DNA from: Clostridia bacterium | GTDB taxonomy: Bacteria; Bacillota; Clostridia; Oscillospirales; UBA644 | Assembly: GCA_017621705.1 (NCBI GenBank) | Contig: JAGASR010000034.1 | Location: 62,001-126,000 of the forward strand | DNA length: 64,000 bases | Direction: 5' to 3' | Part shown: piece by piece, positions 1 to 64,000 of the stretch | Numbering within the stretch: the first letter of the stretch is position 1 | Layout of the letters: each line of letters starts with the position of its first letter | The notes under the pieces: model-generated | What the model was told of the DNA's origin: nothing | Seen by the model: only the letters and a program-made list of their open reading frames with translations | Database searches by the model: none | Program-made: the position numbers and the translations under genes

Positions 1-299
1 TTGATTAGCAGACGAAGAATGCGCGAGCAGTTGTAAACACCGCCGTGGCATGAAATTTCGACAATATCTTCGCCCGTGAAGCTTCTCGGCGCACGGAATA
101 CGGAAACAAGAACATCGTCAACGGTTTCATTGCCATCGACGATATTCCCATGTATTACCGAAGACGACGCAACTTCGCAAAGATCACGGGAAAATATCTT
201 CCCGACAACCTTCAGGGCTTCTTCGCCCGACACGCGTATTACGCCTATTGCAGCCTTGAACGGAGCAGTAGAAAGCGCAGCGATCGTTTCGTTTTTCAT
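1..299 (-). CDS. mnmE: tRNA modification GTPase MnmE, N-terminal part (partial)
   Basis: The reading frame runs off the left edge, so only about the first 99 residues are present. They begin MKNETIAALSTAPFKAAIGV and continue through a RSFTGEDIVEISCHGG segment, which matches the tetrahydrofolate-binding TrmE_N domain of MnmE. The family works with MnmG to install carboxymethylaminomethyl groups on wobble U34 of certain tRNAs; the GTPase domain would lie outside the window. The ATG is preceded by AAAGGA on the minus strand. It is the last visible gene of the rpmH-rnpA-yidD-yidC-jag block, separated from jag by about 240 bases of hairpins. Its usual partner mnmG is not adjacent but lies at 18-20 kb. 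Confidence 0.93.
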   Translation of the reverse strand, partial: MKNETIAALSTAPFKAAIGVIRVSGEEALKVVGKIFSRDLCEVASSSVIHGNIVDGNETVDDVLVSVFRAPRSFTGEDIVEISCHGGVYNCSRILRLLI

Positions 300-353
300 A
301 ATTTTTTTCCTTTAAATAAAGGGTTTTGAATAATAAAATAACAGGTAAGGTAG

Positions 354-553
354 AACTGAAAAAATTATTTTTCAGTTTAATCTTCCTTTTGAGAAGAAAA
401 ACCGATAGGTTTTTACTTCAAAGAACGTAAATTCCTTTTTTCAAAGAAGAAATTCCGATAGGAATTTACTTCAAAGAATGTAAATTCCTATTTATTGAAG
501 AAGAATAATCGAATGATTATTCTTCAAAGAACTGAAAAATTTATTTTTCAGTT
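354..553 (-). repeat. Hairpin array with TTCAAAGAA linker between jag and mnmE
   Basis: This stretch is a row of perfect short hairpins. Stems are AACTGAAAAA (354-377 and again 530-553, differing only in the loop), AAAAACC with loop GATA (about 398-415), AAATTCC with loop GATA, and GAATAATC with loop GAAT. The hairpins are separated by near-constant CTTCAAAGAA. The stems differ from one another but each stays self-complementary. The last hairpin contains the TAA stop of jag. It probably forms a structured spacer in the jag-mnmE transcript; no poly-T tract follows, so it is not a simple terminator. Confidence 0.8.
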
Positions 554-1512
554 CTTTGTGCGCGTTTTTCTCCTGCGCGAAGCTCTATGGTAGGTTCGGT
601 CTGTGCAGCCTCGGTATTTTCAACGGGTTTACGTTCACGGGGCTGACGGGGACGGTCGGAGTAGGGCTTTTTGTTGTAAGGTTTCTTGTTGTAGCCGCCG
701 CGGTTTTCGTTGGAAGAAGCGTTTTCTTCGGTCTTAACGCGGGGAGCTCTCTTTTCGCCTTCAACAAAGGAGATTTCGGTCACACCGTTCTCGTTATTTT
801 CGGATTCGGAATGATTGCGGTTATTGTTTTTATTGAAATTCTTCTTATAACCGCCTTTGCCCTGGGGTTTTCTCTGGGGACGCTGTTCACCGTCTTCACC
901 CTGATATGCGATGACGACTTTTCTGTTCGGTTCGCTGCCAACGGAGAAGGTGGTGATGTTCTGTTCTTCCTGAAGACGGGTATGAATGATACGTCTCTGA
1001 TAAGCGCTCATGGGGTTGAGAGTTACACGTCTGTGAGACTTCTGAACCTGCTTTGCGATACGCATAGCGAGAGCTTCGAGGCGTTCTTTGGATTTTTCGC
1101 GATAGTCGTTGATATTGAGGGTAACTTTGTATTTGCTGTCGTTATCGTGATTTACGGAAAGTGCGATGATCATCTGAAGAGCTTCGATAGCTTCGCCCTG
1201 CTTTTTAAGGAAAATATCAGCAGCTTCGCCGTCGATTTTGATATTGATGTTCTCTTCTTCAACTGTTATGCTGGTTTTGCAGCCTTCAAGACCGATAATG
1301 TTAAAAAGACCGGAAAGGTATTCTTCGACCTTGTCTTCTGCAGAAATTTCGTACTTAACGCTGATCTTGGCGGGAACGGAACCTAGACCGAAAAAGCCTT
1401 TTTTCGGAAGTTCAACGATCTCGTAAGAAAAGCTGTCTTTGGACAGACCGAGTTCGAGCGCCGCCGCGTCGACAGCTTCCTCGATCGTTTTGCCCGTAAA
1501 TATCTTTTCCAC
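541..1512 (-). CDS. jag: RNA-binding protein Jag/KhpB with long disordered tail
   Basis: 323 residues, GTG start preceded by AAAGG. Residues about 1-50 match the Jag_N domain (FTGKTIEEAVDAAALELGLS, KKGFFGLG), followed by a KH-like domain (about 75-150) and an R3H domain with the RRIIH motif (about 150-210). Jag/KhpB binds RNA, pairs with KhpA and affects cell elongation and division in Firmicutes. The last 110 or so residues are low complexity, rich in Asn, Lys, Arg and Gly (KKNFNKNNNRN, KKPYNKKPYS), longer than in typical homologues and likely an extra disordered RNA-binding tail. It lies 51 bases downstream of yidC in the conserved rpmH-mnmE order. Confidence 0.93.
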   Translation of the reverse strand: MEKIFTGKTIEEAVDAAALELGLSKDSFSYEIVELPKKGFFGLGSVPAKISVKYEISAEDKVEEYLSGLFNIIGLEGCKTSITVEEENINIKIDGEAADIFLKKQGEAIEALQMIIALSVNHDNDSKYKVTLNINDYREKSKERLEALAMRIAKQVQKSHRRVTLNPMSAYQRRIIHTRLQEEQNITTFSVGSEPNRKVVIAYQGEDGEQRPQRKPQGKGGYKKNFNKNNNRNHSESENNENGVTEISFVEGEKRAPRVKTEENASSNENRGGYNKKPYNKKPYSDRPRQPRERKPVENTEAAQTEPTIELRAGEKRAQRTEK

Positions 1513-1563
1513 TTGATTTTTATCCTTTCAAACGGATTGAAAAGAAAGGGGAGGGGTATGCGC

Positions 1564-2637
1564 TTATTTGTTGTCGGTATCTTCTTCGTTGACGATAATA
1601 GCGCCTTGCTTTTCCTTCTCTTCTTCAATACGCTTCATTTTTTCGATTTGATTATAATTGAGTTTCTTTTCCTTTTTCGGTTTTTCTTCGGGCTTCGAAG
1701 GCTTAACGATAGCCTTGAGCAGGAAGATCTGGCCTATAGAAAGAACGTTGGACGCGATCCAGTAAATACCTACGCCGGTCTGGAACGAGAATGCGAGCCA
1801 GACAGAAAGAAGGGGCATGGTATAGAGGAGAAGATTCATATTTGTCTTCTGACCGTCGGGAGTGGGCTGTGCGTTGATCTTCTGGGTAAGGTAACTTACG
1901 AGGAAGGAAGTGATGCCCGAGATGATCGGAAGAAGAGTCGTCCAAACAAAAATAGAACCTGCCTCGCTGATATACTCGCTTGGAGTCATACTGAGGTCAA
2001 GACCGAGGAAGTTAAGGTTAAGAGTGGTAAAGTCGGTGATAAAACCTTTGTCGGGATACTTGAGAGCGTAATCTGCAAGACCCGATTTTACCGTTTCAAA
2101 TACAGTGGGGTCGTTGAGCGCCTGCGCTACGCGGATCTCATTTGTCTGAAGCCATTTGGTAACAGCGTCAAAATCCGCAAGGTCGGTTTTACCGAGCGCA
2201 TCGATAATTTTCTGAACACCGCTGGAATTAAGGATGTTCACTATCGCGAAATTCGTCAGTTTGTTAAGGCCTACGATATAGGTAAGCGGGCGACGGATCG
2301 CGTTCCAGAGACCGAGGATGATGGGGAGCTGAATGAAAGTCGGAAGGCATCCGGACATGGGATTGTAACCTTCTTCAGCGTAAAGCTGCTGTAATTCCTC
2401 GGAATATTTCGGGTTTTTGGTGTCTCCCTTGTATTTCTGCTGAAGAGCGTTCATTTTGGGCTGGACAGCCTGCATTTTCAGTCTGCCTTTTTCGCCTTTG
2501 ATACTGATAGGGAGCATTAAGAGTTTTGCGATGAACGCAAAAAGGATGATAGCAAGACCGTAGTTATCTACGAGCATGTAACAAAGCTTGAATATCCACG
2601 CAAGGGGGATATAGATTATGTCTAAAAGACTTTCCAT
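1564..2637 (-). CDS. yidC: Membrane protein insertase YidC/SpoIIIJ family
   Basis: 357 residues with the YidC core: a first transmembrane segment near residue 25-45, a charged loop ([20 protein letters not shown]), the [20 protein letters not shown] segment, and further membrane segments near 235-320. Family members insert membrane proteins with or without SecYEG. The large periplasmic domain of proteobacterial YidC is absent, as in Gram-positives, but the loop between about 120 and 225 is longer than usual. I see no clear lipobox. The C-terminus is charged ([11 protein letters not shown]). The start overlaps yidD by 16 bases, indicating translational coupling. Confidence 0.95.
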
Positions 2638-2891
2638 TTGCTCAGTTTTGATCTCCTTGTTTTCTCGGGGACAGGATCGTATCCGCCCTTACAAAACGGG
2701 TGGCAGCGCAAAATTCTCCGCAACGAAAGAAAAAACCCCCTTATAAAACCGTGAGTCCTGAATGCTTCGAGCGCATACTCCGAGCAAGTCGGTGTAAATC
2801 GGCAACACGGGGGTTTAAACGGAGATATATTTTTTCGATAGATCTTAATGAGCGCAACAGCCGCTTTGACGGGGAGCTGTGAAAGTTTCAT
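2622..2891 (-). CDS. yidD: Membrane protein insertion efficiency factor YidD
   Basis: 89 residues. It carries the YidD signature [20 protein letters not shown] followed by [18 protein letters not shown], including the conserved cysteines. The family is a small amphipathic inner-membrane-associated protein that assists YidC-mediated insertion. Its ATG overlaps the rnpA stop (ATGA) and its end overlaps yidC by 16 bases, so three genes are translationally linked. Confidence 0.95.
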
Positions 2892-3238
2892 CTTTCCTGT
2901 TCTCCGGCGATCAGACCTGCTTTTGTAAAAGCACGGGTAAGATCCGTTTTTACTTCATCCATCAGAACGAACGGGGTCTTTGAGCGCGCGACGAGAACTA
3001 TATCGTAACCGCGATTCATCATCGGTTCGAGCAGCCTGTATGCTTCTCTGATAACTCTTCTCGCACGGTTTCGCTGTACGGCTTTACCGATCTTTTTTGT
3101 GGTTGTGAGACCCAATTGATTGACTGACTGTCTGTTCTTTCGATAGTATACCACAACGCTCGGAGATGCCAGGCTTGTGCCTTTTTTGTAGAGCTGACGA
3201 AAGACCCTGTCGTCCTTGATAGATTTCGTATATTTCAT
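2888..3238 (-). CDS. rnpA: Ribonuclease P protein component
   Basis: 116 residues. The RNR signature is visible ([18 protein letters not shown]) within the ferredoxin-like RnpA fold, and the length is typical. It is the protein cofactor of the RNase P ribozyme, which matures tRNA 5' ends. It lies 10 bases downstream of rpmH and overlaps yidD by 4 bases, the standard arrangement. Confidence 0.96.
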
Positions 3239-3248
3239 ACTTTAACGA

Positions 3249-3383
3249 TTACAGCGAAAGCTGTTTTCTGCCTCTCGCACGTCTTCTTGCGAGAACTTTT
3301 CTGCCGTTTGCAGTTTTCATTCTCTTTCTGAAGCCATGAACCTTGCTTCTCTGCCTCTTTTTGGGCTGATATGTTCTTAACAT
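3249..3383 (-). CDS. rpmH: 50S ribosomal protein L34
   Basis: A 44-residue frame on the minus strand: it starts [20 protein letters not shown] and ends in an Arg-rich segment ([12 protein letters not shown]), which is the whole L34 sequence. A strong ribosome binding site AAAGGAGG lies 9 bases upstream of the ATG. It is the first gene of the rpmH-rnpA-yidD-yidC-jag-mnmE operon and is read divergently from dnaA. Confidence 0.97.
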
Positions 3384-3493
3384 CTGACCGAACCTCCTTT
3401 TCCGGGGTCTTCACATATTACACTTTTTCCCTCTGAAAAAACGTTTTCATGGGCAAACACCCTTTTACAGGGCATAATGACAGTGTTAGCTAT

Positions 3494-3523
3494 ATTATAT
3501 AACATTTCAAACCACATTGTCAA
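3494..3523 (-). promoter_or_regulatory. Sigma-A type promoter of the rpmH operon
   Basis: On the minus strand a perfect -35 TTGACA (3518-3523) and a perfect -10 TATAAT (3494-3499) are separated by 18 bases, about 110 bases upstream of the rpmH start. This fits a strong housekeeping promoter for the ribosomal protein/RNase P operon. Confidence 0.85.
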
Positions 3524-3576
3524 TACCTTAATTAAAATTTTTTTCGAAAAATAACATGAACTTTACTTAAAACTGC

Positions 3577-3605
3577 TTGATTAAATTTGCTTTTTATGCT
3601 ATAAT
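3577..3605 (+). promoter_or_regulatory. Sigma-A type promoter of dnaA
   Basis: TTGATT (3577-3582) and TATAAT (3600-3605) are separated by 17 bases and lie about 115 bases upstream of the dnaA ATG. The leader includes a GC-rich inverted repeat (GGACGGG / CCCGTTCC at about 3667-3686). No consensus DnaA box was seen between rpmH and dnaA. Confidence 0.75.
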
Positions 3606-3721
3606 AAATATATCTTTATATACTGTAAGTATTTCTATTTATAAAGAATAGCTTTTTTCGACTGCGGACGGGCCGTCCCGTTCCGCGTTAAAATATAAAA
3701 AATTAACAGGAGATGATATTC

Positions 3722-5056
3722 ATGCAAGCCTTCAAAAATTTGTGGTCTGCCGCTGTGGAACGCCTTACCAAACACATCAGCGAATCGGCAATGGATCTCT
3801 GGATACGTCCGATCGTTCCGATAGCCTATGAAGACGACTCCGCCATTCTCATGGTAGAATCATCTTTCCAGCGCGATATCATCATGTCCAAGTATAAAGA
3901 CCTTATCAGTCACGAGCTTTCGGACATGGTCGGTTTCGAAATGACGATAAATGTCATAACCCCCGAAGACAGACAGGTATCTCAAAGCGTAAAGAAACCC
4001 GAAGCGCCCAAAGTCCAGATTGAGAGCATGGTAGAACCCATCTACCCCGAGTATACTTTCGACACTTTCGTTGTCGGTGACTCAAACAAACACGCTCACG
4101 CGGCATGCTACGCGGTTGCAAAAAATCCGTCAAAAGCATATAACCCTCTTTTTCTGTACGGCAATACGGGTCTCGGCAAGACCCACCTCATCAAAGCGAT
4201 CAGAAACGAGATCGCAGTTTCATTCCCGCATTACAAAACAATCTACATAACCGGTGAAGAATTCACAAACGAGCTTATCGACAATATCCGAAACAAGACT
4301 ATGCCCGAATTCAAAAACAAATACCGCAATGTAGACGTGCTTTTTGTCGACGATATTCAGTTTATCGCAAATAAAGATTCGACGCAGGAAGAATTTTTCC
4401 ATACGTTCAATGCTCTTTACGAAGCAAACAAGCAGATCGTACTCGTATCGGACCGTCCCCCGAAAGATATCGCTCTTCTCGAAAACAGACTCCGTTCCCG
4501 TTTCGAAATGGGCATCATCACCGATATCTATCTTCCCGAATACGAACTGAAAGTTGCCATCATCAAGCAGAAAGCGAAGACATACGGCATGGAACTTCCG
4601 GACGATGTTGTCGATTTCGTCGCAATGAAGATCAAAAACAATATCCGTCAGCTCGAAGGCGTTCTCAAAAAGATCATGGCTTTCCAGCTTATCTCCAATC
4701 TGCCCCCGTCGATCGCGATCGCAAGCAGCGCAGTAAGAGATATAACGAGCGAAAACGAGCCCATTCCCGTTGTTTTCGATAAAGTCCTCAAGGAAGTAAG
4801 CCACGAGTTCGGTGTTTCCGAAGAAGATATCCTCAGTAAGAAACGTATCGAAAACGTAACCTTCGCCCGTCAGATCGCAATGTATATCATGCGCGAAATT
4901 ACGGATCTCTCTCTTCCCGAGATCGGTCAGAACTTCAACGGCCGCGACCATTCGACTGTTCACCATTCAATCAGAAAGATCGAAGCGAAGATCAAAACAA
5001 ACAATACGCTCAAAAACAGGATAGACAGTGTTATCAAGAATGTACAGGAAAGATAG
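3722..5056 (+). CDS. dnaA: Chromosomal replication initiator DnaA
   Basis: 444 residues. Visible in order are an N-terminal helical domain I, a linker, the AAA+ domain with Walker A GNTGLGKTH and Walker B VDVLFVDDIQF, and the C-terminal DNA-binding domain with GRDHSTVHHSIRKIE. The protein binds DnaA boxes and opens the origin. I place the start at the second ATG (3722): AGGAG lies 9 bases before it, whereas it directly touches the ATG at 3713. The stop codon lies inside a 14-bp perfect hairpin (5049-5079). Confidence 0.97.
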   Translation: MQAFKNLWSAAVERLTKHISESAMDLWIRPIVPIAYEDDSAILMVESSFQRDIIMSKYKDLISHELSDMVGFEMTINVITPEDRQVSQSVKKPEAPKVQIESMVEPIYPEYTFDTFVVGDSNKHAHAACYAVAKNPSKAYNPLFLYGNTGLGKTHLIKAIRNEIAVSFPHYKTIYITGEEFTNELIDNIRNKTMPEFKNKYRNVDVLFVDDIQFIANKDSTQEEFFHTFNALYEANKQIVLVSDRPPKDIALLENRLRSRFEMGIITDIYLPEYELKVAIIKQKAKTYGMELPDDVVDFVAMKIKNNIRQLEGVLKKIMAFQLISNLPPSIAIASSAVRDITSENEPIPVVFDKVLKEVSHEFGVSEEDILSKKRIENVTFARQIAMYIMREITDLSLPEIGQNFNGRDHSTVHHSIRKIEAKIKTNNTLKNRIDSVIKNVQER

Positions 5057-5079
5057 AAAATCTGCGATTTTCTATCTTT
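5049..5079 (+). repeat. 14-bp perfect hairpin containing the dnaA stop codon
   Basis: AAAGATAGAAAATC (5049-5062) and its exact complement (5066-5079) flank a 3-base loop TGC. The dnaA TAG stop is inside the left arm. No T-run follows, so it resembles the stop-anchored hairpins seen after other genes here rather than an intrinsic terminator. Confidence 0.8.
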
Positions 5080-5605
5080 GAGAAGTAAAAATCTTTCTTG
5101 CGTTATACTTTAAAATCATTTTTCTTTAAATAAAAACTCTAAACAATTTATTTTTTTAATTTCTAAAAATATTTCTGAAAAGTGTTTTTACAACAATTTT
5201 AAAGATACTGAAATGAGTAGTTGAATTCCACGGTCGGATTTTAGTTTGATAAATCAACAGAATCGACAACAGCTTTCGACAGAATAAACCGAAAGAGAAA
5301 AAAGTTTTCAACAGAATAAAAAGATTTACGTCCACAGAACGCACAGAATGAACAATTCTCGCATCCGCAAATGTAGAACGATTTTTATCCACACTTCGTC
5401 CACACCTGCCAAAATCTTGAAATAAAGGCAAAAAACGGCGTTTTAAACTGTTTGAACAGCCCCTACTTATTACTACGAAAATATACTTATTCTTCGTTAG
5501 TTATTTAAGAGAGTCGATCGGACCTCAAACGGGTTGAGGAAGAGGCGAAGCCTCGTTCCGAGTCAATTAAAATTTTTATATCAAAAGAGAAAGGGTTATC
5601 CCATA
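5080..5605. other. Putative chromosomal origin (oriC) between dnaA and dnaN
   Basis: No credible gene occupies this 526-base gap. An AT-rich tract at about 5100-5180 could be the unwinding element. From 5240 to 5410 there are one exact DnaA box, degenerate copies such as TTTTCAACA (5305-5313), ACGTCCACA (5328-5336) and TCGTCCACA (5396-5404), and four copies of ACAGAAT. Gene orientation diverges around this locus (rpmH side minus, dnaN side plus), as expected for an origin. The placement is an inference. Confidence 0.7.
5385..5393 (+). promoter_or_regulatory. Consensus DnaA box
   Basis: TTATCCACA, an exact match to the bacterial DnaA-box consensus. It is followed three bases later by a 7-of-9 match ending at 5404. 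Confidence 0.8.
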
Positions 5606-6715
5606 ATGATATTTTCATGCGACAGATCTGTTCTTTACGAGACGTTCGGGATCGTTTCCCGAAGCATTCCCGCGAAGAACGCGCTCCCCGTCCTTTCGTG
5701 CTTCCTTATTCAGGCTGATTCGACGGGCAAAATAACCGTAACGGGTTTTGATATGGACCTTGGTATAACAACGACGCTTGACGGAGACGTTACCGATCCC
5801 GGTAAAGTTGCCGTTGATGCAAAGATGCTTCTTGATATTATGAGAAGCATGGAGCCCGGCAGTGTAACTTTCACCGAAAACGATAATAAGACCGTTACCG
5901 TCTCGGGCGGCAGTTCGGAATATATCCTGCCTTATATCGATGCTGATACTTTCCCCGAAAGACCTGCGGCTGAAGGCTGCGATTATTTTACGATCGATCA
6001 GAAAGTTCTTCACTCGGTCATCCGTCAGACTATTTTTGCGGTTTCGCAAAGCGACGTAAAAGGCATTTATACGGGTGCGTATTTCAATATTCATGACGGT
6101 CTTCTCGAAGTTGTCTGCACAGACTCTTTCCGCTTTGCAATGAGAACCGAAAAATACGAGTGCGACAAGACAAGTTCGTTCCTCGTTCAGGGCAGAGTTT
6201 TAAATGAGCTTATAAAAATCATGAAAAACGAAGACGGTCAGGTTCGTATCGGTCTTACGGGTCGCCATATCGTTTTTGAATTCGATAACAGCCGCATGAT
6301 CTCGCGCCTCGTTGACGGAACTTACATGAACTATTCGCAGATCCTTCCGAAAGGCTTCAAATATACCGTTACCGTCAAAACAGCGGAGCTGAAAAAAGTC
6401 GTTGAGAGAGCATCCGTTCTTATCAGCGAAAAAATGAAAGCTCCCGTTCGCATAAGCCTTGAAAATAACAGAATTTTTATCACCTGCCGCACTGCGGACG
6501 GACACAGTTTCGACGATGAGATCGAAGCTGATATCTGCGGTTCGCCGTTCGAGATAGGTGTTAATAACCGAAATCTTCTGAACGTTCTGAGCGCTTGCGA
6601 ATGCGAAGAGGTCATAATGAATTTCAATTCGCCGCTTTCTTCTATCTGTTTCCTGCCCAAAGAGGGCGATTCGTTCCTTTTCCTTCTTGCGCCCATGCGC
6701 CTGAGCGGAAAATAA
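5606..6715 (+). CDS. dnaN: DNA polymerase III beta sliding clamp
   Basis: 369 residues starting MIFSCDRSVLYETFGIVSRS, with the three-fold repeated clamp architecture across its length (segments such as TDSFRFAMR near the middle and FLLAPMRLSG at the C-terminus). The ring-shaped dimer tethers polymerase to DNA. I chose the ATG at 5606, preceded by GAAAGGG, because upstream in-frame residues are unlike the family. recF begins three bases after the stop. Confidence 0.95.
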   Translation: MIFSCDRSVLYETFGIVSRSIPAKNALPVLSCFLIQADSTGKITVTGFDMDLGITTTLDGDVTDPGKVAVDAKMLLDIMRSMEPGSVTFTENDNKTVTVSGGSSEYILPYIDADTFPERPAAEGCDYFTIDQKVLHSVIRQTIFAVSQSDVKGIYTGAYFNIHDGLLEVVCTDSFRFAMRTEKYECDKTSSFLVQGRVLNELIKIMKNEDGQVRIGLTGRHIVFEFDNSRMISRLVDGTYMNYSQILPKGFKYTVTVKTAELKKVVERASVLISEKMKAPVRISLENNRIFITCRTADGHSFDDEIEADICGSPFEIGVNNRNLLNVLSACECEEVIMNFNSPLSSICFLPKEGDSFLFLLAPMRLSGK

Positions 6716-6718
6716 TTT

Positions 6719-7786
6719 ATGATCCTGAAAACTTTAACTCTGAGCGGTTTTCGCAATATTGAGTCCGCGCGTGTCGAGTTCGACGAGGGCGTGAATATTC
6801 TTTGCGGAAACAATGCGCAGGGAAAAACGAACATAATGGAAGCTATCAGATTTTTTTCCGAATGTCGAAGCTTTCGCGGCGCATCGGATAAGGAAATGAT
6901 ACTTTCGGGCGAAAAATTCGCCTCTGTTTTTGCGGAATTCGAAAAAAACGGTCGCACGCAGACCGCAGAAGTCCGTTTCTTTTCCGAAAAGAGAAGAGAA
7001 CTTTATTTAAACGACTGCAAGGTTCAACCGAAAGAGTTTATGGGTAATTTCAACTCCGTTCTTTTTTATCCCGAACAGTTGACTCTCATAAAAAATGGTC
7101 CCGATAACCGCCGCAGGTTCATGGACGTTTCGGTCTGCCAGATCAGACCCGTCTATTACACTCTTCTTTCGCAGTTTTCAAGGGTTTTGCAGCAGCGCAA
7201 CGCTCTTTTGAAATCGGGCGATACCTTAACGCTCGATATCTGGGACGAACGCTTTGCAAAGCTCTCGTTTCTTGTTACGAAGACCAGAGAAAACTATCTT
7301 TCGAAACTTGAAAAACATGCGGCTCCGATCGCAAACGAAATTTCGGGCGGTGCGGAGAATATGACGCTTCGCTACACCCCGTCTTTTGAGGCTGAAGACG
7401 AAAACGATCTCTATACGGAGCTTGTAAATAACCGCGAGCGCGACAGAGAGCTCGGTTACACCTCGGTCGGTGCTCATAAAGACGATTTCGAGACGTATCT
7501 CAACGGAAAAAACGTCAAAATATACGGCTCGCAGGGTCAGCAGAGGTCTTGCGTTATGTCATTCAAGCTTGCGGAAGCGGAAATTCTTTCGGATACGGTC
7601 GGTGAGTATCCGCTCGTTCTTCTTGACGATGTTTTTTCAGAGCTCGATACGGGCAGAAGAAACTACATAACGGGAAAGATCGTCGGAAAGCAGGTCATCA
7701 TAACTTCCTGCGACCCGATCCCGATGCTCACGGATTCAAACCTTATTTTTGTCGAAAACGGTTCCGTTCATTCGGTGCCTGTTTAA
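6719..7786 (+). CDS. recF: DNA replication/repair protein RecF
   Basis: 355 residues of the RecF SMC-like ATPase. Walker A is GNNAQGKTN near residue 32, and the signature and Walker B region (YGSQGQQRSCVMSFKLAE, then PLVLLDDVFSELD) lies in the C-terminal third. It loads RecA at gaps with RecO and RecR. It begins three bases after dnaN without a strong ribosome binding site of its own, so translation is probably coupled. Confidence 0.95.
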   Translation: MILKTLTLSGFRNIESARVEFDEGVNILCGNNAQGKTNIMEAIRFFSECRSFRGASDKEMILSGEKFASVFAEFEKNGRTQTAEVRFFSEKRRELYLNDCKVQPKEFMGNFNSVLFYPEQLTLIKNGPDNRRRFMDVSVCQIRPVYYTLLSQFSRVLQQRNALLKSGDTLTLDIWDERFAKLSFLVTKTRENYLSKLEKHAAPIANEISGGAENMTLRYTPSFEAEDENDLYTELVNNRERDRELGYTSVGAHKDDFETYLNGKNVKIYGSQGQQRSCVMSFKLAEAEILSDTVGEYPLVLLDDVFSELDTGRRNYITGKIVGKQVIITSCDPIPMLTDSNLIFVENGSVHSVPV

Positions 7787-7814
7787 AAGATTGAGAAAAT
7801 TTTCTCTGATTTTA

Positions 7815-7823
7815 TGTTATAAT
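7815..7823 (+). promoter_or_regulatory. Extended -10 promoter before remB
   Basis: TG-T-TATAAT (TATAAT at 7818-7823) forms an extended -10 element with no good -35 at standard spacing. Transcription from here would leave only about a 15-base leader containing CGGAGG. A 14-base palindrome, GAGAAAATTTTCTC (7793-7806), lies just upstream, 7 bases after the recF stop. Confidence 0.5.
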
Positions 7824-7845
7824 CAATTTACGGAGGTCGGTATTA

Positions 7846-8092
7846 ATGTATATTTATATCGGTTCCGATTATCTGATAGATGAAGAGGAAGTTGTCGGTA
7901 TGTTCGATATCGAAACGACGACGACCTCGTATATAACCCGAGACTACCTGACCGAAGCGCAGAAAAAGGGCAGGATAGTCAATGTTTCTTCGGATATCCC
8001 GAAGACGTTTATCGTTTGCCGCAGAAACGGAGAGACAACGGTTTATCTTTCCCAGTATTCCGCAGCGACGATAAACAGAAGACGATTATTCA

Positions 8093-8100
<8 letters not shown>
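7846..8100 (+). CDS. remB: RemB/YaaB-family extracellular matrix regulator
   Basis: 84 residues resembling YaaB/RemB of Bacillus subtilis (MYIYIGSDYLIDEEEVVGMF at the start, then a conserved FIVCRRNGETTVYLSQYS strand), and occupying the same locus between recF and gyrB. In B. subtilis the Rem proteins influence biofilm-matrix gene expression; the role here is inferred from similarity and position. CGGAGG is well placed before the ATG. The stop codon lies inside a 14-base palindrome (8093-8106). Confidence 0.8.
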
Positions 8101-10111
<2,011 letters not shown>

Positions 10112-10124
10112 GAGGTGAGTTGTT

Positions 10125-12689
10125 GTGGCTAAAAGAAAAAATGTGGATTATAAACCCGAAGATATAATGTTTCCGGATCAGGTCATAACTTCAACCGAAC
10201 TTGTCCAAGAAATGAAACAGAGCTATATCGAGTATGCGATGTCCGTTATAGTAGGACGTGCGTTGCCCGATGTTCGTGACGGTCTCAAACCCGTTCACAG
10301 AAGAATTTTATATGCAATGTATGAGGACGGACTGACGAGAGACAAGCCATTCCGTAAGTGCGCTACGGCAGTCGGTGACGTTCTCGGTAGATATCATCCG
10401 CACGGTGACTCTTCCGTTTACGATGCGCTCGTTCGTCTCGCGCAGGATTTCTCAATGAGATATCCTCTTATCGATGGTCACGGTAACTTCGGTTCCGTGG
10501 ACGGCGACCCCCCTGCAGCATACCGTTATACCGAAGCAAGAATGAGCCGCATTGCGGACGAAATGCTTGCGGATATCGAAAAAGAGACCGTTGACTGGGA
10601 TCCGAACTTCGATGAAACGAGAAAAGAACCGCGCGTTCTTCCCAGCCGTTTCCCGAACCTTCTTGTTAACGGTTCGTCCGGTATCGCAGTAGGTATGGCG
10701 ACAAATATACCTCCTCACAACCTCAACGAAGTCATTGATGCGACGATCCTCGTTCTCGATAACCCCGAAGCGACCCTCGAAGACCTTCTCGGCTGTATTC
10801 AGGGTCCCGACTTCCCGACAAAGGGTATCATTCTCGGCAGAAAAGGCATCAGAGCCGCTTATGCGACCGGTCGAGGCCATATAACCGTAAGAGCGAGAAC
10901 CGAATTTGAAGAATTCGGCAGAGACAGAGTAAGAATTATCGTTACGGAGCTTCCGTATCAGGTAAATAAACGTATGCTTATTGCGACGATCGCAGAGCAG
11001 GTACGTGAAAAACGCATCGAGGGCATTTCCGATATCCGAGACGAGTCCGACAGAAACGGTATGAGAATCGTTATCGAGCTTCGAAAAGACGTTAACTCTC
11101 AGGTAGTTTTAAACAAACTCTTCACGCAGACCCAGATGCAGACGACTTTTGCCGTCAATATGCTCGCACTCGTCAATAATCAGTCCCAGCCGAGAATCCT
11201 TTCGCTGAGAAATATTCTTGACGAATATATCGAACATCAGAAAGATATCATTACAAGAAGAACAAGATACGATCTTCGCAAGGCTCAGGAAAGAGCGCAT
11301 TTGCTCGAAGGCTTGATAATCGCGCAGGATAATATTGACGAGGTTATCAAGATCATCCGTAATTCCTACGATGATGCGAAGGAAAATCTTATGGAAAGAT
11401 TCAGTCTTTCCGAAATTCAGGCATCCGCTATCCTCGAAATGCGTCTTAAAGCGCTCCAGGGTCTCGAAAAAGAGAAACTCATGGCTGAATACGAAGAGAT
11501 CGAAAAGAAGATCGAATATTATAAGCAGCTTCTCGCTTCCGAATCGATGCTTATCGGAGTTCTTCGTGACGAACTTACCGAGATCAAGGAAAAATACGGC
11601 GATGAACGTGTCACCGAGATCCAGGAAGTTGAAAACGAGATCGATATCGAAGACCTTATCGAAGAAAAGACCTGCGTTTTCACCCTCACAAACAGAGGCT
11701 ATATCAAACGTCTTTCCGAAGAAAATTATAAAGTTCAGAGACGCGGCGGCAGAGGTGTCACTGCGCTCACGACGAGAGAAGAAGACGTTGTCGAAGAAAT
11801 GTTCACCTGCTCGACGCATGACCGCATAATGTTCTTCACCTCCGAAGGCAGGGTTTACTGCCTCAAGGGCTATGAGATCCCCGAGTCGAACCGTCAGGCA
11901 AAGGGCATGAATATCGTAAATCTTTTGCAGCTTAACAGCGGCGAAAAGGTCACTGCGATGATCCCGATGCGTGAGCTTGATGCTGAAGGTTACTTCAATA
12001 TGGTCACAAAATACGGTATTTCCAAGCGTTGCAAGATCAGCGACTTCAAAAATATCCGTAAAGCGGGCCTTAACGCAGTCGAGCTTGACGAGGGCGACAG
12101 CCTTATCTCCGTTCGTCTTACGGATGGCGAAAAAGATATCATCGTAGCTACCAGCGCGGGCATGGCTATCCGTTACAGCGAAACCGATGTACGTGTCGTC
12201 GGCAGAACGGCGCGCGGCGTTCGAGTCATCAAACTCGGCGAAGGCGAAGAAGTTGTCGGATCGGTCGTTGTCGAAGAAGGCAGCACGCTTGTCACCGTCA
12301 CCGAAAACGGCTACGGCAAACGCACCGATTTTGATGAGTTTAACGGTCAGAACAGAGGCGGTAAAGGTGTCCGCGTCCATAAGATCAGCGAAAAGACGGG
12401 TAATCTTGTCGGTGTTCGCTGCGTAAGTGAAGACGATGACCTTGTTATCATCTCGTCCGACGGTATAATTATCCGTGTCAAGATCGCAGATATCCCCGTT
12501 TACGGCAGAGCATCTTCGGGTGTTCATGTAATGCGTATTCAGGGCGAAACGAAAGTCATCGCAACCGCAGTTATCCATGCATCGGATGAAGAAGCATCTT
12601 TAAATGAAGAGGACAATATTGAAGAAATCGATGCGGATGCTTTTGAAAAAATTCTTTCCAATGAGGATAACGCAACTGAAAACAATTAA
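10125..12689 (+). CDS. gyrA: DNA gyrase subunit A
   Basis: 854 residues, GTG start preceded by AGAGGTGAG. The catalytic tyrosine is Y135 in AAYRYTEAR. The breakage-reunion domain is followed by coiled-coil arms and a six-bladed beta-pinwheel C-terminal domain with RRGGRGV near residue 540. The quinolone-determining positions equivalent to E. coli S83 and D87 are S96 and D100, the unmutated residues. A short acidic tail ([16 protein letters not shown]) ends the protein. Confidence 0.96.
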
Positions 12690-12750
12690 TTTAAAATAAA
12701 ATAAATAAAATATAAATTCTATATTTTTCACAGTAAAAGGACTTGAGAAT

Positions 12751-14154
12751 ATGAATAATACCGAAAAAACAATGGAAAAGATCGTCGCACTTTGTAAAAA
12801 CAGAGGCTTTGTTTATTCAGGCTCCGAAATTTACGGCGGTCTTGCAAACGCTTGGGACTACGGTCCTCTCGGCGTTGAAATGAAAAACAACGTTAAAAAA
12901 GCATGGTGGAAAAAATTCGTTCAGGAATCTCCCTACAACGTAGGTCTTGACTCCGCTATCCTCATGAACCCCCGTGTTTGGGTCGCTTCCGGCCACGTCG
13001 TTAACTTCAACGACCCCCTTATCGACTGCAAAGCGTGCAAAATGCGCCACAGAGCCGATAAACTCATCGAAGACTGGAACGCTGAAAACGGCATTCAGAT
13101 GACCGTTGAAGCTCTCACAAACGAGCAGATGACCGAATATATCCGCGAACATAATATTCCCTGCCCCGGTTGCGGCAAGAGCGATTTTACGGATATCCGT
13201 AAGTTCAATATGATGTTCAAGACTTTCCAGGGCGTTACCGAAGACTCTTCGACAGAGATCTACCTCCGTCCCGAAACCGCTCAGGGTATTTTCGTTAACT
13301 TCAAAAATATTCAGAGAACCACCAGAAGAAAGATCCCCTTCGGCGTTGGCCAGGTAGGTAAATCTTTCAGAAACGAGATCACTCCCGGTAACTTCACTTT
13401 CCGTACACGTGAATTTGAACAGATGGAACTCGAATTCTTCTGCAAGCCCGGCACCGACCTCGAATGGTTCGAATACTGGAGAACCCAGTGCCACAACTTC
13501 CTTCTCAACCTCGGCATGAAGAGCGAAAACCTCCGTCTTCGTGACCACGAAAAGGAAGAACTTTCTCACTATTCCAAGGCAACTACCGACTTCGAATTCC
13601 TCTTCCCGTTCGGATGGGGCGAACTTTGGGGCATTGCGGACAGAACCGACTTCGACCTCAAGTCTCACACCAACGAATCCGGCGAAAACCTCGAATATTT
13701 CGATCAGGAATCAAACGAAAAATATATTCCCTACGTTATCGAGCCCTCTCTCGGTGCAGACAGAGTTATGCTTGCATTCCTCTGCGAAGCTTATGACGAA
13801 GAAAATATCTCCACCGACCCCGAAAAGCCCGATATTCGCACCGTTCTCCATCTCCATCCCGCTCTCGCGCCCGTCAAAGCCGCTATTCTTCCCCTTTCCA
13901 AGAAGCTCAACGCAGGCGCAGAAAAGATCTTTGCGGATCTCGCTAAATATTATAACGTTGAATTTGACGATGCAGGCTCTATCGGTAAGCGTTACAGACG
14001 TTTCGACGAGATCGGTACTCCCTTCTGCATCACCTACGACTTTGATTCCGAGACCGACGGCTGTGTAACCGTTCGTGACCGCGATACCATGCAGCAGGAA
14101 AGAATCAAGATCGAAGACCTCAAGGCATTCATCGAAAGCAAACTTGAATTTTAA
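12751..14154 (+). CDS. glyQS: Glycine--tRNA ligase, single-chain class II type
   Basis: 467 residues of the homodimeric class II GlyRS. Motif 2 ([20 protein letters not shown]) and motif 3 ([11 protein letters not shown]) are visible, as is the [11 protein letters not shown] segment, and an anticodon-binding domain lies near 360-460. A cysteine set (CKACKMRH near residue 91 and CPGCGKSD near 135) suggests a zinc-binding insert. AAAGGA precedes the ATG. Codon use is strongly C-ending (TTC, AAC, CTC), typical of high expression. A terminator follows. Confidence 0.95.
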
Positions 14155-14184
14155 TTGATAAATTAAATATCGAATAAATAAAAA

Positions 14185-14227
14185 CAGCACTCTTTGGATT
14201 TTTAGTCCGAAAGGGTGCTGTTTTTTA
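14185..14227. terminator. Bidirectional intrinsic terminator after glyS
   Basis: An imperfect stem CAGCACTCTTTGGA / GTCCGAAAGGGTGCTG is followed on plus by TTTTTT and on minus by CTGTTTTTATTT. It can terminate glyS on plus and the membrane-protein gene at 14439-15026 on minus. A second structure with TTTTTT at about 14305-14357 lies further on. I see no supported gene in 14228-14438. Confidence 0.85.
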
Positions 14228-14438
14228 TGAAAACTAAAAAGAGTGAAATAGGCAGAAAAACGGTGTTACTTAAATATTTAATTTTCGTTGCTTTGACGCT
14301 CTGTCCGCCTCCGAAAATCTTTCTTTTTTTCGGGGTCGGGCGGTCCTTTTTTGTGTTTATATTATACCATATATTGTGGCTGATTTCAAGCAACCATCTG
14401 TAGAATAAGCTTCTATTGGCGGTTTATAAAAACAAATA

Positions 14439-15026
14439 TCATTCTTTATTATTTATCGAATCGCGCCATGTGCCCGTTTTTCTGCTTGGGGTCTCGGCTT
14501 CTTTCTTTTCTTTTATAATGAGATCGTTTTCGTCTCGCAGAAACATATCCATAAGTTGAGGATTTGCCGCGGCGGAGAGTTTATGCCCGAGATAATACGG
14601 AATTATCAGACAAGGGACGACTATTATATGGTAGAAAATTATCGTTGAAGTCGCGAGTTCGCGCATAAAATAGCTGTTTATATCAGGGGTTATGCAAAGT
14701 GAGATTATTTTTTCGATGAGAAAAACGAAAGCGAGGATAATTCTGTCTCGAAGAGAGTATCTGTTATTTAATGTGTCTCTTTCTCCGTCTTCGAATGAAA
14801 CCATCGAGCAGAATACCCAGAGAAAAATCGGGCGCAGTATCGCCATCAGATCAGAGATCTTTTCGGGTTCGTTGAAATCTAAGACGTAATACATAAAGAA
14901 CATCAGAATAAAACAGATCAGCGCCGCGATAGTATCCATTCCGCTGAAATAAAGAAGCCAGAATTTTAAGATCCGCGCGATCTTCTCTCCGAAAGAGAAG
15001 TTTTCGAGAAATTTCCGCTTACGCAT
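14439..15026 (-). CDS. Hypothetical integral membrane protein
   Basis: 195 residues, not assigned to a family. It begins MRKRKFLENFSFGEKIARIL and has four or so hydrophobic segments (about residues 28-48, 60-75, 92-110 and 128-150), ending in a charged cytoplasmic-like tail (KEKKEAETPSRKTGTWRD). The start at 15026 is preferred because AAAGGAGA lies 5 bases upstream; an ATG 15 bases earlier overlaps that ribosome binding site. It is a lone minus-strand gene between terminators. The AT-rich stretch 15027-15269 upstream holds nothing else I can support. Confidence 0.7.
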   Translation of the reverse strand: MRKRKFLENFSFGEKIARILKFWLLYFSGMDTIAALICFILMFFMYYVLDFNEPEKISDLMAILRPIFLWVFCSMVSFEDGERDTLNNRYSLRDRIILAFVFLIEKIISLCITPDINSYFMRELATSTIIFYHIIVVPCLIIPYYLGHKLSAAANPQLMDMFLRDENDLIIKEKKEAETPSRKTGTWRDSINNKE

Positions 15027-15269
15027 AACGTCTCCTTTCATATATAATAAAAATATTGATTTATTCTCTTTTTTGTGATTTATTATATAATATTAAAAAT
15101 ATATTTGAAGATAAGGTTTTTTATAGTATAATTACGGTTTTATCTTTTTATCTGTTCTCTATTTATTATAACATAAAAATATTTCATTTTCAATAACTTT
15201 TAAAGTGACAAATACTGTCCGTTTCGGATCAGTTTTGATTATAACTTATTTCTTCGGATAATTTTTTAT

Positions 15270-15318
15270 GAATAAAAACAGCACCCATTTTAGCATTAAC
15301 AATGCTAAAATGGGTGCT
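15270..15318 (-). terminator. Strong intrinsic terminator of the minus-strand pfp operon
   Basis: An 18-bp perfect stem (15280-15297 with 15301-15318, loop AAC) is followed on the minus strand by GTTTTTATT. It lies downstream of the hairpin array that follows the phosphofructokinase gene, so the array is transcribed as part of the 3' untranslated region. Its base (AGCACCC/GGGTGCT) resembles the terminator at 14185-14227. Confidence 0.88.
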
Positions 15319-15322
15319 GACC

Positions 15323-15485
15323 GTTAGCTTTTCGTAAGAAAAATTTAGCTGTGCGAAGCACAATTTAGCTCTCCGCAAGGAGAATTTAACTGCACAACGT
15401 GCAATTTAGCTTGCCGTTAGGCAAATTTAGCTATGCGAAGCATAATTTAGCTCGGCTTTGCCGAATTCAGCTGTTAATCAATAAC
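15323..15485 (-). repeat. AGCTAAAT hairpin array after the phosphofructokinase gene
   Basis: Eight units, read on the minus strand, each with linker AGCTAAATT followed by a short hairpin. On plus the stem/loop/stem units are TTTTC-GTAA-GAAAA, GTGC-GAA-GCAC, CTCC-GCAA-GGAG, GCAC-AAC-GTGC, TGCC-GTTA-GGCA, ATGC-GAA-GCAT, CGGC-TTT-GCCG and GTTA-ATCAA-TAAC. The last unit contains the stop codon of the gene. Linkers are nearly constant (one AACT, one TCAGCT variant), while both stem arms change together. Confidence 0.92.
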
Positions 15486-16730
15486 AAAATGCACAGGCAG
15501 ACCGTTTTTCATAGGGATCTGAACTTCGCCGAGAATGAGGGGCTGGAGATAGTGAAGGAGTTCGTCGGTGACGTTGTTTCCACGTTCGTTTATGTATTCG
15601 TGAGGAATGGTTTTGATCTGATTTGCGATTCTCGAAACGGGGCAGAAACCAACGGAAACGGAATAACTGCCGTCGGCGTTATTGTCACGTATAAAGAAAG
15701 CAAAATCGCCCGAATTGCCTGCGGCTACGTGTTTTGCGCAACTTGCACCGACGAGAACGCTCTCTTCGATATCGGTTTTTGACAGGCAATGACCTGCGCA
15801 TCTTTGCGGCAGACTCAGTTCAATAGAACGGCATTTACAGCCTATCTTCGCTCTGATACACGATTCGAGAACTCTCGCCGCGCCTGCGAGGTATTTATGA
15901 CCGAAAATATCGACTGAACCGCTCTGTTCGCTCTCGCCGACGTATTTTCCGTCCTTTGTTTTGATGCCTTCGGAGACGGCGATTACGACGTTAGGCTTCT
16001 TTTCGAGCTCTTTTTTAACGTCTTCTATAAATTCGTCAAAATCAAAAGTGCTTTCCGCAACGTAAACGAGGTCTGCGCAAACCTGACCCGAAATTCTCGG
16101 AAGAGCGGCGCCTGCGGCAAGCCAGCCTGCGTCACGTCCCATAATTTCAACGATCGTTATCGCCTGAACCGCATAGATCGAGCAGTCGCGCGCGATCTCT
16201 TCGACGGTCGTTGCGATATATTTGATCGCAGAGCCGAAACCGGGAGTGTGGTCGGTGACTACAAGGTCATTATCGATCGTCTTGGGAACGCCCATGACGT
16301 AAATTTCATAGTTTTCTTTCGCCGCATAGCGTGAAAGTTTATCGGCGGTATCCATAGAATCGTTGCCGCCGATATAGAGAAAATAGCGGATATCGTAGCG
16401 ACGGAAAATCTCGAAGATCTGCGGATAGATTGGGTCGTCAAGGTCGGACGGCAGTTTTTTTCTGCAGGAACCGAGCGCCGCCGCAGGGGTACATTCGAGC
16501 GCATAGTGGTCGCTGTCGTTCGTTACATGGCTTGCAAGATCGACGATATCGTCGTTCAAAAGACCTGCGATGCCGTGCTTCATACCGTAAATACGCTTTA
16601 CGTTATCGCATTTGCGAAGACCTTTGATAACGCCCGAAAGGGTCGCATTTATTGCCGCCGTGGGACCGCCGGACTGACCGACGATCGCGTTGCCGCTGAT
16701 GGGAAGTGTCTTTTTATTTTCGTCAAACAT
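15474..16730 (-). CDS. pfp: Pyrophosphate-type 6-phosphofructokinase
   Basis: 418 residues of the phosphofructokinase family. It has VGQSGGPTAAINATL near residue 17, GGNDSMDT at 121-128 and PKTIDNDL at 149-156. In ATP-dependent enzymes the corresponding motifs are GGDGS and PGTIDND; the Asp after GGN and the Lys in PKTIDND are the classic marks of PPi-dependent enzymes, so the donor is probably pyrophosphate and the step reversible. It acts in cytosolic glycolysis. It is the last gene of the minus-strand operon, 50 bases after the DedA gene, and its stop lies in a hairpin unit. Confidence 0.9.
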   Translation of the reverse strand: MFDENKKTLPISGNAIVGQSGGPTAAINATLSGVIKGLRKCDNVKRIYGMKHGIAGLLNDDIVDLASHVTNDSDHYALECTPAAALGSCRKKLPSDLDDPIYPQIFEIFRRYDIRYFLYIGGNDSMDTADKLSRYAAKENYEIYVMGVPKTIDNDLVVTDHTPGFGSAIKYIATTVEEIARDCSIYAVQAITIVEIMGRDAGWLAAGAALPRISGQVCADLVYVAESTFDFDEFIEDVKKELEKKPNVVIAVSEGIKTKDGKYVGESEQSGSVDIFGHKYLAGAARVLESCIRAKIGCKCRSIELSLPQRCAGHCLSKTDIEESVLVGASCAKHVAAGNSGDFAFFIRDNNADGSYSVSVGFCPVSRIANQIKTIPHEYINERGNNVTDELLHYLQPLILGEVQIPMKNGLPVHFVID

Positions 16731-16780
16731 TGAGTTTTACCAATGCTTTCGCTGATCACGAAAGGCTTCCTTTCTCTTCT

Positions 16781-17410
16781 TTATTTTGATCTGGACTTTC
16801 TATATTTATATATTATTATTACTGCGATAATTACAGCAATGAGGACGATAAGCAGGACTTTGCCGACCGTTCCGAGCGCATCGAGAACTCGAAGAAGCAT
16901 CGGAATGTTTGATCCGAGCAAAAAGCCGAGCAGATAATAAACGGCGCACGCAAGGACCGTCACACACGAAAGATAAAAAGCGGCTCTGCGTTTTTTTACT
17001 TTCATCAGACCCATCACGATTATCGTTATGCACTGCATCGAGGGGATAAACCGTAAAAGAAAATATGAGCCTCCGCCGTATTTTTCGATTACACGCTTCG
17101 CTTTATCGTACGTTTTGTCGTCGATGAGGTTGTTTATCAGTTTGATTTTGCGGACACGGTCGCCGAGAACGAACGCAACGGAAAAAAGCCCCATCGCACC
17201 GATCACAGCGCCGAGAGAGTATGCCGTAAAACCCAGAAAATTATGAAAAACGTCCTGCGAAACAAGGATCCCGAGAGCGACGAGCAACGTGTCGGACGGG
17301 ACGGGCGGAAAGATATACTGAACCAGCGCAAGCCCGAAAAGGATCAGGCAGAGCGCCCATTCGGGAAAACCCGAGAACCAGGTGAGGATAGAATCAAGCG
17401 TTTGTTCCAT
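16781..17410 (-). CDS. DedA-family membrane protein (VTT domain)
   Basis: 209 residues with several hydrophobic segments and the DedA/SNARE-associated domain hallmarks: the re-entrant FPPVPSDTLLVALG segment near residue 35 and RVIEKYGGGSYFLLRFIPSM near 105. The end is membrane segment plus a positively charged tail (YKYRKSRSK). Family members are implicated in lipid carrier (undecaprenyl phosphate or phosphatidylethanolamine) flipping and membrane homeostasis; the exact substrate is unknown. It lies 10 bases after trmB. Confidence 0.88.
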   Translation of the reverse strand: MEQTLDSILTWFSGFPEWALCLILFGLALVQYIFPPVPSDTLLVALGILVSQDVFHNFLGFTAYSLGAVIGAMGLFSVAFVLGDRVRKIKLINNLIDDKTYDKAKRVIEKYGGGSYFLLRFIPSMQCITIIVMGLMKVKKRRAAFYLSCVTVLACAVYYLLGFLLGSNIPMLLRVLDALGTVGKVLLIVLIAVIIAVIIIYKYRKSRSK

Positions 17411-17420
17411 AAAGTAAAAA

Positions 17421-18038
17421 TTACTGCTTCATTCTCGCTTTGAGGTGATAGATCGGCTGACCGAGTTCGGTAAAACGTTCTTCATATTCGGTCATTGCGG
17501 GGTTATAGATGCCGCTTTCGTGGAGGTCTTCGGTGTAGTCGAAGATCTCGAAGCCGTTTTCTTTTATCTCTTCGACGGAGAATTCAAAGAGGGGGTGGTT
17601 ATCGGTCTTGAACGCAATTATGCCGTCTTTTTTAAGCAGTTTTTTATATCTGTCGAGGTAGTTTTTATGAGTGAGTCTTCTCTTTGCGGCGCGTTTTTTC
17701 GGCCACGGGTCGGAGAAGTTGAGGAAAATGGTGTCGATACTGTTTTCGGGGCAGATCTCAAGAAGATCGTCGGCGCTTCCGATTATGTATTTGATATTGT
17801 CAAGCTGTTTTGCGGCGCCTTTTTCGATCGCCATTACCATGATATCTTTCATGATTTCGATCGCATAGAAAAGACAGTTTTCTTTTTCTGCGACTTCAAC
17901 CGCAAATTTGCCTTTGCCACAACCTATTTCGAGGAATACGGGTTTTTCGTTGCCTTCGGGTATCTCTATTTTTTCAACGATGTAGTCCGAGCAGCGCTCA
18001 AGACGCGCATCGCAATTCTTTTTCTTTCTTGCGCGCAT
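17421..18038 (-). CDS. trmB: tRNA (guanine-N7-)-methyltransferase
   Basis: 205 residues. The SAM-binding motif LEIGCGKGKFAVEVAEK (near residue 37) and the TrmB motif NFSDPWPKKRAAKRRLTH (near 108) are clear, as is the C-terminal TEYEERFTELGQPIYHL. It makes m7G46 in tRNA. It lies 17 bases downstream of mnmG, so two tRNA-modification genes are neighbours in this operon. Confidence 0.96.
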   Translation of the reverse strand: MRARKKKNCDARLERCSDYIVEKIEIPEGNEKPVFLEIGCGKGKFAVEVAEKENCLFYAIEIMKDIMVMAIEKGAAKQLDNIKYIIGSADDLLEICPENSIDTIFLNFSDPWPKKRAAKRRLTHKNYLDRYKKLLKKDGIIAFKTDNHPLFEFSVEEIKENGFEIFDYTEDLHESGIYNPAMTEYEERFTELGQPIYHLKARMKQ

Positions 18039-18055
18039 ATTATTCTCCAGTTTAT

Positions 18056-19981
18056 TTAAATATATTTAAAGTGTACAAGCAAAATTGCGATATCCGCAGG
18101 CGATACGCCCGAAATTCGTCCTGCCTGACCGATGTTGGACGGCTTGACGGCGTTTAATTTCTGTCTTGCTTCCAGACGCAGACCTGCAAGAGATGTATAG
18201 TCGAAATCTTCGGGAAGGCGCTTCTGCTCAAGCTTTTTGAACTGCTCGACCTGCTCGGTCTGACGTTTTATATATCCGTCGTATTTTACGGTGATCTCGA
18301 CTTCTTCTCTTACCGAAAGCGGAAGATCGGGGCGGTCGTGATCGACTTTTTCGAGCGATTCGTATGTTATTTCGGGTCGGCGCAGAAGATCGGCAAGCGA
18401 AATGCCCGTCGTTACCGCCGAGGAATTACGTTCGGCAAGAAATTCTTTCAGTTCGCCGTTCGGAGAGAGATATGTATGCTCGACACGCTCCGTCTCTGAC
18501 TTGATCTTATCCCATTTTTCGAGAAAATGCGCCCAGCGTTCGTCGTTTATGAGTCCGACTTTTCTGCCGTAGGGCATGAGACGCTCGTCCGCATTGTCCT
18601 GACGTAAAAGCAGACGGTATTCGGAGCGCGATGTCATAATACGGTACGGCTCACGGGTGCCTTTGGTTACAAGGTCGTCGATGAGAGTTCCGATATAGCT
18701 CGTGCTTCGGTCGAGGATCAGCGGTTCTTCGCCTTTGAGTTTGAGAGAAGCGTTGATGCCTGCGATAAGACCCTGCGCCGCGGCTTCTTCGTAGCCCGAT
18801 GTGCCGTTGAACTGACCTGCGCCGTAGAGATTTTTTATCTTTTTGAATTCGAGCGTTGCGCGAAGTTCGAGCGGATCGACACAGTCGTATTCGATAGCGT
18901 AGCCGATTCGCATGATCTCTGCGTTTTCAAAGCCCGGCAGAGTGTGGATCATCTCGATCTGAACGTCTTCGGGAAGCGACGACGACATACCCTGAAGATA
19001 CATCTCTTCGGTATCTTTTCCCGTCGGCTCCAAAAAGAGCTGGTGACGTTCTTTATCGGCAAAACGGACGATCTTGTCCTCTATCGACGGACAGTAACGC
19101 GGACCGATGCCGTGAATGTTTCCCGAATAAAGAGGGGAGCGGTGAAGATTGTCTTTTATTACCTGATGCGTTTTTGCGTTTGTGTAAACGAGCCAGCACG
19201 GTTCGGTATTTTCACCGATAAATTTATCTTCGTTTTCGAACGACATCGGGACGATCTTCTCGTCGCCGTCCTGACGTTCAAGCTTCGTTAAATCGACTGA
19301 TCTGCGGTTGATTCGAGAGGGGGTACCCGTCTTGAAGCGCATCATCGAAACGCCCTTGTCTTCGATGCTCTTTGTAAGCTTCGTTGCCGCAAACATTCCG
19401 TCGGGGCCGCCGCAGAAAGAGTGGTCGCCGACGATTATTCTGCCGTTTAAGTATGTTCCCGTGCAGATTATTGCCGCTTTGACGTTAAATACAGCCCCAA
19501 GATGCGTAACAACGCCCGTAACTGCGCCGTCCTCCGTCAGAATATCGACGATCTCCGCCTGCTTGAGCGAAAGATTTTCCTGCTTTTCGAGGACGTGCTT
19601 CATAACTTTCTGATATTCGCGTCTGTCCGCCTGAATACGCAGAGAGTGGACCGCAGGGCCTTTGCCGAGGTTTAACATTCGGCTCTGCAGGAAGATTTTG
19701 TCGGCGCTCTTCGCCATTTCGCCGCCGAGAGCGTCTATTTCACGGACGAGGTGACCTTTTGCCGTGCCGCCGATCGACGGATTGCAGGGCATATTTGCGA
19801 CCGCATCCATGTTGATTGTGAAAAGTATCGTCTTCATGCCGAGACGCGCGCACGAAAGCGCCGCTTCAACTCCGGCATGTCCGGCACCAATAACAGCTAC
19901 ATCGTAGCTGTTATTGATAACGGCTATGTCATAGCCGTTATTGATAAGTTTATTGTTTGTTTCGTTAATTGAACAGCTCAT
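18056..19981 (-). CDS. mnmG: tRNA uridine modification enzyme MnmG (GidA) with duplicated N-terminal strand
   Basis: 641 residues. The FAD-binding Rossmann motif is VAVIGAGHAGVEAALSCARL, with MPCNPSIGGTAKGHLVREID following and the MnmG C-terminal helical domain ending in GRISGVSPADIAILLVH. It works with MnmE on U34. The ATG at 19981 has AAGG six bases upstream and lies two bases after the stop of the WG-protein gene. Odd: about 23 extra residues precede the usual start, and they include a near-copy of the first beta strand (INNGYDIAV then INNSYDVAV), each copy encoded by a hairpin. mnmG is normally next to mnmE; here it is about 18 kb away across the origin. Confidence 0.94.
   Translation of the reverse strand: MSCSINETNNKLINNGYDIAVINNSYDVAVIGAGHAGVEAALSCARLGMKTILFTINMDAVANMPCNPSIGGTAKGHLVREIDALGGEMAKSADKIFLQSRMLNLGKGPAVHSLRIQADRREYQKVMKHVLEKQENLSLKQAEIVDILTEDGAVTGVVTHLGAVFNVKAAIICTGTYLNGRIIVGDHSFCGGPDGMFAATKLTKSIEDKGVSMMRFKTGTPSRINRRSVDLTKLERQDGDEKIVPMSFENEDKFIGENTEPCWLVYTNAKTHQVIKDNLHRSPLYSGNIHGIGPRYCPSIEDKIVRFADKERHQLFLEPTGKDTEEMYLQGMSSSLPEDVQIEMIHTLPGFENAEIMRIGYAIEYDCVDPLELRATLEFKKIKNLYGAGQFNGTSGYEEAAAQGLIAGINASLKLKGEEPLILDRSTSYIGTLIDDLVTKGTREPYRIMTSRSEYRLLLRQDNADERLMPYGRKVGLINDERWAHFLEKWDKIKSETERVEHTYLSPNGELKEFLAERNSSAVTTGISLADLLRRPEITYESLEKVDHDRPDLPLSVREEVEITVKYDGYIKRQTEQVEQFKKLEQKRLPEDFDYTSLAGLRLEARQKLNAVKPSNIGQAGRISGVSPADIAILLVHFKYI
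19889..19941 (-). repeat. Two hairpins inside the 5' coding end of mnmG
   Basis: A 12-bp perfect hairpin (19889-19900 with 19904-19915, loop ATC) and an 11-bp perfect hairpin (19917-19927 with 19931-19941, loop GTC) are adjacent. They form a 27-base in-frame tandem duplication whose two copies differ at several positions, with paired bases changing together in each stem. The linker reads TTATTGATAA. Confidence 0.85.
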
Positions 19982-19983
19982 TT

Positions 19984-21117
19984 TCAGCCTTCTGTTTTCT
20001 TAATAAATCCGTATTTTTCGCCGATCTGCACTCTTGCGATGCCGTCGGAAAAATCGTATGCCATATCATATTCAAAGGGGAGCACGTTTTTGCCGTCTTT
20101 ATCGACGTAGCCCCACATTTCATAAGTGTTTTTAACAGCCGCAAAGCCTTCGGAGAAATTTTTCGCCTCGGTGTAGTTGGGCTGGACTGCGTATTCACCG
20201 TTTTCATCTATAAAACCGAAAACGAGGAACATAGAGCCCATCGTTGCGACCTTCGCTCTGCCTTCGGAAAAATCGTATGCGTACTGATATTCAAGATCGG
20301 TCACCGATTCGCCCGAAGCGTTGATGTAGCCTGCAAGGGAGCCGTTTGAAACGACGGAAAAACCTTCGCAGAAGTCGGAAACTTCTTTCCACTGCGGCTC
20401 GATAACGTATGCGCCGTCTTTACCGATAAAGCCCCAGAGACCGTCGGCATTTTTCGCCGCCGCAAGACCTTCGGAGAAATCGGAAGCGTCATCTAAAGAT
20501 TCTTCGATAACGTAGTTTCCGTCAGTACCGATATAACCGCTTAAATAATCAGTAAAAACTTCCGCAACGCCGTCCGAAAAGTCCGATGCGCCGCCGTAAG
20601 TAAGGTCGCCGAGAAGCGTGCCGTCGGCTTTTATGTAGCCGTACCAGTTATCAAGCTCGACCACAGCAAGGCCTTCGGAGAAATTGCGGATGATATCGAA
20701 AGTCGGGTTGCAGAGCTTGTTGCCTTCGGTATCGATGATGCAGTATTTATAATTGAGCATTACGGATGCTCTGCCTTCGGAAAATTTGTTCGCCGCTTCG
20801 AAATTGCCGTCGATAACGGTCTTTCCTTCGGCATCGATATAATCCCATTCATAGCCGGTCTGAACGGCGCAGAGTCCTTCGGAAAAAGAGCCGACACTGT
20901 CGTAAACGCAGTCGATAATAAGCTCGCCGTCGGTGTTTATAAAGCCCCATTTACCGTCTTTTTTGACGGCGGCAAAACCCTCCGAAAAGTCTTTCGCATC
21001 TTCCCAGTCAACTTCTCCGAGAAGCTCGAAACCCTCGGCTTTAAGCTCGTAACTGCAGGAGCATAAAAGCGCGCTCAGAAGAACGATAAGTATGAGAGAA
21101 AAAACAGTTTTTTTCAT
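19984..21117 (-). CDS. WG-repeat lipoprotein
   Basis: 377 residues. A signal peptide with lipobox LCSC ends near residue 21, predicting a lipid-anchored surface protein. About ten WG-type repeats follow, each with a FSEG(L/F)AAV core and a WGFI(N/D)xDG strand, spaced at roughly 34-36 residues and filling the protein. Function is unknown; such repeats probably form a beta-propeller-like scaffold. The start at 21117 is preferred over an in-frame TTG 12 bases earlier because GGAG sits just upstream of it. The stop is two bases from the mnmG ATG, so it is in the same operon, an odd place for a surface protein. Confidence 0.85.
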   Translation of the reverse strand: MKKTVFSLILIVLLSALLCSCSYELKAEGFELLGEVDWEDAKDFSEGFAAVKKDGKWGFINTDGELIIDCVYDSVGSFSEGLCAVQTGYEWDYIDAEGKTVIDGNFEAANKFSEGRASVMLNYKYCIIDTEGNKLCNPTFDIIRNFSEGLAVVELDNWYGYIKADGTLLGDLTYGGASDFSDGVAEVFTDYLSGYIGTDGNYVIEESLDDASDFSEGLAAAKNADGLWGFIGKDGAYVIEPQWKEVSDFCEGFSVVSNGSLAGYINASGESVTDLEYQYAYDFSEGRAKVATMGSMFLVFGFIDENGEYAVQPNYTEAKNFSEGFAAVKNTYEMWGYVDKDGKNVLPFEYDMAYDFSDGIARVQIGEKYGFIKKTEG

Positions 21118-21169
21118 TTTGATCTCCAAAATAATATGTATTTAGTTAAATATTTAAGTAAGACGTTTT

Positions 21170-21937
21170 TTATTTCATTATGTTTACGAGAGTTCCGACG
21201 CCTTCGAGCTCGATTTCGATAACGTCTCCGCGAACCATCGGGCCTACGCCTTTCGGGGTACCGGTCGAGATAATATCGCCTTTTTCAAGCGGAAATGCCT
21301 GCGAAATGAATTCGACGAGCTTCTGCGCGGAGTTCATCATGAGGGCAGTCGTGCTGTCCTGCATAACTTTGCCGTTGAGACGGGACTGGATATGCAGATT
21401 ACCGTAGTCGAGACCCGTCGCAACAAAAGGACCCATCGGGCAGAAAGTTTCGAGGTTTTTGCCGCGAAGCCACTGTCCGTCAGCGCGCTGGATATCTCTT
21501 GCGGTAACGTCGTTGAGACAAGTTACACCGAAAATATAATCGTTTGCATCTTCGGCTTTTACGTCTTTGCAGTGCTTTGAAATAACGATCGCCATCTCGC
21601 CTTCAAAGTCGATACGTTCGCTTATCGGGTGGCAGATTATGCCGTCGTTATTTGCGATGACGGTGTGCGGAAATTTGTTGAAAAGAGTGGGGTTTTCGGG
21701 AACGGGACGGTCGCCGAACTCCTTGATGTGATCGTAGTAGTTGAGACCGACGGCGATTATTTTTGAGGGTACGGTCGGAGCGAGGATTTTGATCTTCGTT
21801 ATTTCGTATTCCTCTTCGGTGTCGGCGCCGCCGTCGAGAAAATCCTTGTCGAGAACTATAACTCTGGATTCGTTTTCGGGGTCGAGCCTGCCGTATTTTA
21901 TTTCATTTTCGGGGGAGAGAAAACGCAGATATTTCAT
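21170..21937 (-). CDS. Fumarylacetoacetate hydrolase (FAH)-family protein
   Basis: 255 residues. The FAH fold is indicated by GLNYYDHIKEFG, the metal ligands in DFEGEMAIVIS, CLNDVTARDIQ, and the C-terminal ISTGTPKGVGPMVRGDVIEI. Family members hydrolyse acylpyruvates or related 2-keto acids or isomerise similar compounds; the substrate cannot be read from sequence. I place the start at MKYLRFLSPENEIKYGRLD, the usual family beginning; a GTG 45 bases upstream with an overlapping AAAGGA is an alternative. It lies 52 bases before the WG-protein gene. Confidence 0.85.
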   Translation of the reverse strand: MKYLRFLSPENEIKYGRLDPENESRVIVLDKDFLDGGADTEEEYEITKIKILAPTVPSKIIAVGLNYYDHIKEFGDRPVPENPTLFNKFPHTVIANNDGIICHPISERIDFEGEMAIVISKHCKDVKAEDANDYIFGVTCLNDVTARDIQRADGQWLRGKNLETFCPMGPFVATGLDYGNLHIQSRLNGKVMQDSTTALMMNSAQKLVEFISQAFPLEKGDIISTGTPKGVGPMVRGDVIEIELEGVGTLVNIMK

Positions 21938-22049
21938 CGAGTCAAACCGTGCTTTTTTATATACAAAAAAGCTTCCTTTCACAATTATTTCATTTATTAT
22001 AACATTTTCGGCTGTATTTATTGTATCTTTCAGAGTGACAATAAAGGTT

Positions 22050-22835
22050 TCAGCAAATATTTTTTATGGTAAGGTCGAGTTTACTCTTTTTACATTCTTC
22101 TTCTATCTCTTCGGTTAAAAACGCTCTTCTCGGAACGGAAAACAGGTTGCCCGAAAAAGTGCCGTAAAACCGTAAAAAATCGGGATAATAAAGGTCTAAA
22201 GCCTTTTTGAAAAGCGGCTTCTGTCCGTCCGAAAGGTGAAGCCCCGGCTCGCAGAAAATAAATTTTGCGCCCGAATCGGCGGCTCTTTTTATAAGTCTTT
22301 TTACGGCTGCCGCAGAGTCCGTAATGTAGGGTATTATCGGGCTCAGCATCATTCCGCAGCGTATTCCGGAAGACGAAAGCCTCGTCATTATTTCAAACCG
22401 TTTTGACGGTAATGCTGTGTCCGGCTCGAAGACTTCGCTCACGTTATCCTCGCAGAAAACGGGGATTATAACGGTGGCACCCGACCGACCCGCGATCGTC
22501 GCGATAAGCCCTGCGTCACGAAGGATCAGATCGCTTTTTGTTATGACGGTTATGGGGTTTTTAAGGTCGTACATTATCTCGAGAGCGCGCTCCGTCAAGC
22601 GAAAAACCGACTCCTGCGGCGGATAGCAAAGACCGTCGAATCCGAACGCTACCGAAGCGCCCACGGGAACCGATGCGATGACCGACCGCTCAAGATCGTA
22701 TTTCGAAACGGCATCCGATCTGTCTCTTTGCAGAAGTATATCTTTTTCGCTGACGCCCGACCGATACGGGGAGCAGTATATCTCTGCGCCGAAGAAGCCT
22801 TTTTCGTGCGGCACACATATCGCCGATGCGCTCAT
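22050..22835 (-). CDS. Radical-SAM-like protein (SPL/Rv2578c type) lacking the Fe-S cysteine motif
   Basis: 261 residues. The middle and C-terminal parts look like SPL-type radical SAM proteins: YPPQESVFRLTERALEIM, NPITVITKSDLILRDAGLI, FEPDTALPSKRFEIM and GMMLSPIIPYITDS. The N-terminal CX3CX2C cluster motif expected before that region is missing; the segment around EIYCSPYRSG passes directly into the next helix and has one cysteine. It may be a non-catalytic paralogue or a decayed gene, but the frame is intact. The start at 22835 overlaps the stop of an 8-codon upstream frame that has the good ribosome binding site; an in-frame TTG at 22877 is an alternative. Confidence 0.72.
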   Translation of the reverse strand: MSASAICVPHEKGFFGAEIYCSPYRSGVSEKDILLQRDRSDAVSKYDLERSVIASVPVGASVAFGFDGLCYPPQESVFRLTERALEIMYDLKNPITVITKSDLILRDAGLIATIAGRSGATVIIPVFCEDNVSEVFEPDTALPSKRFEIMTRLSSSGIRCGMMLSPIIPYITDSAAAVKRLIKRAADSGAKFIFCEPGLHLSDGQKPLFKKALDLYYPDFLRFYGTFSGNLFSVPRRAFLTEEIEEECKKSKLDLTIKNIC

Positions 22836-22858
22836 TTCTTCATCATAAAGTATATCAT
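22832..22858 (-). other. Eight-codon upstream reading frame coupled to the radical-SAM-like gene
   Basis: A GGAGG five to six bases upstream drives ATG followed by codons for MIYFMMKK and a TGA that overlaps the ATG of the following gene (ATGA). The main frame lacks its own good ribosome binding site. This suggests translation by re-initiation from a minicistron, or a regulatory leader peptide. It could also be chance. Confidence 0.45.
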
Positions 22859-22929
22859 ACTTTTCCTCCGATTTCAATAAAAATTTTGAAATTTAGAAAT
22901 AATGTTCCAAAAAAAATTATTAAACCGTC

Positions 22930-22958
22930 TTGACGTTTCGTGAAAATAGTGGTATATT
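22930..22958 (+). promoter_or_regulatory. Sigma-A type promoter of ktrB
   Basis: TTGACG (22930-22935) and TATATT (22953-22958) with 17-base spacing lie about 120 bases upstream of the ktrB GTG. The gap to the divergent radical-SAM-like gene is about 200 bases and has no other gene. Confidence 0.72.
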
Positions 22959-23000
22959 AAATAAGATACTACCTTAATATCTTATAATAAGGTTAATGCG

Positions 23001-23046
23001 CCTTTTTTCGGGGCGGAACCGACGTAAATATTATCCCCGAAAAAGG
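23001..23046 (+). promoter_or_regulatory. Stem-loop in the ktrB leader
   Basis: CCTTTTTTCGGGG (23001-23013) pairs with CCCCGAAAAAGG (23035-23046), with one bulged T and a 21-base loop. It sits between the promoter and the GGAGGG ribosome binding site of ktrB. No poly-T tract follows, so it is not a terminator on its own. Potassium importers are often under c-di-AMP riboswitch control in Firmicutes, but I could not match this leader to that consensus. Confidence 0.45.
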
Positions 23047-23077
23047 TTAAATATATTCTTTAAACGGAGGGACCTGC

Positions 23078-24433
23078 GTGTTGAAAAATTTTTTCAGAAA
23101 ATTAAGCCCATCAGCGATATTTATCGCAGGATTTTTTATAATAATCATTCTCGGCGCGGTCCTTCTGTCTTTGCCTGTATCGTCCGCGTCGGGTGAAGTT
23201 ACGCCCTTTTTCGATTCGCTTTTTACAGCCGTTTCATCGACATGCATTACCGGGCTTGTCGTTTACGACACGTTTACGCACTGGAGCTTTTTCGGTCAGG
23301 TCGTGCTTATTTTGCTCATTCAGATAGGCGGTCTCGGTTTTATGACTGTCGCAACGGCGTTCACACTCGTTTTCCACAAAAATGTCGGGCATAAAGAGAG
23401 AATGATGCTTGTGCAGACGTTCAACCTCAACGATATGTCGGGCGTTGTAAGGCTTTTTAAACATATCGTTATCGGAACGTTTTCTTTCGAGGGTGCGGCA
23501 GCCGTTATTTTAGCGTTCAGATTCATTCCCGATTACGGGCTGTCCGGCGGCATATGGCGTGGCATCTTTATTGCGATATCCGCTTTTTGTAACGCAGGCT
23601 TCGATCTTATGGGAACGCCCGAAGGACCGTTTGCGTCACTTACCGCATATGCCGACGATCTTGTTGTTAATTTAACATTATGTTTCCTTATAGCGGTCGG
23701 CGGCCTCGGTTTTCTGGTCTGGGAAGAGATATTTTCGGGCAAAAGCTTCAAGAAGATGTCCGTTCAGTCGAAAATAGTCATTATTTTTTCCGCTTCGCTC
23801 ATAATTATCGGCGCTCTTGCGATTTTTCTTTTTGAGTTCGACAATCCCGAAACTCTCGGCGTTCTCTCACCGAAAGGAAAGATCCTGGCGGCTCTTTTCC
23901 AGTCCGTGTCACCGAGAACGGCAGGCTTCAACACCGTTGATCTTGCGGCTTTGACCGAAGGCTCGCAGGTAATTATGATAATCCTCATGTTTATCGGCGG
24001 CTCTTCAGGCTCGACTGCGGGCGGTATCAAGACAAACACCATAGCTGTCCTCTTTTTTGCGACAGTCTCCGTTCTCTACGGCAGAAAAGAAGCGATCGTT
24101 ATGAAGCGCAGGATCTCGCAGGATACCGTACTTCGCGCTTTCGCGCTCGTATTTTTATCGCTCACTCTCATGTTTATCTGCTCGTTTACGATATCCGTCA
24201 TTGAAGATGTCCCGTTTCTTTCCGCAGTTTTCGAGTGCGCTTCGGCTTTCTGTACCGTCGGTTTGACGCTCGGTCTGACGCCGTCTCTCAGCCCCGTCTC
24301 GCTCGTTATTCTGATGTGCCTTATGTTTCTCGGCAGGGTCGGTCTTCTCACGGCATCCGTCGTTTTGTTTGAACGTCAGCATGTTAACGATAACGTCATA
24401 CGCTACCCCGAAGCGAAGATCTCCGTGGGATAG
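23078..24433 (+). CDS. ktrB: Potassium uptake channel subunit KtrB/TrkH
   Basis: 451 residues, GTG start with GGAGGG seven bases upstream. The Trk/Ktr superfamily is clear from four filter-like loops: SSTCITGLVVYDT, SAFCNAGFDLMG, SPRTAGFNTVDL and SAFCTVGLTLGLT, with membrane segments between. The gating loop region GGSSGSTAGGIKTNT is present. KtrB forms the K+ (Na+-coupled) translocation dimer and is gated by the cytosolic KtrA ring encoded next. The two genes are separated by about 200 bases holding a hairpin array. Confidence 0.95.
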   Translation: MLKNFFRKLSPSAIFIAGFFIIIILGAVLLSLPVSSASGEVTPFFDSLFTAVSSTCITGLVVYDTFTHWSFFGQVVLILLIQIGGLGFMTVATAFTLVFHKNVGHKERMMLVQTFNLNDMSGVVRLFKHIVIGTFSFEGAAAVILAFRFIPDYGLSGGIWRGIFIAISAFCNAGFDLMGTPEGPFASLTAYADDLVVNLTLCFLIAVGGLGFLVWEEIFSGKSFKKMSVQSKIVIIFSASLIIIGALAIFLFEFDNPETLGVLSPKGKILAALFQSVSPRTAGFNTVDLAALTEGSQVIMIILMFIGGSSGSTAGGIKTNTIAVLFFATVSVLYGRKEAIVMKRRISQDTVLRAFALVFLSLTLMFICSFTISVIEDVPFLSAVFECASAFCTVGLTLGLTPSLSPVSLVILMCLMFLGRVGLLTASVVLFERQHVNDNVIRYPEAKISVG

Positions 24434-24454
24434 TTTGAGTGTTGAGTGTTAAAC

Positions 24455-24590
24455 GGAAATACAAAGCATTTCCATATCGAATGCCGCAGGCATATATCGC
24501 TTGACGAAGTCAAATATCGCTTTATGGCGATAATTTGTTAAAACAAATGAGATATACTCGCTTCGCTCGTACGATATAACCTTCGGATAC
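24455..24590 (+). repeat. Hairpin array with ATATCGC-type linkers between ktrB and ktrA
   Basis: A row of short inverted repeats: GGAAAT/ATTTCC, ATGCC-GCA-GGCAT, TTGAC-GAA-GTCAA, TATCGC/GCGATA, TTTGTT-AAA-ACAAA and an ACTCG-type unit with loop CTT. ATATCGC is repeated between units and ATATAACC follows. The logic (constant linker, changing but paired stems) is that of the AGCTAAAT arrays with a different linker. Confidence 0.72.
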
Positions 24591-24637
24591 GTGATAAGTG
24601 TTAAGATATAAGTTATAAGTTTTGGAGAGAACAGGAT

Positions 24638-25288
24638 ATGAAAACATTTGCTGTAATAGGGCTTGGCAGGTTCGGTTCAAGTCTGGCTGTAAAATTAAGT
24701 GAGCTCGGTGCAGAGGTTCTTGCGGTGGACGGAAACATGTCTATCGTTGAAGATATCAGCGAAAAAGTAACGCACGCGGTTGCAGGCGACTGTACGGACG
24801 AAAAGGTTCTGCGTTCGCTCGGTATCGGTAATTTCGACTGTGCGATAGTTGCCATGTCGGAAAATATCGAAGCGAGCATACTTATAACGTCTCTTCTCAA
24901 AACGCACGGAGTTCCGTACGTTGTTGCGAAAGCGAAAAGCGAGCTTCATGCGAGAGTACTGCGTCAGATCGGCGCAGACAGCGTTGTATTTCCCGAAAAA
25001 GAATTCGGCATAAAGCTTGCCCAGAACCTGCGTTCGTCAAATATCCTCGATTTTATCGAACTTTCCGATAAATACGCGATCATGGAGATCAAAATGCCGT
25101 CTTCATGGGTCGGAAAAACTCTTATCGAGCTTGATGTACGTAAAAAATTCGGCATAAATATCGTTGCGGTCAAAGACCCCGAATCGGATTTTATTGACGT
25201 TTCTCCCAACCCCGCGGCTCCTCTTGCGGAGGGCAGACTGCTCGTCGTCATCGGCTCGAATGAGGATATCAATAAACTTACGAAATAG
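24638..25288 (+). CDS. ktrA: Potassium channel regulatory subunit KtrA/TrkA
   Basis: 216 residues. An RCK_N Rossmann domain (FAVIGLGRFGSSLAVKLSEL, then AVAGDCTDEKVLRSLGI) binds ATP/ADP or NAD(H), and a C-terminal RCK_C domain (about 135-216) is the usual c-di-AMP site in KtrA proteins. It assembles as an octameric ring on KtrB. GGAGAG lies upstream of the ATG. The TAG stop is the start of the following hairpin array. Confidence 0.94.
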   Translation: MKTFAVIGLGRFGSSLAVKLSELGAEVLAVDGNMSIVEDISEKVTHAVAGDCTDEKVLRSLGIGNFDCAIVAMSENIEASILITSLLKTHGVPYVVAKAKSELHARVLRQIGADSVVFPEKEFGIKLAQNLRSSNILDFIELSDKYAIMEIKMPSSWVGKTLIELDVRKKFGINIVAVKDPESDFIDVSPNPAAPLAEGRLLVVIGSNEDINKLTK

Positions 25289-25385
25289 CGCAATCGCAGC
25301 TAAATAATGCTTCGCATAGCTAAATGTGCCTGCGGCACGCTAAATACGGCAGAGCCGAGCTAAATTGCTTCGCAGTTTAATGCAG
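25286..25385 (+). repeat. AGCTAAAT hairpin array after ktrA
   Basis: About five units: GCG-CAAT-CGC, ATGC-TTC-GCAT, GTGCC-TGC-GGCAC, CGGC-AGA-GCCG and TGC-TTC-GCA, joined by four AGCTAAAT linkers (one CGCTAAAT). The array starts at the ktrA stop codon and runs to within about 25 bases of the next gene. Confidence 0.92.
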
Positions 25386-25407
25386 TAAGGTATAATTAAT
25401 AAAAACT

Positions 25408-26127
25408 ATGATCAAACTGATTTCAAGCGTAAAAAATCCGCTTATAATAAAAACAGCCGCTCTCAAAACGGAGGGCACGGAGCAGGAATTTCTGCTCGAA
25501 GGCGATAAATTCATAAACGATACGGCGTCCGAGGATATCGTCAGGATCTTCTCGACCGACACGGATATTTGTCGGCGGTTCGACAATACCGTCGAAGAAG
25601 TCTACGAGGTCACGGACAGCGTACTTTCAAAACTTTCGGGCGAAAGCTCAAAATCGAAGCTTATCGCAGTCGTTAAAAAACGCAAGGTCGCGCGCCCCGA
25701 AAAATTGCTTTTACTCGACGGCATACAGGATCCCGGCAACGTCGGAACGATGATCCGCACCGCATTTGCTTTCGGTTTCGGTGTCGTCTGCGGCAACGGG
25801 ACGGCAAATCCGTATCTTCCGAAAGTCGTGCGTTCGACCGCAGGAGCCGTGTGCAGAGCATACGTCGAAAAAAACGATCTTGTTTCGTATATTCCCGAGC
25901 TTAAAAATGACGGTTTTACGGTCTGCGGCTCGGCTCTCGATGAAAACGCGCGCTCCGTTGAGCATCTCGACTGCAAAACGGCGCTCATCATCGGTTGCGA
26001 GGGCAGGGGAATGTCGAAAGAAGTCGCCGCCCTTTGCGACAGAACGTATTATATACCCATCAACAACGTCGAATCCCTCAATGCCGCGGTCGCCGCGGGG
26101 ATACTGATGTTTGCGGTGAACAATTGA
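25408..26127 (+). CDS. TrmH/SpoU-family RNA 2'-O-methyltransferase
   Basis: 239 residues. The N-terminal substrate-binding domain (KLISSVKNPLIIKTAALK) is followed by the SPOUT domain with its three motifs: DPGNVGTMIRTA, IIGCEGRGMSKEV and IPINNVESLNAAVAAGI. It uses SAM to methylate ribose in rRNA or tRNA; the target is not determined. The ribosome binding site is weak (AAGG about 18 bases upstream). The stop TGA lies in the first unit of the next hairpin array. Confidence 0.9.
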   Translation: MIKLISSVKNPLIIKTAALKTEGTEQEFLLEGDKFINDTASEDIVRIFSTDTDICRRFDNTVEEVYEVTDSVLSKLSGESSKSKLIAVVKKRKVARPEKLLLLDGIQDPGNVGTMIRTAFAFGFGVVCGNGTANPYLPKVVRSTAGAVCRAYVEKNDLVSYIPELKNDGFTVCGSALDENARSVEHLDCKTALIIGCEGRGMSKEVAALCDRTYYIPINNVESLNAAVAAGILMFAVNN

Positions 26128-26250
26128 CCTTCGGCAGAGCTGAGCTAAATAATGCTTCGCATAGCTAAATTGCTTCGCAGCTAAATTCGCAACAGAGTTG
26201 CGAGCTAAATACGGCACAGTCAAATATAACTTTTCGAAGAAAAATATAAC
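26124..26250 (+). repeat. Mixed-linker hairpin array between the methyltransferase gene and dprA
   Basis: Units ATGC-TTC-GCAT, TGC-TTC-GCA and CGCAAC-AGA-GTTGCG are joined by AGCTAAAT. The array then switches to the AATATAACT linker around TTTTC-GAA-GAAAA. The first unit is degenerate and includes the upstream TGA stop. Two linker types within one array suggest they belong to one class of element. Confidence 0.88.
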
Positions 26251-26281
26251 TCTTTTTCCGGTGTCTGAAAGGATGACCGAT

Positions 26282-27568
26282 ATGAGATACGAAAATGAAG
26301 AAATTTATGCCGTCTGGATGATGTTATCCGCAGGTGACGGCAGTTCGCTGCTTTATAAGACCGTTGCGAATTTCAATGCCGCAGAGCAGGTCTATAAGTG
26401 CGACAAACGCGCGTTCGGAATTAATTTCAAAGAAGAAGAGACCGAGCGTTATTCCGATAAAAACCTCGATGCCGCGAAAAGGATCGTCGATTACTGCGCG
26501 CGCAACGAAATAAAGATCATTCCTTTTTCGTCGATGGAGTATCCGTTGGCGTTCCGCAATCTTGAAAAATCTCCGTGCGCGCTTTTCGTCAAAGGCAATC
26601 ATCCGTTTCACGAAAATAAGCCGTCGGTCGGCATCGTCGGCACACGTCAGGCGACTGCTTACGGCAAACGGATCGCCTCTGTGGTCTCGTATGAGCTTTC
26701 GTCGGCAGGCGTTATGATCGTCAGCGGCATGGCAAAAGGCATCGATACGCAGGCGCACAAGGGTTCGCTTTATATGAATAATCCGACGGTTGCGGTCGTG
26801 GCGGGCGGAGTTGACGTAATTTACCCGAAAGAAAACGAAGAGCTTTACGAAATGATCTGCTCGAACGGAGCCGTTATTTCAGAGCATCTTCCGAGAACGG
26901 GTGTGCGCTCGTTTCTTTTCCATATGCGAAACCGACTCATCTCTGCGCTTTCGGATGCGGTACTTGTCGTTGAGTCCGAGCCCGACGGCGGCTCGATGAT
27001 AACCGTTCGTTGCGCAATGAATCAGGGCGTTCCGCTCTTTGCGGTTCCGGGTCCGATCGATTCTCCGTTCAGCGTCGCCCCGAACCGTCTGATAAGCGAC
27101 AAAAGCGCTTCAATGCTTACAAATACGCAGGATCTGATCGATTTTCTCAATAAAAAGCACGGCGGAAATATCGCAATAACGAGAAGATCAAGCGTAAAAA
27201 TGAACTACAGCGAAAAAGAGGAAGAAAAGAAGAAAAAATCCAAAAAACCTCTTCCCGAGCTTCCCAAAGATGATATAGATATTCTTCTTACGGGTACCGT
27301 TCCCGAGACGGCTCAAAAAAAGCCGAAAAAACCGCCCGAACCCGTGGCGGTGCCCGAAACCGTCAAAATATCGTCCGAATACGATAATCTTTCCGAAACC
27401 GAAAAACGGGTTTATGACGTTATACGAAAAAATACCTCCGTATCCGTCGATAAACTTTGCGATGTTCTTACCGACCTCTCTTTTTCGGATATCGTTACGG
27501 TTATCGGCAAACTTGAGCTTCTCGATCTCGTTTGCGATACGGGACTGGGAAACTATAAAATAAGCTAA
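26282..27568 (+). CDS. dprA: DNA processing protein DprA/Smf
   Basis: 428 residues. The Rossmann-like DprA domain shows VGIVGTRQATAYGKRIASVV, SGMAKGIDTQAHKGSL, AVVAGGVDVIYPKENEEL and SEPDGGSMITVRCAMNQGVPLFAVPGP. A Lys/Pro-rich linker (about 300-350) leads to a C-terminal winged helix (SETEKRVYDVIRKNTSVSVD). DprA protects incoming ssDNA and loads RecA during transformation. Start at 26282: AAAGGA lies nine bases upstream. The stop codon is formed by the first AGCTAA of the following array. Confidence 0.94.
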   Translation: MRYENEEIYAVWMMLSAGDGSSLLYKTVANFNAAEQVYKCDKRAFGINFKEEETERYSDKNLDAAKRIVDYCARNEIKIIPFSSMEYPLAFRNLEKSPCALFVKGNHPFHENKPSVGIVGTRQATAYGKRIASVVSYELSSAGVMIVSGMAKGIDTQAHKGSLYMNNPTVAVVAGGVDVIYPKENEELYEMICSNGAVISEHLPRTGVRSFLFHMRNRLISALSDAVLVVESEPDGGSMITVRCAMNQGVPLFAVPGPIDSPFSVAPNRLISDKSASMLTNTQDLIDFLNKKHGGNIAITRRSSVKMNYSEKEEEKKKKSKKPLPELPKDDIDILLTGTVPETAQKKPKKPPEPVAVPETVKISSEYDNLSETEKRVYDVIRKNTSVSVDKLCDVLTDLSFSDIVTVIGKLELLDLVCDTGLGNYKIS

Positions 27569-27733
27569 ATTGCGAACAAGTTCGCAGCTAAATAATGCTT
27601 CGCATAGCTAAATAGCGCAAGTGCATCTAAATGCACTTAATGCAGCTAAATACGCAACAAAGTTGCGAGCTAAATAGCGCAAAGCGCATTTAATGCACTT
27701 AATGCAGCGATATTCGTTAAAAACGAGTGATTT
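27563..27733 (+). repeat. AGCTAAAT hairpin array between dprA and topA
   Basis: Units TGCGAA-CAAG-TTCGCA, ATGC-TTC-GCAT, an AGTGCA/TGCACT type, CGCAAC-AAA-GTTGCG, GCGC-AAA-GCGC and a final CGTT-AAAA-ACG type. Five AGCTAAAT linkers are present, the first supplying the dprA stop codon (AGC TAA). Confidence 0.9.
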
Positions 27734-27786
27734 TGAAACAGTTCAGAAAAATAAATCTTTAATATACAACAAACCAAAAACGCAAG

Positions 27787-27824
27787 AAAGGAAGCTTTCG
27801 CGGTTGCGAAAGCCGTAACTGAAA
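27787..27824 (+). promoter_or_regulatory. topA: Ribosome binding site separated from the topA start by a hairpin
   Basis: AAAGGA (27787-27792) is 32 bases from the ATG, too far for a standard Shine-Dalgarno. An 8-bp perfect hairpin GCTTTCGC-GGTT-GCGAAAGC (27794-27813) lies between and would shorten the distance to about 12 bases when folded. No other good ribosome binding site is near the ATG. Confidence 0.5.
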
Positions 27825-30023
27825 ATGGCAACAAAGACCACCGAAACCGCCGCAGAAAAGAAGACTACTGCAAAGAAAACGACGGCAAAGAAGACCAAAG
27901 TCGCCGCAAAACCCACAAAAAACCTGCTTATAATCGAGTCTCCGAATAAGATCAAATCGATAAAGAAGATCCTCGGTTCAAAATATGAAGTTCTCTCGTC
28001 GAAAGGTCATATCCGTGATCTTCCGTCGTCCCGTCTCGGCGTTGATGTCGAAAACAACTTCGAGCCCGAATATATCGTTTCGAGAAAAGACGGCAAATCC
28101 GCAGTCCTCAAAGAGCTCAAAGCCGCGGCTGCCGCAAGCAAGCATGTCTATCTCGCAACCGACCCTGACCGCGAAGGTGAAGCTATCGCATGGCATCTTG
28201 CGACTCTGCTGGGTCTCGATCCGCAGGATAATATCCGCGTAACTTTCAACGAAGTCACAAAATCCGCAGTTATCGCCGGCGTCGAAAACCCCAAGGGCAT
28301 CAATATGAACCGTGTTTCCGCACAGCAGGCAAGACGTGTTCTCGACAGAATAGTGGGCTATAAACTCAGCCCGTTCCTCTGGAAAAAAGTCAAAACAGGT
28401 CTTTCCGCAGGCAGAGTTCAGTCCGTCGCAACGAAGCTTATCGTTGACCGTGAGCGTGAGATCGAAGCGTTCGATCCCGAAGAATACTGGACCCTCGAAG
28501 CCGTTTTCGCAAAAGCAAATAAAGAATGGGTCGCAAATTTCTTCGGAACGACCGACGGCAAACTCCCGATCAACAGCAAAGAAGAAATGGATAAACTTCT
28601 TTCCGATCTTGACGGCACGGCGTACAGCATTTCCTCCGTCAAAAAGACCGAGCGTGTACGTCAGCCCAACCCCCCGTTTACAACTTCTTCGCTCCAGCAG
28701 GAAGCCTCCGCACGTCTCAATATGCGTCCTCAGCGCGCAATGAGCATCGCGCAGAACCTCTATGAAGGTATCGATGTCAAAGGCAGAGGCGCAGTCGGTC
28801 TTATCACATATATGAGAACCGACTCACTGCGTGTTTCCGACGAAGCCCGTATTTCCGCCGAAAACTTCATCAAAGAAACTTACGGCGCAAACTTCTATCC
28901 TGCTCAGCCCAGAGTTTTCAAGACCCGTGCATCTGCGCAGGACGCTCATGAAGCGATCAGACCGACCGACGTTACCCTCACCCCCGCAATTCTCCGCGAG
29001 AGCCTTACGACCGAGCAGTACCGTCTTTATAAAATGATATGGGAACGCTTTGTCGCATCCCAGATGGCTGCCGCTCTCTATCAGGGCACGAGCGTTGACG
29101 TTTCCGCAAAAGGCAAAAATTCCGGCACGGAATATATCTTCCGCGCATCGGATTCCAAACTTGTATTCCCCGGCTTTACCGCCGTTTATAATTACGGTGA
29201 CGATGAAGAAAAATCGTCCAAACGTCTGCCCGAGCTTGCGATCGGAGACCCTGCAGATCTCCGCAAACTCGAACCCGAGCAGAAATTCACCCAGCCGCCG
29301 TCCCGTTATACCGAAGGTTCGCTCGTCAAAGCGCTTGAAGAATACGGCATCGGCAGACCGTCAACTTTCGCAACTATCGTCGGCACCATCATCGAGCGCC
29401 GTTATGTTGAAAAGGACGGTAAACTTCTCCGCCCGACGTCTCTCGGCAACGTAACGACCGACGTTCTCACCGAAAACTTCAGCAATATCGTCGATATCGC
29501 ATTTACGGCAGGCATGGAAAGCGAACTTGACGAGATCGAAGAGGGCAACAAATCTTATCTCGACACGATGAACGGTTTCTACGGCGGATTTGCCGAGGAC
29601 CTTTCTGCCGCCGAAAAGAAGCTCGACGGTGTCAGAGTCGAAGTTCCCGACGAGGAAAGCGACGTCATCTGCGATAAATGCGGCTCTAAAATGGTTTATA
29701 AAGTCAGCCGTTTCGGCAGATTCCTCGCTTGCCCGAACTATCCCACCTGTAAAAATACGAAATCCATAATCGTCGAGACCGAGGGCAACTGCCCGATCTG
29801 CGGCGGCAAGATTATCGTTCGCCGTTCGAAAGCAGGAAAAACATACTACGCCTGCGAAAAAGCAAACGAATGCGGCTTTATGACCTGGGATATGCCGACA
29901 AAAGAAAAATGTCCGCAGTGCGGTTCGACGCTCTTCCGCAAGTTCAACCGCCTCTACTGCCAGAAAGACGGCTGCGGCTACGAGGGCAAGGTTGAAAGAA
30001 AGCAGACGGAAGAAGCTAAATAG
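27825..30023 (+). CDS. topA: DNA topoisomerase I
   Basis: 732 residues. A Lys/Ala/Thr-rich N-terminal extension of about 30 residues precedes the TOPRIM domain (LLIIESPNKIKSIKKILG and DPDREGEAIAWHL). The catalytic tyrosine is in GLITYMRTDSLRVS. Three C-terminal four-cysteine zinc ribbons are visible (CDKCG...CPNYPTC, CPICGG...CEKANECG, CPQCGS...CQKDGCG). It relaxes negative supercoils. It follows dprA as in many Firmicutes. Its stop codon (EAK then TAG) lies in the first repeat linker of the next array. Confidence 0.96.
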   Translation: MATKTTETAAEKKTTAKKTTAKKTKVAAKPTKNLLIIESPNKIKSIKKILGSKYEVLSSKGHIRDLPSSRLGVDVENNFEPEYIVSRKDGKSAVLKELKAAAAASKHVYLATDPDREGEAIAWHLATLLGLDPQDNIRVTFNEVTKSAVIAGVENPKGINMNRVSAQQARRVLDRIVGYKLSPFLWKKVKTGLSAGRVQSVATKLIVDREREIEAFDPEEYWTLEAVFAKANKEWVANFFGTTDGKLPINSKEEMDKLLSDLDGTAYSISSVKKTERVRQPNPPFTTSSLQQEASARLNMRPQRAMSIAQNLYEGIDVKGRGAVGLITYMRTDSLRVSDEARISAENFIKETYGANFYPAQPRVFKTRASAQDAHEAIRPTDVTLTPAILRESLTTEQYRLYKMIWERFVASQMAAALYQGTSVDVSAKGKNSGTEYIFRASDSKLVFPGFTAVYNYGDDEEKSSKRLPELAIGDPADLRKLEPEQKFTQPPSRYTEGSLVKALEEYGIGRPSTFATIVGTIIERRYVEKDGKLLRPTSLGNVTTDVLTENFSNIVDIAFTAGMESELDEIEEGNKSYLDTMNGFYGGFAEDLSAAEKKLDGVRVEVPDEESDVICDKCGSKMVYKVSRFGRFLACPNYPTCKNTKSIIVETEGNCPICGGKIIVRRSKAGKTYYACEKANECGFMTWDMPTKEKCPQCGSTLFRKFNRLYCQKDGCGYEGKVERKQTEEAK

Positions 30024-30310
30024 CGCAAGTGCATTTAAATGCACTTAATGCAGCTAAATTCGCAACAGAGTTGCGAGCTAAATAGCGCAAGGCGCAGCTA
30101 AATACGCAACAAAGTTGCGAGCTAAATAGCGCAAGGCGCAGCTAAATACGGCAGAGCCGAGCTAAATAGCGAACGGGGTTTGCAGCTAAATTGTGCAGAG
30201 CACAGCTAAATACGGCAAGCCGAGCTAAATTGCTTTGCAGTTGAAGCTCGTCGCAAGGCGAATACCGCCTGATGAATATCACTTGACAGCAATCAAATAT
30301 AACTTTTTAA
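30014..30310 (+). repeat. Long AGCTAAAT hairpin array between topA and fabG
   Basis: About ten units with ten AGCTAAAT linkers. Units include AGTGCA/TGCACT, CGCAAC-AGA-GTTGCG, GCGC-AAG-GCGC, CGCAAC-AAA-GTTGCG, GCGC-AAG-GCGC again, CGGC-AGA-GCCG, TGTGC-AGA-GCACA, CGGC-A-AGCCG-like and TGC-TTT-GCA. The pair CGCAAC.../GCGC... occurs twice in the same order, pointing to block duplication. After about 30243 the pattern decays, ending near a CAAATATAACTTTT remnant. Confidence 0.92.
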
Positions 30311-30330
30311 CATAGGGGGCGCAGAAAGTA

Positions 30331-31062
30331 ATGGAAAAAAAGACCGTTTTTATTTCGGGCGGCGCAAAAGGAATCGGTGCGGCGTGCGCCGAAGCGTTTG
30401 CAAAAAAAGGATATAATGTTGCCGTAAACTACAAAACGAGCGCCGTTGCCGCCTGCGAACTCAAAAACAGGCTTGAAAAACTGGGTGCCGCGGTGCTGAC
30501 GCTCGAGGGTGACTGTTCAAACGAAAAAAGGGTCGCCGAAATGATTGCCGAGACCGAAAAAACGTTCGGTAAGATCGATGTTCTCGTCAACAACGCAGGA
30601 ACCGCCCTTATCAAGCTCTTTACCGAAACTACCGAGCAGGAATGGGACACGATCTTTGCAAACAACTTAAAAAGCGCGTTCTTCTGCTCGAAAGCCGTCT
30701 GTCGCGGCATGATAAATAACGGCGGCGGCTCGATCGTCAATGTCTCTTCAATGTGGGGCATAACGGGCGCATCGTGCGAGGTCGCGTATTCCGCAACAAA
30801 AGCAGGCATGATCGGGTTTACAAAAGCGCTCTGTAAAGAGCTTGCGCTTTCGAATATACGTGTAAACTGCATCTGCCCGGGCGTTATAATGACCGATATG
30901 AACGCTTCCCTCGGTGATGACGTTCTTTCCGATCTGACGCAGGATATTCCGCTTTCACGTCTAGGCACTCCGAATGACGTTGCGGAGGCTGTTGTTTTCC
31001 TTGCGGAGGCGGAATATGTCACGGGGCAGATACTCGCCGCGGACGGCGGAATGACTGTTTGA
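30331..31062 (+). CDS. fabG: 3-oxoacyl-ACP reductase-like short-chain dehydrogenase
   Basis: 243 residues of the classical SDR fold. The cofactor motif is SGGAKGIGAACAEAFAKKG, followed by NNAG, the catalytic Ser in VNVSSMWG and the YSATKAGMIGFTKAL catalytic Tyr/Lys. The sequence resembles FabG, which reduces 3-oxoacyl-ACP in fatty acid synthesis, but SDR substrate assignment from sequence is uncertain. It is not in an obvious fab operon, although plsX and an ACP-like gene lie 1.5-2.5 kb downstream. Start ATG with AGGGGG upstream. Confidence 0.82.
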   Translation: MEKKTVFISGGAKGIGAACAEAFAKKGYNVAVNYKTSAVAACELKNRLEKLGAAVLTLEGDCSNEKRVAEMIAETEKTFGKIDVLVNNAGTALIKLFTETTEQEWDTIFANNLKSAFFCSKAVCRGMINNGGGSIVNVSSMWGITGASCEVAYSATKAGMIGFTKALCKELALSNIRVNCICPGVIMTDMNASLGDDVLSDLTQDIPLSRLGTPNDVAEAVVFLAEAEYVTGQILAADGGMTV

Positions 31063-31229
31063 TATGCGAATAAATTCGCAGCTAAATTGACCTTCGGTCA
31101 GATAAATACGGCAAAGCCGAGCTAAATTTGCCTGCGGCAAGCTAAATTCTGTTATTATCAAGTTAAAAGCATACTTTTAGCTGTGCGAAGCACAATTTAG
31201 CTGCATTCATCGAATGCAATTTAGCTTTT
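31062..31229 (+). repeat. AGCTAAAT array with an internal orientation switch, fabG to trmFO
   Basis: The first part reads GCGAAT/ATTCGC, GACC-TTC-GGTC, CGGC-AAA-GCCG and TTGCC-TGC-GGCAA with AGCTAAAT linkers. After about 31165 the linker reads AATTTAGCT (reverse orientation) around GTGC-GAA-GCAC and a GCATT/AATGC unit. It is the only array here with both orientations, which suggests an inversion or two merged elements. It ends at the trmFO ribosome binding site. Confidence 0.88.
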
Positions 31230-31238
31230 GGAGATATT

Positions 31239-32552
31239 ATGGATAAATTAACAATAAATGTAGTCGGCGCAGGTCTTGCGGGATGCGAGGCGGCGTGGCA
31301 GGCGGCAGAACGTGGGGCGCATGTCCGTCTCTACGAAATGAAGCCGCAAAAGAAGATCCCGGCGCACAGTTCGGAGGATTTCTGCGAGCTGTGCTGTTCG
31401 AACTCTTTCCGCGCGGAGGGGCTTTCGAACGCTATCGGGCTTTTAAAAGAAGAGCTTCGCGCTATGGGTTCTCTCGTTATGAAATGCGCGGATGCGACCC
31501 GTGTCCCCGCAGGCGGCGCTCTTGCCGTTGACAGGGATGCGTTCCCGAAAATGGTAACGGAGCATATAAAAAATCACCCGAATATCGAAATAATCGCAAA
31601 AGAAATAACGTCTCTCGATTTTGACGAGCCGACCGTCATTGCATCGGGTCCGCTCACTTCCGAGCCGCTTGCAGATGCGATCGTCGAGTTTTTCGGCGCG
31701 GACGGGCTCCACTTTTTCGATGCCGCGGCGCCGATCGTTTCCGCAGAAAGCATCGATATGGATAAAGCGTACCTTGCCTCACGTTACGGAAAAGGCACGC
31801 CCGACTATATAAACTGCCCCATGTCCGAGGACGAATACAACGCATTTTACGCAGAGCTTATCGCCGCGGAGACCGTCGAAATGAAAGATTTCGAAAATAA
31901 CGTTTTCGAAGGCTGTATGCCCGTCGAGGTCATGGCATCGAGAGGCAAAGATACGCTTCTTTTCGGGCCCTTAAAACCTGTCGGTCTTCCCGACCCGAAG
32001 ACGGGAAAGACACCGTATGCCGTCGTTCAGCTCCGTAAAGATAATGCGGAATCTTCGATGTATAACCTCGTCGGTTTTCAGACGCATCTCAAATTCCCGG
32101 AGCAGAGACGTGTTTTCGGCATGATCCCGGGTCTTGAAAATGCGGAATTCGTGCGTTACGGCGTTATGCACCGCAACACGTATATCGATTCTCCGCGCCA
32201 TCTCACCGCCGCTTTTGAGGCAAAAAAGCGCAAAGGTCTCTTCTTTGCAGGTCAGATGACGGGTGTCGAGGGCTATATAGAGAGCTGTTCTTCGGGCTTT
32301 GTCGCAGGCATCAATGCGGTGAGAAACGAACCGTATATTTTCGATCCGAAGACCGCGATCGGCTCGCTCGCGCATTATATCAGCAACCAAACGGTCGTTG
32401 ATTTCCAGCCGATGAACGTAAATTTCGGCATCTTTCCGCCGCTCGAATTCACGGGCAAAAAGCCGAAAAAAGCCGACCGCAAAGAGATGTATTCCCGGCG
32501 CGCGCTCGAAATTATCAAAAATACCGAATTTTATATAAATAAGGAAGATTGA
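31239..32552 (+). CDS. trmFO: Methylenetetrahydrofolate--tRNA-(uracil-5-)-methyltransferase TrmFO
   Basis: 437 residues. The FAD-binding motif [20 protein letters not shown] opens the protein, followed by the TrmFO-specific [19 protein letters not shown] and [20 protein letters not shown]. It makes m5U54 in tRNA with folate and FADH2, and is a paralogue of MnmG. GGAGATATT precedes the ATG. The plsX ribosome binding site lies within its last codons. Confidence 0.96.
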
Positions 32553-32554
32553 AT

Positions 32555-33550
32555 ATGAAGATCATAGTTGACGTAATGGGTGCCGACCACTCTCCCGACG
32601 TTATGGTAACCTCCGCTGTCCGTGCCGTAAAAGAGCTCGGAACAGAAATTATCCTCGTTGGCAAAAAAACTGAAATCGACCGTGTTCTTGCCGAAAATAA
32701 CCTCTCGGCGAACGGTATCGGAATTTACGATGCCGAAGACGTTATAACAATGGAGGACGAGCCGATCTCCATCCGTAAAAAACCGAATTCGTCGCTCGCA
32801 GTCTGCCTCAATCTTCTCAAAAACGGCGAAGGCGATGCTCTCGTTTCCGCAGGAAACTCCGGCGCTCTTCTCGTCGGCGCAACGCTTTTCGTTCGCTGTA
32901 TCAAAGGTGTCCGCCGCGCTGCCATGGCGCCCGTAATGCCCGTCAAAAACGGTATGCTTATGATTGCGGACTCCGGTGCGAATATCGAATGTAAGCCCGA
33001 AATGCTCGAACAGTTCGCAGTCATGGGCTCTGTTTATATGAAAAATGTCCTCGGCATCGAAAATCCGCGCGTAGGTCTTGCAAATAACGGCGCCGAAGAA
33101 ACGAAAGGCACGGATCTCTATGTCGAGACCCACAAAGTCCTCAAAGCCAATAAAAAGATCAATTTTGTCGGCAACGTCGAGGGTAGGGGAGTACCGATGG
33201 GCGAATGCGACGTTCTTGTCTGCGACGGTTTTACGGGTAATCTGATCCTCAAAACTTACGAGGGCGCAGGAAAAATGTTTGCGGACGAGATCAAAAATAT
33301 GTTCAAAAAGAGCATAATTTCAAAGATCGGCGCGCTTTTCGTAATGGACGGCATCAAAGACCTCAAAAAACGTATGGACTATAAAGAGATCGGCGGCGCA
33401 GTAATTCTCGGCATATCGAAACCCGTTATAAAAGCTCACGGTTCTTCGGACGAGAAGGCATTTTTCAGCGCGATCCGCCAGGCTGTAAACTTCGTTTCGA
33501 CCGATGTTATAACAAAGATCACCGACGAAATGGCAAAGGAAGCTGAATGA
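32555..33550 (+). CDS. plsX: Phosphate acyltransferase PlsX
   Basis: 331 residues. It starts MKIIVDVMGADHSPDVMV, with ALVSAGNSGALLVGAT and GVPMGECDVLVCDGFTGN, typical of PlsX. The enzyme converts acyl-ACP to acyl-phosphate for PlsY. The start is the ATG at 32555 with AAGGAAG nine bases upstream; the TTG six bases earlier overlaps the trmFO stop. It is followed one base later by the ACP-like gene and then rnc, the usual plsX-acpP-rnc order. Confidence 0.95.
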   Translation: MKIIVDVMGADHSPDVMVTSAVRAVKELGTEIILVGKKTEIDRVLAENNLSANGIGIYDAEDVITMEDEPISIRKKPNSSLAVCLNLLKNGEGDALVSAGNSGALLVGATLFVRCIKGVRRAAMAPVMPVKNGMLMIADSGANIECKPEMLEQFAVMGSVYMKNVLGIENPRVGLANNGAEETKGTDLYVETHKVLKANKKINFVGNVEGRGVPMGECDVLVCDGFTGNLILKTYEGAGKMFADEIKNMFKKSIISKIGALFVMDGIKDLKKRMDYKEIGGAVILGISKPVIKAHGSSDEKAFFSAIRQAVNFVSTDVITKITDEMAKEAE

Positions 33551-33551
33551 T

Positions 33552-33782
33552 ATGCAGATCTTTAACCGTTTAAAACCGATCATTGCCGATATTTTTGACG
33601 TTGAAGAAGACGAGCTGACCCCGAAGACCGACCTTTTCGAAGAGCTCGGCGCCGATGAATACGACATGATCGAGCTTTCGATGATAATCGAGGAAGAATT
33701 CGAAAAAACCGTAAAACTCCCGAAAAAAGGACCGCTGACAATGGCGAAGCTTGCGGAGAAAATAGAGAAAAGCGATAATTAA
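33552..33782 (+). CDS. Acyl-carrier-protein-like protein lacking the phosphopantetheine serine
   Basis: 76 residues, the right length and place (plsX-acpP-rnc) for an acyl carrier protein. The helical ACP pattern is preserved: IIADIFDVEEDELTPKTDLF, then an ELGAD segment, then IELSMIIEEEFEKTVKLPKK. The conserved DSL motif whose serine carries the 4'-phosphopantetheine reads DEY (GAT GAA TAC at about 33654-33662). The serine position is glutamate, so standard activation is impossible. It may be a non-carrier regulator or docking protein, with the working ACP elsewhere, or a sequence error, though two residues differ from DSL. Confidence 0.85.
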   Translation: MQIFNRLKPIIADIFDVEEDELTPKTDLFEELGADEYDMIELSMIIEEEFEKTVKLPKKGPLTMAKLAEKIEKSDN

Positions 33783-33866
33783 CCGCAATTCATAGATGCG
33801 AATGAATTGTTTCTCTGAAACATGAATTGCTCTGCGAGCATCGCAGACCGTCAACATATAAATAAT
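33783..33866 (+). repeat. Short hairpin array with ATGAATTG linker before rnc
   Basis: CAATTCAT opens the stretch, and ATGAATTG occurs twice, flanking GTTTCTCTGAAAC (stem GTTTC) and then a CTCTGCGAG unit. This is another constant-linker, variable-stem arrangement, only two or three units long, starting a few bases after the ACP-like stop. Confidence 0.5.
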
Positions 33867-33890
33867 GAAAGGAACTCGAAACTGTACAAG

Positions 33891-34592
33891 ATGAAAAACC
33901 CGTTGTTGCCCGAGATCGAAGAAAAAGTAGGGCTTTTGGAAAAGAAGATAAACTACGTTTTCAAAAATAAAAAACTTGCCGCCGATGCGCTGACACATTC
34001 GTCGTTCTATAACGAGCATAAAAAAGAGAGCCGTTCGAACGAGCGACTTGAATTTCTCGGCGACTCCGTGCTTTCGATAATCACCTGCGAATATCTTTAT
34101 ACGCATCTTAACGAGCCCGAGGGAATGCTCACGAAGCTCAAAGCGGCGCTCGTCTGCGAAGATTCGCTTTATACTTTTGCGGTGTCGAAAGGTCTCGGGG
34201 AGTGTCTTTTGTTCGGCAAAGGCGAAAGAAGTTCGGGCACGGTCCGCAAATCGACGCTTGCCGACGCTGTTGAGGCTGTTCTCGGCGCGATCTATCTTGA
34301 CAGCGGCATGGACGAAGGAAAAAAATACATATTGCCGTATCTGATCGAGGCGGTAGGGGAGTCGGACGTTCTTCACGACTGGAAAACGACGCTCCAGGAG
34401 ATCGTCCAGAAAAACCGCGGTGAGATCCTTTCTTACGAGATAGTCGAAGAATCGGGCCCCGCGCACGATAAGAATTTCGTCTGTCATGTCAAGATCAATT
34501 CCAACGTTCTCGCCGAAGGCTCGGGCCATTCCAAAAAGAAAGCCGAGCAGGCGGCTGCAAGGGCTGCGCTTGAGCTGATGGGAATAAGATGA
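33891..34592 (+). CDS. rnc: Ribonuclease III
   Basis: 233 residues. The RNase III signature is NERLEFLGDSVLSIITCEYL, the second acidic cluster is ADAVEAVLGAIYLDSG, and a C-terminal double-stranded RNA binding domain ends AEQAAARAALELMG. It cleaves dsRNA, including rRNA precursors. I use the ATG at 33891. AAAGGA lies 16 bases before it but only 8 bases before an in-frame CTG at 33882, so a CTG start is possible. Confidence 0.94.
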   Translation: MKNPLLPEIEEKVGLLEKKINYVFKNKKLAADALTHSSFYNEHKKESRSNERLEFLGDSVLSIITCEYLYTHLNEPEGMLTKLKAALVCEDSLYTFAVSKGLGECLLFGKGERSSGTVRKSTLADAVEAVLGAIYLDSGMDEGKKYILPYLIEAVGESDVLHDWKTTLQEIVQKNRGEILSYEIVEESGPAHDKNFVCHVKINSNVLAEGSGHSKKKAEQAAARAALELMGIR

Positions 34593-34622
34593 GGTAAGAA
34601 GTAAGAGGTAAGAAGTGTTATA

Positions 34623-35153
34623 ATGAAAAAAATTATTGCGATAATTCTCTGTTTTCTGCTTCTTTCGGCGTGTGCGCCTGCGGAAAACGGAGAGGATATA
34701 AAAATGAATGAAGAATTGACGGAAAGTACGGATGATGCGGTCTCCACGGGCGGAATGATGGGCATGGTAAACCCGATCTCTGCGTACGACTCCGCGGAGG
34801 AAGTGGAGAGCGTAACCGGCATATTTTTAAATATCCCCGAAAGAGCCGAAAATACCGCTTTTTCGACGATCACCGGAACGATCGCGCAGGCGAAATTTAC
34901 GCTTGACGGCATCGATTATACTCTCCGCGCATCGAAACAAGCGCCCACCGCCGCACTTCACGGAATTTACGCCGAGGCTGTCTCCACCGAGGGATTTGCA
35001 ACGGCGGGCGGCCTTACCGTCACCGCAACAAATCTCGGAAACGAATATTCCGTCTGCGAATGGGAATATGACGGCGCATTCTACAGCCTTTCGCGCGACG
35101 GCGTCGAGGATATGTCGATGGTTGTCGAGATGATAACGGGCGAAATAAATTGA
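34623..35153 (+). CDS. Hypothetical lipoprotein
   Basis: 176 residues. A signal peptide MKKIIAIILCFLLLSACAPA with lipobox LSAC predicts a lipid-anchored extracellular protein. The mature part has a flexible acidic linker, then NPISAYDSAEEVESVTGI and a beta-rich region (FTLDGIDYTLRASKQ, YSVCEWEYDGAFYSLSRDG). I do not recognise the family with certainty. The upstream 30 bases contain two copies of GAGGTAAGAAGT. It ends one base before the next ATG, so it is in the rnc transcription unit. Confidence 0.75.
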   Translation: MKKIIAIILCFLLLSACAPAENGEDIKMNEELTESTDDAVSTGGMMGMVNPISAYDSAEEVESVTGIFLNIPERAENTAFSTITGTIAQAKFTLDGIDYTLRASKQAPTAALHGIYAEAVSTEGFATAGGLTVTATNLGNEYSVCEWEYDGAFYSLSRDGVEDMSMVVEMITGEIN

Positions 35154-35154
35154 G

Positions 35155-36135
35155 ATGAAAAATAATAAACACGCCACGATTCCCGTTTTCGTTCCGCATT
35201 TTGCGTGCAAAAATGACTGCGTTTTCTGCGATCAACGGAAAATCTCGGGTGCGCAGAAACCGCCCGACGATCTCGAAGCTTTCCTTTTCAGCTCCGCAGA
35301 GGGGCTTGCGGGTCGGTTTTCGAGTGCCGATATCGCATTTTTCGGCGGCAGTTTTACGGGTATCGAGGAGCCGCTGATGCGCTTTTATCTCGAAGCGGCG
35401 AAAAAAACAAGAGAAAAATTCCCCGAAATTACGGGTATCCGTCTTTCGACCCGTCCCGATTATATTTCCGAAGATATTCTCGATATTCTCGAGGAATACG
35501 GAGTTACGACCGTCGAACTGGGGTCGCAGAGCATGGATGATACGGTTCTTCTGCTTTCGGAGAGAAATCACTCTTCCGAGGCGACCGTCAAAGCCGCAAA
35601 ACTGATAAAAAGCAGAGGATTTTCCCTTGTTTTGCAGACCATGACCGGGCTTCCGGGCGACAGCCGTGAAAAAGATCTGATGACTGCGAGAAAAGTTGCG
35701 GATCTTTGTCCCGATGCGGTGAGAATTTATCCGTGCGTCGTTTTAAAAGGCACGAAGCTCGAAAAAATGGCGGCGGACGGACTGTATAAACCGCAGACCG
35801 TTGAAGAAGCGGTCGAGATCTGCGCCGAGCTTATCGAGTTTTACAGAAGCCGCGGAATTGAAATATTGCGTGTCGGGCTTCATTCATCGGATCTTACGCA
35901 GAACGACAGCGTCGTTTCGGGCGCTTTTCATCCTGCGTTCGGAGAACTTTGCGAGAGCGAGATAATTTACCGTAAGCTCCGTGAAAAGATAATACAAAAT
36001 AAAATAAGGTCGGGCGTTTTTGCGTTTGCCGTAAACGATGCGGACATTTCGAAGACCGTCGGCCAGAAGAAGAAAAATATTCTTCGCCTTGAAAAAGAAT
36101 TTGATATTCAAATTAAAATATTAAAAAAATTATAA
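35155..36135 (+). CDS. Elp3-like radical SAM protein
   Basis: 326 residues. The Fe-S motif FACKNDCVFCDQRK is at residues 17-30, followed by FFGGSFTGI, IRLSTRPDYI, VELGSQSM and MTGLPGDS, the pattern of the Elp3/MiaA-MiaB-like radical SAM family without the acetyltransferase domain. It is a predicted SAM-dependent radical enzyme, perhaps acting on tRNA; the substrate is unknown. The family commonly follows rnc in Clostridia, with smc and ftsY next, but here sugar-metabolism genes follow. Confidence 0.87.
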   Translation: MKNNKHATIPVFVPHFACKNDCVFCDQRKISGAQKPPDDLEAFLFSSAEGLAGRFSSADIAFFGGSFTGIEEPLMRFYLEAAKKTREKFPEITGIRLSTRPDYISEDILDILEEYGVTTVELGSQSMDDTVLLLSERNHSSEATVKAAKLIKSRGFSLVLQTMTGLPGDSREKDLMTARKVADLCPDAVRIYPCVVLKGTKLEKMAADGLYKPQTVEEAVEICAELIEFYRSRGIEILRVGLHSSDLTQNDSVVSGAFHPAFGELCESEIIYRKLREKIIQNKIRSGVFAFAVNDADISKTVGQKKKNILRLEKEFDIQIKILKKL

Positions 36136-36154
36136 GATTGTGAGGTTATTAATC

Positions 36155-36937
36155 ATGAGTAAACCCATTATTGCGGCTCAGACTTTCACTATTTTCCCCC
36201 ATATTCAGACCGACGAAGATTTCGTTGTCTCCATGAAGAGACTTAAAGATATCGGTTTTAACGTCGTTCAGCTTTCGGGACATACGAAAGTCACCCCCAC
36301 CGTTATCACAAACACCTTGAAAGAACTCGATCTCAAATGCTGTATTACCCATTCTCCCTTCGACAGACTTCTCAACGATTTCGACGCTATCGTAAAAGAA
36401 CATCAGGACTGGGGCTGTAAAGTTATCGGTACCGGCGGTATCCCCGGCGGCTATGCACACACCGTTGAAGATATCAACAGATTTATCAAAGATGCAAACG
36501 CTATCGGCGATAAACTTTCCGCATACGGCATGAAATTCGCTTACCACAACCACTCTTTTGAGTTTAAGAGAGTAGACGGTCAGACGAAGATCATGGATAT
36601 GTTCCTTGACGGTTTCAACGAAAACGTTGAATTCATCCCCGACTATTTCTGGCTCCAGCACGGCGGCGTAAACGTTTACGAATGGCTCTATAAATATAAG
36701 GGCAGAACTTCCACCGTTCATTTCAAGGACTACAGCATCGATCCCCAGACCAACCAGCCCGACGTTTGCGAGATCGGCTACGGCAACATGGACTACGTCA
36801 AACTCGCAAAGATCACCGAAGAAATCGGCGCTACCTATGCGGCTATTGAACAGGACGCAAGCCATATCGACCGTTTCGACAGCATCGAAATGTCTTTCAA
36901 ATATATGAGAGACGTTCTCGGAATGCCCACTAAATAA
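36155..36937 (+). CDS. Sugar phosphate isomerase/epimerase (TIM barrel)
   Basis: 260 residues of the xylose-isomerase-like TIM-barrel family (AP endonuclease 2 superfamily). Likely metal and active-site motifs are YHNHSFEF near residue 133, STVHFKDY near 190 and AAIEQD near 230. The substrate is not determinable. The start is the ATG at 36155 with GAGG nine bases upstream; an in-frame GTG lies 15 bases earlier. It is followed by a paralogous gene and an SDR, suggesting hexuronate or polyol breakdown. Confidence 0.85.
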   Translation: MSKPIIAAQTFTIFPHIQTDEDFVVSMKRLKDIGFNVVQLSGHTKVTPTVITNTLKELDLKCCITHSPFDRLLNDFDAIVKEHQDWGCKVIGTGGIPGGYAHTVEDINRFIKDANAIGDKLSAYGMKFAYHNHSFEFKRVDGQTKIMDMFLDGFNENVEFIPDYFWLQHGGVNVYEWLYKYKGRTSTVHFKDYSIDPQTNQPDVCEIGYGNMDYVKLAKITEEIGATYAAIEQDASHIDRFDSIEMSFKYMRDVLGMPTK

Positions 36938-37040
36938 GCTAAATTGCGAACAAGTTCGCAGCTGAATAATGCTTCGCATAGCTAAATAGACCTTCGGTCA
37001 GCTAAATTGCTTCGCAGTTTAAACTTTCCGTAAGGCGAAA
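36938..37040 (+). repeat. AGCTAAAT hairpin array between the two sugar isomerase genes
   Basis: Units TGCGAA-CAAG-TTCGCA, ATGC-TTC-GCAT, GACC-TTC-GGTC and TGC-TTC-GCA with four linkers (one AGCTGAAT), then a TTTC/GAAA unit. It starts immediately after the TAA stop. It sits inside a likely operon, so it would be present in a polycistronic mRNA. Confidence 0.91.
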
Positions 37041-37064
37041 ACTTTATAATAAGGAGTTATTCCT

Positions 37065-37859
37065 ATGTACAACTTTACTCTTTCCGCGTTCGGCGACGAG
37101 ATCCACGAGAATATAACGACTCAGATGGACGTTCTCGAGCGCAACGGTGTAAAATTCATCGAAGTACGTAACGTCAACGGCGTTAACATCTCCGACTGGA
37201 AGCCTGCCGAGTTCAAAGAGATCATCAAGCAGATGAAAGACCGCGGTTTCGGCGTTTCTTCTCTCGGTTCCCCGATCGGCAAGATCGGCATTACCGACGA
37301 TTTCGCACCGCATCTCGATAAATTCAAAAACACTCTTGATGTTGCCGCAGTCGCAGAGACAAAATATATCCGTATGTTCAGTTTCTATATGCCTCAGGAC
37401 AAGTGCGCTGAATACAGAGACGAAGTTCTCGAACGCTGGAACGCTTTCATCGAAGCCGCAAAAGGCTATGATGTTACGCTTCTCCACGAAAACGAGGGCG
37501 GCATCTACGGTCAGTGCGCAGAAAACTGCTATGACCTTATCACAACTCTCAACACCGAAAAGGTCAGAGCTGTTTACGACCCCGCAAACTTCGTCGTTCA
37601 CGGTCACGATACCCTCAAGGCGTTCGATCTGCTTAAAGATTACGCCGTTTACTATCATATCAAAGATGCTATCAAAGGTGTTATGGTCGTTCCCGCCGGC
37701 GAAGGCGAAGGCAATGTTCCCTGCATTATCGAACAGCTCAAGGAACGCGGCTTTAACGGCTTCCTCTCTCTCGAACCGCATCTTGCAACCGGCGATATCG
37801 CAGTCGGCGGCGATGAAAAATTCGAAAGAGCTCTCGGTGCTCTCCGTAAACTTATCTGA
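37065..37859 (+). CDS. Sugar phosphate isomerase/epimerase, second paralogue
   Basis: 264 residues of the same TIM-barrel superfamily. Motifs include LLHENEGGIYG near residue 138, AVYDPANFVVHGHD near 170, YYHIKDA and LSLEPHL near the end, consistent with a metal-dependent isomerase/epimerase. AAGGAG lies upstream of the ATG. It is only distantly similar to the preceding gene, so the two probably act on different intermediates. Codon use is strongly C-ending, suggesting good expression. Confidence 0.86.
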   Translation: MYNFTLSAFGDEIHENITTQMDVLERNGVKFIEVRNVNGVNISDWKPAEFKEIIKQMKDRGFGVSSLGSPIGKIGITDDFAPHLDKFKNTLDVAAVAETKYIRMFSFYMPQDKCAEYRDEVLERWNAFIEAAKGYDVTLLHENEGGIYGQCAENCYDLITTLNTEKVRAVYDPANFVVHGHDTLKAFDLLKDYAVYYHIKDAIKGVMVVPAGEGEGNVPCIIEQLKERGFNGFLSLEPHLATGDIAVGGDEKFERALGALRKLI

Positions 37860-37890
37860 AACCCAAATTCTTTTTTAGGAGAATAAAAAT

Positions 37891-38709
37891 ATGTTCAGTT
37901 TAAAAAACAAAACAGCCATTCTTCTCGGCGGCGCAGGCGTTCTCGGTGCCGATATGGCTAAAGGTCTTGCCGCTGCGGGCGCAAATATCGCAGTTGCAGA
38001 CTTTGCAGAAGCGAAAGCAAAAGCTCTCGCCGCTGAAATTGCCGAAAAATACGGCGTTAAAGCAGAGGGATATTTTGTCAACGCAATGGAAAAATCGGAG
38101 ATCGAAAAATGCCGTGACCTTATCCTCAAAGATTTCGGCTCCTTCGATATCCTTGTCAACGCCGTAGGCGGCAACAAACCTGCAGCTACCACCAACGACA
38201 AGACCGACTTTTTCAACCTCGACAGCAAGGCCGTAGGCGACGTTATGATCCTCAACCTTATGGGCGGTGCTATGCTTCCCTGCCAGGTTTTCGGACCCGA
38301 CCTCGTAAATAACGACAACGGCGGCGTTATCATCAATATCTCTTCGATGAACGCGTTCCGTCCGCTCACCCGTATTCCCGGCTACAGCGCCGCTAAAGCC
38401 GCAGTTTCCAACTTTACACAGTGGCTCGCAGTCGATATGGCTCAGAAATACGGCGAAAAGATCAGAGTAAACGCTATCGCTCCCGGTTTCTTCCTCACCG
38501 ATCAGAACCGTTTCCTTCTCACCAACGAAGCTGACGGCTCCCTTACAAAACGCGGTGAACAGATCCTTACCCACACCCCGATGGGCAGATTTGGCGATCC
38601 CGAAGATCTTATCGGTACCCTCGTATGGCTCTGCTCCGATGCTTCCAAGTTCGTTACCGGCATCGTAGTTCCCGTTGACGGCGGCTTCTCCGCTTACTCA
38701 GGGGTATAA
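37891..38709 (+). CDS. SDR oxidoreductase, probable D-mannonate oxidoreductase (UxuB-like)
   Basis: 272 residues. The Rossmann motif is LLGGAGVLGADMAKGLAAAG, the NAVGG segment follows (VNAVGGNKPAATT), and the catalytic serine and tyrosine are in INISSMNAF and YSAAKAAVSNFTQWLAVDM. The NAVGGNKPAATT stretch resembles the Bacillus SDR-type mannonate/fructuronate oxidoreductase; this would fit hexuronate catabolism with the two isomerases, but is an inference. AGGAG precedes the ATG. The stop lies in a hairpin (38708-38728). Confidence 0.8.
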   Translation: MFSLKNKTAILLGGAGVLGADMAKGLAAAGANIAVADFAEAKAKALAAEIAEKYGVKAEGYFVNAMEKSEIEKCRDLILKDFGSFDILVNAVGGNKPAATTNDKTDFFNLDSKAVGDVMILNLMGGAMLPCQVFGPDLVNNDNGGVIINISSMNAFRPLTRIPGYSAAKAAVSNFTQWLAVDMAQKYGEKIRVNAIAPGFFLTDQNRFLLTNEADGSLTKRGEQILTHTPMGRFGDPEDLIGTLVWLCSDASKFVTGIVVPVDGGFSAYSGV

Positions 38710-38728
38710 GAACAGCAAATCTGTTCTT
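38708..38728 (+). repeat. Stop-anchored hairpin after the UxuB-like gene
   Basis: AAGAACAG-CAAAT-CTGTTCTT, an 8-bp perfect stem whose left arm contains the last two bases of the TAA stop codon. No T-run follows. Confidence 0.65.
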
Positions 38729-38776
38729 CGTATTCAGATATCTACTATATTATAATAAGGAGAAACGTGTAATAAC

Positions 38777-39364
38777 ATGAATCTTATACTCGTAGGTCTG
38801 CTTTTTATACTTTTCAAGTATGATTACGCATTTTTCAGCCAGAACGTTGAAATGACGATCATGATCGACGTTCTTCCGGACTTTGTCGGCTATATGCTCA
38901 TCTGGTTCGGCCTCGAAAAAGCGTCGACGGCGAACCGTTGGTTCAAAGAGAGCCACACGATCGCAACGGGCATGATGATCGTTACGTTCATTACGCTCGT
39001 CTCCTCGCTGAGCTTTTTCCTCTCACCGCTGCTCAATTCTCCCGACGGACAGATCTTTGCAGGCTTCTTTGCTATCGTCAATCTGATAGTAAGCCACGCA
39101 GGCAGTCTGATCTTCGGCTTCACGATGATATTCATGTTCATGTTCTCGTCGGCACTCGGTTATTCGATGCAGACGCAGGAACGCGGATTTTCGTGCGGTC
39201 TTATGTACGTTTTCTCCGTTGCGTATACGGTTCTCGCCGTTGCGTATATGGTCAATCAGTTCATAAATCTCCCGATCCCGCTTGACTGGATATCCGGCGG
39301 CATTGGTATTGTTTTCATTATATCTTCATATTTTATAATGGAAAAGATCGAAGAGCTCAAATAA
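38777..39364 (+). CDS. Hypothetical membrane protein
   Basis: 195 residues with about five hydrophobic segments (residues 1-15, 28-47, 60-82, 95-125 and 135-190). It carries a MIDVLPDFVGYMLIWFGLEK segment seen in small uncharacterised Firmicute membrane proteins. The C-terminus is charged (EKIEELK). No function can be assigned. A large hairpin array follows directly. Confidence 0.72.
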   Translation: MNLILVGLLFILFKYDYAFFSQNVEMTIMIDVLPDFVGYMLIWFGLEKASTANRWFKESHTIATGMMIVTFITLVSSLSFFLSPLLNSPDGQIFAGFFAIVNLIVSHAGSLIFGFTMIFMFMFSSALGYSMQTQERGFSCGLMYVFSVAYTVLAVAYMVNQFINLPIPLDWISGGIGIVFIISSYFIMEKIEELK

Positions 39365-39660
39365 GTGGTAAGCGCAGCTAAATGTGCCTGCGGCACGCTA
39401 AATAGTGCTTTGCACAGCTGAATACGGCAAAGCCGAGCTAAATTGCGAACAAGTCGCAGCTAAATAGACCTTTGGTCAGCTAAATGTGCCTGCGGCACGC
39501 TAAATAGTGCTTCGCACAGCTAAATACGGCAAAGCCGAGCTAAATTGCGAACAAGTTCGCAGCTAAATAGACCTTCGGTCAGCTAAATAGCGAACAAGTC
39601 GCAGCTAAATAGACCTTTGGTCAACTGAATGCGGCAGAATTGAGCCGAAACTTACCACTT
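39363..39660 (+). repeat. Largest AGCTAAAT hairpin array, flanked by an inverted repeat
   Basis: Thirteen units. Units 1-5 (39376-39477) and 6-10 (39478-39580) are the same five in the same order (GTGCC, GTGC, CGGC, TGCGA, GACC stems), a roughly 102-base tandem duplication differing mainly in loop bases and one stem pair. AAGTGGTAAG (39363-39372) and its exact complement CTTACCACTT (39651-39660) flank the whole array, so it could fold as one large structure. No gene lies within it. Confidence 0.94.
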
Positions 39661-39705
39661 AAATTTCCGATTATCCCAAAAGCGTTCTCAGTGGACGCAC
39701 CGTAT

Positions 39706-39969
39706 TCATGTCATCGACAGCAGACTTCTGTATTCCCTGAGTACCTCATCTTCGAGGTAGTTTCGCAGTTCCGTATTGATAGGATGAACGATATCCGAAA
39801 ATACGCCCTCGCGTGAACGTCTGCTGGGCATGGCTACAAAAGTTTTACCGTCGTTTTCGATTATTTTTATATCGTGAACGACAAGTTCGCCGTCAAACGT
39901 CACCGAACAGACAGCTTTCATCTTTTCGTGATCGTAAAGTCGGCGGATCTTGATATCTGTGATTTTCAT
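39706..39969 (-). CDS. spoVG: Septation/sporulation regulator SpoVG
   Basis: 87 residues, beginning MKITDIKIRRL and containing VHDIKIIENDGKTFVAMPSR, then FSDIVHPINTELRNYLEDEV, the complete SpoVG fold. The family binds DNA/RNA and affects septation, sporulation and virulence in Firmicutes. The start at 39969 has AGGAGA eight bases upstream; upstream in-frame residues are unlike the family. It diverges from murC across about 100 bases. Confidence 0.95.
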   Translation of the reverse strand: MKITDIKIRRLYDHEKMKAVCSVTFDGELVVHDIKIIENDGKTFVAMPSRRSREGVFSDIVHPINTELRNYLEDEVLREYRSLLSMT

Positions 39970-40072
39970 TCGGGTCTCTCCTGTTGTTTTTTTACGAATA
40001 TTATGGAGAGAAACGACGAAAATATACATATTAATATTATACTATTTTTCATACAGAAACGGAGCGGTCAAA

Positions 40073-41446
40073 TTGATTATCGATTCTTACGGCAAATATT
40101 TTCTCTCCGGCATAGGCGGCTCTTCGATGAGCAGTCTTGCAAAGATCCTTAAACTTCGCGGCAAGGACGTCTGCGGCTCGGATATGCAGTCTTCCGCGGC
40201 GACGGACAGCCTCACCGAAAACGGTATCCGCGTTAAAATAGGACAGAAGGCAGAGAATATTTCGGGCGAACACCCCGATGCCGTCGTTAAAACTGACGCT
40301 GTTTCCGACGAAAACCCCGAGATCAAAGCCGCGAAAGAGCTGGGTATCCCCGTTTTTCGCCGCGCAGAACTTCTCGGTGCGCTTCTTGACGGATACAAAA
40401 AGACTGTCGGTGTTGCCGGAACCCACGGCAAGACGACGACAAGCTCGATGATTACGTCTGTTTTTATGGAATCGGGCCTCGATTTCTCCGCGATCCTCGG
40501 CGGTAATATGAAGCGCCTCGGCGCAGGTTACACTATCGGCAAGACCGATGATGTCTGCGTTTTCGAGAGCTGTGAGTATAAAGAATCGTATCTGCATTTC
40601 AGATCTGACGTTTCGGTCGTGCTCAATATCGCCGAAGATCATATGGAATATTTCAAAACGCGCGAAAATCTCATCAATTCCTTCAAAACGTACCTGAAAA
40701 ATACGAAACCCGGAGGAACCGTTATTTATAACGCAGAGGACGAAGCTTCTCTTCTCATGATCGACGGCTACGACGGCGCCACAGTATCTTTCGGTATCGA
40801 AAAAGGAAGATTTAACGCGAAGAATATTTCGACCGATAAAGGTTGCGGCGTTTTTGATCTTTATGACGGACTCAACCGTCTGGGAACCGTTCATCTTGCG
40901 ATCCCCGGTCTTCATAATGTAAAGAACGCTCTTGCCGCCGCCGCGGCGTGTACTGTCTACGGGCTTGATCCCGAAACCGTTATCCGAGGCCTCGAAGCTT
41001 ATTCGGGCGCGGAACGCAGGTTCGAATATCACTGCATCGTAAACGGCGCCGTTATCGCCGATGACTACGGACATCACCCCGATGCCTATAAAGTCACTTT
41101 CGATACAGCCCGCGCGGTCGGTTTCAAACGCATTATCGCCATTCATCAGCCCCACACGTTCTCAAGAACGAAAATGCTCATGGATGACTTCGTTTCTGTT
41201 CTCTCAACAGTCGATCACGTGCTCGTGGCTCCCATCTACGCCGCGCGTGAGACCAACGATCTTTATAATATCTATGCCGAGGACGTCGTCGCAAAGCTCC
41301 CGAACGGCGAATACTGCGAATCTTTCGAGAAGATCGCGGAACGTGTCTTCGAAATGGCGAGGGACGGCGATCTGTTCATTACCCTCGGCTGCGGTGATAT
41401 ATATAAAGCGGCAAAACTTATTACAAAAATGCAGGCGGAAAAGTGA
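40073..41446 (+). CDS. murC: UDP-N-acetylmuramate--L-alanine ligase
   Basis: 457 residues. The Mur ligase ATP motif is GVAGTHGKTTTSSM (near residue 113), with HMEYF in the central domain and the MurC-type DDYGHHPD and HQPHTFSRTK in the C-terminal domain. It adds L-Ala to UDP-MurNAc in peptidoglycan synthesis. I place the start at the TTG at 40073, which has CGGAG eight bases upstream and begins at the conserved YFLSGIGGSSMSSLAKIL region; longer frames reach into the spoVG gene. Confidence 0.88.
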   Translation: MIIDSYGKYFLSGIGGSSMSSLAKILKLRGKDVCGSDMQSSAATDSLTENGIRVKIGQKAENISGEHPDAVVKTDAVSDENPEIKAAKELGIPVFRRAELLGALLDGYKKTVGVAGTHGKTTTSSMITSVFMESGLDFSAILGGNMKRLGAGYTIGKTDDVCVFESCEYKESYLHFRSDVSVVLNIAEDHMEYFKTRENLINSFKTYLKNTKPGGTVIYNAEDEASLLMIDGYDGATVSFGIEKGRFNAKNISTDKGCGVFDLYDGLNRLGTVHLAIPGLHNVKNALAAAAACTVYGLDPETVIRGLEAYSGAERRFEYHCIVNGAVIADDYGHHPDAYKVTFDTARAVGFKRIIAIHQPHTFSRTKMLMDDFVSVLSTVDHVLVAPIYAARETNDLYNIYAEDVVAKLPNGEYCESFEKIAERVFEMARDGDLFITLGCGDIYKAAKLITKMQAEK

Positions 41447-41886
41447 TTTATTATATAATAACGGCATGATTTCGCTTCGTATGTGGTATTACGCATTTGT
41501 CCTTTCTGTCAATATTTACTGTTTTTCGTAGTCTTCTTTATTCGCATTGACGTAAATTCGTCCTCAATAAGGCAAAAAAGTGTCTAAACGAGTTTTTAAT
41601 TGTGTCTAAATTCCGAAACTTAGAAACGACAAAAAACTTTGTTGAAATTGTACAACACAAAAACGTTGAATTTTGAGGCTTGACACTAAATATTGATCGT
41701 AAATGAAAATCTAACTCGTAAACATCAATATATGGTGTTTTTCCTGTAATGCACGTATTACAGTCAAAAAAATATGATGGGTAAAATTAGCTAAAAATGT
41801 GATATACCACGATAAGATTGTGGTCAACTTTCACAAATCCGGTTTTTTGAGTGATTTCCCCTTTTCGGGAAAGGGGTTAAAACTTA
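41447..41886 (+). other. Intergenic region upstream of the sugar-uptake operon
   Basis: No credible gene in about 540 bases (41447-41989). Visible elements are two copies of GTGTCTAAA (near 41580 and 41613), a second TTGACA (41680-41685) without a good -10, a CCAC/GTGG inverted repeat near 41820, a CCCCTTTTCGGGAAAGGGG stem near 41860-41880, and the operator-like palindrome and promoter listed separately. This density fits a regulated promoter region. Confidence 0.6.
41744..41763 (+). promoter_or_regulatory. Operator-like palindrome upstream of the sugar-uptake operon
   Basis: CTGTAAT-GCACGT-ATTACAG is a perfect 7-bp inverted repeat around a 6-base centre, about 140 bases upstream of the -35 box. 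The size fits a dimeric repressor or activator site. No regulator gene is adjacent. Confidence 0.5.
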
Positions 41887-41915
41887 TTGACAAGATTGAG
41901 GGAAAGTATTATAAT
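41887..41915 (+). promoter_or_regulatory. Strong promoter of the sugar-uptake operon
   Basis: A perfect TTGACA (41887-41892) and a perfect TATAAT (41910-41915) with ideal 17-base spacing lie about 75 bases upstream of the GTG of the solute-binding gene. Confidence 0.88.
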
Positions 41916-41989
41916 TATTAGACAAAAGCTGTAAAAGCGGCCGTACGGGCGGTTTTTAACAAGCAATTAATTAAGGAAGGTGTTTTGCA

Positions 41990-44896
41990 GTGCGCATTCG
42001 CAAACTGAAATCTTTGGCGATCATCCTTGCTGTTGTTATGACGGTTCAGATCTTCCCCGTTATGTCTTTTGCAAGTTCCGGTGTCGTTGAAGAATCCGGT
42101 GTTTCGGTATTTGTGCCTGTATACAAGAGCGGTTCTTACGGTGAATACCTTCAGAACTACATGAAAACGGCTATCGCCGACAAACCCATTGAACTCGATG
42201 TAACTGATTTTACCGATGTCAAGGGCGACGCGGAGATCAAAACCGTTGACGGTCGTTCCAATGTTGTTGTCACGACCGAGCTCAGTGAAATTACGTATAC
42301 AGTCAATGTAGAAAAGACCGGTATGTATTCCATAGGTGTAGACTATTACCCCGTATCGGGTAAAGGTGCTGCTATCGAAAGAGGTATCCTCATAGACGGA
42401 GAGTATCTCTTTACCGAAGCGCGTTCTACTTCTCTCGACAGAATTTACGTTGACAATGTCGCAGATCCCGACGATCACGACAATTATTTCGTTCAGGACG
42501 AATCCGGTAACCAGCTTCGTCCCGTTCAGGTTGAACAGCCCAAATGGGTTGACAACGCTTTCATCAAGGACTCTTCCGGTTCTTATGACGGCGCTCTTCA
42601 GTTCTACTTCGAAAAAGGCGAACACACCATAACGTTTGCTTCCGTTCGTGAACCTCTCGCAGTTTCCGGACTCAGACTTTACGGTGCTTCCAGCTTCCAG
42701 GATTACGACGATGCTATGGCTGATTACGCATATCTCGATCAGAGCGGCACAGACCTTGTCGCTAAGGTTGAATGTGAATATCCCTCGGCTAAATCCGAAG
42801 CTACCCTTTTCGCAGGTACCGACAGAGCTTCCCCATCCACTTCTCCCGCAAGTTCCGGCACCATCAAGATGAATATGCTTGGTAGTACCAGCGGTACTTC
42901 TACCTGGAAGACCCCCGGTCAGTGGGTAGAGTATAAAGTTGATGTTCCCGAAGAAGGTATGTATAAACTCGCTATCCGTGCTCGCCAGAACGCTGCCAGC
43001 GGTACTTTCACTTCCAGAGAAATTACCGTTAACAACGAACTCCCCTACGAGCAGGCTGCTGCTGTACGTGTCGGTTACAACTCCAACTGGCAGATGGTTC
43101 AGCCCAAGGACGAATATAACAACGACCTTCTCTTCCACTTCAATGCAGGTGAAAATACTATCCGCCTCAAAGCTGTTCTCGGCGACATGGCTGAAATCAT
43201 CAACGCAGTCGAAGCGGTTATCCTCAAGCTCAATGCTGACTACCGCCGTATCGTTATGATCACCGGTCAGACTCCCGACCAGTACAGAGACTATGACTTT
43301 GACGAAGAGATCCCCGAAACCATCTCTGACCTTAAAGCTCAGGCTGACATCCTCAAAAAGATCCACGACGAGCTCGTCTCCATTCTCGGCGAACGCGGCG
43401 AACAGACCGCTACCCTCGAGACCGTATTCGACCAGCTCTATGCTATGTTCGAAAAACCCGACAGCATTCCCAAGGAATTCTCCGGCTTCAAGAACAATAT
43501 CGGTAACCTCGGTTCCTGGCTCCTTACCGTTCGTGAGCAGCCTCTCGAGATCGACTACATCCTCGTTGCTGATAAGGACTACAAAGTTCCCGCTGCTGAG
43601 ACCAACTTCTTTGCAGGCATCGCTCATCAGGTTGTAATGTTCTTCTCCTCGTTCTTTACCGACGTTAACGCTATCTCCGCAACCAGTTCCGAATCTTATG
43701 ATAAGAACGTAACCGTTTGGATGGCGGGTGTTACCTCTGCGCGTGACTATGCTCAGATCGTCCGTCAGCTCGTTGACCGTAGCTTCATCCCGAACTCCGG
43801 TATCAACGTTAACCTCGAACTCGTTCCGTCCGGCGCTCTCCTGCCGTCTACTCTTGCAGGTAAAGGTCCTGACGTTGCGATGAACCAGGATGCAGAAACA
43901 GTTATGAACTATGCGGCCCGTAACGCACTGCAGGAACTTAACATATTTGACGACTTTGACGATGTTACCGAGGCATTCCTCGATTCTGCTCTCGTTCCCA
44001 CCACTCTTGACTGGGGCGACGGCCGTGTTCTCAACTACGGTCTTCCCGAGACTCAGGTCTTCCTCGTTATGTTCTATCGTTCCGACGTCCTCGAAGAAAA
44101 TAACCTTACTCTTCCCAATACCTGGGATGAAGTTTATGACATTATAGCTAAGCTCCAGAAGAGATACATGGACTTTGCTCCTCCGGCTTATGAGACCCTC
44201 CTTTACCAGAACGGCGGTTCTCTCTATAACGACGGCGGCAAGACCACTGCTCTCGACAGCGAAGTTGCGATCGAGTCCTTCATTCAGTGGACCGACCTCT
44301 ACACCAGCTATAAACTCCCCGTTGAATCTAACTTTGCAAACCGTTTCAGATTCGCAGAAATGCCTCTCGGTATGCAGACTTACGACTTCTACAACCAGAT
44401 CTCCGTATTCGCACCCGAAATCAAAGGTCTTTGGTCCTTCGGTCTCGTTCCCGGTACTGTTAAAGAAGACGGCTCTGTTGACCGTTCTGTAATCGCTACT
44501 GCTGTTTCCTGCGTTATGATGGCTGCAGCAAAAGATAAAGAAGCAGGCTGGGAATTCATGAAGTGGTGGACCGGCGCTGAAGCTCAGGTTGACTACGGTC
44601 GTGAAGTTGAATCCATTCTCGGTACTGCGGCTCGTTATACTCCCGCTAATACCGAAGCTCTCCAGAGAATGCCTTGGAGATCCGACGAACTCGCTATCCT
44701 TATGGAACAGCGTCAACACGTTGTCGGCTATCCTCAGGTTCCCGGTTCCTACGCGCTCACACGTAACCTTAACTTCGCATTCCTCAGCGTTGTTAACGAT
44801 GCTACCGACCCGCGTGAAACCATTCTCGACTACACCAAAACTATCAATGACGAACTTCGTTATAAACGCGAAGAACTCGGCTTTGCTATTGACTGA
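41990..44896 (+). CDS. Secreted fusion of carbohydrate-binding-like domains and an ABC solute-binding protein
   Basis: 968 residues, GTG start with GGAAGG nine bases upstream. A signal peptide (SLAIILAVVMTVQIFPVMSFA) has a signal-peptidase-I type end and no lipobox cysteine, unusual for a Gram-positive binding protein. Residues about 70-240 and 255-405 form two beta-rich CBM6/35-like modules (TYTVNVEKTGMYSIGVDYY; PGQWVEYKVDVPEEGMYKLA). After a helical linker, residues about 572-965 are a type-1 extracellular solute-binding domain (VTVWMAGVTSARDYAQIV; LEENNLTLPNTWDEVYDIIA). It should deliver an oligosaccharide to the following permeases. Optimal codon use suggests high expression. Confidence 0.85.
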   Translation: MRIRKLKSLAIILAVVMTVQIFPVMSFASSGVVEESGVSVFVPVYKSGSYGEYLQNYMKTAIADKPIELDVTDFTDVKGDAEIKTVDGRSNVVVTTELSEITYTVNVEKTGMYSIGVDYYPVSGKGAAIERGILIDGEYLFTEARSTSLDRIYVDNVADPDDHDNYFVQDESGNQLRPVQVEQPKWVDNAFIKDSSGSYDGALQFYFEKGEHTITFASVREPLAVSGLRLYGASSFQDYDDAMADYAYLDQSGTDLVAKVECEYPSAKSEATLFAGTDRASPSTSPASSGTIKMNMLGSTSGTSTWKTPGQWVEYKVDVPEEGMYKLAIRARQNAASGTFTSREITVNNELPYEQAAAVRVGYNSNWQMVQPKDEYNNDLLFHFNAGENTIRLKAVLGDMAEIINAVEAVILKLNADYRRIVMITGQTPDQYRDYDFDEEIPETISDLKAQADILKKIHDELVSILGERGEQTATLETVFDQLYAMFEKPDSIPKEFSGFKNNIGNLGSWLLTVREQPLEIDYILVADKDYKVPAAETNFFAGIAHQVVMFFSSFFTDVNAISATSSESYDKNVTVWMAGVTSARDYAQIVRQLVDRSFIPNSGINVNLELVPSGALLPSTLAGKGPDVAMNQDAETVMNYAARNALQELNIFDDFDDVTEAFLDSALVPTTLDWGDGRVLNYGLPETQVFLVMFYRSDVLEENNLTLPNTWDEVYDIIAKLQKRYMDFAPPAYETLLYQNGGSLYNDGGKTTALDSEVAIESFIQWTDLYTSYKLPVESNFANRFRFAEMPLGMQTYDFYNQISVFAPEIKGLWSFGLVPGTVKEDGSVDRSVIATAVSCVMMAAAKDKEAGWEFMKWWTGAEAQVDYGREVESILGTAARYTPANTEALQRMPWRSDELAILMEQRQHVVGYPQVPGSYALTRNLNFAFLSVVNDATDPRETILDYTKTINDELRYKREELGFAID

Positions 44897-44916
44897 TAAG
44901 GAAGGAGGAAATATCA

Positions 44917-45825
44917 ATGAAAAACAAAGTAAGCTCCCTTTCGAAAAAGAAAAAGTTTGAGAACCTTGACCTTATTGTATTCCTCGGTCCGTTCCTTATA
45001 ACTTTCTTTACATTTACGGTTCTTCCCGTATTTATCTCGTTGTTCATCAGTTTGACTAACTTCAACATGCTGGAAACTCCCGACTTTGTCGGTCTTGCCA
45101 ACTATGAAAAGCTCTTCCTTAACGACGAGACGTTTACCCTCGCGATCCAGAATACCTTCATTCTGGCTCTCATTACCGGCCCTGTAAGCTATATTATCTG
45201 TTTCGGTCTTGCATGGCTCATCAACGAAGTTCCCGCTAAACCCCGTGCGTTCCTTACCCTTCTCTTCTACGCTCCCTCGCTCTCCGGTGGTTTCGGCTTC
45301 GTTTGGCAGCTCCTCTTCTCCGGTGACCGTTACGGTTACATCAACGGTGTACTTCTTAACCTCGGCCTTATTACCGACCCCATCCTGTTCCTTAAGGACC
45401 CCGATTACATGTGGCCTGTTTGTATTATTATAGTACTCTGGCAGGCTCTCGGTACAACGTTCCTTACCTTCATTGCAGGTCTTCAGACGGTTGACCGTTC
45501 TCTTTACGAAGCAGCTGCAGTTGACGGTATCAAGAACAGATGGCAGGAACTTTACTTTGTAACCCTTCCGTCCATGAAAGGTCAGCTGATGTTCGGTGCT
45601 ATCCTTAATATCACCGGTTCTTTCGGTATCGGCGGCATCATCACCTCGATCTTCGGTTTCCCGACGACCGACTATACGCTCCATACCATCATGCATCACC
45701 TTGACGACTACGGCGGAATCCGTTTTGAAATGGGTTATGCGTGCGCTATCGCAACGCTCCTGTTTATCATTTCGTTCGTTGCAAACAAAGTTATTCAGTT
45801 CATTCTCGGCCGTATCGGTAAGTAA
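44917..45825 (+). CDS. Sugar ABC transporter permease, first pair, MalF/UgpA-like
   Basis: 302 residues with six membrane segments. The EAA loop contacting the ATPase is YEAAAVDGIKNRWQELYFVT, then LPSMK. A TM1 start (DLIVFLGPFLITFFTFTVLP) and the NTFILALI segment are typical of carbohydrate permeases of the CUT1 group. GGAAGGAGG precedes the ATG, which is about 20 bases after the binding-protein gene. It pairs with the next gene. Confidence 0.92.
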   Translation: MKNKVSSLSKKKKFENLDLIVFLGPFLITFFTFTVLPVFISLFISLTNFNMLETPDFVGLANYEKLFLNDETFTLAIQNTFILALITGPVSYIICFGLAWLINEVPAKPRAFLTLLFYAPSLSGGFGFVWQLLFSGDRYGYINGVLLNLGLITDPILFLKDPDYMWPVCIIIVLWQALGTTFLTFIAGLQTVDRSLYEAAAVDGIKNRWQELYFVTLPSMKGQLMFGAILNITGSFGIGGIITSIFGFPTTDYTLHTIMHHLDDYGGIRFEMGYACAIATLLFIISFVANKVIQFILGRIGK

Positions 45826-45849
45826 TTAGGAAAAGGAGGTTATTTTATC

Positions 45850-46827
45850 ATGGCAGAAAGAATAGATGATGAAGTTCAGGTTGTTTATAAAAATCCTAAA
45901 CCCCTTTTCGGTATTATAAAACGCAGACCGAAATATGACGAAAACGGCCGTCTTATATATTATAAGAAGAAAAAGCTGTTTAAGTATAACAGGGTCAACA
46001 GATCGTTCAGCGGCGACCTTATGATGTTCGCGTTCCTTCTCATTGCGGGTGCCTTCATGGCGTTCCCCCTTGTTTACGCGGTATCTCAGTCCCTCAAACC
46101 TCTCCACGAGCTTTGGCTGTTCCCGCCGAACCTTATCGTTAAAAACCCGACCTTCAAAAACTACATAGACCTTTTTAACATCATGTCCAACTCCCTCGTT
46201 CCGATGTCTAAATATCTCTTCAATACGATATTTATTACCCTCATCGGTACGATCTTCAGAGTTATCTCCGCTTCGATGTGTGCTTATCCCGTTTCGAAGC
46301 GTCAGTTCAAAGGCAAAAACTTTATATTCCAGATCGTTACTCTCTCTCTTATGTTCGCAGCCCCGGCAGCTACCATCGCTAACTACATTATCATGGCAAA
46401 CCTCGGCTGGATCGATACATATTACTCCATTCTGATCCCCGCTCTCGGTAACTCCACCGCGATGTACCTCGTAAAACAGTTCATCGACCAGTTCCCGGAC
46501 TCCGTTCTCGAAGCTGCTCGTATCGACGGTGCAGGCGAATTCAGAATTTTCTGGCAGATCCTTATGCCCTCCATCAAACCCGGCTGGATCACTCTTATCG
46601 TTTTCGCAGTTCAGGATTTCTGGAACATGGGTTCTTCCATCTTCATCTACCGCGAAGAGCTTAAGACCCTTGCTTACGCTCTTTCTCAGATCGCAGCTGC
46701 CGGTATCGCGAGAGCCGGTGTTGCTACCGCAGTATCCATCGTTATGATGTTGGTACCGGTTATCACATTCGTCATTACCCAGTCGAACATCCTTGAAACG
46801 ATGTCCACTTCCGGTATGAAAGACTAA
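45850..46827 (+). CDS. Sugar ABC transporter permease, first pair, MalG/UgpE-like
   Basis: 325 residues. An N-terminal cytoplasmic extension of about 55 basic residues precedes six membrane segments. The EAA loop is LEAARIDGAGEFRIFWQILM, then PSIKPG. The NTIFITLIGTIFRVISASMCA segment is typical of CUT1 partner permeases. AAGGAGG lies upstream of the ATG. With the preceding permease it makes a complete membrane half. Confidence 0.92.
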   Translation: MAERIDDEVQVVYKNPKPLFGIIKRRPKYDENGRLIYYKKKKLFKYNRVNRSFSGDLMMFAFLLIAGAFMAFPLVYAVSQSLKPLHELWLFPPNLIVKNPTFKNYIDLFNIMSNSLVPMSKYLFNTIFITLIGTIFRVISASMCAYPVSKRQFKGKNFIFQIVTLSLMFAAPAATIANYIIMANLGWIDTYYSILIPALGNSTAMYLVKQFIDQFPDSVLEAARIDGAGEFRIFWQILMPSIKPGWITLIVFAVQDFWNMGSSIFIYREELKTLAYALSQIAAAGIARAGVATAVSIVMMLVPVITFVITQSNILETMSTSGMKD

Positions 46828-46844
46828 TTGAAAGGAGAAAAAAG

Positions 46845-48461
46845 ATGAAAAACGGATTTATAAAAATCGCTGTATCGCTTGTTCTCCTTACGGTCATGAT
46901 CGTTTCCACCGCTCTTCCCGTGGCAGCGCTCCCGATAACTTCCGATATCTCCGATAACTACCTTTATAACTATAACGGTCAGCCCGTTCAGGCTCCCCTT
47001 GCTTATAAAGCAGTTAAAGTTCTCGGTGCTAAAGATCTCGGTCTCGAAAGATCTTTCCAGCCCGCCGACCTCTTCGTAAGAGGCGATCTTCTCTATATCG
47101 TAGATAAAGGCGGCAACCAGGTTGTTGTTGTTGACGAAGACTATCAGGTCGTCTCCATTATCTCTGAGCTTAAAAACGCTCCCGCTCTTTATACATACGT
47201 TCCCGGCAAGACCAACTCCGACGGTTCTCCTTATCAGGATCAGGAAATGCTCTCCCATAATAAGAACCAGCTCTACGGTCCCGAAGGTATCTATGTAGAC
47301 GAAGACGGCATGATCTATATCGCAGATACTCAGAACAGACGTATTGTCTGCTGCGATATCAACGGTAATGTTTCAAGCGTAGTTCAAGGCGTTGACGTTA
47401 GCGTCATCGATGACTATATCTTCAAACCCGTAAAAATCGTTGTTGACAGAACCGATTCCTTCCAGGTTATCGCGTATGCTGTTAACAGAGGTCTTCTCGA
47501 AATCGACGAGGACGGTAACTTCCGTTCCTTTATCGGTGCTCCTCCGGTAACTTATGACGCTTCCGACTGGTTCTGGCGTCTCATCGCTACCGACGAACAG
47601 AAAAAGCAGCTCGTTAAATATGTTCCTACCGAATACAGTAACATTAATATTGACGACCGCGGCTTTATCTATGCGACCATCAGTACCATCGACGCTATGG
47701 ACCTTATGTCCGCCATCGCAGGCAACAGCGTTTCCGGTGCTCTTGCTCCCGTTAAGAAACTTTCCCCCGCAGGTCAAGACGTTCTTCGTAGAACCGGCGA
47801 ATTTGCTCCTGTAGGTGACCTTGAGTTCTCGAGAGATTCTTCTCCGCAGGTAGTTGACGTTGCTGTCGATAACGAAAGCGGACGTTACACTATCATCGAC
47901 TCCCGTTCCGGTCGTTTCTTCACTTACGATCCCGACGGTAACCTTCTCTACATGGGCGGCGGCTCCTCTACCGACCAGAACGGCCGTTTCAGAACCGCTA
48001 ACTCCATCGCTATCCGTGGCGAACACATTATCATTTCCGATATCGGTAATAAATCCATTACCGTTTACGAAACCACCGAATATGCAAGACTTATCAACTC
48101 CGCTGTAGCTGCTAACTCTGCAGGTCGTTTTGAAGAAGCTGCTGAAATCTGGAAAGAGATCACAACCTTCAACTCCACCATGTATATTGCATATACCGGT
48201 CTCGGTAAAGCAGAAATGCGTCAGGCAATGGGTTCTTACGATGAATCCCGTTTCGATCATTACGAACAGGCTCTCGTATACTACTCCAAAGCAACCGAAA
48301 AAGATAACTATTCCAAAGCTTATAACGAACTCAGAAAAGAAGAACTCTCTCAGAACTTCGAAATCATCGTTATCAGTATCATCGTTGTAGTTGTCGGCAT
48401 TATCGTACTTTACTTTGTCAGTAAAGCACGCAAGAACTCGAAGAAAAGGAGGGCAAAATAA
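46845..48461 (+). CDS. NHL-repeat/TPR membrane-anchored extracytoplasmic protein
   Basis: 538 residues. A signal peptide (ALPVAALP near residue 25-30) is followed by NHL-type beta-propeller repeats (about 60-400; GPEGIYVDEDGMIYIADTQN, SPQVVDVAVDNESGRY), then a TPR-like helical segment (about 420-500; AGRFEEAAEIWKEI), then a C-terminal membrane segment (about 504-525) and a basic tail KARKNSKKRRAK. It should be a membrane-tethered surface propeller. Its place between two permease pairs suggests a role in substrate capture or sensing; function is unknown. Confidence 0.8.
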   Translation: MKNGFIKIAVSLVLLTVMIVSTALPVAALPITSDISDNYLYNYNGQPVQAPLAYKAVKVLGAKDLGLERSFQPADLFVRGDLLYIVDKGGNQVVVVDEDYQVVSIISELKNAPALYTYVPGKTNSDGSPYQDQEMLSHNKNQLYGPEGIYVDEDGMIYIADTQNRRIVCCDINGNVSSVVQGVDVSVIDDYIFKPVKIVVDRTDSFQVIAYAVNRGLLEIDEDGNFRSFIGAPPVTYDASDWFWRLIATDEQKKQLVKYVPTEYSNINIDDRGFIYATISTIDAMDLMSAIAGNSVSGALAPVKKLSPAGQDVLRRTGEFAPVGDLEFSRDSSPQVVDVAVDNESGRYTIIDSRSGRFFTYDPDGNLLYMGGGSSTDQNGRFRTANSIAIRGEHIIISDIGNKSITVYETTEYARLINSAVAANSAGRFEEAAEIWKEITTFNSTMYIAYTGLGKAEMRQAMGSYDESRFDHYEQALVYYSKATEKDNYSKAYNELRKEELSQNFEIIVISIIVVVVGIIVLYFVSKARKNSKKRRAK

Positions 48462-49142
48462 ATGAAATCTTTAGGATATTATGCTAAAAGATTAGGTCAC
48501 GGAACCGCTGAGATGTTCAAACGCCTTCCGTTCGCGTTCTACATTCTCACCCACCCGTTCGACGGTTTCTACGAACTTAAAAGAGACCCTCGCAACCATA
48601 ACCTTCCCGGTGCAGTTTTCCTTTTCATCGTTTTAGGTATTACATCTATCCTGAAAAGACAGCTTACCGGCTACCTTTTCACCGAACCCTTCGCACAGCT
48701 CAACCTTAACATTCCCTATGAGCTTGCGGTAGCAGTTCTCCCGTTTATTTTGTTCATCATTGCAAACTGGTGCTTCACCTCTCTTATGGACGGCGACGGT
48801 AAATTCAGAGATATCTTCACGGCTACCGCTTATGCGACCCTCCCGATGTCCATCTGTAACCTCATCGCTATCCCCCTTTCCAACTTCTTAACCCTTTCCG
48901 AATCTGCGATGTATACCTTCATCGTTTCCTTCGGTTTCGTTTGGTGCTACGGCATGGTATTCCTCGGTATGATGATTACCCATCAGTACACCGTTAAGAA
49001 GGCAATCGCTACTGCTATCCTTTCTATCATCGGTATGGCAGTTATCGCTTTCATCGTAGTACTTGTTTTCTTCCTTGTACAGCAGGTATTCGGCTTTGTT
49101 GTTCAGTTGTACACCGAAGTAAGCTTCAGATTGAACGAATAA
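48462..49142 (+). CDS. Yip1-like multi-pass membrane protein
   Basis: 226 residues. It begins at the base after the NHL gene stop, so is translationally coupled. A short cytoplasmic start (MKSLGYYAKRLGHGTAEMFK) leads into five hydrophobic segments, with HPFDGFYELKRDPR before the first, as in bacterial Yip1-domain proteins. Function of the bacterial family is unknown. Conserved coupling with the NHL gene suggests the two act together in the membrane. Confidence 0.8.
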   Translation: MKSLGYYAKRLGHGTAEMFKRLPFAFYILTHPFDGFYELKRDPRNHNLPGAVFLFIVLGITSILKRQLTGYLFTEPFAQLNLNIPYELAVAVLPFILFIIANWCFTSLMDGDGKFRDIFTATAYATLPMSICNLIAIPLSNFLTLSESAMYTFIVSFGFVWCYGMVFLGMMITHQYTVKKAIATAILSIIGMAVIAFIVVLVFFLVQQVFGFVVQLYTEVSFRLNE

Positions 49143-49157
49143 GGAGGAGTGAAGAAT

Positions 49158-52100
49158 ATGAAAAGAATAATTTCTCTTATCTTGGCAGCCGTACTCATGT
49201 TCTCGACAGTTTCTGTCCTGGCATCCTGCGGCACTGCCGAAAAAGACACTGCTCCCGAATACGTCAGTGAAGAAATGCGCGAAGAGCATATCAAAAAGCT
49301 CATCGGCGACGGTCAGGTCATTGCTGAAACAGTAAAGACCGTAACCTATGATGAAGAACTCGAAATGGAGATCGTTAACGAAGTCTGGACTGTCGATCCC
49401 GATTATGCGACCGCAGTAGGCAAAACCGTTTCCAATATCTCCGTCGTAGACGAAACGACCGGTACTACCAGCAACATTAAACTCGGTATCACCAAGATGA
49501 GTCTCATTATGGAGAACGACTATTACGCTCTCTATATGGACCTTCAGGGTGCCGATGTTGACCTCAACGCTCAGGGCGGCGGCACGACCGACTTTGCAGT
49601 TCTTGACAAAACCACCGGTCATGTTTTCCACTCTAACTCCAACTACGAGGCAAACTCCACATACGCTAACGTCAAGGCTCCTTCCAAAGACGTTAAGGGT
49701 ACTCCTGACATGAAAGTCATGAACCCGATCGTATCTGCTCTTGCTATCGAAGCATACGACGTTTCCAACAAACGTTACGAATTTAACTTCCGTGAGCACT
49801 GCCTTGCAGATCTCCGTCTTAAAGTCGTAAAGATGTCCGATAACCAGATCAGAATCATCTATACCCTCGGTAATGACCCGGATAAAGACCTCGTTCCTCC
49901 CGTACTTACCGAAGAAACTTATGCTTGGATCGTTGAAAGACTCACTGCCAACACCGACCTCAATGATGACGGCGACGGCACCAGAGGCGAAGACGCTCTT
50001 AAAGACCTTAAGTCCAACTACAAATACGTTACCCCCGAAAACCTCGAACTCGAAGATAGAGAACGTCTTATCAAGAACTATCCTCTTCTCGACGTTATTC
50101 CGATGTATATCTGCCGTGTTCTTAACACCCGTCAGAAACAGATCGTAAAAGAGGCAATGCAGCTCGCCGGCTTCACCGCTGACATGCTGAAAAAAGAAAT
50201 GGAAGCAGTTGAATATTCCGGTCCGGAACGTGCGGTTATGTTCACCATTCCCGTTGACCTTACTCTTACCGATGACGGTCTCACCGTAAATGTTGACTCC
50301 ACCCTCATTCAGGCTCCTTCCAAACAGAAGATGTATAAGATCTCCCTTTACAGAGCTCTCGGTTCTGTAACTCCCACTTCCAAGATGACCGGCGATCCTT
50401 ACATCATCACTCCCGACGGTTCCGGTGCTTACATGCCCGCTGACGGTTATGTAACCACTTCCGTTTATACCGACCGTGTATACGGCGGCGACCTTACCTT
50501 CCAGGAAACAAAAGAAGATACCAAGATGATGCAGATCGTATCTCCGTATCTTATTCTTGACAGAGCAGAGCTCGGTGGTCTTATGGTTCTCCTCGAAGAC
50601 GGTAAAGCTCAGGCATTTGCTACCGCAAGACCGTCCAACAGCACCAACAACCCCGGCGCATCCGTCAACTTCGACCTCGTTTACTCCGAACGTGACTACC
50701 GTACTTATACCGGCGGTCAGGGCAACACTTCTTCCGGTCCCATGGATAACTCCTCTGCCGGCGTTGTTCTTTCGAAGGAACAGCAGGTTGCAAACTTCCA
50801 GGTAAAATACCTCTTCAATGAAGGCGGTCTTACCTATGCTGATTACGCTAAGATCTACAGAGATTATCTCATAGAAGAAGGTATCCTTCCTGCAGAACCC
50901 GTAGAAAAGGGTTCCAAGACTCCTTTCTATGCTGAGATCATAGGCGCTATCAATAAGAACGAATCCGTTGCAGGTATGCCCGTAGACGCTACCAAAGCTC
51001 TTACCAGCTATACCGAACTCAAGGAAATCGTTGAAAAACTCGTTGATGCAGGCGTAGGCAACATCAATGTCCGTTATATGTACTGGGCAAACGATGGTTT
51101 CTACAACACCATCAACAATACTCCCGATCTTATGTCTGAAATGGGTTCGAAGAGCGAACTTACCGATCTCGTTTCTTACCTCGAATCCGAAGGCGTTGGT
51201 TTCTTCCCCTCTGCAGACTTCCTCTATGTCTACAAAGATAAAGCTACCGATGCTCTTAACTACACCAACGACGCTGCACGTCGACTCGACATGCGTGTTG
51301 CACGTGTATATCAGCGTAACCTCGCAACCGGTATGACCTCTCAGGACGGCGATTATACCCAGACGATCCTTTCTCCCGGTCTTATTCCTTCTCTCGCAGA
51401 ATCTTATAAGAAGGGTCTCGATTCGATCATCGGTAACAAGCAGATCTCTCTCGGTACTATCGGTAAAGATCTTAACTCCAACTACAAAGTTGGTAACATC
51501 CTCAACAGAACCCAGGCTCTCGATGCTCACATCGCTGCTCTCGAAACTTTTGCGAACGACGATTATGAGATCCTCGTTACTACCGGTAACGACTACACCT
51601 GGAAGTATGCTGATCATATCGTAAATCTTCCCATCGGTTCCAGTGAATTCCTCTCCTCGACCGGCGCTATTCCGTTCATTCAGATGGTTCTTCACGGATA
51701 CCTCGAATACGCAGCTGAACCGTTCAATATCTCTGCTGACTACGAAACACACCTTCTCAAGTGTCTCGAAACCGGTAGCGGTGTTCACTTCCGTTGGATG
51801 TACGACGACAACAGCGTATTTGATAACACTACTTTCAATGATTTCTACTCTCTCAACTATAACGACAGTTTCGACAGAGCAGTTGAGCTCTACAAAGAAG
51901 TTGCTTCTATTCTTGACGATGTAACTTCCGAGCCCATCACCCTCCACGAATCCGCAGACGCTTACCTCGTATATGACGGTGAAATCACTGTCCTCGAAGA
52001 AGGCGACGAAGGTTACGTAGAAGGCGAAGAAACTCCCTCTTATCAGAGAATAGGAACCACCGGCGTTTACCACGTAATTTATGGTGACGGTGACCTCGAT

Positions 52101-52184
52101 CTTTATATCAACTACAACAGCTATGATGTAGAACTTGAAGACAGAAGCATCGTTCCCGCACTTGGATATTTGGAGGTGAAGTAA
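49158..52184 (+). CDS. Large DUF5696-like lipoprotein
   Basis: 1008 residues. A lipobox (SVLASC) near residue 22 predicts a lipid-anchored surface protein. Residues about 60-580 are beta-rich, and about 590-900 resemble an alpha/beta barrel (NINVRYMYWANDGFYNTINN; VGFFPSADFLYVY; ILVTTGNDYTWKYADHIVNL), then a short beta domain. The layout is like glycoside-hydrolase families with a beta-sandwich plus TIM barrel. It looks like DUF5696, which I recall next to carbohydrate permeases, but I cannot confirm it without a search, and no catalytic pair can be named. Start at 49158 with AAGGAGG eight bases upstream. Confidence 0.72.
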   Translation: MKRIISLILAAVLMFSTVSVLASCGTAEKDTAPEYVSEEMREEHIKKLIGDGQVIAETVKTVTYDEELEMEIVNEVWTVDPDYATAVGKTVSNISVVDETTGTTSNIKLGITKMSLIMENDYYALYMDLQGADVDLNAQGGGTTDFAVLDKTTGHVFHSNSNYEANSTYANVKAPSKDVKGTPDMKVMNPIVSALAIEAYDVSNKRYEFNFREHCLADLRLKVVKMSDNQIRIIYTLGNDPDKDLVPPVLTEETYAWIVERLTANTDLNDDGDGTRGEDALKDLKSNYKYVTPENLELEDRERLIKNYPLLDVIPMYICRVLNTRQKQIVKEAMQLAGFTADMLKKEMEAVEYSGPERAVMFTIPVDLTLTDDGLTVNVDSTLIQAPSKQKMYKISLYRALGSVTPTSKMTGDPYIITPDGSGAYMPADGYVTTSVYTDRVYGGDLTFQETKEDTKMMQIVSPYLILDRAELGGLMVLLEDGKAQAFATARPSNSTNNPGASVNFDLVYSERDYRTYTGGQGNTSSGPMDNSSAGVVLSKEQQVANFQVKYLFNEGGLTYADYAKIYRDYLIEEGILPAEPVEKGSKTPFYAEIIGAINKNESVAGMPVDATKALTSYTELKEIVEKLVDAGVGNINVRYMYWANDGFYNTINNTPDLMSEMGSKSELTDLVSYLESEGVGFFPSADFLYVYKDKATDALNYTNDAARRLDMRVARVYQRNLATGMTSQDGDYTQTILSPGLIPSLAESYKKGLDSIIGNKQISLGTIGKDLNSNYKVGNILNRTQALDAHIAALETFANDDYEILVTTGNDYTWKYADHIVNLPIGSSEFLSSTGAIPFIQMVLHGYLEYAAEPFNISADYETHLLKCLETGSGVHFRWMYDDNSVFDNTTFNDFYSLNYNDSFDRAVELYKEVASILDDVTSEPITLHESADAYLVYDGEITVLEEGDEGYVEGEETPSYQRIGTTGVYHVIYGDGDLDLYINYNSYDVELEDRSIVPALGYLEVK

Positions 52185-52185
52185 A

Positions 52186-53139
52186 ATGAGCGCAGAAGTT
52201 GCTACCAAAAAGCCGAAGCAGATCAAAAGAAGCAAGCTTTCACTTGAACGCAAACAGAATCTTTACGGCTATATCTTCGTTCTTCCGATAATCATCGGTC
52301 TTGCGTTCATCTACATCCCCGTTATCGTTCAGTCTTTCATCTACTCTGTAAGTGAGATCAAAGTTGACGCTAAGGGCTTCCACACCATTTTCATCGGTAT
52401 AGATAACTACTACGAGGCCCTCTTCGTTGAGGCGGACTTCCTCCGTACCGTCGTTGAATCGACTCTCGGTATCCTCGTTCAGATCCCGATCATTCTTATC
52501 TTCGCATTCTTCATGGCAAACGTTCTTAACCAGAACTTTAAAGGAAGAACTATTGCCCGTGTTATCTTCTTTATCCCCGTTGTTATTTCGACCGGTATTA
52601 TTGCCCAGTTCGAAAACATGAGCTCGATGCTTGACATCTACAGCTCTTCGGAAAAGATGGATATCGGCAGCTCTTCCGGTATGGCGAACGTATTTAACTA
52701 TGCACAGCTCCGCCAGCTCGTCATGGTCGTTCTTCAGAACGAAGACCTTGCGGCCATAGTTCTCGGTGCCGTTGACGGTCTTTACAGCGTCATCACCTCT
52801 TCCGGTGTTCAGATGCTCGTATTCCTCTCCGGTCTCCAGTCTATCTCCGTTTCCATGTACGAAGCTGCTAAAGTTGAAGGCGCAACAAGCTGGGAAGTTT
52901 TCTGGAAGATTTCTTTCCCCATGATCAGCCCGCTGATCCTTGTTAACCTTATCTACACAGTTATCGATATGTTCCTCAAAGCGGACAACGCAGCAGTCGC
53001 TCTTATCAACGATGCTCTTGCGAATGCAAGTGAGTACGCTCTCGCTTCCGCATTCTCCTGGATCTACATGTTCGTAGTTCTTATCTTCGTTGGTGTTGTT
53101 GTTCTTCTCGTCCGTAAGCTCATCATCTATCAGGATTAA
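52186..53139 (+). CDS. Sugar ABC transporter permease, second pair, MalF/UgpA-like
   Basis: 317 residues. A charged start (KKPKQIKRSKLSLERKQNLY) leads into six membrane segments. The EAA loop is YEAAKVEGATSWEVFWKISF, then PMISP. A roughly 50-residue insertion (SSMLDIYSSSEKMDIGSSSG) between segments is unusual. It is one base after the DUF5696-like gene, whose final codons carry its GGAGG. It begins a second complete permease pair. Confidence 0.9.
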   Translation: MSAEVATKKPKQIKRSKLSLERKQNLYGYIFVLPIIIGLAFIYIPVIVQSFIYSVSEIKVDAKGFHTIFIGIDNYYEALFVEADFLRTVVESTLGILVQIPIILIFAFFMANVLNQNFKGRTIARVIFFIPVVISTGIIAQFENMSSMLDIYSSSEKMDIGSSSGMANVFNYAQLRQLVMVVLQNEDLAAIVLGAVDGLYSVITSSGVQMLVFLSGLQSISVSMYEAAKVEGATSWEVFWKISFPMISPLILVNLIYTVIDMFLKADNAAVALINDALANASEYALASAFSWIYMFVVLIFVGVVVLLVRKLIIYQD

Positions 53140-53152
53140 GGAGGGACAATCA

Positions 53153-54148
53153 ATGAGACAAATTAACTATGTTGTTGAGGGTCACGAAAACGATAAAAGA
53201 AATTTTATCGAAGAACTCCTCGCAAAAATCAATCCCAGTAAATATGCTGATTTCAGCTGGGAAAGATGGAAGAAGAAAAACTTTAACGCTAAAGGCGTAG
53301 GCAGTCTTATCTGGTCCATCGCTCGTTTCATCATCATTGTCGGTATCTCGTTCATGATCCTCTATCCCTTCCTCGTAAAGACGATAGTTTCCTTCATGTC
53401 CACCGCCGACCTCGAAGATAAAACCGTTATGTTTATCCCCCGTGAAGGTTCCACCTATTTCTTCCAGCGCGCGATACAGAATATCCAGTACTGGGAAGCT
53501 CTGATCTACTCCGCAATTCTCTCCCTTGTAACCGCTGTCTTCCAGGTTCTCGTATCCTGCGTTGCCGGTTATGGTTTTGCTAGATTCAACTTCAAAGGCA
53601 AAAACCTTCTCTTCTTCCTCGTAATCCTTACCCTTATCATTCCCCCGCAGACCATCATGCTTCCGTTGTACGTTCGTTTCAGATACTTCATCGGCAACAT
53701 GTCTATCATCGACTCCGTTTGGCCCATGGTTGTTATGGCTGCTACCGGTCTCGGTCTTAAGAACGGTCTTTATATCTACCTCATGCGTCAGCACTTCAGA
53801 GGTTTGCCTAAGGCTCTCGACGAAGCAGCGTATATCGACGGCGCAGGCCCCATGCGTACCTTCTTCTCTGTTATGCTCCCCAACGCTACTAACATGATGA
53901 TCACCGTCTTCCTCTTCTCCTTCACCTGGCAGTGGACGGATACGACGTATAACAACATGCTTATGCCCAACATGGTAATCCTTTCTAACACCGTTAGCAA
54001 CGTTACCAAAGGCGTTTCCGAGCTTATTCAGCAGCAGACCCTTTACGATACGGCGTCTATCCTCATGATATTCCCGCTCCTCATCGTCTTCCTCTTTGCT
54101 CAGAAATACTTCATTCAGGGCATCGAAAGATCCGGTCTTACCGAATAA
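53153..54148 (+). CDS. Sugar ABC transporter permease, second pair, MalG/UgpE-like
   Basis: 331 residues. A cytoplasmic start (about 65 residues, MRQINYVVEGHENDKRN) precedes six membrane segments. The EAA loop is DEAAYIDGAGPMRTFFSVML, then PNA. The start is the ATG at 53153 with AAGGAGG ten bases upstream. It closes the operon; an intrinsic terminator follows. No ATPase gene occurs, so a shared MsmX-type ATPase elsewhere is likely. Confidence 0.92.
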   Translation: MRQINYVVEGHENDKRNFIEELLAKINPSKYADFSWERWKKKNFNAKGVGSLIWSIARFIIIVGISFMILYPFLVKTIVSFMSTADLEDKTVMFIPREGSTYFFQRAIQNIQYWEALIYSAILSLVTAVFQVLVSCVAGYGFARFNFKGKNLLFFLVILTLIIPPQTIMLPLYVRFRYFIGNMSIIDSVWPMVVMAATGLGLKNGLYIYLMRQHFRGLPKALDEAAYIDGAGPMRTFFSVMLPNATNMMITVFLFSFTWQWTDTTYNNMLMPNMVILSNTVSNVTKGVSELIQQQTLYDTASILMIFPLLIVFLFAQKYFIQGIERSGLTE

Positions 54149-54157
54149 TTTCAAATC

Positions 54158-54194
54158 AAAGAACTCAAGTCTCCATGGCTTGAGTTCTTTTTTG
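54158..54194 (+). terminator. Intrinsic terminator of the sugar-uptake operon
   Basis: AAAGAACTCAAG and its complement CTTGAGTTCTTT flank the loop TCTCCATGG, and the second arm runs into TTTTTT. It lies 10 bases after the permease stop. Confidence 0.92.
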
Positions 54195-54204
54195 GTATAA
54201 CTTG

Positions 54205-54233
54205 TTGACATTCTGCGCATATTATGTTATAAT
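54205..54233 (+). promoter_or_regulatory. Promoter of the RelB/YafQ pair
   Basis: A perfect TTGACA (54205-54210) and a perfect TATAAT (54228-54233) with 17-base spacing lie about 23 bases upstream of the antitoxin ATG, which has AAGGAG nine bases upstream. Confidence 0.85.
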
Positions 54234-54255
54234 AATAACAAAGGAGATGACTATT

Positions 54256-54537
54256 ATGCCCAAAGTATCAACAAATATCTCAATCGACGCCGAAACCAAA
54301 ACTCAAGCGCAGGCACTTCTTTCAGAGTTTGGCATGGACCTCTCGACCGCTGTCAATATTTTTCTTAAACAGATGGTCTATACCGGCGCGTTCCCTTTCG
54401 AAATTACGAGAAACATACCCAACAAAGCAACCCTCGATGCCATCGCAGAGTATCAATCCATGAAAAATTCTCCGGAAAATTACAAAAAATATAACAACGT
54501 AAATGATATGCTGGAGGATATTTTGAGTGAAACTTAA
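54256..54537 (+). CDS. RelB/DinJ-family antitoxin
   Basis: 93 residues. It starts MPKVSTNISIDAETKTQAQA and contains FGMDLSTAVNIFLKQMVYTG and GAFPF, the ribbon-helix-helix DinJ/RelB pattern. It would repress its own promoter and neutralise the toxin encoded next, whose GTG overlaps its last codons. The start at 54256 follows AAGGAG; upstream in-frame residues include the promoter and are not coding. Confidence 0.93.
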   Translation: MPKVSTNISIDAETKTQAQALLSEFGMDLSTAVNIFLKQMVYTGAFPFEITRNIPNKATLDAIAEYQSMKNSPENYKKYNNVNDMLEDILSET

Positions 54538-54880
54538 GATCGTCCCGTCAAACCAATTTAAAAAAGATCTGAAACTCGCAAAAAAACGCGGCCTCGATCT
54601 CTCTGAATTATCCGCTGTAATTTCTGTTCTCGCAAACGGTGAACCGCTCGATCAAAAATACCGCGATCACCCCTTGATCGGTGATTACAACAGCTTTCGC
54701 GAATGTCATATCCGCCCCGATTGGCTCCTCGTTTATAAAATAGATAACGGAGAACTCCTCTTTTTCTTGCAAGAACCGGCTCCCACAGCGATTTATTTTG
54801 ATATTTTAACAGGAGAAATACTATATTTAGTATTTCTCTCTTTTTATAACACTAAATCTATGATTTATTACATTTCCTGA
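54527..54880 (+). CDS. YafQ-family mRNA interferase toxin, frameshifted near the C-terminus
   Basis: The GTG-initiated frame is 117 residues. Residues 1-81 match YafQ (FKKDLKLAKKRGLDLSE; DHPLIGDYNSFRECHIRPDW; LLVYKI), including the two catalytic His and the Asp. The expected C-terminal segment with the last catalytic His is not in this frame but in the -1 frame: after the TTTTT run at 54761-54765 it reads ARTGSHSDLF followed by TGA (54799-54801), just before a terminator. The written frame instead runs through the terminator to 54880. The intact toxin would have about 91 residues. It is either a mutated toxin, a recoding site or a sequencing error in the T-run. Confidence 0.8.
   Translation: MKLKIVPSNQFKKDLKLAKKRGLDLSELSAVISVLANGEPLDQKYRDHPLIGDYNSFRECHIRPDWLLVYKIDNGELLFFLQEPAPTAIYFDILTGEILYLVFLSFYNTKSMIYYIS
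54811..54845 (+). terminator. Intrinsic terminator of the toxin-antitoxin pair
   Basis: GAGAAATACTA (54813-54823), loop TATT, TAGTATTTCTC (54828-54838), followed by TCTTTTT. It starts about ten bases after the in-frame stop of the restored toxin, which supports that stop as the original end. Confidence 0.9.
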
Positions 54881-55153
54881 CGTCGCTGCGCTCCACTTCT
54901 TTCATTCCGTGAAATTCCACGAAATCCCCACCGTTTTCAGCTTTTTGCGACTTTCACCGTAATATTCCCGAAACCTGAAATTGTAATATATTACAACGCA
55001 TTAATCGCCTCTCTTTGCCCTTTCTTACCTTCTTTTTGATCCTAAAACATCTGTTTTTATATGATTAAATAACAAATTATAGATAACATTTACTTCAAAT
55101 ATTGTACATTCATACAAATTACAGCCAAATTAAAGAAAAATTACAAAAAGGGG
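54881..55153 (+). other. Intergenic region upstream of the giant secreted-protein gene
   Basis: No credible gene. A perfect 16-base palindrome TTGTAATATATTACAA lies at 54981-54996, and TTGTA/TACAA repeats lie near 55103. The TGTAAT/ATTACA arms recall the 41744-41763 palindrome, but the spacing differs. Confidence 0.5.
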
Positions 55154-55182
55154 TTGATTTTTTACAGGAAATGTAATATAAT
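55154..55182 (+). promoter_or_regulatory. Promoter of the giant secreted-protein gene with a dyad in the spacer
   Basis: TTGATT (55154-55159) and TATAAT (55177-55182), 17-base spacing. The spacer contains TTACA-GGAAA-TGTAA (55162-55176), a 5-bp inverted repeat that a regulator could bind. A similar dyad lies in the asnA promoter spacer. Confidence 0.75.
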
Positions 55183-55190
55183 ATAGCCAA

Positions 55191-55244
55191 GGCAAAAGGT
55201 TCTAAGGGGGCACTATCCCCTGGATCGGATAACCTCCGAAAGCC
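55191..55244 (+). promoter_or_regulatory. Structured leader of the giant secreted-protein gene
   Basis: Nested pairings are GGC (55191-55193) with GCC (55242-55244), AGGTT (55197-55201) with AACCT (55231-55235), and GGGG (55206-55209) with CCCC (55217-55220). This makes one long interrupted hairpin near the 5' end of a leader of about 115 bases. It does not clearly match a riboswitch class I know. It may stabilise the mRNA of a highly expressed gene. Confidence 0.5.
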
Positions 55245-55309
55245 CAAACGCCGAACATTAATTTTTTAACAGCCTCATAGAGGCAAAATTTGAAGGAGGA
55301 AAACATCCA

Positions 55310-58300
55310 ATGAGCAAGAAAATTATCTCTGCCATCCTTGTTATGGCAATGGTAATTTCTATGTCTGCTACTGCTCTTCTCTCTTCTGTAGGTGCCGCTG
55401 CAGAAACTGAAGTCGATTACGAAGCAGACAGAACTACCCTTAAAACAATGCTCCAGGAATTCGTAATCGAAGGTCCCAAGCTTAACGCTGACACCATCGA
55501 ATACCTCAAAACTCTTGGCATTCTTACTTGGAATAACGACAAAGGTTATTACAATGAAGAACATGCAAGAGAAGAATTCTGGAAAAACTTTGGTGGCGAT
55601 TCTAACTACACCTATTTCTTCAAAGGTGCAGACGCAGATTTCGCTAAAAACTTCGTTACCGAAGGTGCTAAAAAGAACATCTTTGCTAACACCAACGAAA
55701 CTTGGGCTACCACCACTTCTACCGACGTAAGCTATCTCGATCTCGCTGTTGACAACATCAGCACTGTTATCGAATACGCTGCATCCGCTTGGTATTTTGG
55801 TAAAGAAGCTAACGATGCTAACGCTGACGCTACTTTTAACGCTGAAAGAAACAACGTTGTTAAGAAAGCTATCGGCATGGTTAACACCGTTCTCGATCTT
55901 CTTAAAAATGAAGTTAAAGCTGACTCTGATAAACCCGCTGATTACGCTAAAGAATTCAACGGCCAGTTCTACAGAGGTTTCGCTACAACTTCTAAAGCTT
56001 ACAACCAGGCTATCGGCTTCAACCCCTACTTCTTCATTCTTGAACAGCAGGTAACCGAAGACGGTAACTACTACGGTAAAGACTACTACGAAGATACCTA
56101 CTATGGCACCATTCTTGGTCAGTACACCATCAGATGGTACACCTTCGCAGAAGCTCGTGAAATCGACGCTGAAGGCGTATTCGCATTCGAAAACATGATC
56201 AGAACCATGGCTATCGACAACGGTGCTGGCGTTCTCTTCTATGACTTCGTTAACGGCAACAGAAAAGATTTCCTTGATATCGTTAAATCTCTTTTCGAAA
56301 ACCTTGTAGGTAAAGTTGAAACTTCCTTCATCAAAGAAGACGTTGATACTCAGATCAAGGCTTTCCTCAAACTCAAACTCATCGTTGAAAAAGTATACGA
56401 TCTTTACATCAAAGACGTTTACAACAACATCTACACCGCTTCCAGCGCAAAACTTCTTAACGACGTTCTTTACGCTAAGCGTCTCATCGAGTACATCCTC
56501 ACTGAATCTACCAACTCCAGACTCATCGCTCTTGCACTCGCTGACTTCACCACTCTTACCAACGACATCCTCGCTGGTATCGAAGCTGTAGCTCCCAGAG
56601 CTGAACAGCTCCTCAAAGCTGCTGACATCACTGAAGGCACTGCTCTCGTAAGAAAAGCTGAAGCTCTTCTTGCAAACTGGGCAAACTGGGCTTCCAATGA
56701 TGACTACAAGGGTACCTGGAACGCTCTTAACGATGCTAAAAACGCTCTTAAGAACATGCTTCCCGCTACCGAAGGTGCTGATGCTTCCATCGTTATCGAA
56801 GCTAACACCGCTAAGATGAAGAACATCGCTGGTACCGAAATCGGCAACGACAGAATCTTCGTTGAATTCGCTCCCAACTGGTTCGCTTACATCAAACTTT
56901 ACGCTCTTCTCGAAGAACAGATCGCAAACTTCACCAAGAAAGTTACCGGCGTAGATGGTTCTCTCTCTGCTCCCAACCTCACTGGTGTTTCCAACTCTGA
57001 CCTCGTAAATGCTATCAACAAGTATGCTCACCTTATCGGTATCGTTGGTCCTATCGTTGAAATCTCCGACTACACCAAAGACGGTAAAGACAATAAGACT
57101 GTAAACCTCGTTGATACCACTGTTTGGACCAAGTATGATGCTGATCCCGACAAGGGCGTTTACAAAGAAGATACCAACAAACCCACCGCTAACTACAAAG
57201 CAACTGTTAAGTATATTAGCTACCTCTTTGACTGTGATCCTATGACTAGCGATAAATATGACAGAGAAGGTGCTGTACTTTATTACTTCGCATTCTCTGA
57301 CGGCGGTAAAGGTTATCCCCACGGAAATGATATCTACTCTGCTGATAAGTATTGCTATGTAAACTACAAATATGAAAACAGCTACATTGAAGTAATCAGA
57401 GATCTCCTTGCTCATAGCTACATCTCTAATACCGATAATAAAGTTGACTCCATGTACGAAATCGTTCTCGGTTCTGTAGAAGGCAACAACGCATTCTATA
57501 CTCCTATCAACCAGGACGTAGCTATCGACTCTGTATATGTTCTTATGCAGGCTATCGATGAAGCTGCTGAATATGCAGTTGATAACACCAAGATCGGTGC
57601 AGATACCTGGACTGACGGTAAACAGTACTACTACGAATTCAATTCTGAAGGTAAATTCGACTGGGTTAACGATAAATACGTATTTACAGCAGGTCACGAC
57701 AAAGCTGTAAACTCCATTATTGAAGCAGTTAAGAATCTTACCAAAGACATTACCAAACTTACTCAGACCTACTATGCAATTCTTTTCGAAGTTGCAAAAC
57801 TCTTTGACTGGTCTACCATCGATGCTGCTAATGGTAACACCCTCGTTAAACTTGCTGCAAATGCTCAGTCCCAGTATTGTTGGGGTTACGAAGACAACTA
57901 TGCTGACGGTGCTATGGATGCTGCTCTTGAAGCTGCAAACGAACTCTACAGCTACGTTGTTGACTGCACAACCGATTGGAACGAAGATGATAAAGTAGTA
58001 GAAAATAGCCATAAATTTGCTACCTACTCTAAACTCATCGCTGCTTACGATGAATTTGAAAACGCAATCAAGACTTACCTCTTCACCGCTGCTGGCTCTG
58101 AAAAATTCGACGCTTACGTTGAAGACGTATACTACATGATCGATACCTATCTTGGTACTTCCGATTATTGGAACGAATACGACAAACTCTTCGAAAAATT
58201 CATCACTGCAACAAACGGCAACTTCAAGCACTTTGTTGATGTAGTTGATGATATGAGAAACTGCTACGAATACTTCGCACTCACCCTCGCTCACGCTTCT

Positions 58301-59560
58301 GAATGTGGTCTTTACTTCGGCAACCGTTACAGCAATGTAAACGACGTTGATGATGATCCTGCAACTGCAGATAAGAACGAAGACGTTGTAACTCCGTTCG
58401 AAAAGAACCTCCTCAATCCTCTTAACGGTCATATCGGTACCATCGACGTAACCGGTTACACCAGAGACTGGGCTGAAATGTACAATGCAGTTAGACAGAT
58501 CGCTGCAGGTATCGTTGAAGCTTCCAAGAACCTCGAAAACTGCGATATGCCTGTTTGGTACGCAGAAAGAGTTCTCAAAGAATGCAACGACGTTAAAGCT
58601 GCTTCTGCTGACTACACCACCGCTAAACTCGTAGAATACAAAGCTGGTCTCGAAGCTCTCCTCATCGAAGCTGACGGCCTCAATGTATACAACTACCTCT
58701 CCAACACTGATGAAGCTAAAGCAATCTGGGCTGCATTTGTTGAAGCATATGCAAACGCTCAGTACACCGCTCTCGATACCAGATGCGCTAAGTCCGACGT
58801 TGACGAAGCTGTAGCTGCTCTCGAAGCTGCAATGGCTGACCTCGCTAAGATCGAAGCACCCGAAGGCGCTGCTGATGCTGACACCCTCGCTGCTAAGATC
58901 GCTGCTGCTGAAGCTCTCTACGCTCGTGCAGACGTAACCGATGCTGACAAAGATGAACTCGAAGTTGCTATCGCAGCTGCTAAGAAAGTTCTCCAGTTCA
59001 ACATCTCTGTTCTCAACTCCACCGATATCGAAGCTGAAATCAAGGTTCTCGACGACCTTATGAACGCTCTTCTCGATACCATGTACACCGGTAAAGACCT
59101 CAAGAAAGCTGTAAAAGTTCTCGAACTCCAGGTTGTTGTTGATCTTTACACCGAAGCTTCCTACAGAAAATTCGCTAACGCAGTAGAAGCTGCTTACGCT
59201 ATGGCTGAAGAAGATACTGCTTCTGAATCCGCTATGAAAGCTGCTTACGCTAACGTTGAAGCTAGATTCGGCGATCTCAAACTCGCTCCTGTAGAAGAAG
59301 AACCCGAAGTTGTAGAACCCGAAACTTCCGTAGTAATGGAAGAAGCTATCGCTATCTACAACGACGCTGCTAACGGCTACGACAAAGCTGTTGAAGGCTG
59401 CACCGCTGAATCCGCTGCTGCTTACAACGCTGCTATCAACACCCTCAAAGCTGACATCGAAAACAAAGCTGACGATGCTAAACTCCTCGAGTCCATCATC
59501 GCTCTTAACCTCGCTAAAGCAGCTCTCACTGTTGACGTACCCGAAACCTGCGACTGCTAA
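55310..59560 (+). CDS. Giant secreted protein with C-terminal FIVAR-like helical repeats
   Basis: 1416 residues, with AAGGAGG before the ATG. A signal peptide (MSKKIISAILVMAMVISMSA, cleavage near GAAAE) predicts secretion. The mature part is acidic and rich in aromatic and Ala residues; much of it appears helical. The C-terminal region (about 1130-1410) has FIVAR-like segments (LYTEASYRKFANAVEAA, YTALDTRCAKSDVDEAVAAL). It ends ETCDC, with no LPXTG, SLH or dockerin signal that I can see. Codon use is extremely biased (GCT, AAC, CTC, GTT), implying very high expression. I do not recognise the family; a major surface or matrix protein is a guess. Confidence 0.82.
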   Translation: MSKKIISAILVMAMVISMSATALLSSVGAAAETEVDYEADRTTLKTMLQEFVIEGPKLNADTIEYLKTLGILTWNNDKGYYNEEHAREEFWKNFGGDSNYTYFFKGADADFAKNFVTEGAKKNIFANTNETWATTTSTDVSYLDLAVDNISTVIEYAASAWYFGKEANDANADATFNAERNNVVKKAIGMVNTVLDLLKNEVKADSDKPADYAKEFNGQFYRGFATTSKAYNQAIGFNPYFFILEQQVTEDGNYYGKDYYEDTYYGTILGQYTIRWYTFAEAREIDAEGVFAFENMIRTMAIDNGAGVLFYDFVNGNRKDFLDIVKSLFENLVGKVETSFIKEDVDTQIKAFLKLKLIVEKVYDLYIKDVYNNIYTASSAKLLNDVLYAKRLIEYILTESTNSRLIALALADFTTLTNDILAGIEAVAPRAEQLLKAADITEGTALVRKAEALLANWANWASNDDYKGTWNALNDAKNALKNMLPATEGADASIVIEANTAKMKNIAGTEIGNDRIFVEFAPNWFAYIKLYALLEEQIANFTKKVTGVDGSLSAPNLTGVSNSDLVNAINKYAHLIGIVGPIVEISDYTKDGKDNKTVNLVDTTVWTKYDADPDKGVYKEDTNKPTANYKATVKYISYLFDCDPMTSDKYDREGAVLYYFAFSDGGKGYPHGNDIYSADKYCYVNYKYENSYIEVIRDLLAHSYISNTDNKVDSMYEIVLGSVEGNNAFYTPINQDVAIDSVYVLMQAIDEAAEYAVDNTKIGADTWTDGKQYYYEFNSEGKFDWVNDKYVFTAGHDKAVNSIIEAVKNLTKDITKLTQTYYAILFEVAKLFDWSTIDAANGNTLVKLAANAQSQYCWGYEDNYADGAMDAALEAANELYSYVVDCTTDWNEDDKVVENSHKFATYSKLIAAYDEFENAIKTYLFTAAGSEKFDAYVEDVYYMIDTYLGTSDYWNEYDKLFEKFITATNGNFKHFVDVVDDMRNCYEYFALTLAHASECGLYFGNRYSNVNDVDDDPATADKNEDVVTPFEKNLLNPLNGHIGTIDVTGYTRDWAEMYNAVRQIAAGIVEASKNLENCDMPVWYAERVLKECNDVKAASADYTTAKLVEYKAGLEALLIEADGLNVYNYLSNTDEAKAIWAAFVEAYANAQYTALDTRCAKSDVDEAVAALEAAMADLAKIEAPEGAADADTLAAKIAAAEALYARADVTDADKDELEVAIAAAKKVLQFNISVLNSTDIEAEIKVLDDLMNALLDTMYTGKDLKKAVKVLELQVVVDLYTEASYRKFANAVEAAYAMAEEDTASESAMKAAYANVEARFGDLKLAPVEEEPEVVEPETSVVMEEAIAIYNDAANGYDKAVEGCTAESAAAYNAAINTLKADIENKADDAKLLESIIALNLAKAALTVDVPETCDC

Positions 59561-59631
59561 TTAAGTTTTTCTCCTCATTGTGACCCGGCAAAAAGTCACG
59601 ATAACAAATTAAAAGTTAAAACTTAACTTGG

Positions 59632-59660
59632 AACCCTCGAGGCTCACGCCCCGAGGGTTT
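59632..59660 (+). terminator. Terminator after the giant secreted-protein gene
   Basis: AACCCTCG-a-GG pairs with CC-c-CGAGGGTT around the loop CTCACG, followed by a T-rich tail (TTTCATTGTATTT). It lies about 70 bases after the stop. The 59561-59780 gap otherwise holds only the asnA promoter. Confidence 0.8.
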
Positions 59661-59710
59661 CATTGTATTTAAAATAACAAACAAATTTAAAATAATATCA
59701 TAAAAAGCCC

Positions 59711-59739
59711 TTGTAAACACAGGAAAAATGTGTTATAAT
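59711..59739 (+). promoter_or_regulatory. Promoter of asnA with a dyad in the spacer
   Basis: TTGTAA (59711-59716) and TATAAT (59734-59739), 17-base spacing. The spacer contains AACACA-GGAAAAA-TGTGTT (59716-59734), a 6-bp inverted repeat touching both boxes. It resembles the dyad in the 55154 promoter (both share ACAGGAAA and a TGT arm). Confidence 0.75.
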
Positions 59740-59780
59740 ATAATGTAATATAGTAAATTGCACGAAGGAAAAAATCGGCT

Positions 59781-60785
59781 ATGAGTTTAACTATTCCGAA
59801 GAACTATAAGTCCTTTCTGACGTTAAGACAGACGCAGAAGGCAGTAAAAATAATAAAGGACGTTTTTGAGATCGAGCTTTCGAAACTGCTCAATCTAGAG
59901 CGTGTCTCCGCGCCTTTGTTTGTATATAAAGACAGCGGTCTCAACGATGACCTGAACGGAATAGAGAAGCCTGTTTCGTTTGAGTTCGGCGGCAAGCAAG
60001 TCGAGATCGTTCATTCTCTTGCAAAATGGAAGAGATATGCGTTAAAGAAATATAATTTTGAGCCTCATCGCGGAATTTATGCCGACATGAACGCGATCCG
60101 CGCGAACGAAGAGCCCGATAATTTCCATTCGATCTACGTTGACCAGTGGGACTGGGAAGTCGTCATCAACCGTGAGGACCGTACCGTCGAATTTTTGAAG
60201 GAAACCGTTTCGAAGATCGTCTGTGCAATCCATGATACCTGGGAGATTCTCAACAAGACCTACGCAAAAGCCCAGACCTCATTCACACACGAAAACAAAG
60301 TATTTTTCATAACTGCGCAGGAGCTCGAGGATATGTATCCCGACCTTACTCCGAAGCAGCGCGAACATGCGATCACGAAAGTGCATCCGATCGTATTTAT
60401 CATGCAGATCGGCGATGTCTTAAAAAGCGGCAAGCCTCATGACGGCAGAGCCCCCGACTACGACGACTGGGCGCTCAACGGCGACCTGCTTTACTATTTC
60501 GAGCCGCTCGATACGTCGCTTGAGATCATGTCGATGGGTATCCGCGTTGACGAAAAGTCGATGGCGGAGCAGTTAAAGAAAGCCGGCGCGGAAAACAGAA
60601 AAGATCTTCCGTTCCATAAAGAGCTTTTGGCTGGCGAAATGCCCCTCACCGTCGGCGGCGGTATCGGTCAGAGCCGACTTTGTATGTTACTTTTACAGAA
60701 GGCACACATCGGCGAGGTTCAGGTTTCGCTGTGGCCCGATGAGATGCGCGAACTATGCGAACAAAACAACATGAAACTTTTATAA
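59781..60785 (+). CDS. asnA: Aspartate--ammonia ligase (asparagine synthetase A)
   Basis: 334 residues. Clear AsnA motifs are [50 protein letters not shown] and [20 protein letters not shown]. It makes asparagine from aspartate, ammonia and ATP; it is related to class II aminoacyl-tRNA synthetases. AAGGA lies about 11 bases upstream. asnS follows after 17 bases, so synthesis and charging of asparagine share an operon. Confidence 0.96.
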
Positions 60786-60802
60786 ATAGGGTGGATAAAA
60801 AA

Positions 60803-62191
60803 ATGATTGCCATAAAAGAAATTTTTGCCGATATTTCGGCATTTGACGGTAAATCCGTCTCCGTAGCAGGCTGGATCCGCACCGTTCGAGACTCCAAGGC
60901 GTTCGGTTTTATTGAACTTAATGACGGTTCCTGCTTCCGTTCAACTCAGATCGTTTTTGAAGAAGCTAAACTTGAGAACTATAAGCAGATCGCAAAACTC
61001 AATGTCGGCGCCGCTATCCGCGTTGAGGGTATCGTTGTCGCTACCCCCGAAATGAAACAGCCGTTCGAGATCAAGGCTGAAAAGATCGAAGTTGAGGGCG
61101 AATCCACTCCCGACTATCCGCTTCAGAAGAAACGTCACTCCTTCGAATTCCTCCGCGATATCGCTTATCTTCGTCCGAGAACCAACACCTTCTCCGCAGT
61201 TTTCCGTGTACGTTCCGCTGCGGCGCAGGCTATCCATAAATTCTTCGCTGAACGCGGCTTCATTTACGTAAACACTCCGCTTATCACCGGCAGTGACTGC
61301 GAAGGCGCAGGCGAAATGTTCAGAGTAACGACCCTAGATGCCGATAATCCTCCCAGAACCGAGGACGGCAAAGTCGATTTTTCCAAAGACTTCTTCGGCA
61401 AGTCTGCAAACCTCACCGTTTCCGGTCAGCTCAACGCAGAAACTTTCGCCCTCGCATTCGGCAAAGTTTATACTTTCGGCCCGACTTTCCGCGCAGAAGT
61501 TTCCTACACCGCTCGTCATGCCGCTGAATTCTGGATGATCGAGCCCGAGATTGCTTTCGCAGACCTCTCTGACGAAATGGATCTTTCCCGCGATATGATC
61601 AAATACGCTATCAAATACGTTCTCGAAACCTGCCCCGACGATATGAAATTCTTCAACGATTTCGTCGATAAGGGTCTTATTGAACGTCTCACCGCTCTCC
61701 TCGAAGCTGATTTTGTACGCCTCAGCTATACCGATGCCATCAAGATCCTCGAGCAGAATAAAGATAAATTCGAATATCCCGTTTATTGGGGTTGCGACCT
61801 TCAGACCGAGCACGAACGTTACCTCACCGAGCAGGTCTACAAGGCACCCGTATTCGTTACCGACTATCCCAAGGAGATCAAAGCGTTCTATATGCGCTTG
61901 AACGACGACAACAAGACCGTTGCCGCAGCAGACCTTCTCGTTCCCGGCGTCGGCGAACTCGTCGGCGGCAGCCAGCGTGAAGAAAGAATCGACGTTCTCC
62001 GCGAAAGAATGGCAGAACTCGGTCTTGACGAAAAAGATTACTGGTGGTACCTCAACCTCCGTAAATATGGCGGAACAAAACACGCAGGCTTCGGCCTCGG
62101 TTTCGAACGTCTCATCATGTACCTCACGGGTATGTCCAATATCAGAGACGTTATTCCCTTCCCCAGAACCACCGGCACCGCTGAATATTAA
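60803..62191 (+). CDS. asnS: Asparagine--tRNA ligase
   Basis: 462 residues. The N-terminal OB-fold anticodon domain is followed by the class II catalytic core with [26 protein letters not shown] and [15 protein letters not shown], and a C-terminal [17 protein letters not shown], the AsnRS signature. It charges tRNA-Asn. The start is the ATG at 60803 with GGGTGG about eight bases upstream; longer frames extend into asnA. Its presence with asnA suggests direct charging rather than transamidation for Asn. Confidence 0.96.
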
Positions 62192-62233
62192 TCGAAAAAA
62201 TTTGTTTTTATTCCAGAAAAAAAGGTTAAATAT

Positions 62234-63511
62234 ATGAAAAATCTTTCCAAACAGGAACTTTACGAAGTAAAAAGCGAACTCGAAGCGAAATATAACCGCT
62301 ATAAATCCCTCGGTCTCAAGCTCGATATGTCAAGAGGTAATCCTTGCAAAGAACAGCTTGATATTTCCGAGCCTATGCTTTCCGTCCTCAAAACAGGCGA
62401 AGACTGCATCGATGCGTTCGGATTTGACTGCCGTAACTACGGTATTCTTGACGGTATTCCCGAAGCCAAAGCTCTTTTTTCCGAGCTTATGAATACGGCA
62501 TCTACCGACGAGATCATCATAGGCGGCAACAGCAGTCTTAATATGATGTACGATAATATCGTCCGTGCTATGATCTTCGGTGTTTACGGCGGCGAACAGC
62601 CCTGGAGCAAATGCGATAAAATCAAATTTATCTGCCCCGTTCCCGGCTACGACCGTCATTTTAAGATCTGTGAAAGCCTCGGCATCGAAATGATAAGCGT
62701 ACCCCTCCTTCCCGACGGCCCCGATATGGATATGGTCGAAAAGCTTGTCTCCGAAGACGAATCGATCAAGGGTATGTGGTGCGTTCCCAAATATTCCAAT
62801 CCCAGCGGCGTTACATACAGCAACGAAACCGTTCTCCGTTTTGCCAAACTTAAACCTAAGGCTAAGGATTTCCGTGTTTTCTGGGATAACGCTTATTCTC
62901 TTCATGATATTTCCGACAGAAGAGATATTCTGCTCAATGTTCTCGAAGAGGCGAAGAAATACGGAAATGGTGATATGATCTATAAGTTTATGTCAACCTC
63001 GAAAGTTTCTTTCCCCGGCGCAGGCGTTGCGGCTATGGCGGCATCTAAAAATAATATTAATTTCATTAAGAAAATAATGGGAGTACAGACTATCGGTTCC
63101 GATAAGCTCAACCAGCTCCGTCATGTCCGTTATTTCAAAGATGCTGAAGGTGTTCGTGAACAAATGCACCGTCATGCAGAGATCATCAAACCCCGTTTTG
63201 CCGTTCTGATCTATATTCTCGAAAAAGAGATCCCCGACGTTGCGACCTGGTCCAACCCGAACGGAGGCTACTTTGTATCCCTTACCGTTCCTGACGGATG
63301 CGCAAAACGTGTCGTGTCCCTTATGAAAGAAGCAGGCGTTACGATGACTCCTGCAGGCTCGACTTTCCCGTACGGTGTTGACCCGAAAGATAATAATATC
63401 CGTATCGCTCCCACAAATCCCCCGCTTGCAGAACTTCAGACCGCGGCAGAGATCCTCTGCGTTTGCGTTCGCCTTGCCGCAGTTGAAAAATATCTGAGCG
63501 AAAAAGAGTAA
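62234..63511 (+). CDS. Aspartate aminotransferase, class I (AlaT/MocR-fold type)
   Basis: 425 residues of the fold-type I aminotransferase family known from atypical bacterial aspartate aminotransferases. The PLP lysine is in STSKVSFPGAG near residue 255; GGNSSLNMMYD is near 95, CVPKYSNPSGVTYS near 185, and WDNAYSLHD is the PLP-Asp region. It should interconvert aspartate and oxaloacetate, feeding asnA and purB, which also use aspartate; this operon logic is inferred. AAAGG lies upstream of the ATG. Confidence 0.88.
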   Translation: MKNLSKQELYEVKSELEAKYNRYKSLGLKLDMSRGNPCKEQLDISEPMLSVLKTGEDCIDAFGFDCRNYGILDGIPEAKALFSELMNTASTDEIIIGGNSSLNMMYDNIVRAMIFGVYGGEQPWSKCDKIKFICPVPGYDRHFKICESLGIEMISVPLLPDGPDMDMVEKLVSEDESIKGMWCVPKYSNPSGVTYSNETVLRFAKLKPKAKDFRVFWDNAYSLHDISDRRDILLNVLEEAKKYGNGDMIYKFMSTSKVSFPGAGVAAMAASKNNINFIKKIMGVQTIGSDKLNQLRHVRYFKDAEGVREQMHRHAEIIKPRFAVLIYILEKEIPDVATWSNPNGGYFVSLTVPDGCAKRVVSLMKEAGVTMTPAGSTFPYGVDPKDNNIRIAPTNPPLAELQTAAEILCVCVRLAAVEKYLSEKE

Positions 63512-63530
63512 TATAGAAAGGACTTTTTTC

Positions 63531-64000
63531 ATGAGCTACGATTCTTACGAAAGCCCGTTTTGTACCCGATATTCCAGCCGCGAGATGCAGTATATCTTCT
63601 CCGCTGAAAATAAATTCAGAACTTTCCGCCGCCTTTGGATCGCTCTCGCGCGCGCAGAGCAGAAACTCGGCCTCAATATAACCGACGAACAGATCGCCGA
63701 ACTCGAAAAATATAAAGACGATATCAATTTCGCAGTTGCCGAAGCCCGTGAAAAAGAAGTCCGTCATGACGTTATGGCGCACGTTTACGCTTACGGTGAG
63801 CAGGCAAAGAGCGCAAAACCGATCATCCACCTCGGTGCGACTTCCTGCTATGTCTGCGATAACACCGATATCATCGTCATGAAGCAGGGCCTTGAGCTCA
63901 TTCGCGATAAACTCGTCACCGTCATCAAAACTCTTGCCGATTTCGCAGAGCAGTATAAAGATATGGCATGCCTTGCCTACACTCATCTTCAGCCCGCTCA
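63531..64000 (+). CDS. purB: Adenylosuccinate lyase, N-terminal part (partial)
   Basis: The frame begins ATG at 63531 with AAAGGA upstream and runs off the right edge after about 156 codons. The visible protein starts MSYDSYESPFCTRYSSREM and contains HDVMAHVYAYGEQ and HLGATSCYVCDNTD, characteristic of PurB in the fumarase/aspartase superfamily. It converts adenylosuccinate to AMP and SAICAR to AICAR. It lies 19 bases after the aminotransferase gene. Confidence 0.93.
   Translation, partial: MSYDSYESPFCTRYSSREMQYIFSAENKFRTFRRLWIALARAEQKLGLNITDEQIAELEKYKDDINFAVAEAREKEVRHDVMAHVYAYGEQAKSAKPIIHLGATSCYVCDNTDIIVMKQGLELIRDKLVTVIKTLADFAEQYKDMACLAYTHLQPA

Follow-up and report, generated by a model that had tools for sequence, protein, structure and literature searches.

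The trmFO-plsX-acpX-rnc Locus

The window, i.e., the whole stretch of 64,000 nucleotides analyzed here, contains a conserved trmFO-plsX-acpX-rnc block, the genes of which lie on the + strand. The block opens with a GIDA-family gene at 31239..32552, identified by its PF01134 match and by synteny, which we take to be trmFO. It is followed by plsX (32549..33550; PF02504, E=3.3e-107), encoding acyl-ACP:phosphate acyltransferase, and then by a serine-less ACP-like gene at 33552..33782, here named acpX. One base separates the plsX stop from the acpX start. acpX encodes 76 aa plus a stop; its ATG is at 33552 and its stop codon at 33780-33782. A ribosome-binding-site-like AAGGAAG, recognized by eye on the same strand, sits 9 bases 5' of the ATG (33536..33542). 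The next gene, rnc, encodes RNase III and is listed as an ORF at 33822..34592 (PF14622, PF00636, and the dsrm domain PF00035), the homologous part of which starts further in. A radical SAM protein gene (35155..36135, + strand; PF04055 and PF16199), placed also by synteny, comes after rnc in several relatives. A sequence-only reading of this DNA had described an acpP-like gene in the usual plsX-acpP-rnc place, with the DSL motif reading DEY and the carrier serine missing; the ORF, its coordinates, and the motif are confirmed.

A promoter/terminator scan, the hits of which are consensus matches only, found no terminator-like sites on the + strand between 31239 and 33822. An Rfam scan of 27000-39000 gave no match. 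It is likely that acpX is co-transcribed with its neighbors.

The family under study (f1), a family of gut and rumen bacteria, is represented by 20 genomes from seven genera, and its members include Candidatus Geddesella stercoravicola. Spacing was measured in 18 of these genomes. In all 18, acpX is the gene immediately 3' of plsX, the distance from plsX stop to acpX start ranging from -8 to +89 bases; acpX and rnc are spaced by 77 bases or less in 17 of the 18. PlsX was found in 19 of the 20 genomes, the other (G007) giving no plsX match. In genome G003 the pair is split: two contigs end here, one with foreign genes right after plsX and the other with foreign genes right upstream of acpX, and acpX and rnc are still together. 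By ORF reading these foreign genes are restriction-modification-like, and one is a DUF6602 gene (locus L054, 7591-10001; locus L064, 2531-3222). In genome G008, a KilA-N domain gene (locus L042, 5350-6225) sits between acpX and rnc, making a gap of 1,053 bases. acpX survives both insertions.

Two other features of the window may be recorded. A FabG-like short-chain dehydrogenase gene (30331-31062) lies between topA and trmFO; it occurs in genus relatives and is absent from the remaining genera of the family that were read. Further along, a RelB-family antitoxin gene is followed, with an 11-base overlap, by a YafQ-family toxin gene (54202-54880), an ordinary type II toxin-antitoxin pair.

AcpX Is an ACP without the Carrier Serine

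Both its sequence and its predicted fold identify AcpX as an acyl carrier protein. Its PF00550 match is above the curated cut-off (E=2.1e-07, 31.5 vs 20.8 bits). NCBIfam ACP models also match (best E=1.5e-12), with none reaching its curated cut-off (best 47.2 bits vs 71), a miss that proves little alone, as the Ser-bearing, FASII-linked ACP2 described below misses as well (62.9 vs 71). An AlphaFold2 model, built on an alignment of the window protein and the named loci, has a pLDDT of 91.5 and a pTM of 0.79. The top PDB matches of this model in Foldseek are ACPs, with TM to query mostly 0.7–0.8. Thus, as had been proposed from the sequence, the ACP scaffold is retained despite DEY.

The difference lies in the motif that receives the prosthetic group. 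In place of the canonical G-A-D-S-L-D, AcpX reads G-A-D-E-Y-D. Alignment with Ser-bearing ACPs places E36 and Y37 (33657..33662) at Ser36-Leu37 of D-S-L, the codons being GAA at 33657-33659 and TAC at 33660-33662. That is, the serine that a functional carrier uses for 4'-phosphopantetheine is Glu36 in the window protein.

Structure models cover the window protein and a Ser-bearing control, L139, built with the same rows (pLDDT 91.7). The modelled AcpX has the ACP helical bundle, with helixes at 2–15, 36–50, and 64–73, though helix III is absent; the control has it at 56–61. Hence the helix that borders the acyl pocket of a functional carrier is missing from the window-protein model. At its place is an LPKKGP loop, L56-P61 (33717..33734). 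The loop occurs in 7 of the 20 family members, and the other 13 have a more canonical stretch there in the alignment.

Serine Loss Is Family-Wide and acpX Is under Selection

An acpX orthologue is present in 20/20 family genomes, and Ser stands at position 36 in none of them. The residue is Glu in 16, Leu in two, Phe in one, and Val in one. The motifs are DEY (eight), DEF (three), DEL (two), and DEM, DEQ, DFI, DLP, DLQ, DVM, and EEE (one each). Nor is there a Ser anywhere at aligned positions 33–40 in any of the 20 proteins. As to the question raised earlier of whether orthologues share DEY, the loss of serine is shared by all 20 and the exact DEY by eight. Sequencing or assembly error is ruled out as the source of DEY, since Ser is absent in 20/20 genomes with varied codons.

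The acpX ORF is full-length in all 20 genomes, at a mean pairwise identity of about 46%. NG86 dN/dS values for acpX range from 0.068 to 0.137 in seven of eight pairs; the eighth pair, G001-G005, was set aside as saturated (dS 27). For comparison, rnc gives 0.011–0.140 and plsX 0.035–0.124, and trmFO pairs fall in a similar range. A pseudogene is ruled out by the dN/dS values together with the invariant columns described below. acpX is under purifying selection and is neither an error nor a decaying gene.

The Genome Keeps Other ACPs, FASII, and the Modifying Enzyme

The genome to which the window belongs has four PF00550 matches, acpX included. Two are Ser-bearing stand-alone ACPs, on contigs C22 (ACP1) and C39 (ACP2), and the third, on contig C1, is a carrier domain that forms part of a protein of 990 residues. 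ACP2 has DSL and opens an operon of FabK, FabD, FabG, FabF, AccB, FabZ, AccC, AccD, and AccA, as named by NCBIfam. In the vicinity of ACP1 are ruvX and a DegV-family gene. Other ACPs thus exist in the genome, and the earlier supposition that one of them serves fatty acid synthesis agrees with the place of ACP2 in the FASII operon.

Across the family, 18 of the 20 genomes yielded a Ser-bearing ACP1, the two without it being 61% and 71% complete. A phosphopantetheinyl transferase match was found in 17/20 genomes, including all 10 good ones, and PlsY in 18/20. The serine loss cannot be put down to a missing FASII pathway or a missing transferase, as the FASII operon is complete and the transferase is present. 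With Ser-bearing ACPs, FASII, and the transferase all in place, it follows that only the acpX copy left carrier duty.

Ancestry and Distribution

A scan for PlsX relatives gave 80 named loci. The gene after plsX encodes a Ser-less ACP at eight, all of them in the family, and a Ser-bearing ACP at 19. At 42 loci rnc directly follows plsX with no ACP, a state that characterizes whole neighboring lineages (e.g., L079, L082, and L098). Of those remaining, rnc was not found at 10 and one (L146) is unclassified.

The PlsX tree has 79 rows and keeps 59 of the 80 named loci, leaving out eight family duplicates and 13 near-duplicates or late rows. On it, the Ser-less loci form one side of a branch with an SH-aLRT of 91, which is below the tool's starred level; their clustering was matched by 0/500 shuffles. 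Their neighbors on the tree are loci that have dropped the ACP. Serine is the ancestral state for ACPs, and it is on this ground that a single loss is read from the tree, which is unrooted. Among Ser-bearing ACPs, those linked to plsX are nearest to acpX (0.38–0.51 identity), the ACP1 of its own genome being at 0.14–0.34. Therefore, acpX is an old plsX-linked acpP minus its serine, and the neighboring lineages lost the gene instead. We suggest that acpX descends from the Ser-bearing acpP that other families in the order still carry in the plsX-rnc interval, and that the serine may have been lost once, before the family diversified.

A wide spread of the trait was not found in order-, class-, or phylum-level searches. 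In the order-wide search, which read 30 loci among matches from 295 genomes, 21/21 sequences read outside the family keep Ser; the search that found the family orthologues covered a minority of the weaker outside matches. The DNA pattern A-D-E-x-D-x-x-E, run over a class-wide sample of 391 genomes (30 of them with loci), listed 50 places, and a stricter pattern run over 398 phylum-wide genomes listed five. In each list the sole ACP is the window's own, these patterns being blind to replacement of Ser by residues other than Glu.

Residues Kept and Residues Drifted

An alignment of 20 Ser-less proteins, 18 ACP1s, and 20 plsX-linked Ser-bearing ACPs shows which positions were kept. In the Ser-less set, eight columns do not vary at all: I14, F15, L32, D38, E41, E47, E48, and E49. 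In addition, D35 is conserved in 19 proteins, with Glu in the remaining one, and M44 is Met in 17 of 20. The helix II region of the window protein, D35-F50 (33654..33701), keeps the docking residues D35, D38, E41, M44, E47, and E48, of which D35, D38, and E41 are ACP interface residues tested in published work. Position 37, by comparison, carries at least five residue types, and V40, fixed in 19/20 of the Ser-bearing plsX-linked ACPs, is free in the Ser-less set. The C-terminal half of AcpX is variable.

Mean entropy makes the same point. In the Ser-less set it is 0.17 bits for docking positions (35, 38, 41, 44, 47, and 48) and 2.19 bits for pocket positions (36, 37, 40, 43, 54, 59, and 62). 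The corresponding docking/pocket values are 0.51/0.61 bits for ACP1 of the family genomes and 0.26/1.14 bits for the plsX-linked Ser-bearing ACPs. The two sets of positions were chosen after the columns were viewed, so the permutation value of 0/10,000 is descriptive. To summarize, the helix II partner-docking residues are nearly fixed, and the prosthetic-group and acyl-pocket positions have drifted.

Position 14 (33591-33593) is an unexplained family mark: it is Ile in 20/20 Ser-less proteins whereas it is Gln in 19/20 Ser-bearing plsX-linked ACPs.

Relation to Known Systems

Elsewhere in the order, the counterparts of acpX are the canonical plsX-linked acpPs (e.g., L053 and L139). They share its place and fold and are its closest sequences (to 0.51 identity), but they keep D-S-L or D-S-V, and the L139 model has helix III.

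Of the two closest precedents, the mitochondrial ACP (mACP) of Plasmodium falciparum is alike in kind: mACP has the ACP fold, has the Ppant serine replaced by Phe, is armless, and is selected as a protein-binding subunit (PMC8547962). acpX is likewise a conserved ACP in which the Ppant serine has been replaced. The settings differ, as mACP works in an organelle without FASII and the matching transferase, where it binds Isd11-Nfs1 (PMC8547962). In the acpX case FASII and the transferase are present, the replacement is mostly Glu, and the gene lies between plsX and rnc.

The other, Enterococcus faecalis AcpB, offers the parallel in gene position. AcpB is a second, divergent ACP whose gene, in many Lactobacillales, sits directly 3' of plsX and seems to share its transcript; it has a PlsX-linked role in the regulation of fatty acid synthesis, with feedback by exogenous fatty acids (PMC6509188). 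Unlike acpX, AcpB keeps its serine, is phosphopantetheinylated (holo), and is acylated by PlsX (PMC6509188). AcpX, judged by the absent serine, would be neither phosphopantetheinylated nor acylated.

A third precedent is apo-ACP itself. A published account, citing Keating 1995, has apo-ACP inhibiting a phospholipid acyltransferase and an obligate-apo mutant suppressing growth (PMC4736557). Apo-ACP and the S-to-A mutants are armless like AcpX, but they are products of laboratory overexpression or mutation, not of a natural dedicated gene.

Proposed Role of AcpX and Rival Explanations

Without a phosphopantetheine arm, AcpX would carry no acyl chain, and it is presumably unmodified in the cell. 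It retains the acidic helix II face that ACPs use to dock enzymes. Since the docking face is kept while the arm and pocket have been dropped, action by docking is the simplest account. Rather than carrying, AcpX probably binds or regulates other proteins, and a non-carrier docking role is, in our judgment, very likely.

The full proposal is more tentative. We suggest that AcpX may be an ACP that stays apo throughout, carries nothing, and acts as a regulator by docking onto enzymes that bind ACPs, PlsX being the likeliest of them; to this reading we give somewhat less than an even chance. As to the partner taken alone, PlsX is the leading choice, at a similarly guarded level, owing to gene position, the fact that AcpB works with PlsX, and the inhibition of acyltransferase by apo-ACP. 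AcpX would occupy the ACP-docking site of PlsX, encoded on the same transcript, and so tune or stabilize acyl-phosphate formation. In effect, the genome would encode, in fixed form, the inhibition of a phospholipid acyltransferase already known for apo-ACP.

Operon position is compatible with either PlsX or RNase III as partner, and the partner tests single out neither. Family-specific signature columns, sought in 18 of the 20 genomes (17 for TrmFO), number 0/101 in PlsX, 6/87 in RNase III, and 10/226 in the control, TrmFO. Partial distance correlations with acpX, computed over 17 genomes, are -0.15 for PlsX, 0.28 for RNase III, and 0.23 for TrmFO; the acpX-plsX correlation vanishes once rnc and trmFO are controlled for. 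The absent co-adaptation signal and the split of plsX from acpX in G003 count against the PlsX reading. Furthermore, with no ACP at 42 of the 80 related plsX loci, PlsX there needs none in general. The earlier idea of a non-carrier scaffold or regulator of PlsX or RNase III therefore holds as to the lost carrier serine, and these tests favor neither named partner.

If the position next to plsX is mere ancestry, AcpX could be a general decoy, binding to a number of FASII enzymes or to the phosphopantetheinyl transferase and setting overall flux by competing with holo-ACP1 and ACP2. This is the best of the alternatives, though unlikely. The kept residues are a generic helix II docking face, no data point to PlsX alone, and the position is inherited, other families having the Ser-bearing ancestor type in the corresponding position. 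A broad competitor would be expected to be costly, however, as overexpressed obligate apo-ACP slows growth (PMC4736557). Glu36 and Ile14 (Ile in 20/20), moreover, look specific rather than generic.

Binding and modulation of RNase III, the nuclease encoded next, is less probable again. acpX lies within 77 bases of rnc in nearly all genomes measured and stays with it in G003, and RNase III has family-specific columns and the highest partial correlation. Neither figure is clearly above the TrmFO control, the KilA-N gene splits the two genes in G008, and we know of no mechanism by which an ACP face would bind RNase III.

We find it slightly more doubtful that AcpX is a relic, i.e., a jobless protein whose ORF is kept to couple plsX-rnc translation, or one in slow decay. 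Such a relic would fit the tight spacing and overlaps, the dropping of the gene at 42/80 related loci, and the variable C-terminal half, but not a dN/dS near 0.1, full length in 20/20 genomes, and eight invariant residues at so low a mean identity.

It is more doubtful still that AcpX moonlights, in iron-sulphur metabolism or elsewhere, as a structural subunit of some complex such as a cysteine desulphurase. Against this idea, Isd11 belongs to eukaryotic mitochondria, where it serves as an adaptor, and the trmFO-plsX-acpX-rnc block contains no iron-sulphur gene. For it there is the Ser-less Plasmodium ACP, in which the substituted Phe contacts Isd11 (PMC8547962). Likewise, AcpX keeps both D35 and D38, which E. 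coli ACP uses to bind IscS, although changing S36 to Thr abolished IscS binding by that ACP (PMC13343975).

Finally, a carrier by other means, with the arm on another residue or a substrate directly on Glu36, would explain the strong preference for Glu (16/20) but is very improbable given Leu, Phe, or Val at position 36 in 4/20, no Ser at 33–40 in the 20, and no predicted helix III in the window protein.

Significance

Ser-less ACP in Plasmodium and plsX-linked auxiliary ACPs in Lactobacillales are known. In the open literature searched, we found no report of a bacterial Ser-less ACP family, nor of the combination seen here, in which such an ACP stands beside plsX family-wide with FASII intact. 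Annotation pipelines would label AcpX a plain acyl carrier protein, and caution is warranted.

ACPs are usually defined by the arm. An armless, selected family alongside FASII separates docking from carrying and is, in this sense, a natural experiment: whatever its partner, AcpX shows ACP residues kept for docking alone. If PlsX is bound, an arm-free regulation of membrane-lipid supply would be revealed. A bolder version, which we regard as possible but unlikely, is that the family has made the plsX-linked ACP a regulatory subunit that is permanently apo and devoted to the acyl-phosphate step, setting the diversion of acyl-ACP to phospholipid. If that is true, bacteria would have a mode of control that works purely through docking and needs no acyl group.

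Follow-up and report, generated by a model that had tools for sequence, protein, structure and literature searches.

The locus studied here raises the question of what a bacterium does with eight tightly packed genes that combine two pairs of sugar permeases and one binding protein with three proteins of obscure function, and that include no gene for an ATPase. In the window, by which we mean the whole stretch of 64 000 nucleotides analysed, the ORF list places these genes in tandem at positions 41990–54148, all on the + strand, with gaps of 20, 24, 17, 0, 6, 1 and 10 bp between successive ORFs (Table 1); the start of P2b was taken at 53150, the longer call at 53090 being a TTG that overlaps P2a. 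The original prediction had located all eight ORFs here, flanked by a single strong promoter and a terminator, and had regarded them as one functional unit, and on each of these points it was borne out. Promoter-like and terminator-like sites, as classes, occur only at chance level in the region, and those of the operon rank among the best of their kind in it. The eight genes form a real operon and not a chance cluster, because the same genes are found again, in the same order, in genomes throughout the phylum.

Table 1. Features of the operon and its boundaries (window coordinates)
Feature	Position	Strand	Basis
Promoter	41887..41915	+	TTGACA-17-TATAAT, 12/12 match to sigma-70 consensus, 17-bp spacer
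Secreted solute-binding fusion	41990..44896	+	Pfam SBP_bac_1, structure model
Permease P1a, CUT1-type, EAA loop	44917..45825	+	Pfam BPD_transp_1
Permease P1b, CUT1-type, EAA loop	45850..46827	+	Pfam BPD_transp_1
Protein with NHL propeller and TPR-like segment	46845..48461	+	Pfam NHL, profile across phylum
Yip1-domain membrane protein	48462..49142	+	Pfam Yip1
DUF5696 lipoprotein, predicted GH129/DagB-like three-domain fold	49149..52184	+	Pfam, profile search, structure model
Permease P2a, CUT1-type, EAA loop	52186..53139	+	Pfam BPD_transp_1
Permease P2b, CUT1-type, EAA loop	53150..54148	+	Pfam BPD_transp_1
Intrinsic terminator	54158..54190	+	hairpin with a 14-bp stem, then a T run

Recurrence was studied at two levels. 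DUF5696 is present in 41 of 59 relatives (those with names are Clostridia MAGs, and several come from the gut of goats, cattle and deer), and 39 of the 398 phylum genomes have a match that exceeds the cut-off. This puts the putative import unit in about one tenth of the Bacillota genomes sampled and in the majority of the gut lineage's relatives. Profiles built from the proteins of the window served to map sixty DUF5696 neighbourhoods of ∼10–20 kb each; counts out of 61 include the window itself. All eight genes are found at 53 of these 61 loci and the NHL and Yip1 genes at 60, the exception (L077) being cut by a contig end; at 24 of 60 loci a single ORF even encodes both of these, as a fusion. 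The eight-gene order is preserved at most of the 60 loci, and the breaks fall between two modules, one made of the solute-binding fusion, P1a and P1b and the other of the NHL, Yip1 and DUF5696 genes with P2a and P2b (e.g. L094, L098, L101, L120 and L121). When the NHL profile was run against 396 phylum genomes, two clean classes emerged: in 38 genomes the best E-value was below 1e-50, and the others reached about 1e-20 at most. Thirty-seven of the 38, belonging to 16 families, are exactly those with a strong DUF5696 match, and the 38th (G300) carries a truncated gene. The co-occurrence of DUF5696, NHL and Yip1 genes in other genomes, which had been put forward as a check, is thus amply documented. 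The binding fusion was found in 12 of 13 genomes checked, including those of families in which it lies far from DUF5696; the only one without it is again G300, where DUF5696 is also missing. Pairwise protein distance matrices of the unit's components correlate at 0.82–0.93, values that are uncorrected for species kinship. The whole-family DUF5696 alignment (A1) contained no stretch conserved enough for a scan of named genomes. A genome of the same order, G028, holds six DUF5696 genes within 1.8 Mb.

This distribution bears on the simplest reading of the locus, that of an ordinary pair of sugar importers in which the accessory genes are incidental passengers. The permeases and the solute-binding protein do belong to standard families, but passengers would hardly be expected to stay together in the same genomes across so many families, with Yip1 and even apart from the module that contains the binding protein, and we consider this reading very improbable.

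All four permeases match BPD_transp_1 and resemble proteins of the UgpA, UgpE, GlcT, GlcU and MalG types, in every case below the equivalog cut-offs of NCBIfam. EAA loops are present in the window's permeases and, as judged with a loose pattern, in 54/54, 54/54, 58/59 and 53/59 of their counterparts across loci; therefore, both permease pairs should couple to an ATPase. That none is encoded in the operon had been correctly noted from the start, and the apparent gap is probably explained by a UgpC/MsmX-type ATPase that scores over the cut-off in 32 of 40 relatives and is encoded outside the cassette, in one genome (G038) ∼10 kb away from it. In the window's own MAG (G000; 2.63 Mb, 96% complete) an ATPase of this type was not found, only PotA reaching full length; most genomes of the same genus do have one, and its absence may be an assembly gap. 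We infer that an operon devoid of an ATPase gene is the ordinary arrangement, and that ATP hydrolysis would be provided by a UgpC/MsmX-type ATPase encoded elsewhere and common to several importers.

The binding fusion, a protein of 968 amino acids with an N-terminal signal peptide, is predicted to consist of two beta-sandwich (CBM35-like) domains at about residues 67–232 and 291–396, a helical segment (398–516) and an oligosaccharide-type solute-binding domain (about 570–958). The latter is recognized by SBP_bac_1 (PF01547, E = 1.2e-20), and its model matches oligosaccharide binders with Z-scores of 25–28, the best being a beta-1,2-glucooligosaccharide-binding protein (Z = 27.8). The beta-sandwich domains are seen only in the whole-protein model, which is weak overall (pTM 0.41), and CBM35 scores 18.2 bits on the N-terminal half against a cut-off of 28. 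The original prediction had stressed that there is a single binding protein; this holds for the window's operon but not as a rule, because in many relatives another, plain binding protein is encoded close to permease pair 2.

The largest of the three additional proteins matches DUF5696 (PF18952) over residues 349–938 with 431.8 bits against a cut-off of 25.6 (E = 6e-129). In the window it is a lipoprotein with its lipobox cysteine at position 27; relatives devoid of a lipobox generally have a signal sequence or an N-terminal anchor instead. We found no mention of this family in the open-access literature searched. By sequence, the DUF5696 profile matches the 3,6-anhydro-D-galactosidase DagB (ZgGH129; E = 8e-16) and NagBb (E = 2e-7), and HHalign of the family profile against DagB gives a collinear alignment of the barrel and the C-terminal domain over about 370 columns, with a probability of 97–99%. 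The AlphaFold2 model, of moderate confidence (pLDDT 71.5, pTM 0.72), points the same way: it aligns with DagB over 575 residues (Z = 28.5) and with the GH129 enzyme NagBb at Z = 24.5, the alignments covering 553–575 residues, and it contains the three domains of these proteins, i.e. a beta-sandwich, a TIM barrel and an Ig-like domain. The suggestion that the lipoprotein carries a carbohydrate-related barrel is supported by this predicted structure. A plain relationship with GH13 was considered and rejected, as GH13 structures match the barrel only and with lower scores (Z ≤ 18); weak matches at model positions 265–440, one of them in the window's own genome, turned out to be proteins like glycogen branching enzyme. 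The Pfam GH129 model (PF11308) has no match in the operon at E ≤ 0.05. Its lack of any match in 149 phylum genomes is uninformative, the controls giving none either. Plasmid searches revealed no DagB or NagBb homologues.

Does such a fold come with the chemistry? The activity of DagB needs D202, D486, E517 and E531, D486 corresponds to the catalytic Asp435 of NagBb, and one acid that the enzyme uses is supplied by the second monomer's N-terminal domain (PMC5698469). We compared the active sites across 49 DUF5696 proteins using the profile alignment and predicted strands. The carboxylate pairs that one would look for in the barrel did not appear in DagB-type form: the columns matching D486, E517 and E531 are without a conserved acid. 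Columns 769–773 contain at most 29% acid; E517 falls either on T811, in a column with 45% acid, or on the conserved Asn814 (Asn in 42/49), and E531 on V825, where residues are mostly hydrophobic. The closest partly conserved Asp is that of column 778 (32/49); the window's protein has Asn there, and all of its family-level clade has either Asn or Ser. Thus, DUF5696 has probably lost the DagB-type barrel-acid chemistry, and we say probable rather than proven because the alignment with DagB may be off by a few residues near strand 4; D202 lies outside the mapped columns. Since the catalytic residues tested are not conserved, DUF5696, although structurally GH129-like as judged from its model, is not classed here as a GH129 enzyme.

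One could argue that catalysis has moved rather than vanished: DUF5696 would then belong to a new family neighbouring GH129 and, as an active exo-glycosidase, would trim captured glycan on the cell surface ahead of its import. Candidate acids exist: the only near-invariant ones in the family are D423 and D448 (each Asp in 46/49) and E874 (48/49), to which the column-778 Asp of most relatives can be added, and DagB itself recruits an acid from another subunit. But E874 is predicted in the helix preceding a late barrel strand, away from the catalytic strand end, the clade of the window has Asn or Ser in column 778, and the columns equivalent to the three DagB acids remain without a conserved one. 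We therefore hold an active enzyme to be rather unlikely. As DUF5696 combines a fold of the GH129-like exo-alpha-galactosidase type with the lack of conserved barrel acids, it would most likely hold or present glycan ends instead of cutting them by a GH129-like mechanism.

The two other accessory proteins also match Pfam families. The NHL match (E = 2e-8) lies in a protein with a signal sequence, the propeller, a TPR-like stretch, one C-terminal transmembrane segment (residues 507–525) and a short basic tail; Yip1 (PF04893) is matched with 65.1 bits against a cut-off of 28.6 (E = 9e-18). Nothing relevant to a combination of Yip1, NHL and a solute-binding protein was found in the literature searched. 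Taken as a whole, the unit is on balance probably, if not strongly so, a CUT1-type carbohydrate ABC importer that has an extracellular front end of its own. Oligosaccharide would be captured by the binding fusion, whose two beta-sandwich domains would hold on to the cell surface or to a polymer and whose MalE-like domain, at the C-terminus, would hand the sugar to permease pair 1 for inward transport. A second module, working with permease pair 2, may be made up of the DUF5696 lipoprotein, Yip1 and the NHL/TPR propeller tethered to the membrane. More tentatively, the unit could represent a widespread, undescribed class of Bacillota importers, in which a catalytically dead GH129-fold surface protein, the NHL/TPR protein and Yip1 make up a fixed complex that captures polysaccharide ends and feeds the two permease pairs. 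If true, this would be the functional equivalent of SusCD in Gram-positive bacteria, one in which a pseudo-glycosidase serves as a subunit for transport.

What would be imported? The original prediction suggested a complex cell-surface or host glycan, but nothing points there in particular. The CAZymes near the unit in relatives (GH2, GH3, GH8, GH10, GH26 with CBM35, GH38, GH42 and GH43) are accompanied by a GH106-like protein, pectate and alginate lyases, a chondroitinase B-like protein and esterases; most are of the plant-polysaccharide kind, and the set differs between loci, an association that is uncorrected for background. LacI or AraC regulators are also found beside the unit, and the most frequent neighbour family (12 of the 78 scanned) is that of an additional solute-binding protein, besides those already labelled. 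Because the nearby CAZymes are so diverse, these gene contexts argue for a general oligosaccharide import chassis with a locus-specific substrate, rather than for one host glycan, and the substrate probably differs between copies. Another proposal is that the unit serves envelope homeostasis, either by handling polysaccharide from the wall or capsule of the cell itself or by sensing the state of the envelope, with no nutrient import at all. NHL and Yip1 are indeed unusual parts for an importer, and beside the window's own copy there is no CAZyme among the neighbours put through family searches, and a murC-like ligase gene lies upstream. However, this proposal fits poorly with the varied catabolic CAZymes, LacI or AraC regulators and further sugar-binding proteins that adjoin the unit in relatives, and with the several copies present in some genomes; we regard it as improbable.

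The proposed importer is thus of a known kind, CUT1, and what is new are its uncharacterized accessory subunits. Like MalEFGK2, MsmEFG-MsmX and UgpABCE, it has a MalE-like binding domain, a two-permease architecture, EAA loops and, in most relatives of the window, a UgpC/MsmX-type ATPase encoded elsewhere; unlike them, it has two permease pairs, three additional conserved proteins and a binding fusion of 968 residues in which two beta-sandwich domains are predicted. DUF5696 shares with NagBb and DagB the order of an N-terminal beta-sandwich, a TIM barrel and a C-terminal Ig-like domain, but differs from them by its non-conserved barrel acids, an identity of about 12–15% only, a larger N-terminal domain and its location within a transporter operon. 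An analogy is provided by the SLC3 heavy chains (4F2hc/CD98hc and rBAT), which have a GH13 barrel and a single transmembrane anchor and belong to mammalian amino-acid exchangers: they too are partner subunits of a transporter that show the barrel fold of a glycosidase without its chemistry. They are mammalian and of the GH13 type, and no kinship beyond the barrel fold is claimed. With Gram-positive polysaccharide utilisation loci, the unit has in common, in many relatives, a sugar ABC importer near CAZymes, but its conserved cassette is without a CAZyme of known activity, and the CAZymes around it change with the locus.

To our knowledge, the uptake of large or complex glycans by Gram-positive bacteria, which have no outer membrane, is poorly understood, and the unit offers a defined set of parts for its study. 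Three conserved proteins of unknown role, DUF5696, the NHL/TPR family and a Yip1 subfamily, are now tied to one recurring, putative import unit; DUF5696 gains a fold assignment and a concrete, falsifiable prediction, and its case suggests that a glycosidase fold has been reused as a transporter subunit.

The surroundings of the operon call for a few remarks. At 36140–38709 of the window, two xylose-isomerase-like TIM-barrel proteins and a D-mannonate oxidoreductase are encoded in a row, possibly as hexuronate genes; the oxidoreductase gene lies about 3 kb upstream of the operon, on the far side of the murC-like gene. Right after the operon's terminator comes a RelB/YafQ-type toxin–antitoxin pair (54223–54880), with a perfect promoter of its own (54205–54233). 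At 55310–59560 there is a gene for a secreted protein of 1416 amino acids with no Pfam or NCBIfam match, homologues of which follow the operon in four genomes of the same genus (L102, L104, L106 and L109). Elsewhere in the window's genome, a second sugar ABC importer, with a solute-binding protein, two permeases and no ATPase (L162:3117-7133; C42), directly precedes a gene for an RND/HlyD-type adaptor, an unusual partner for an importer.
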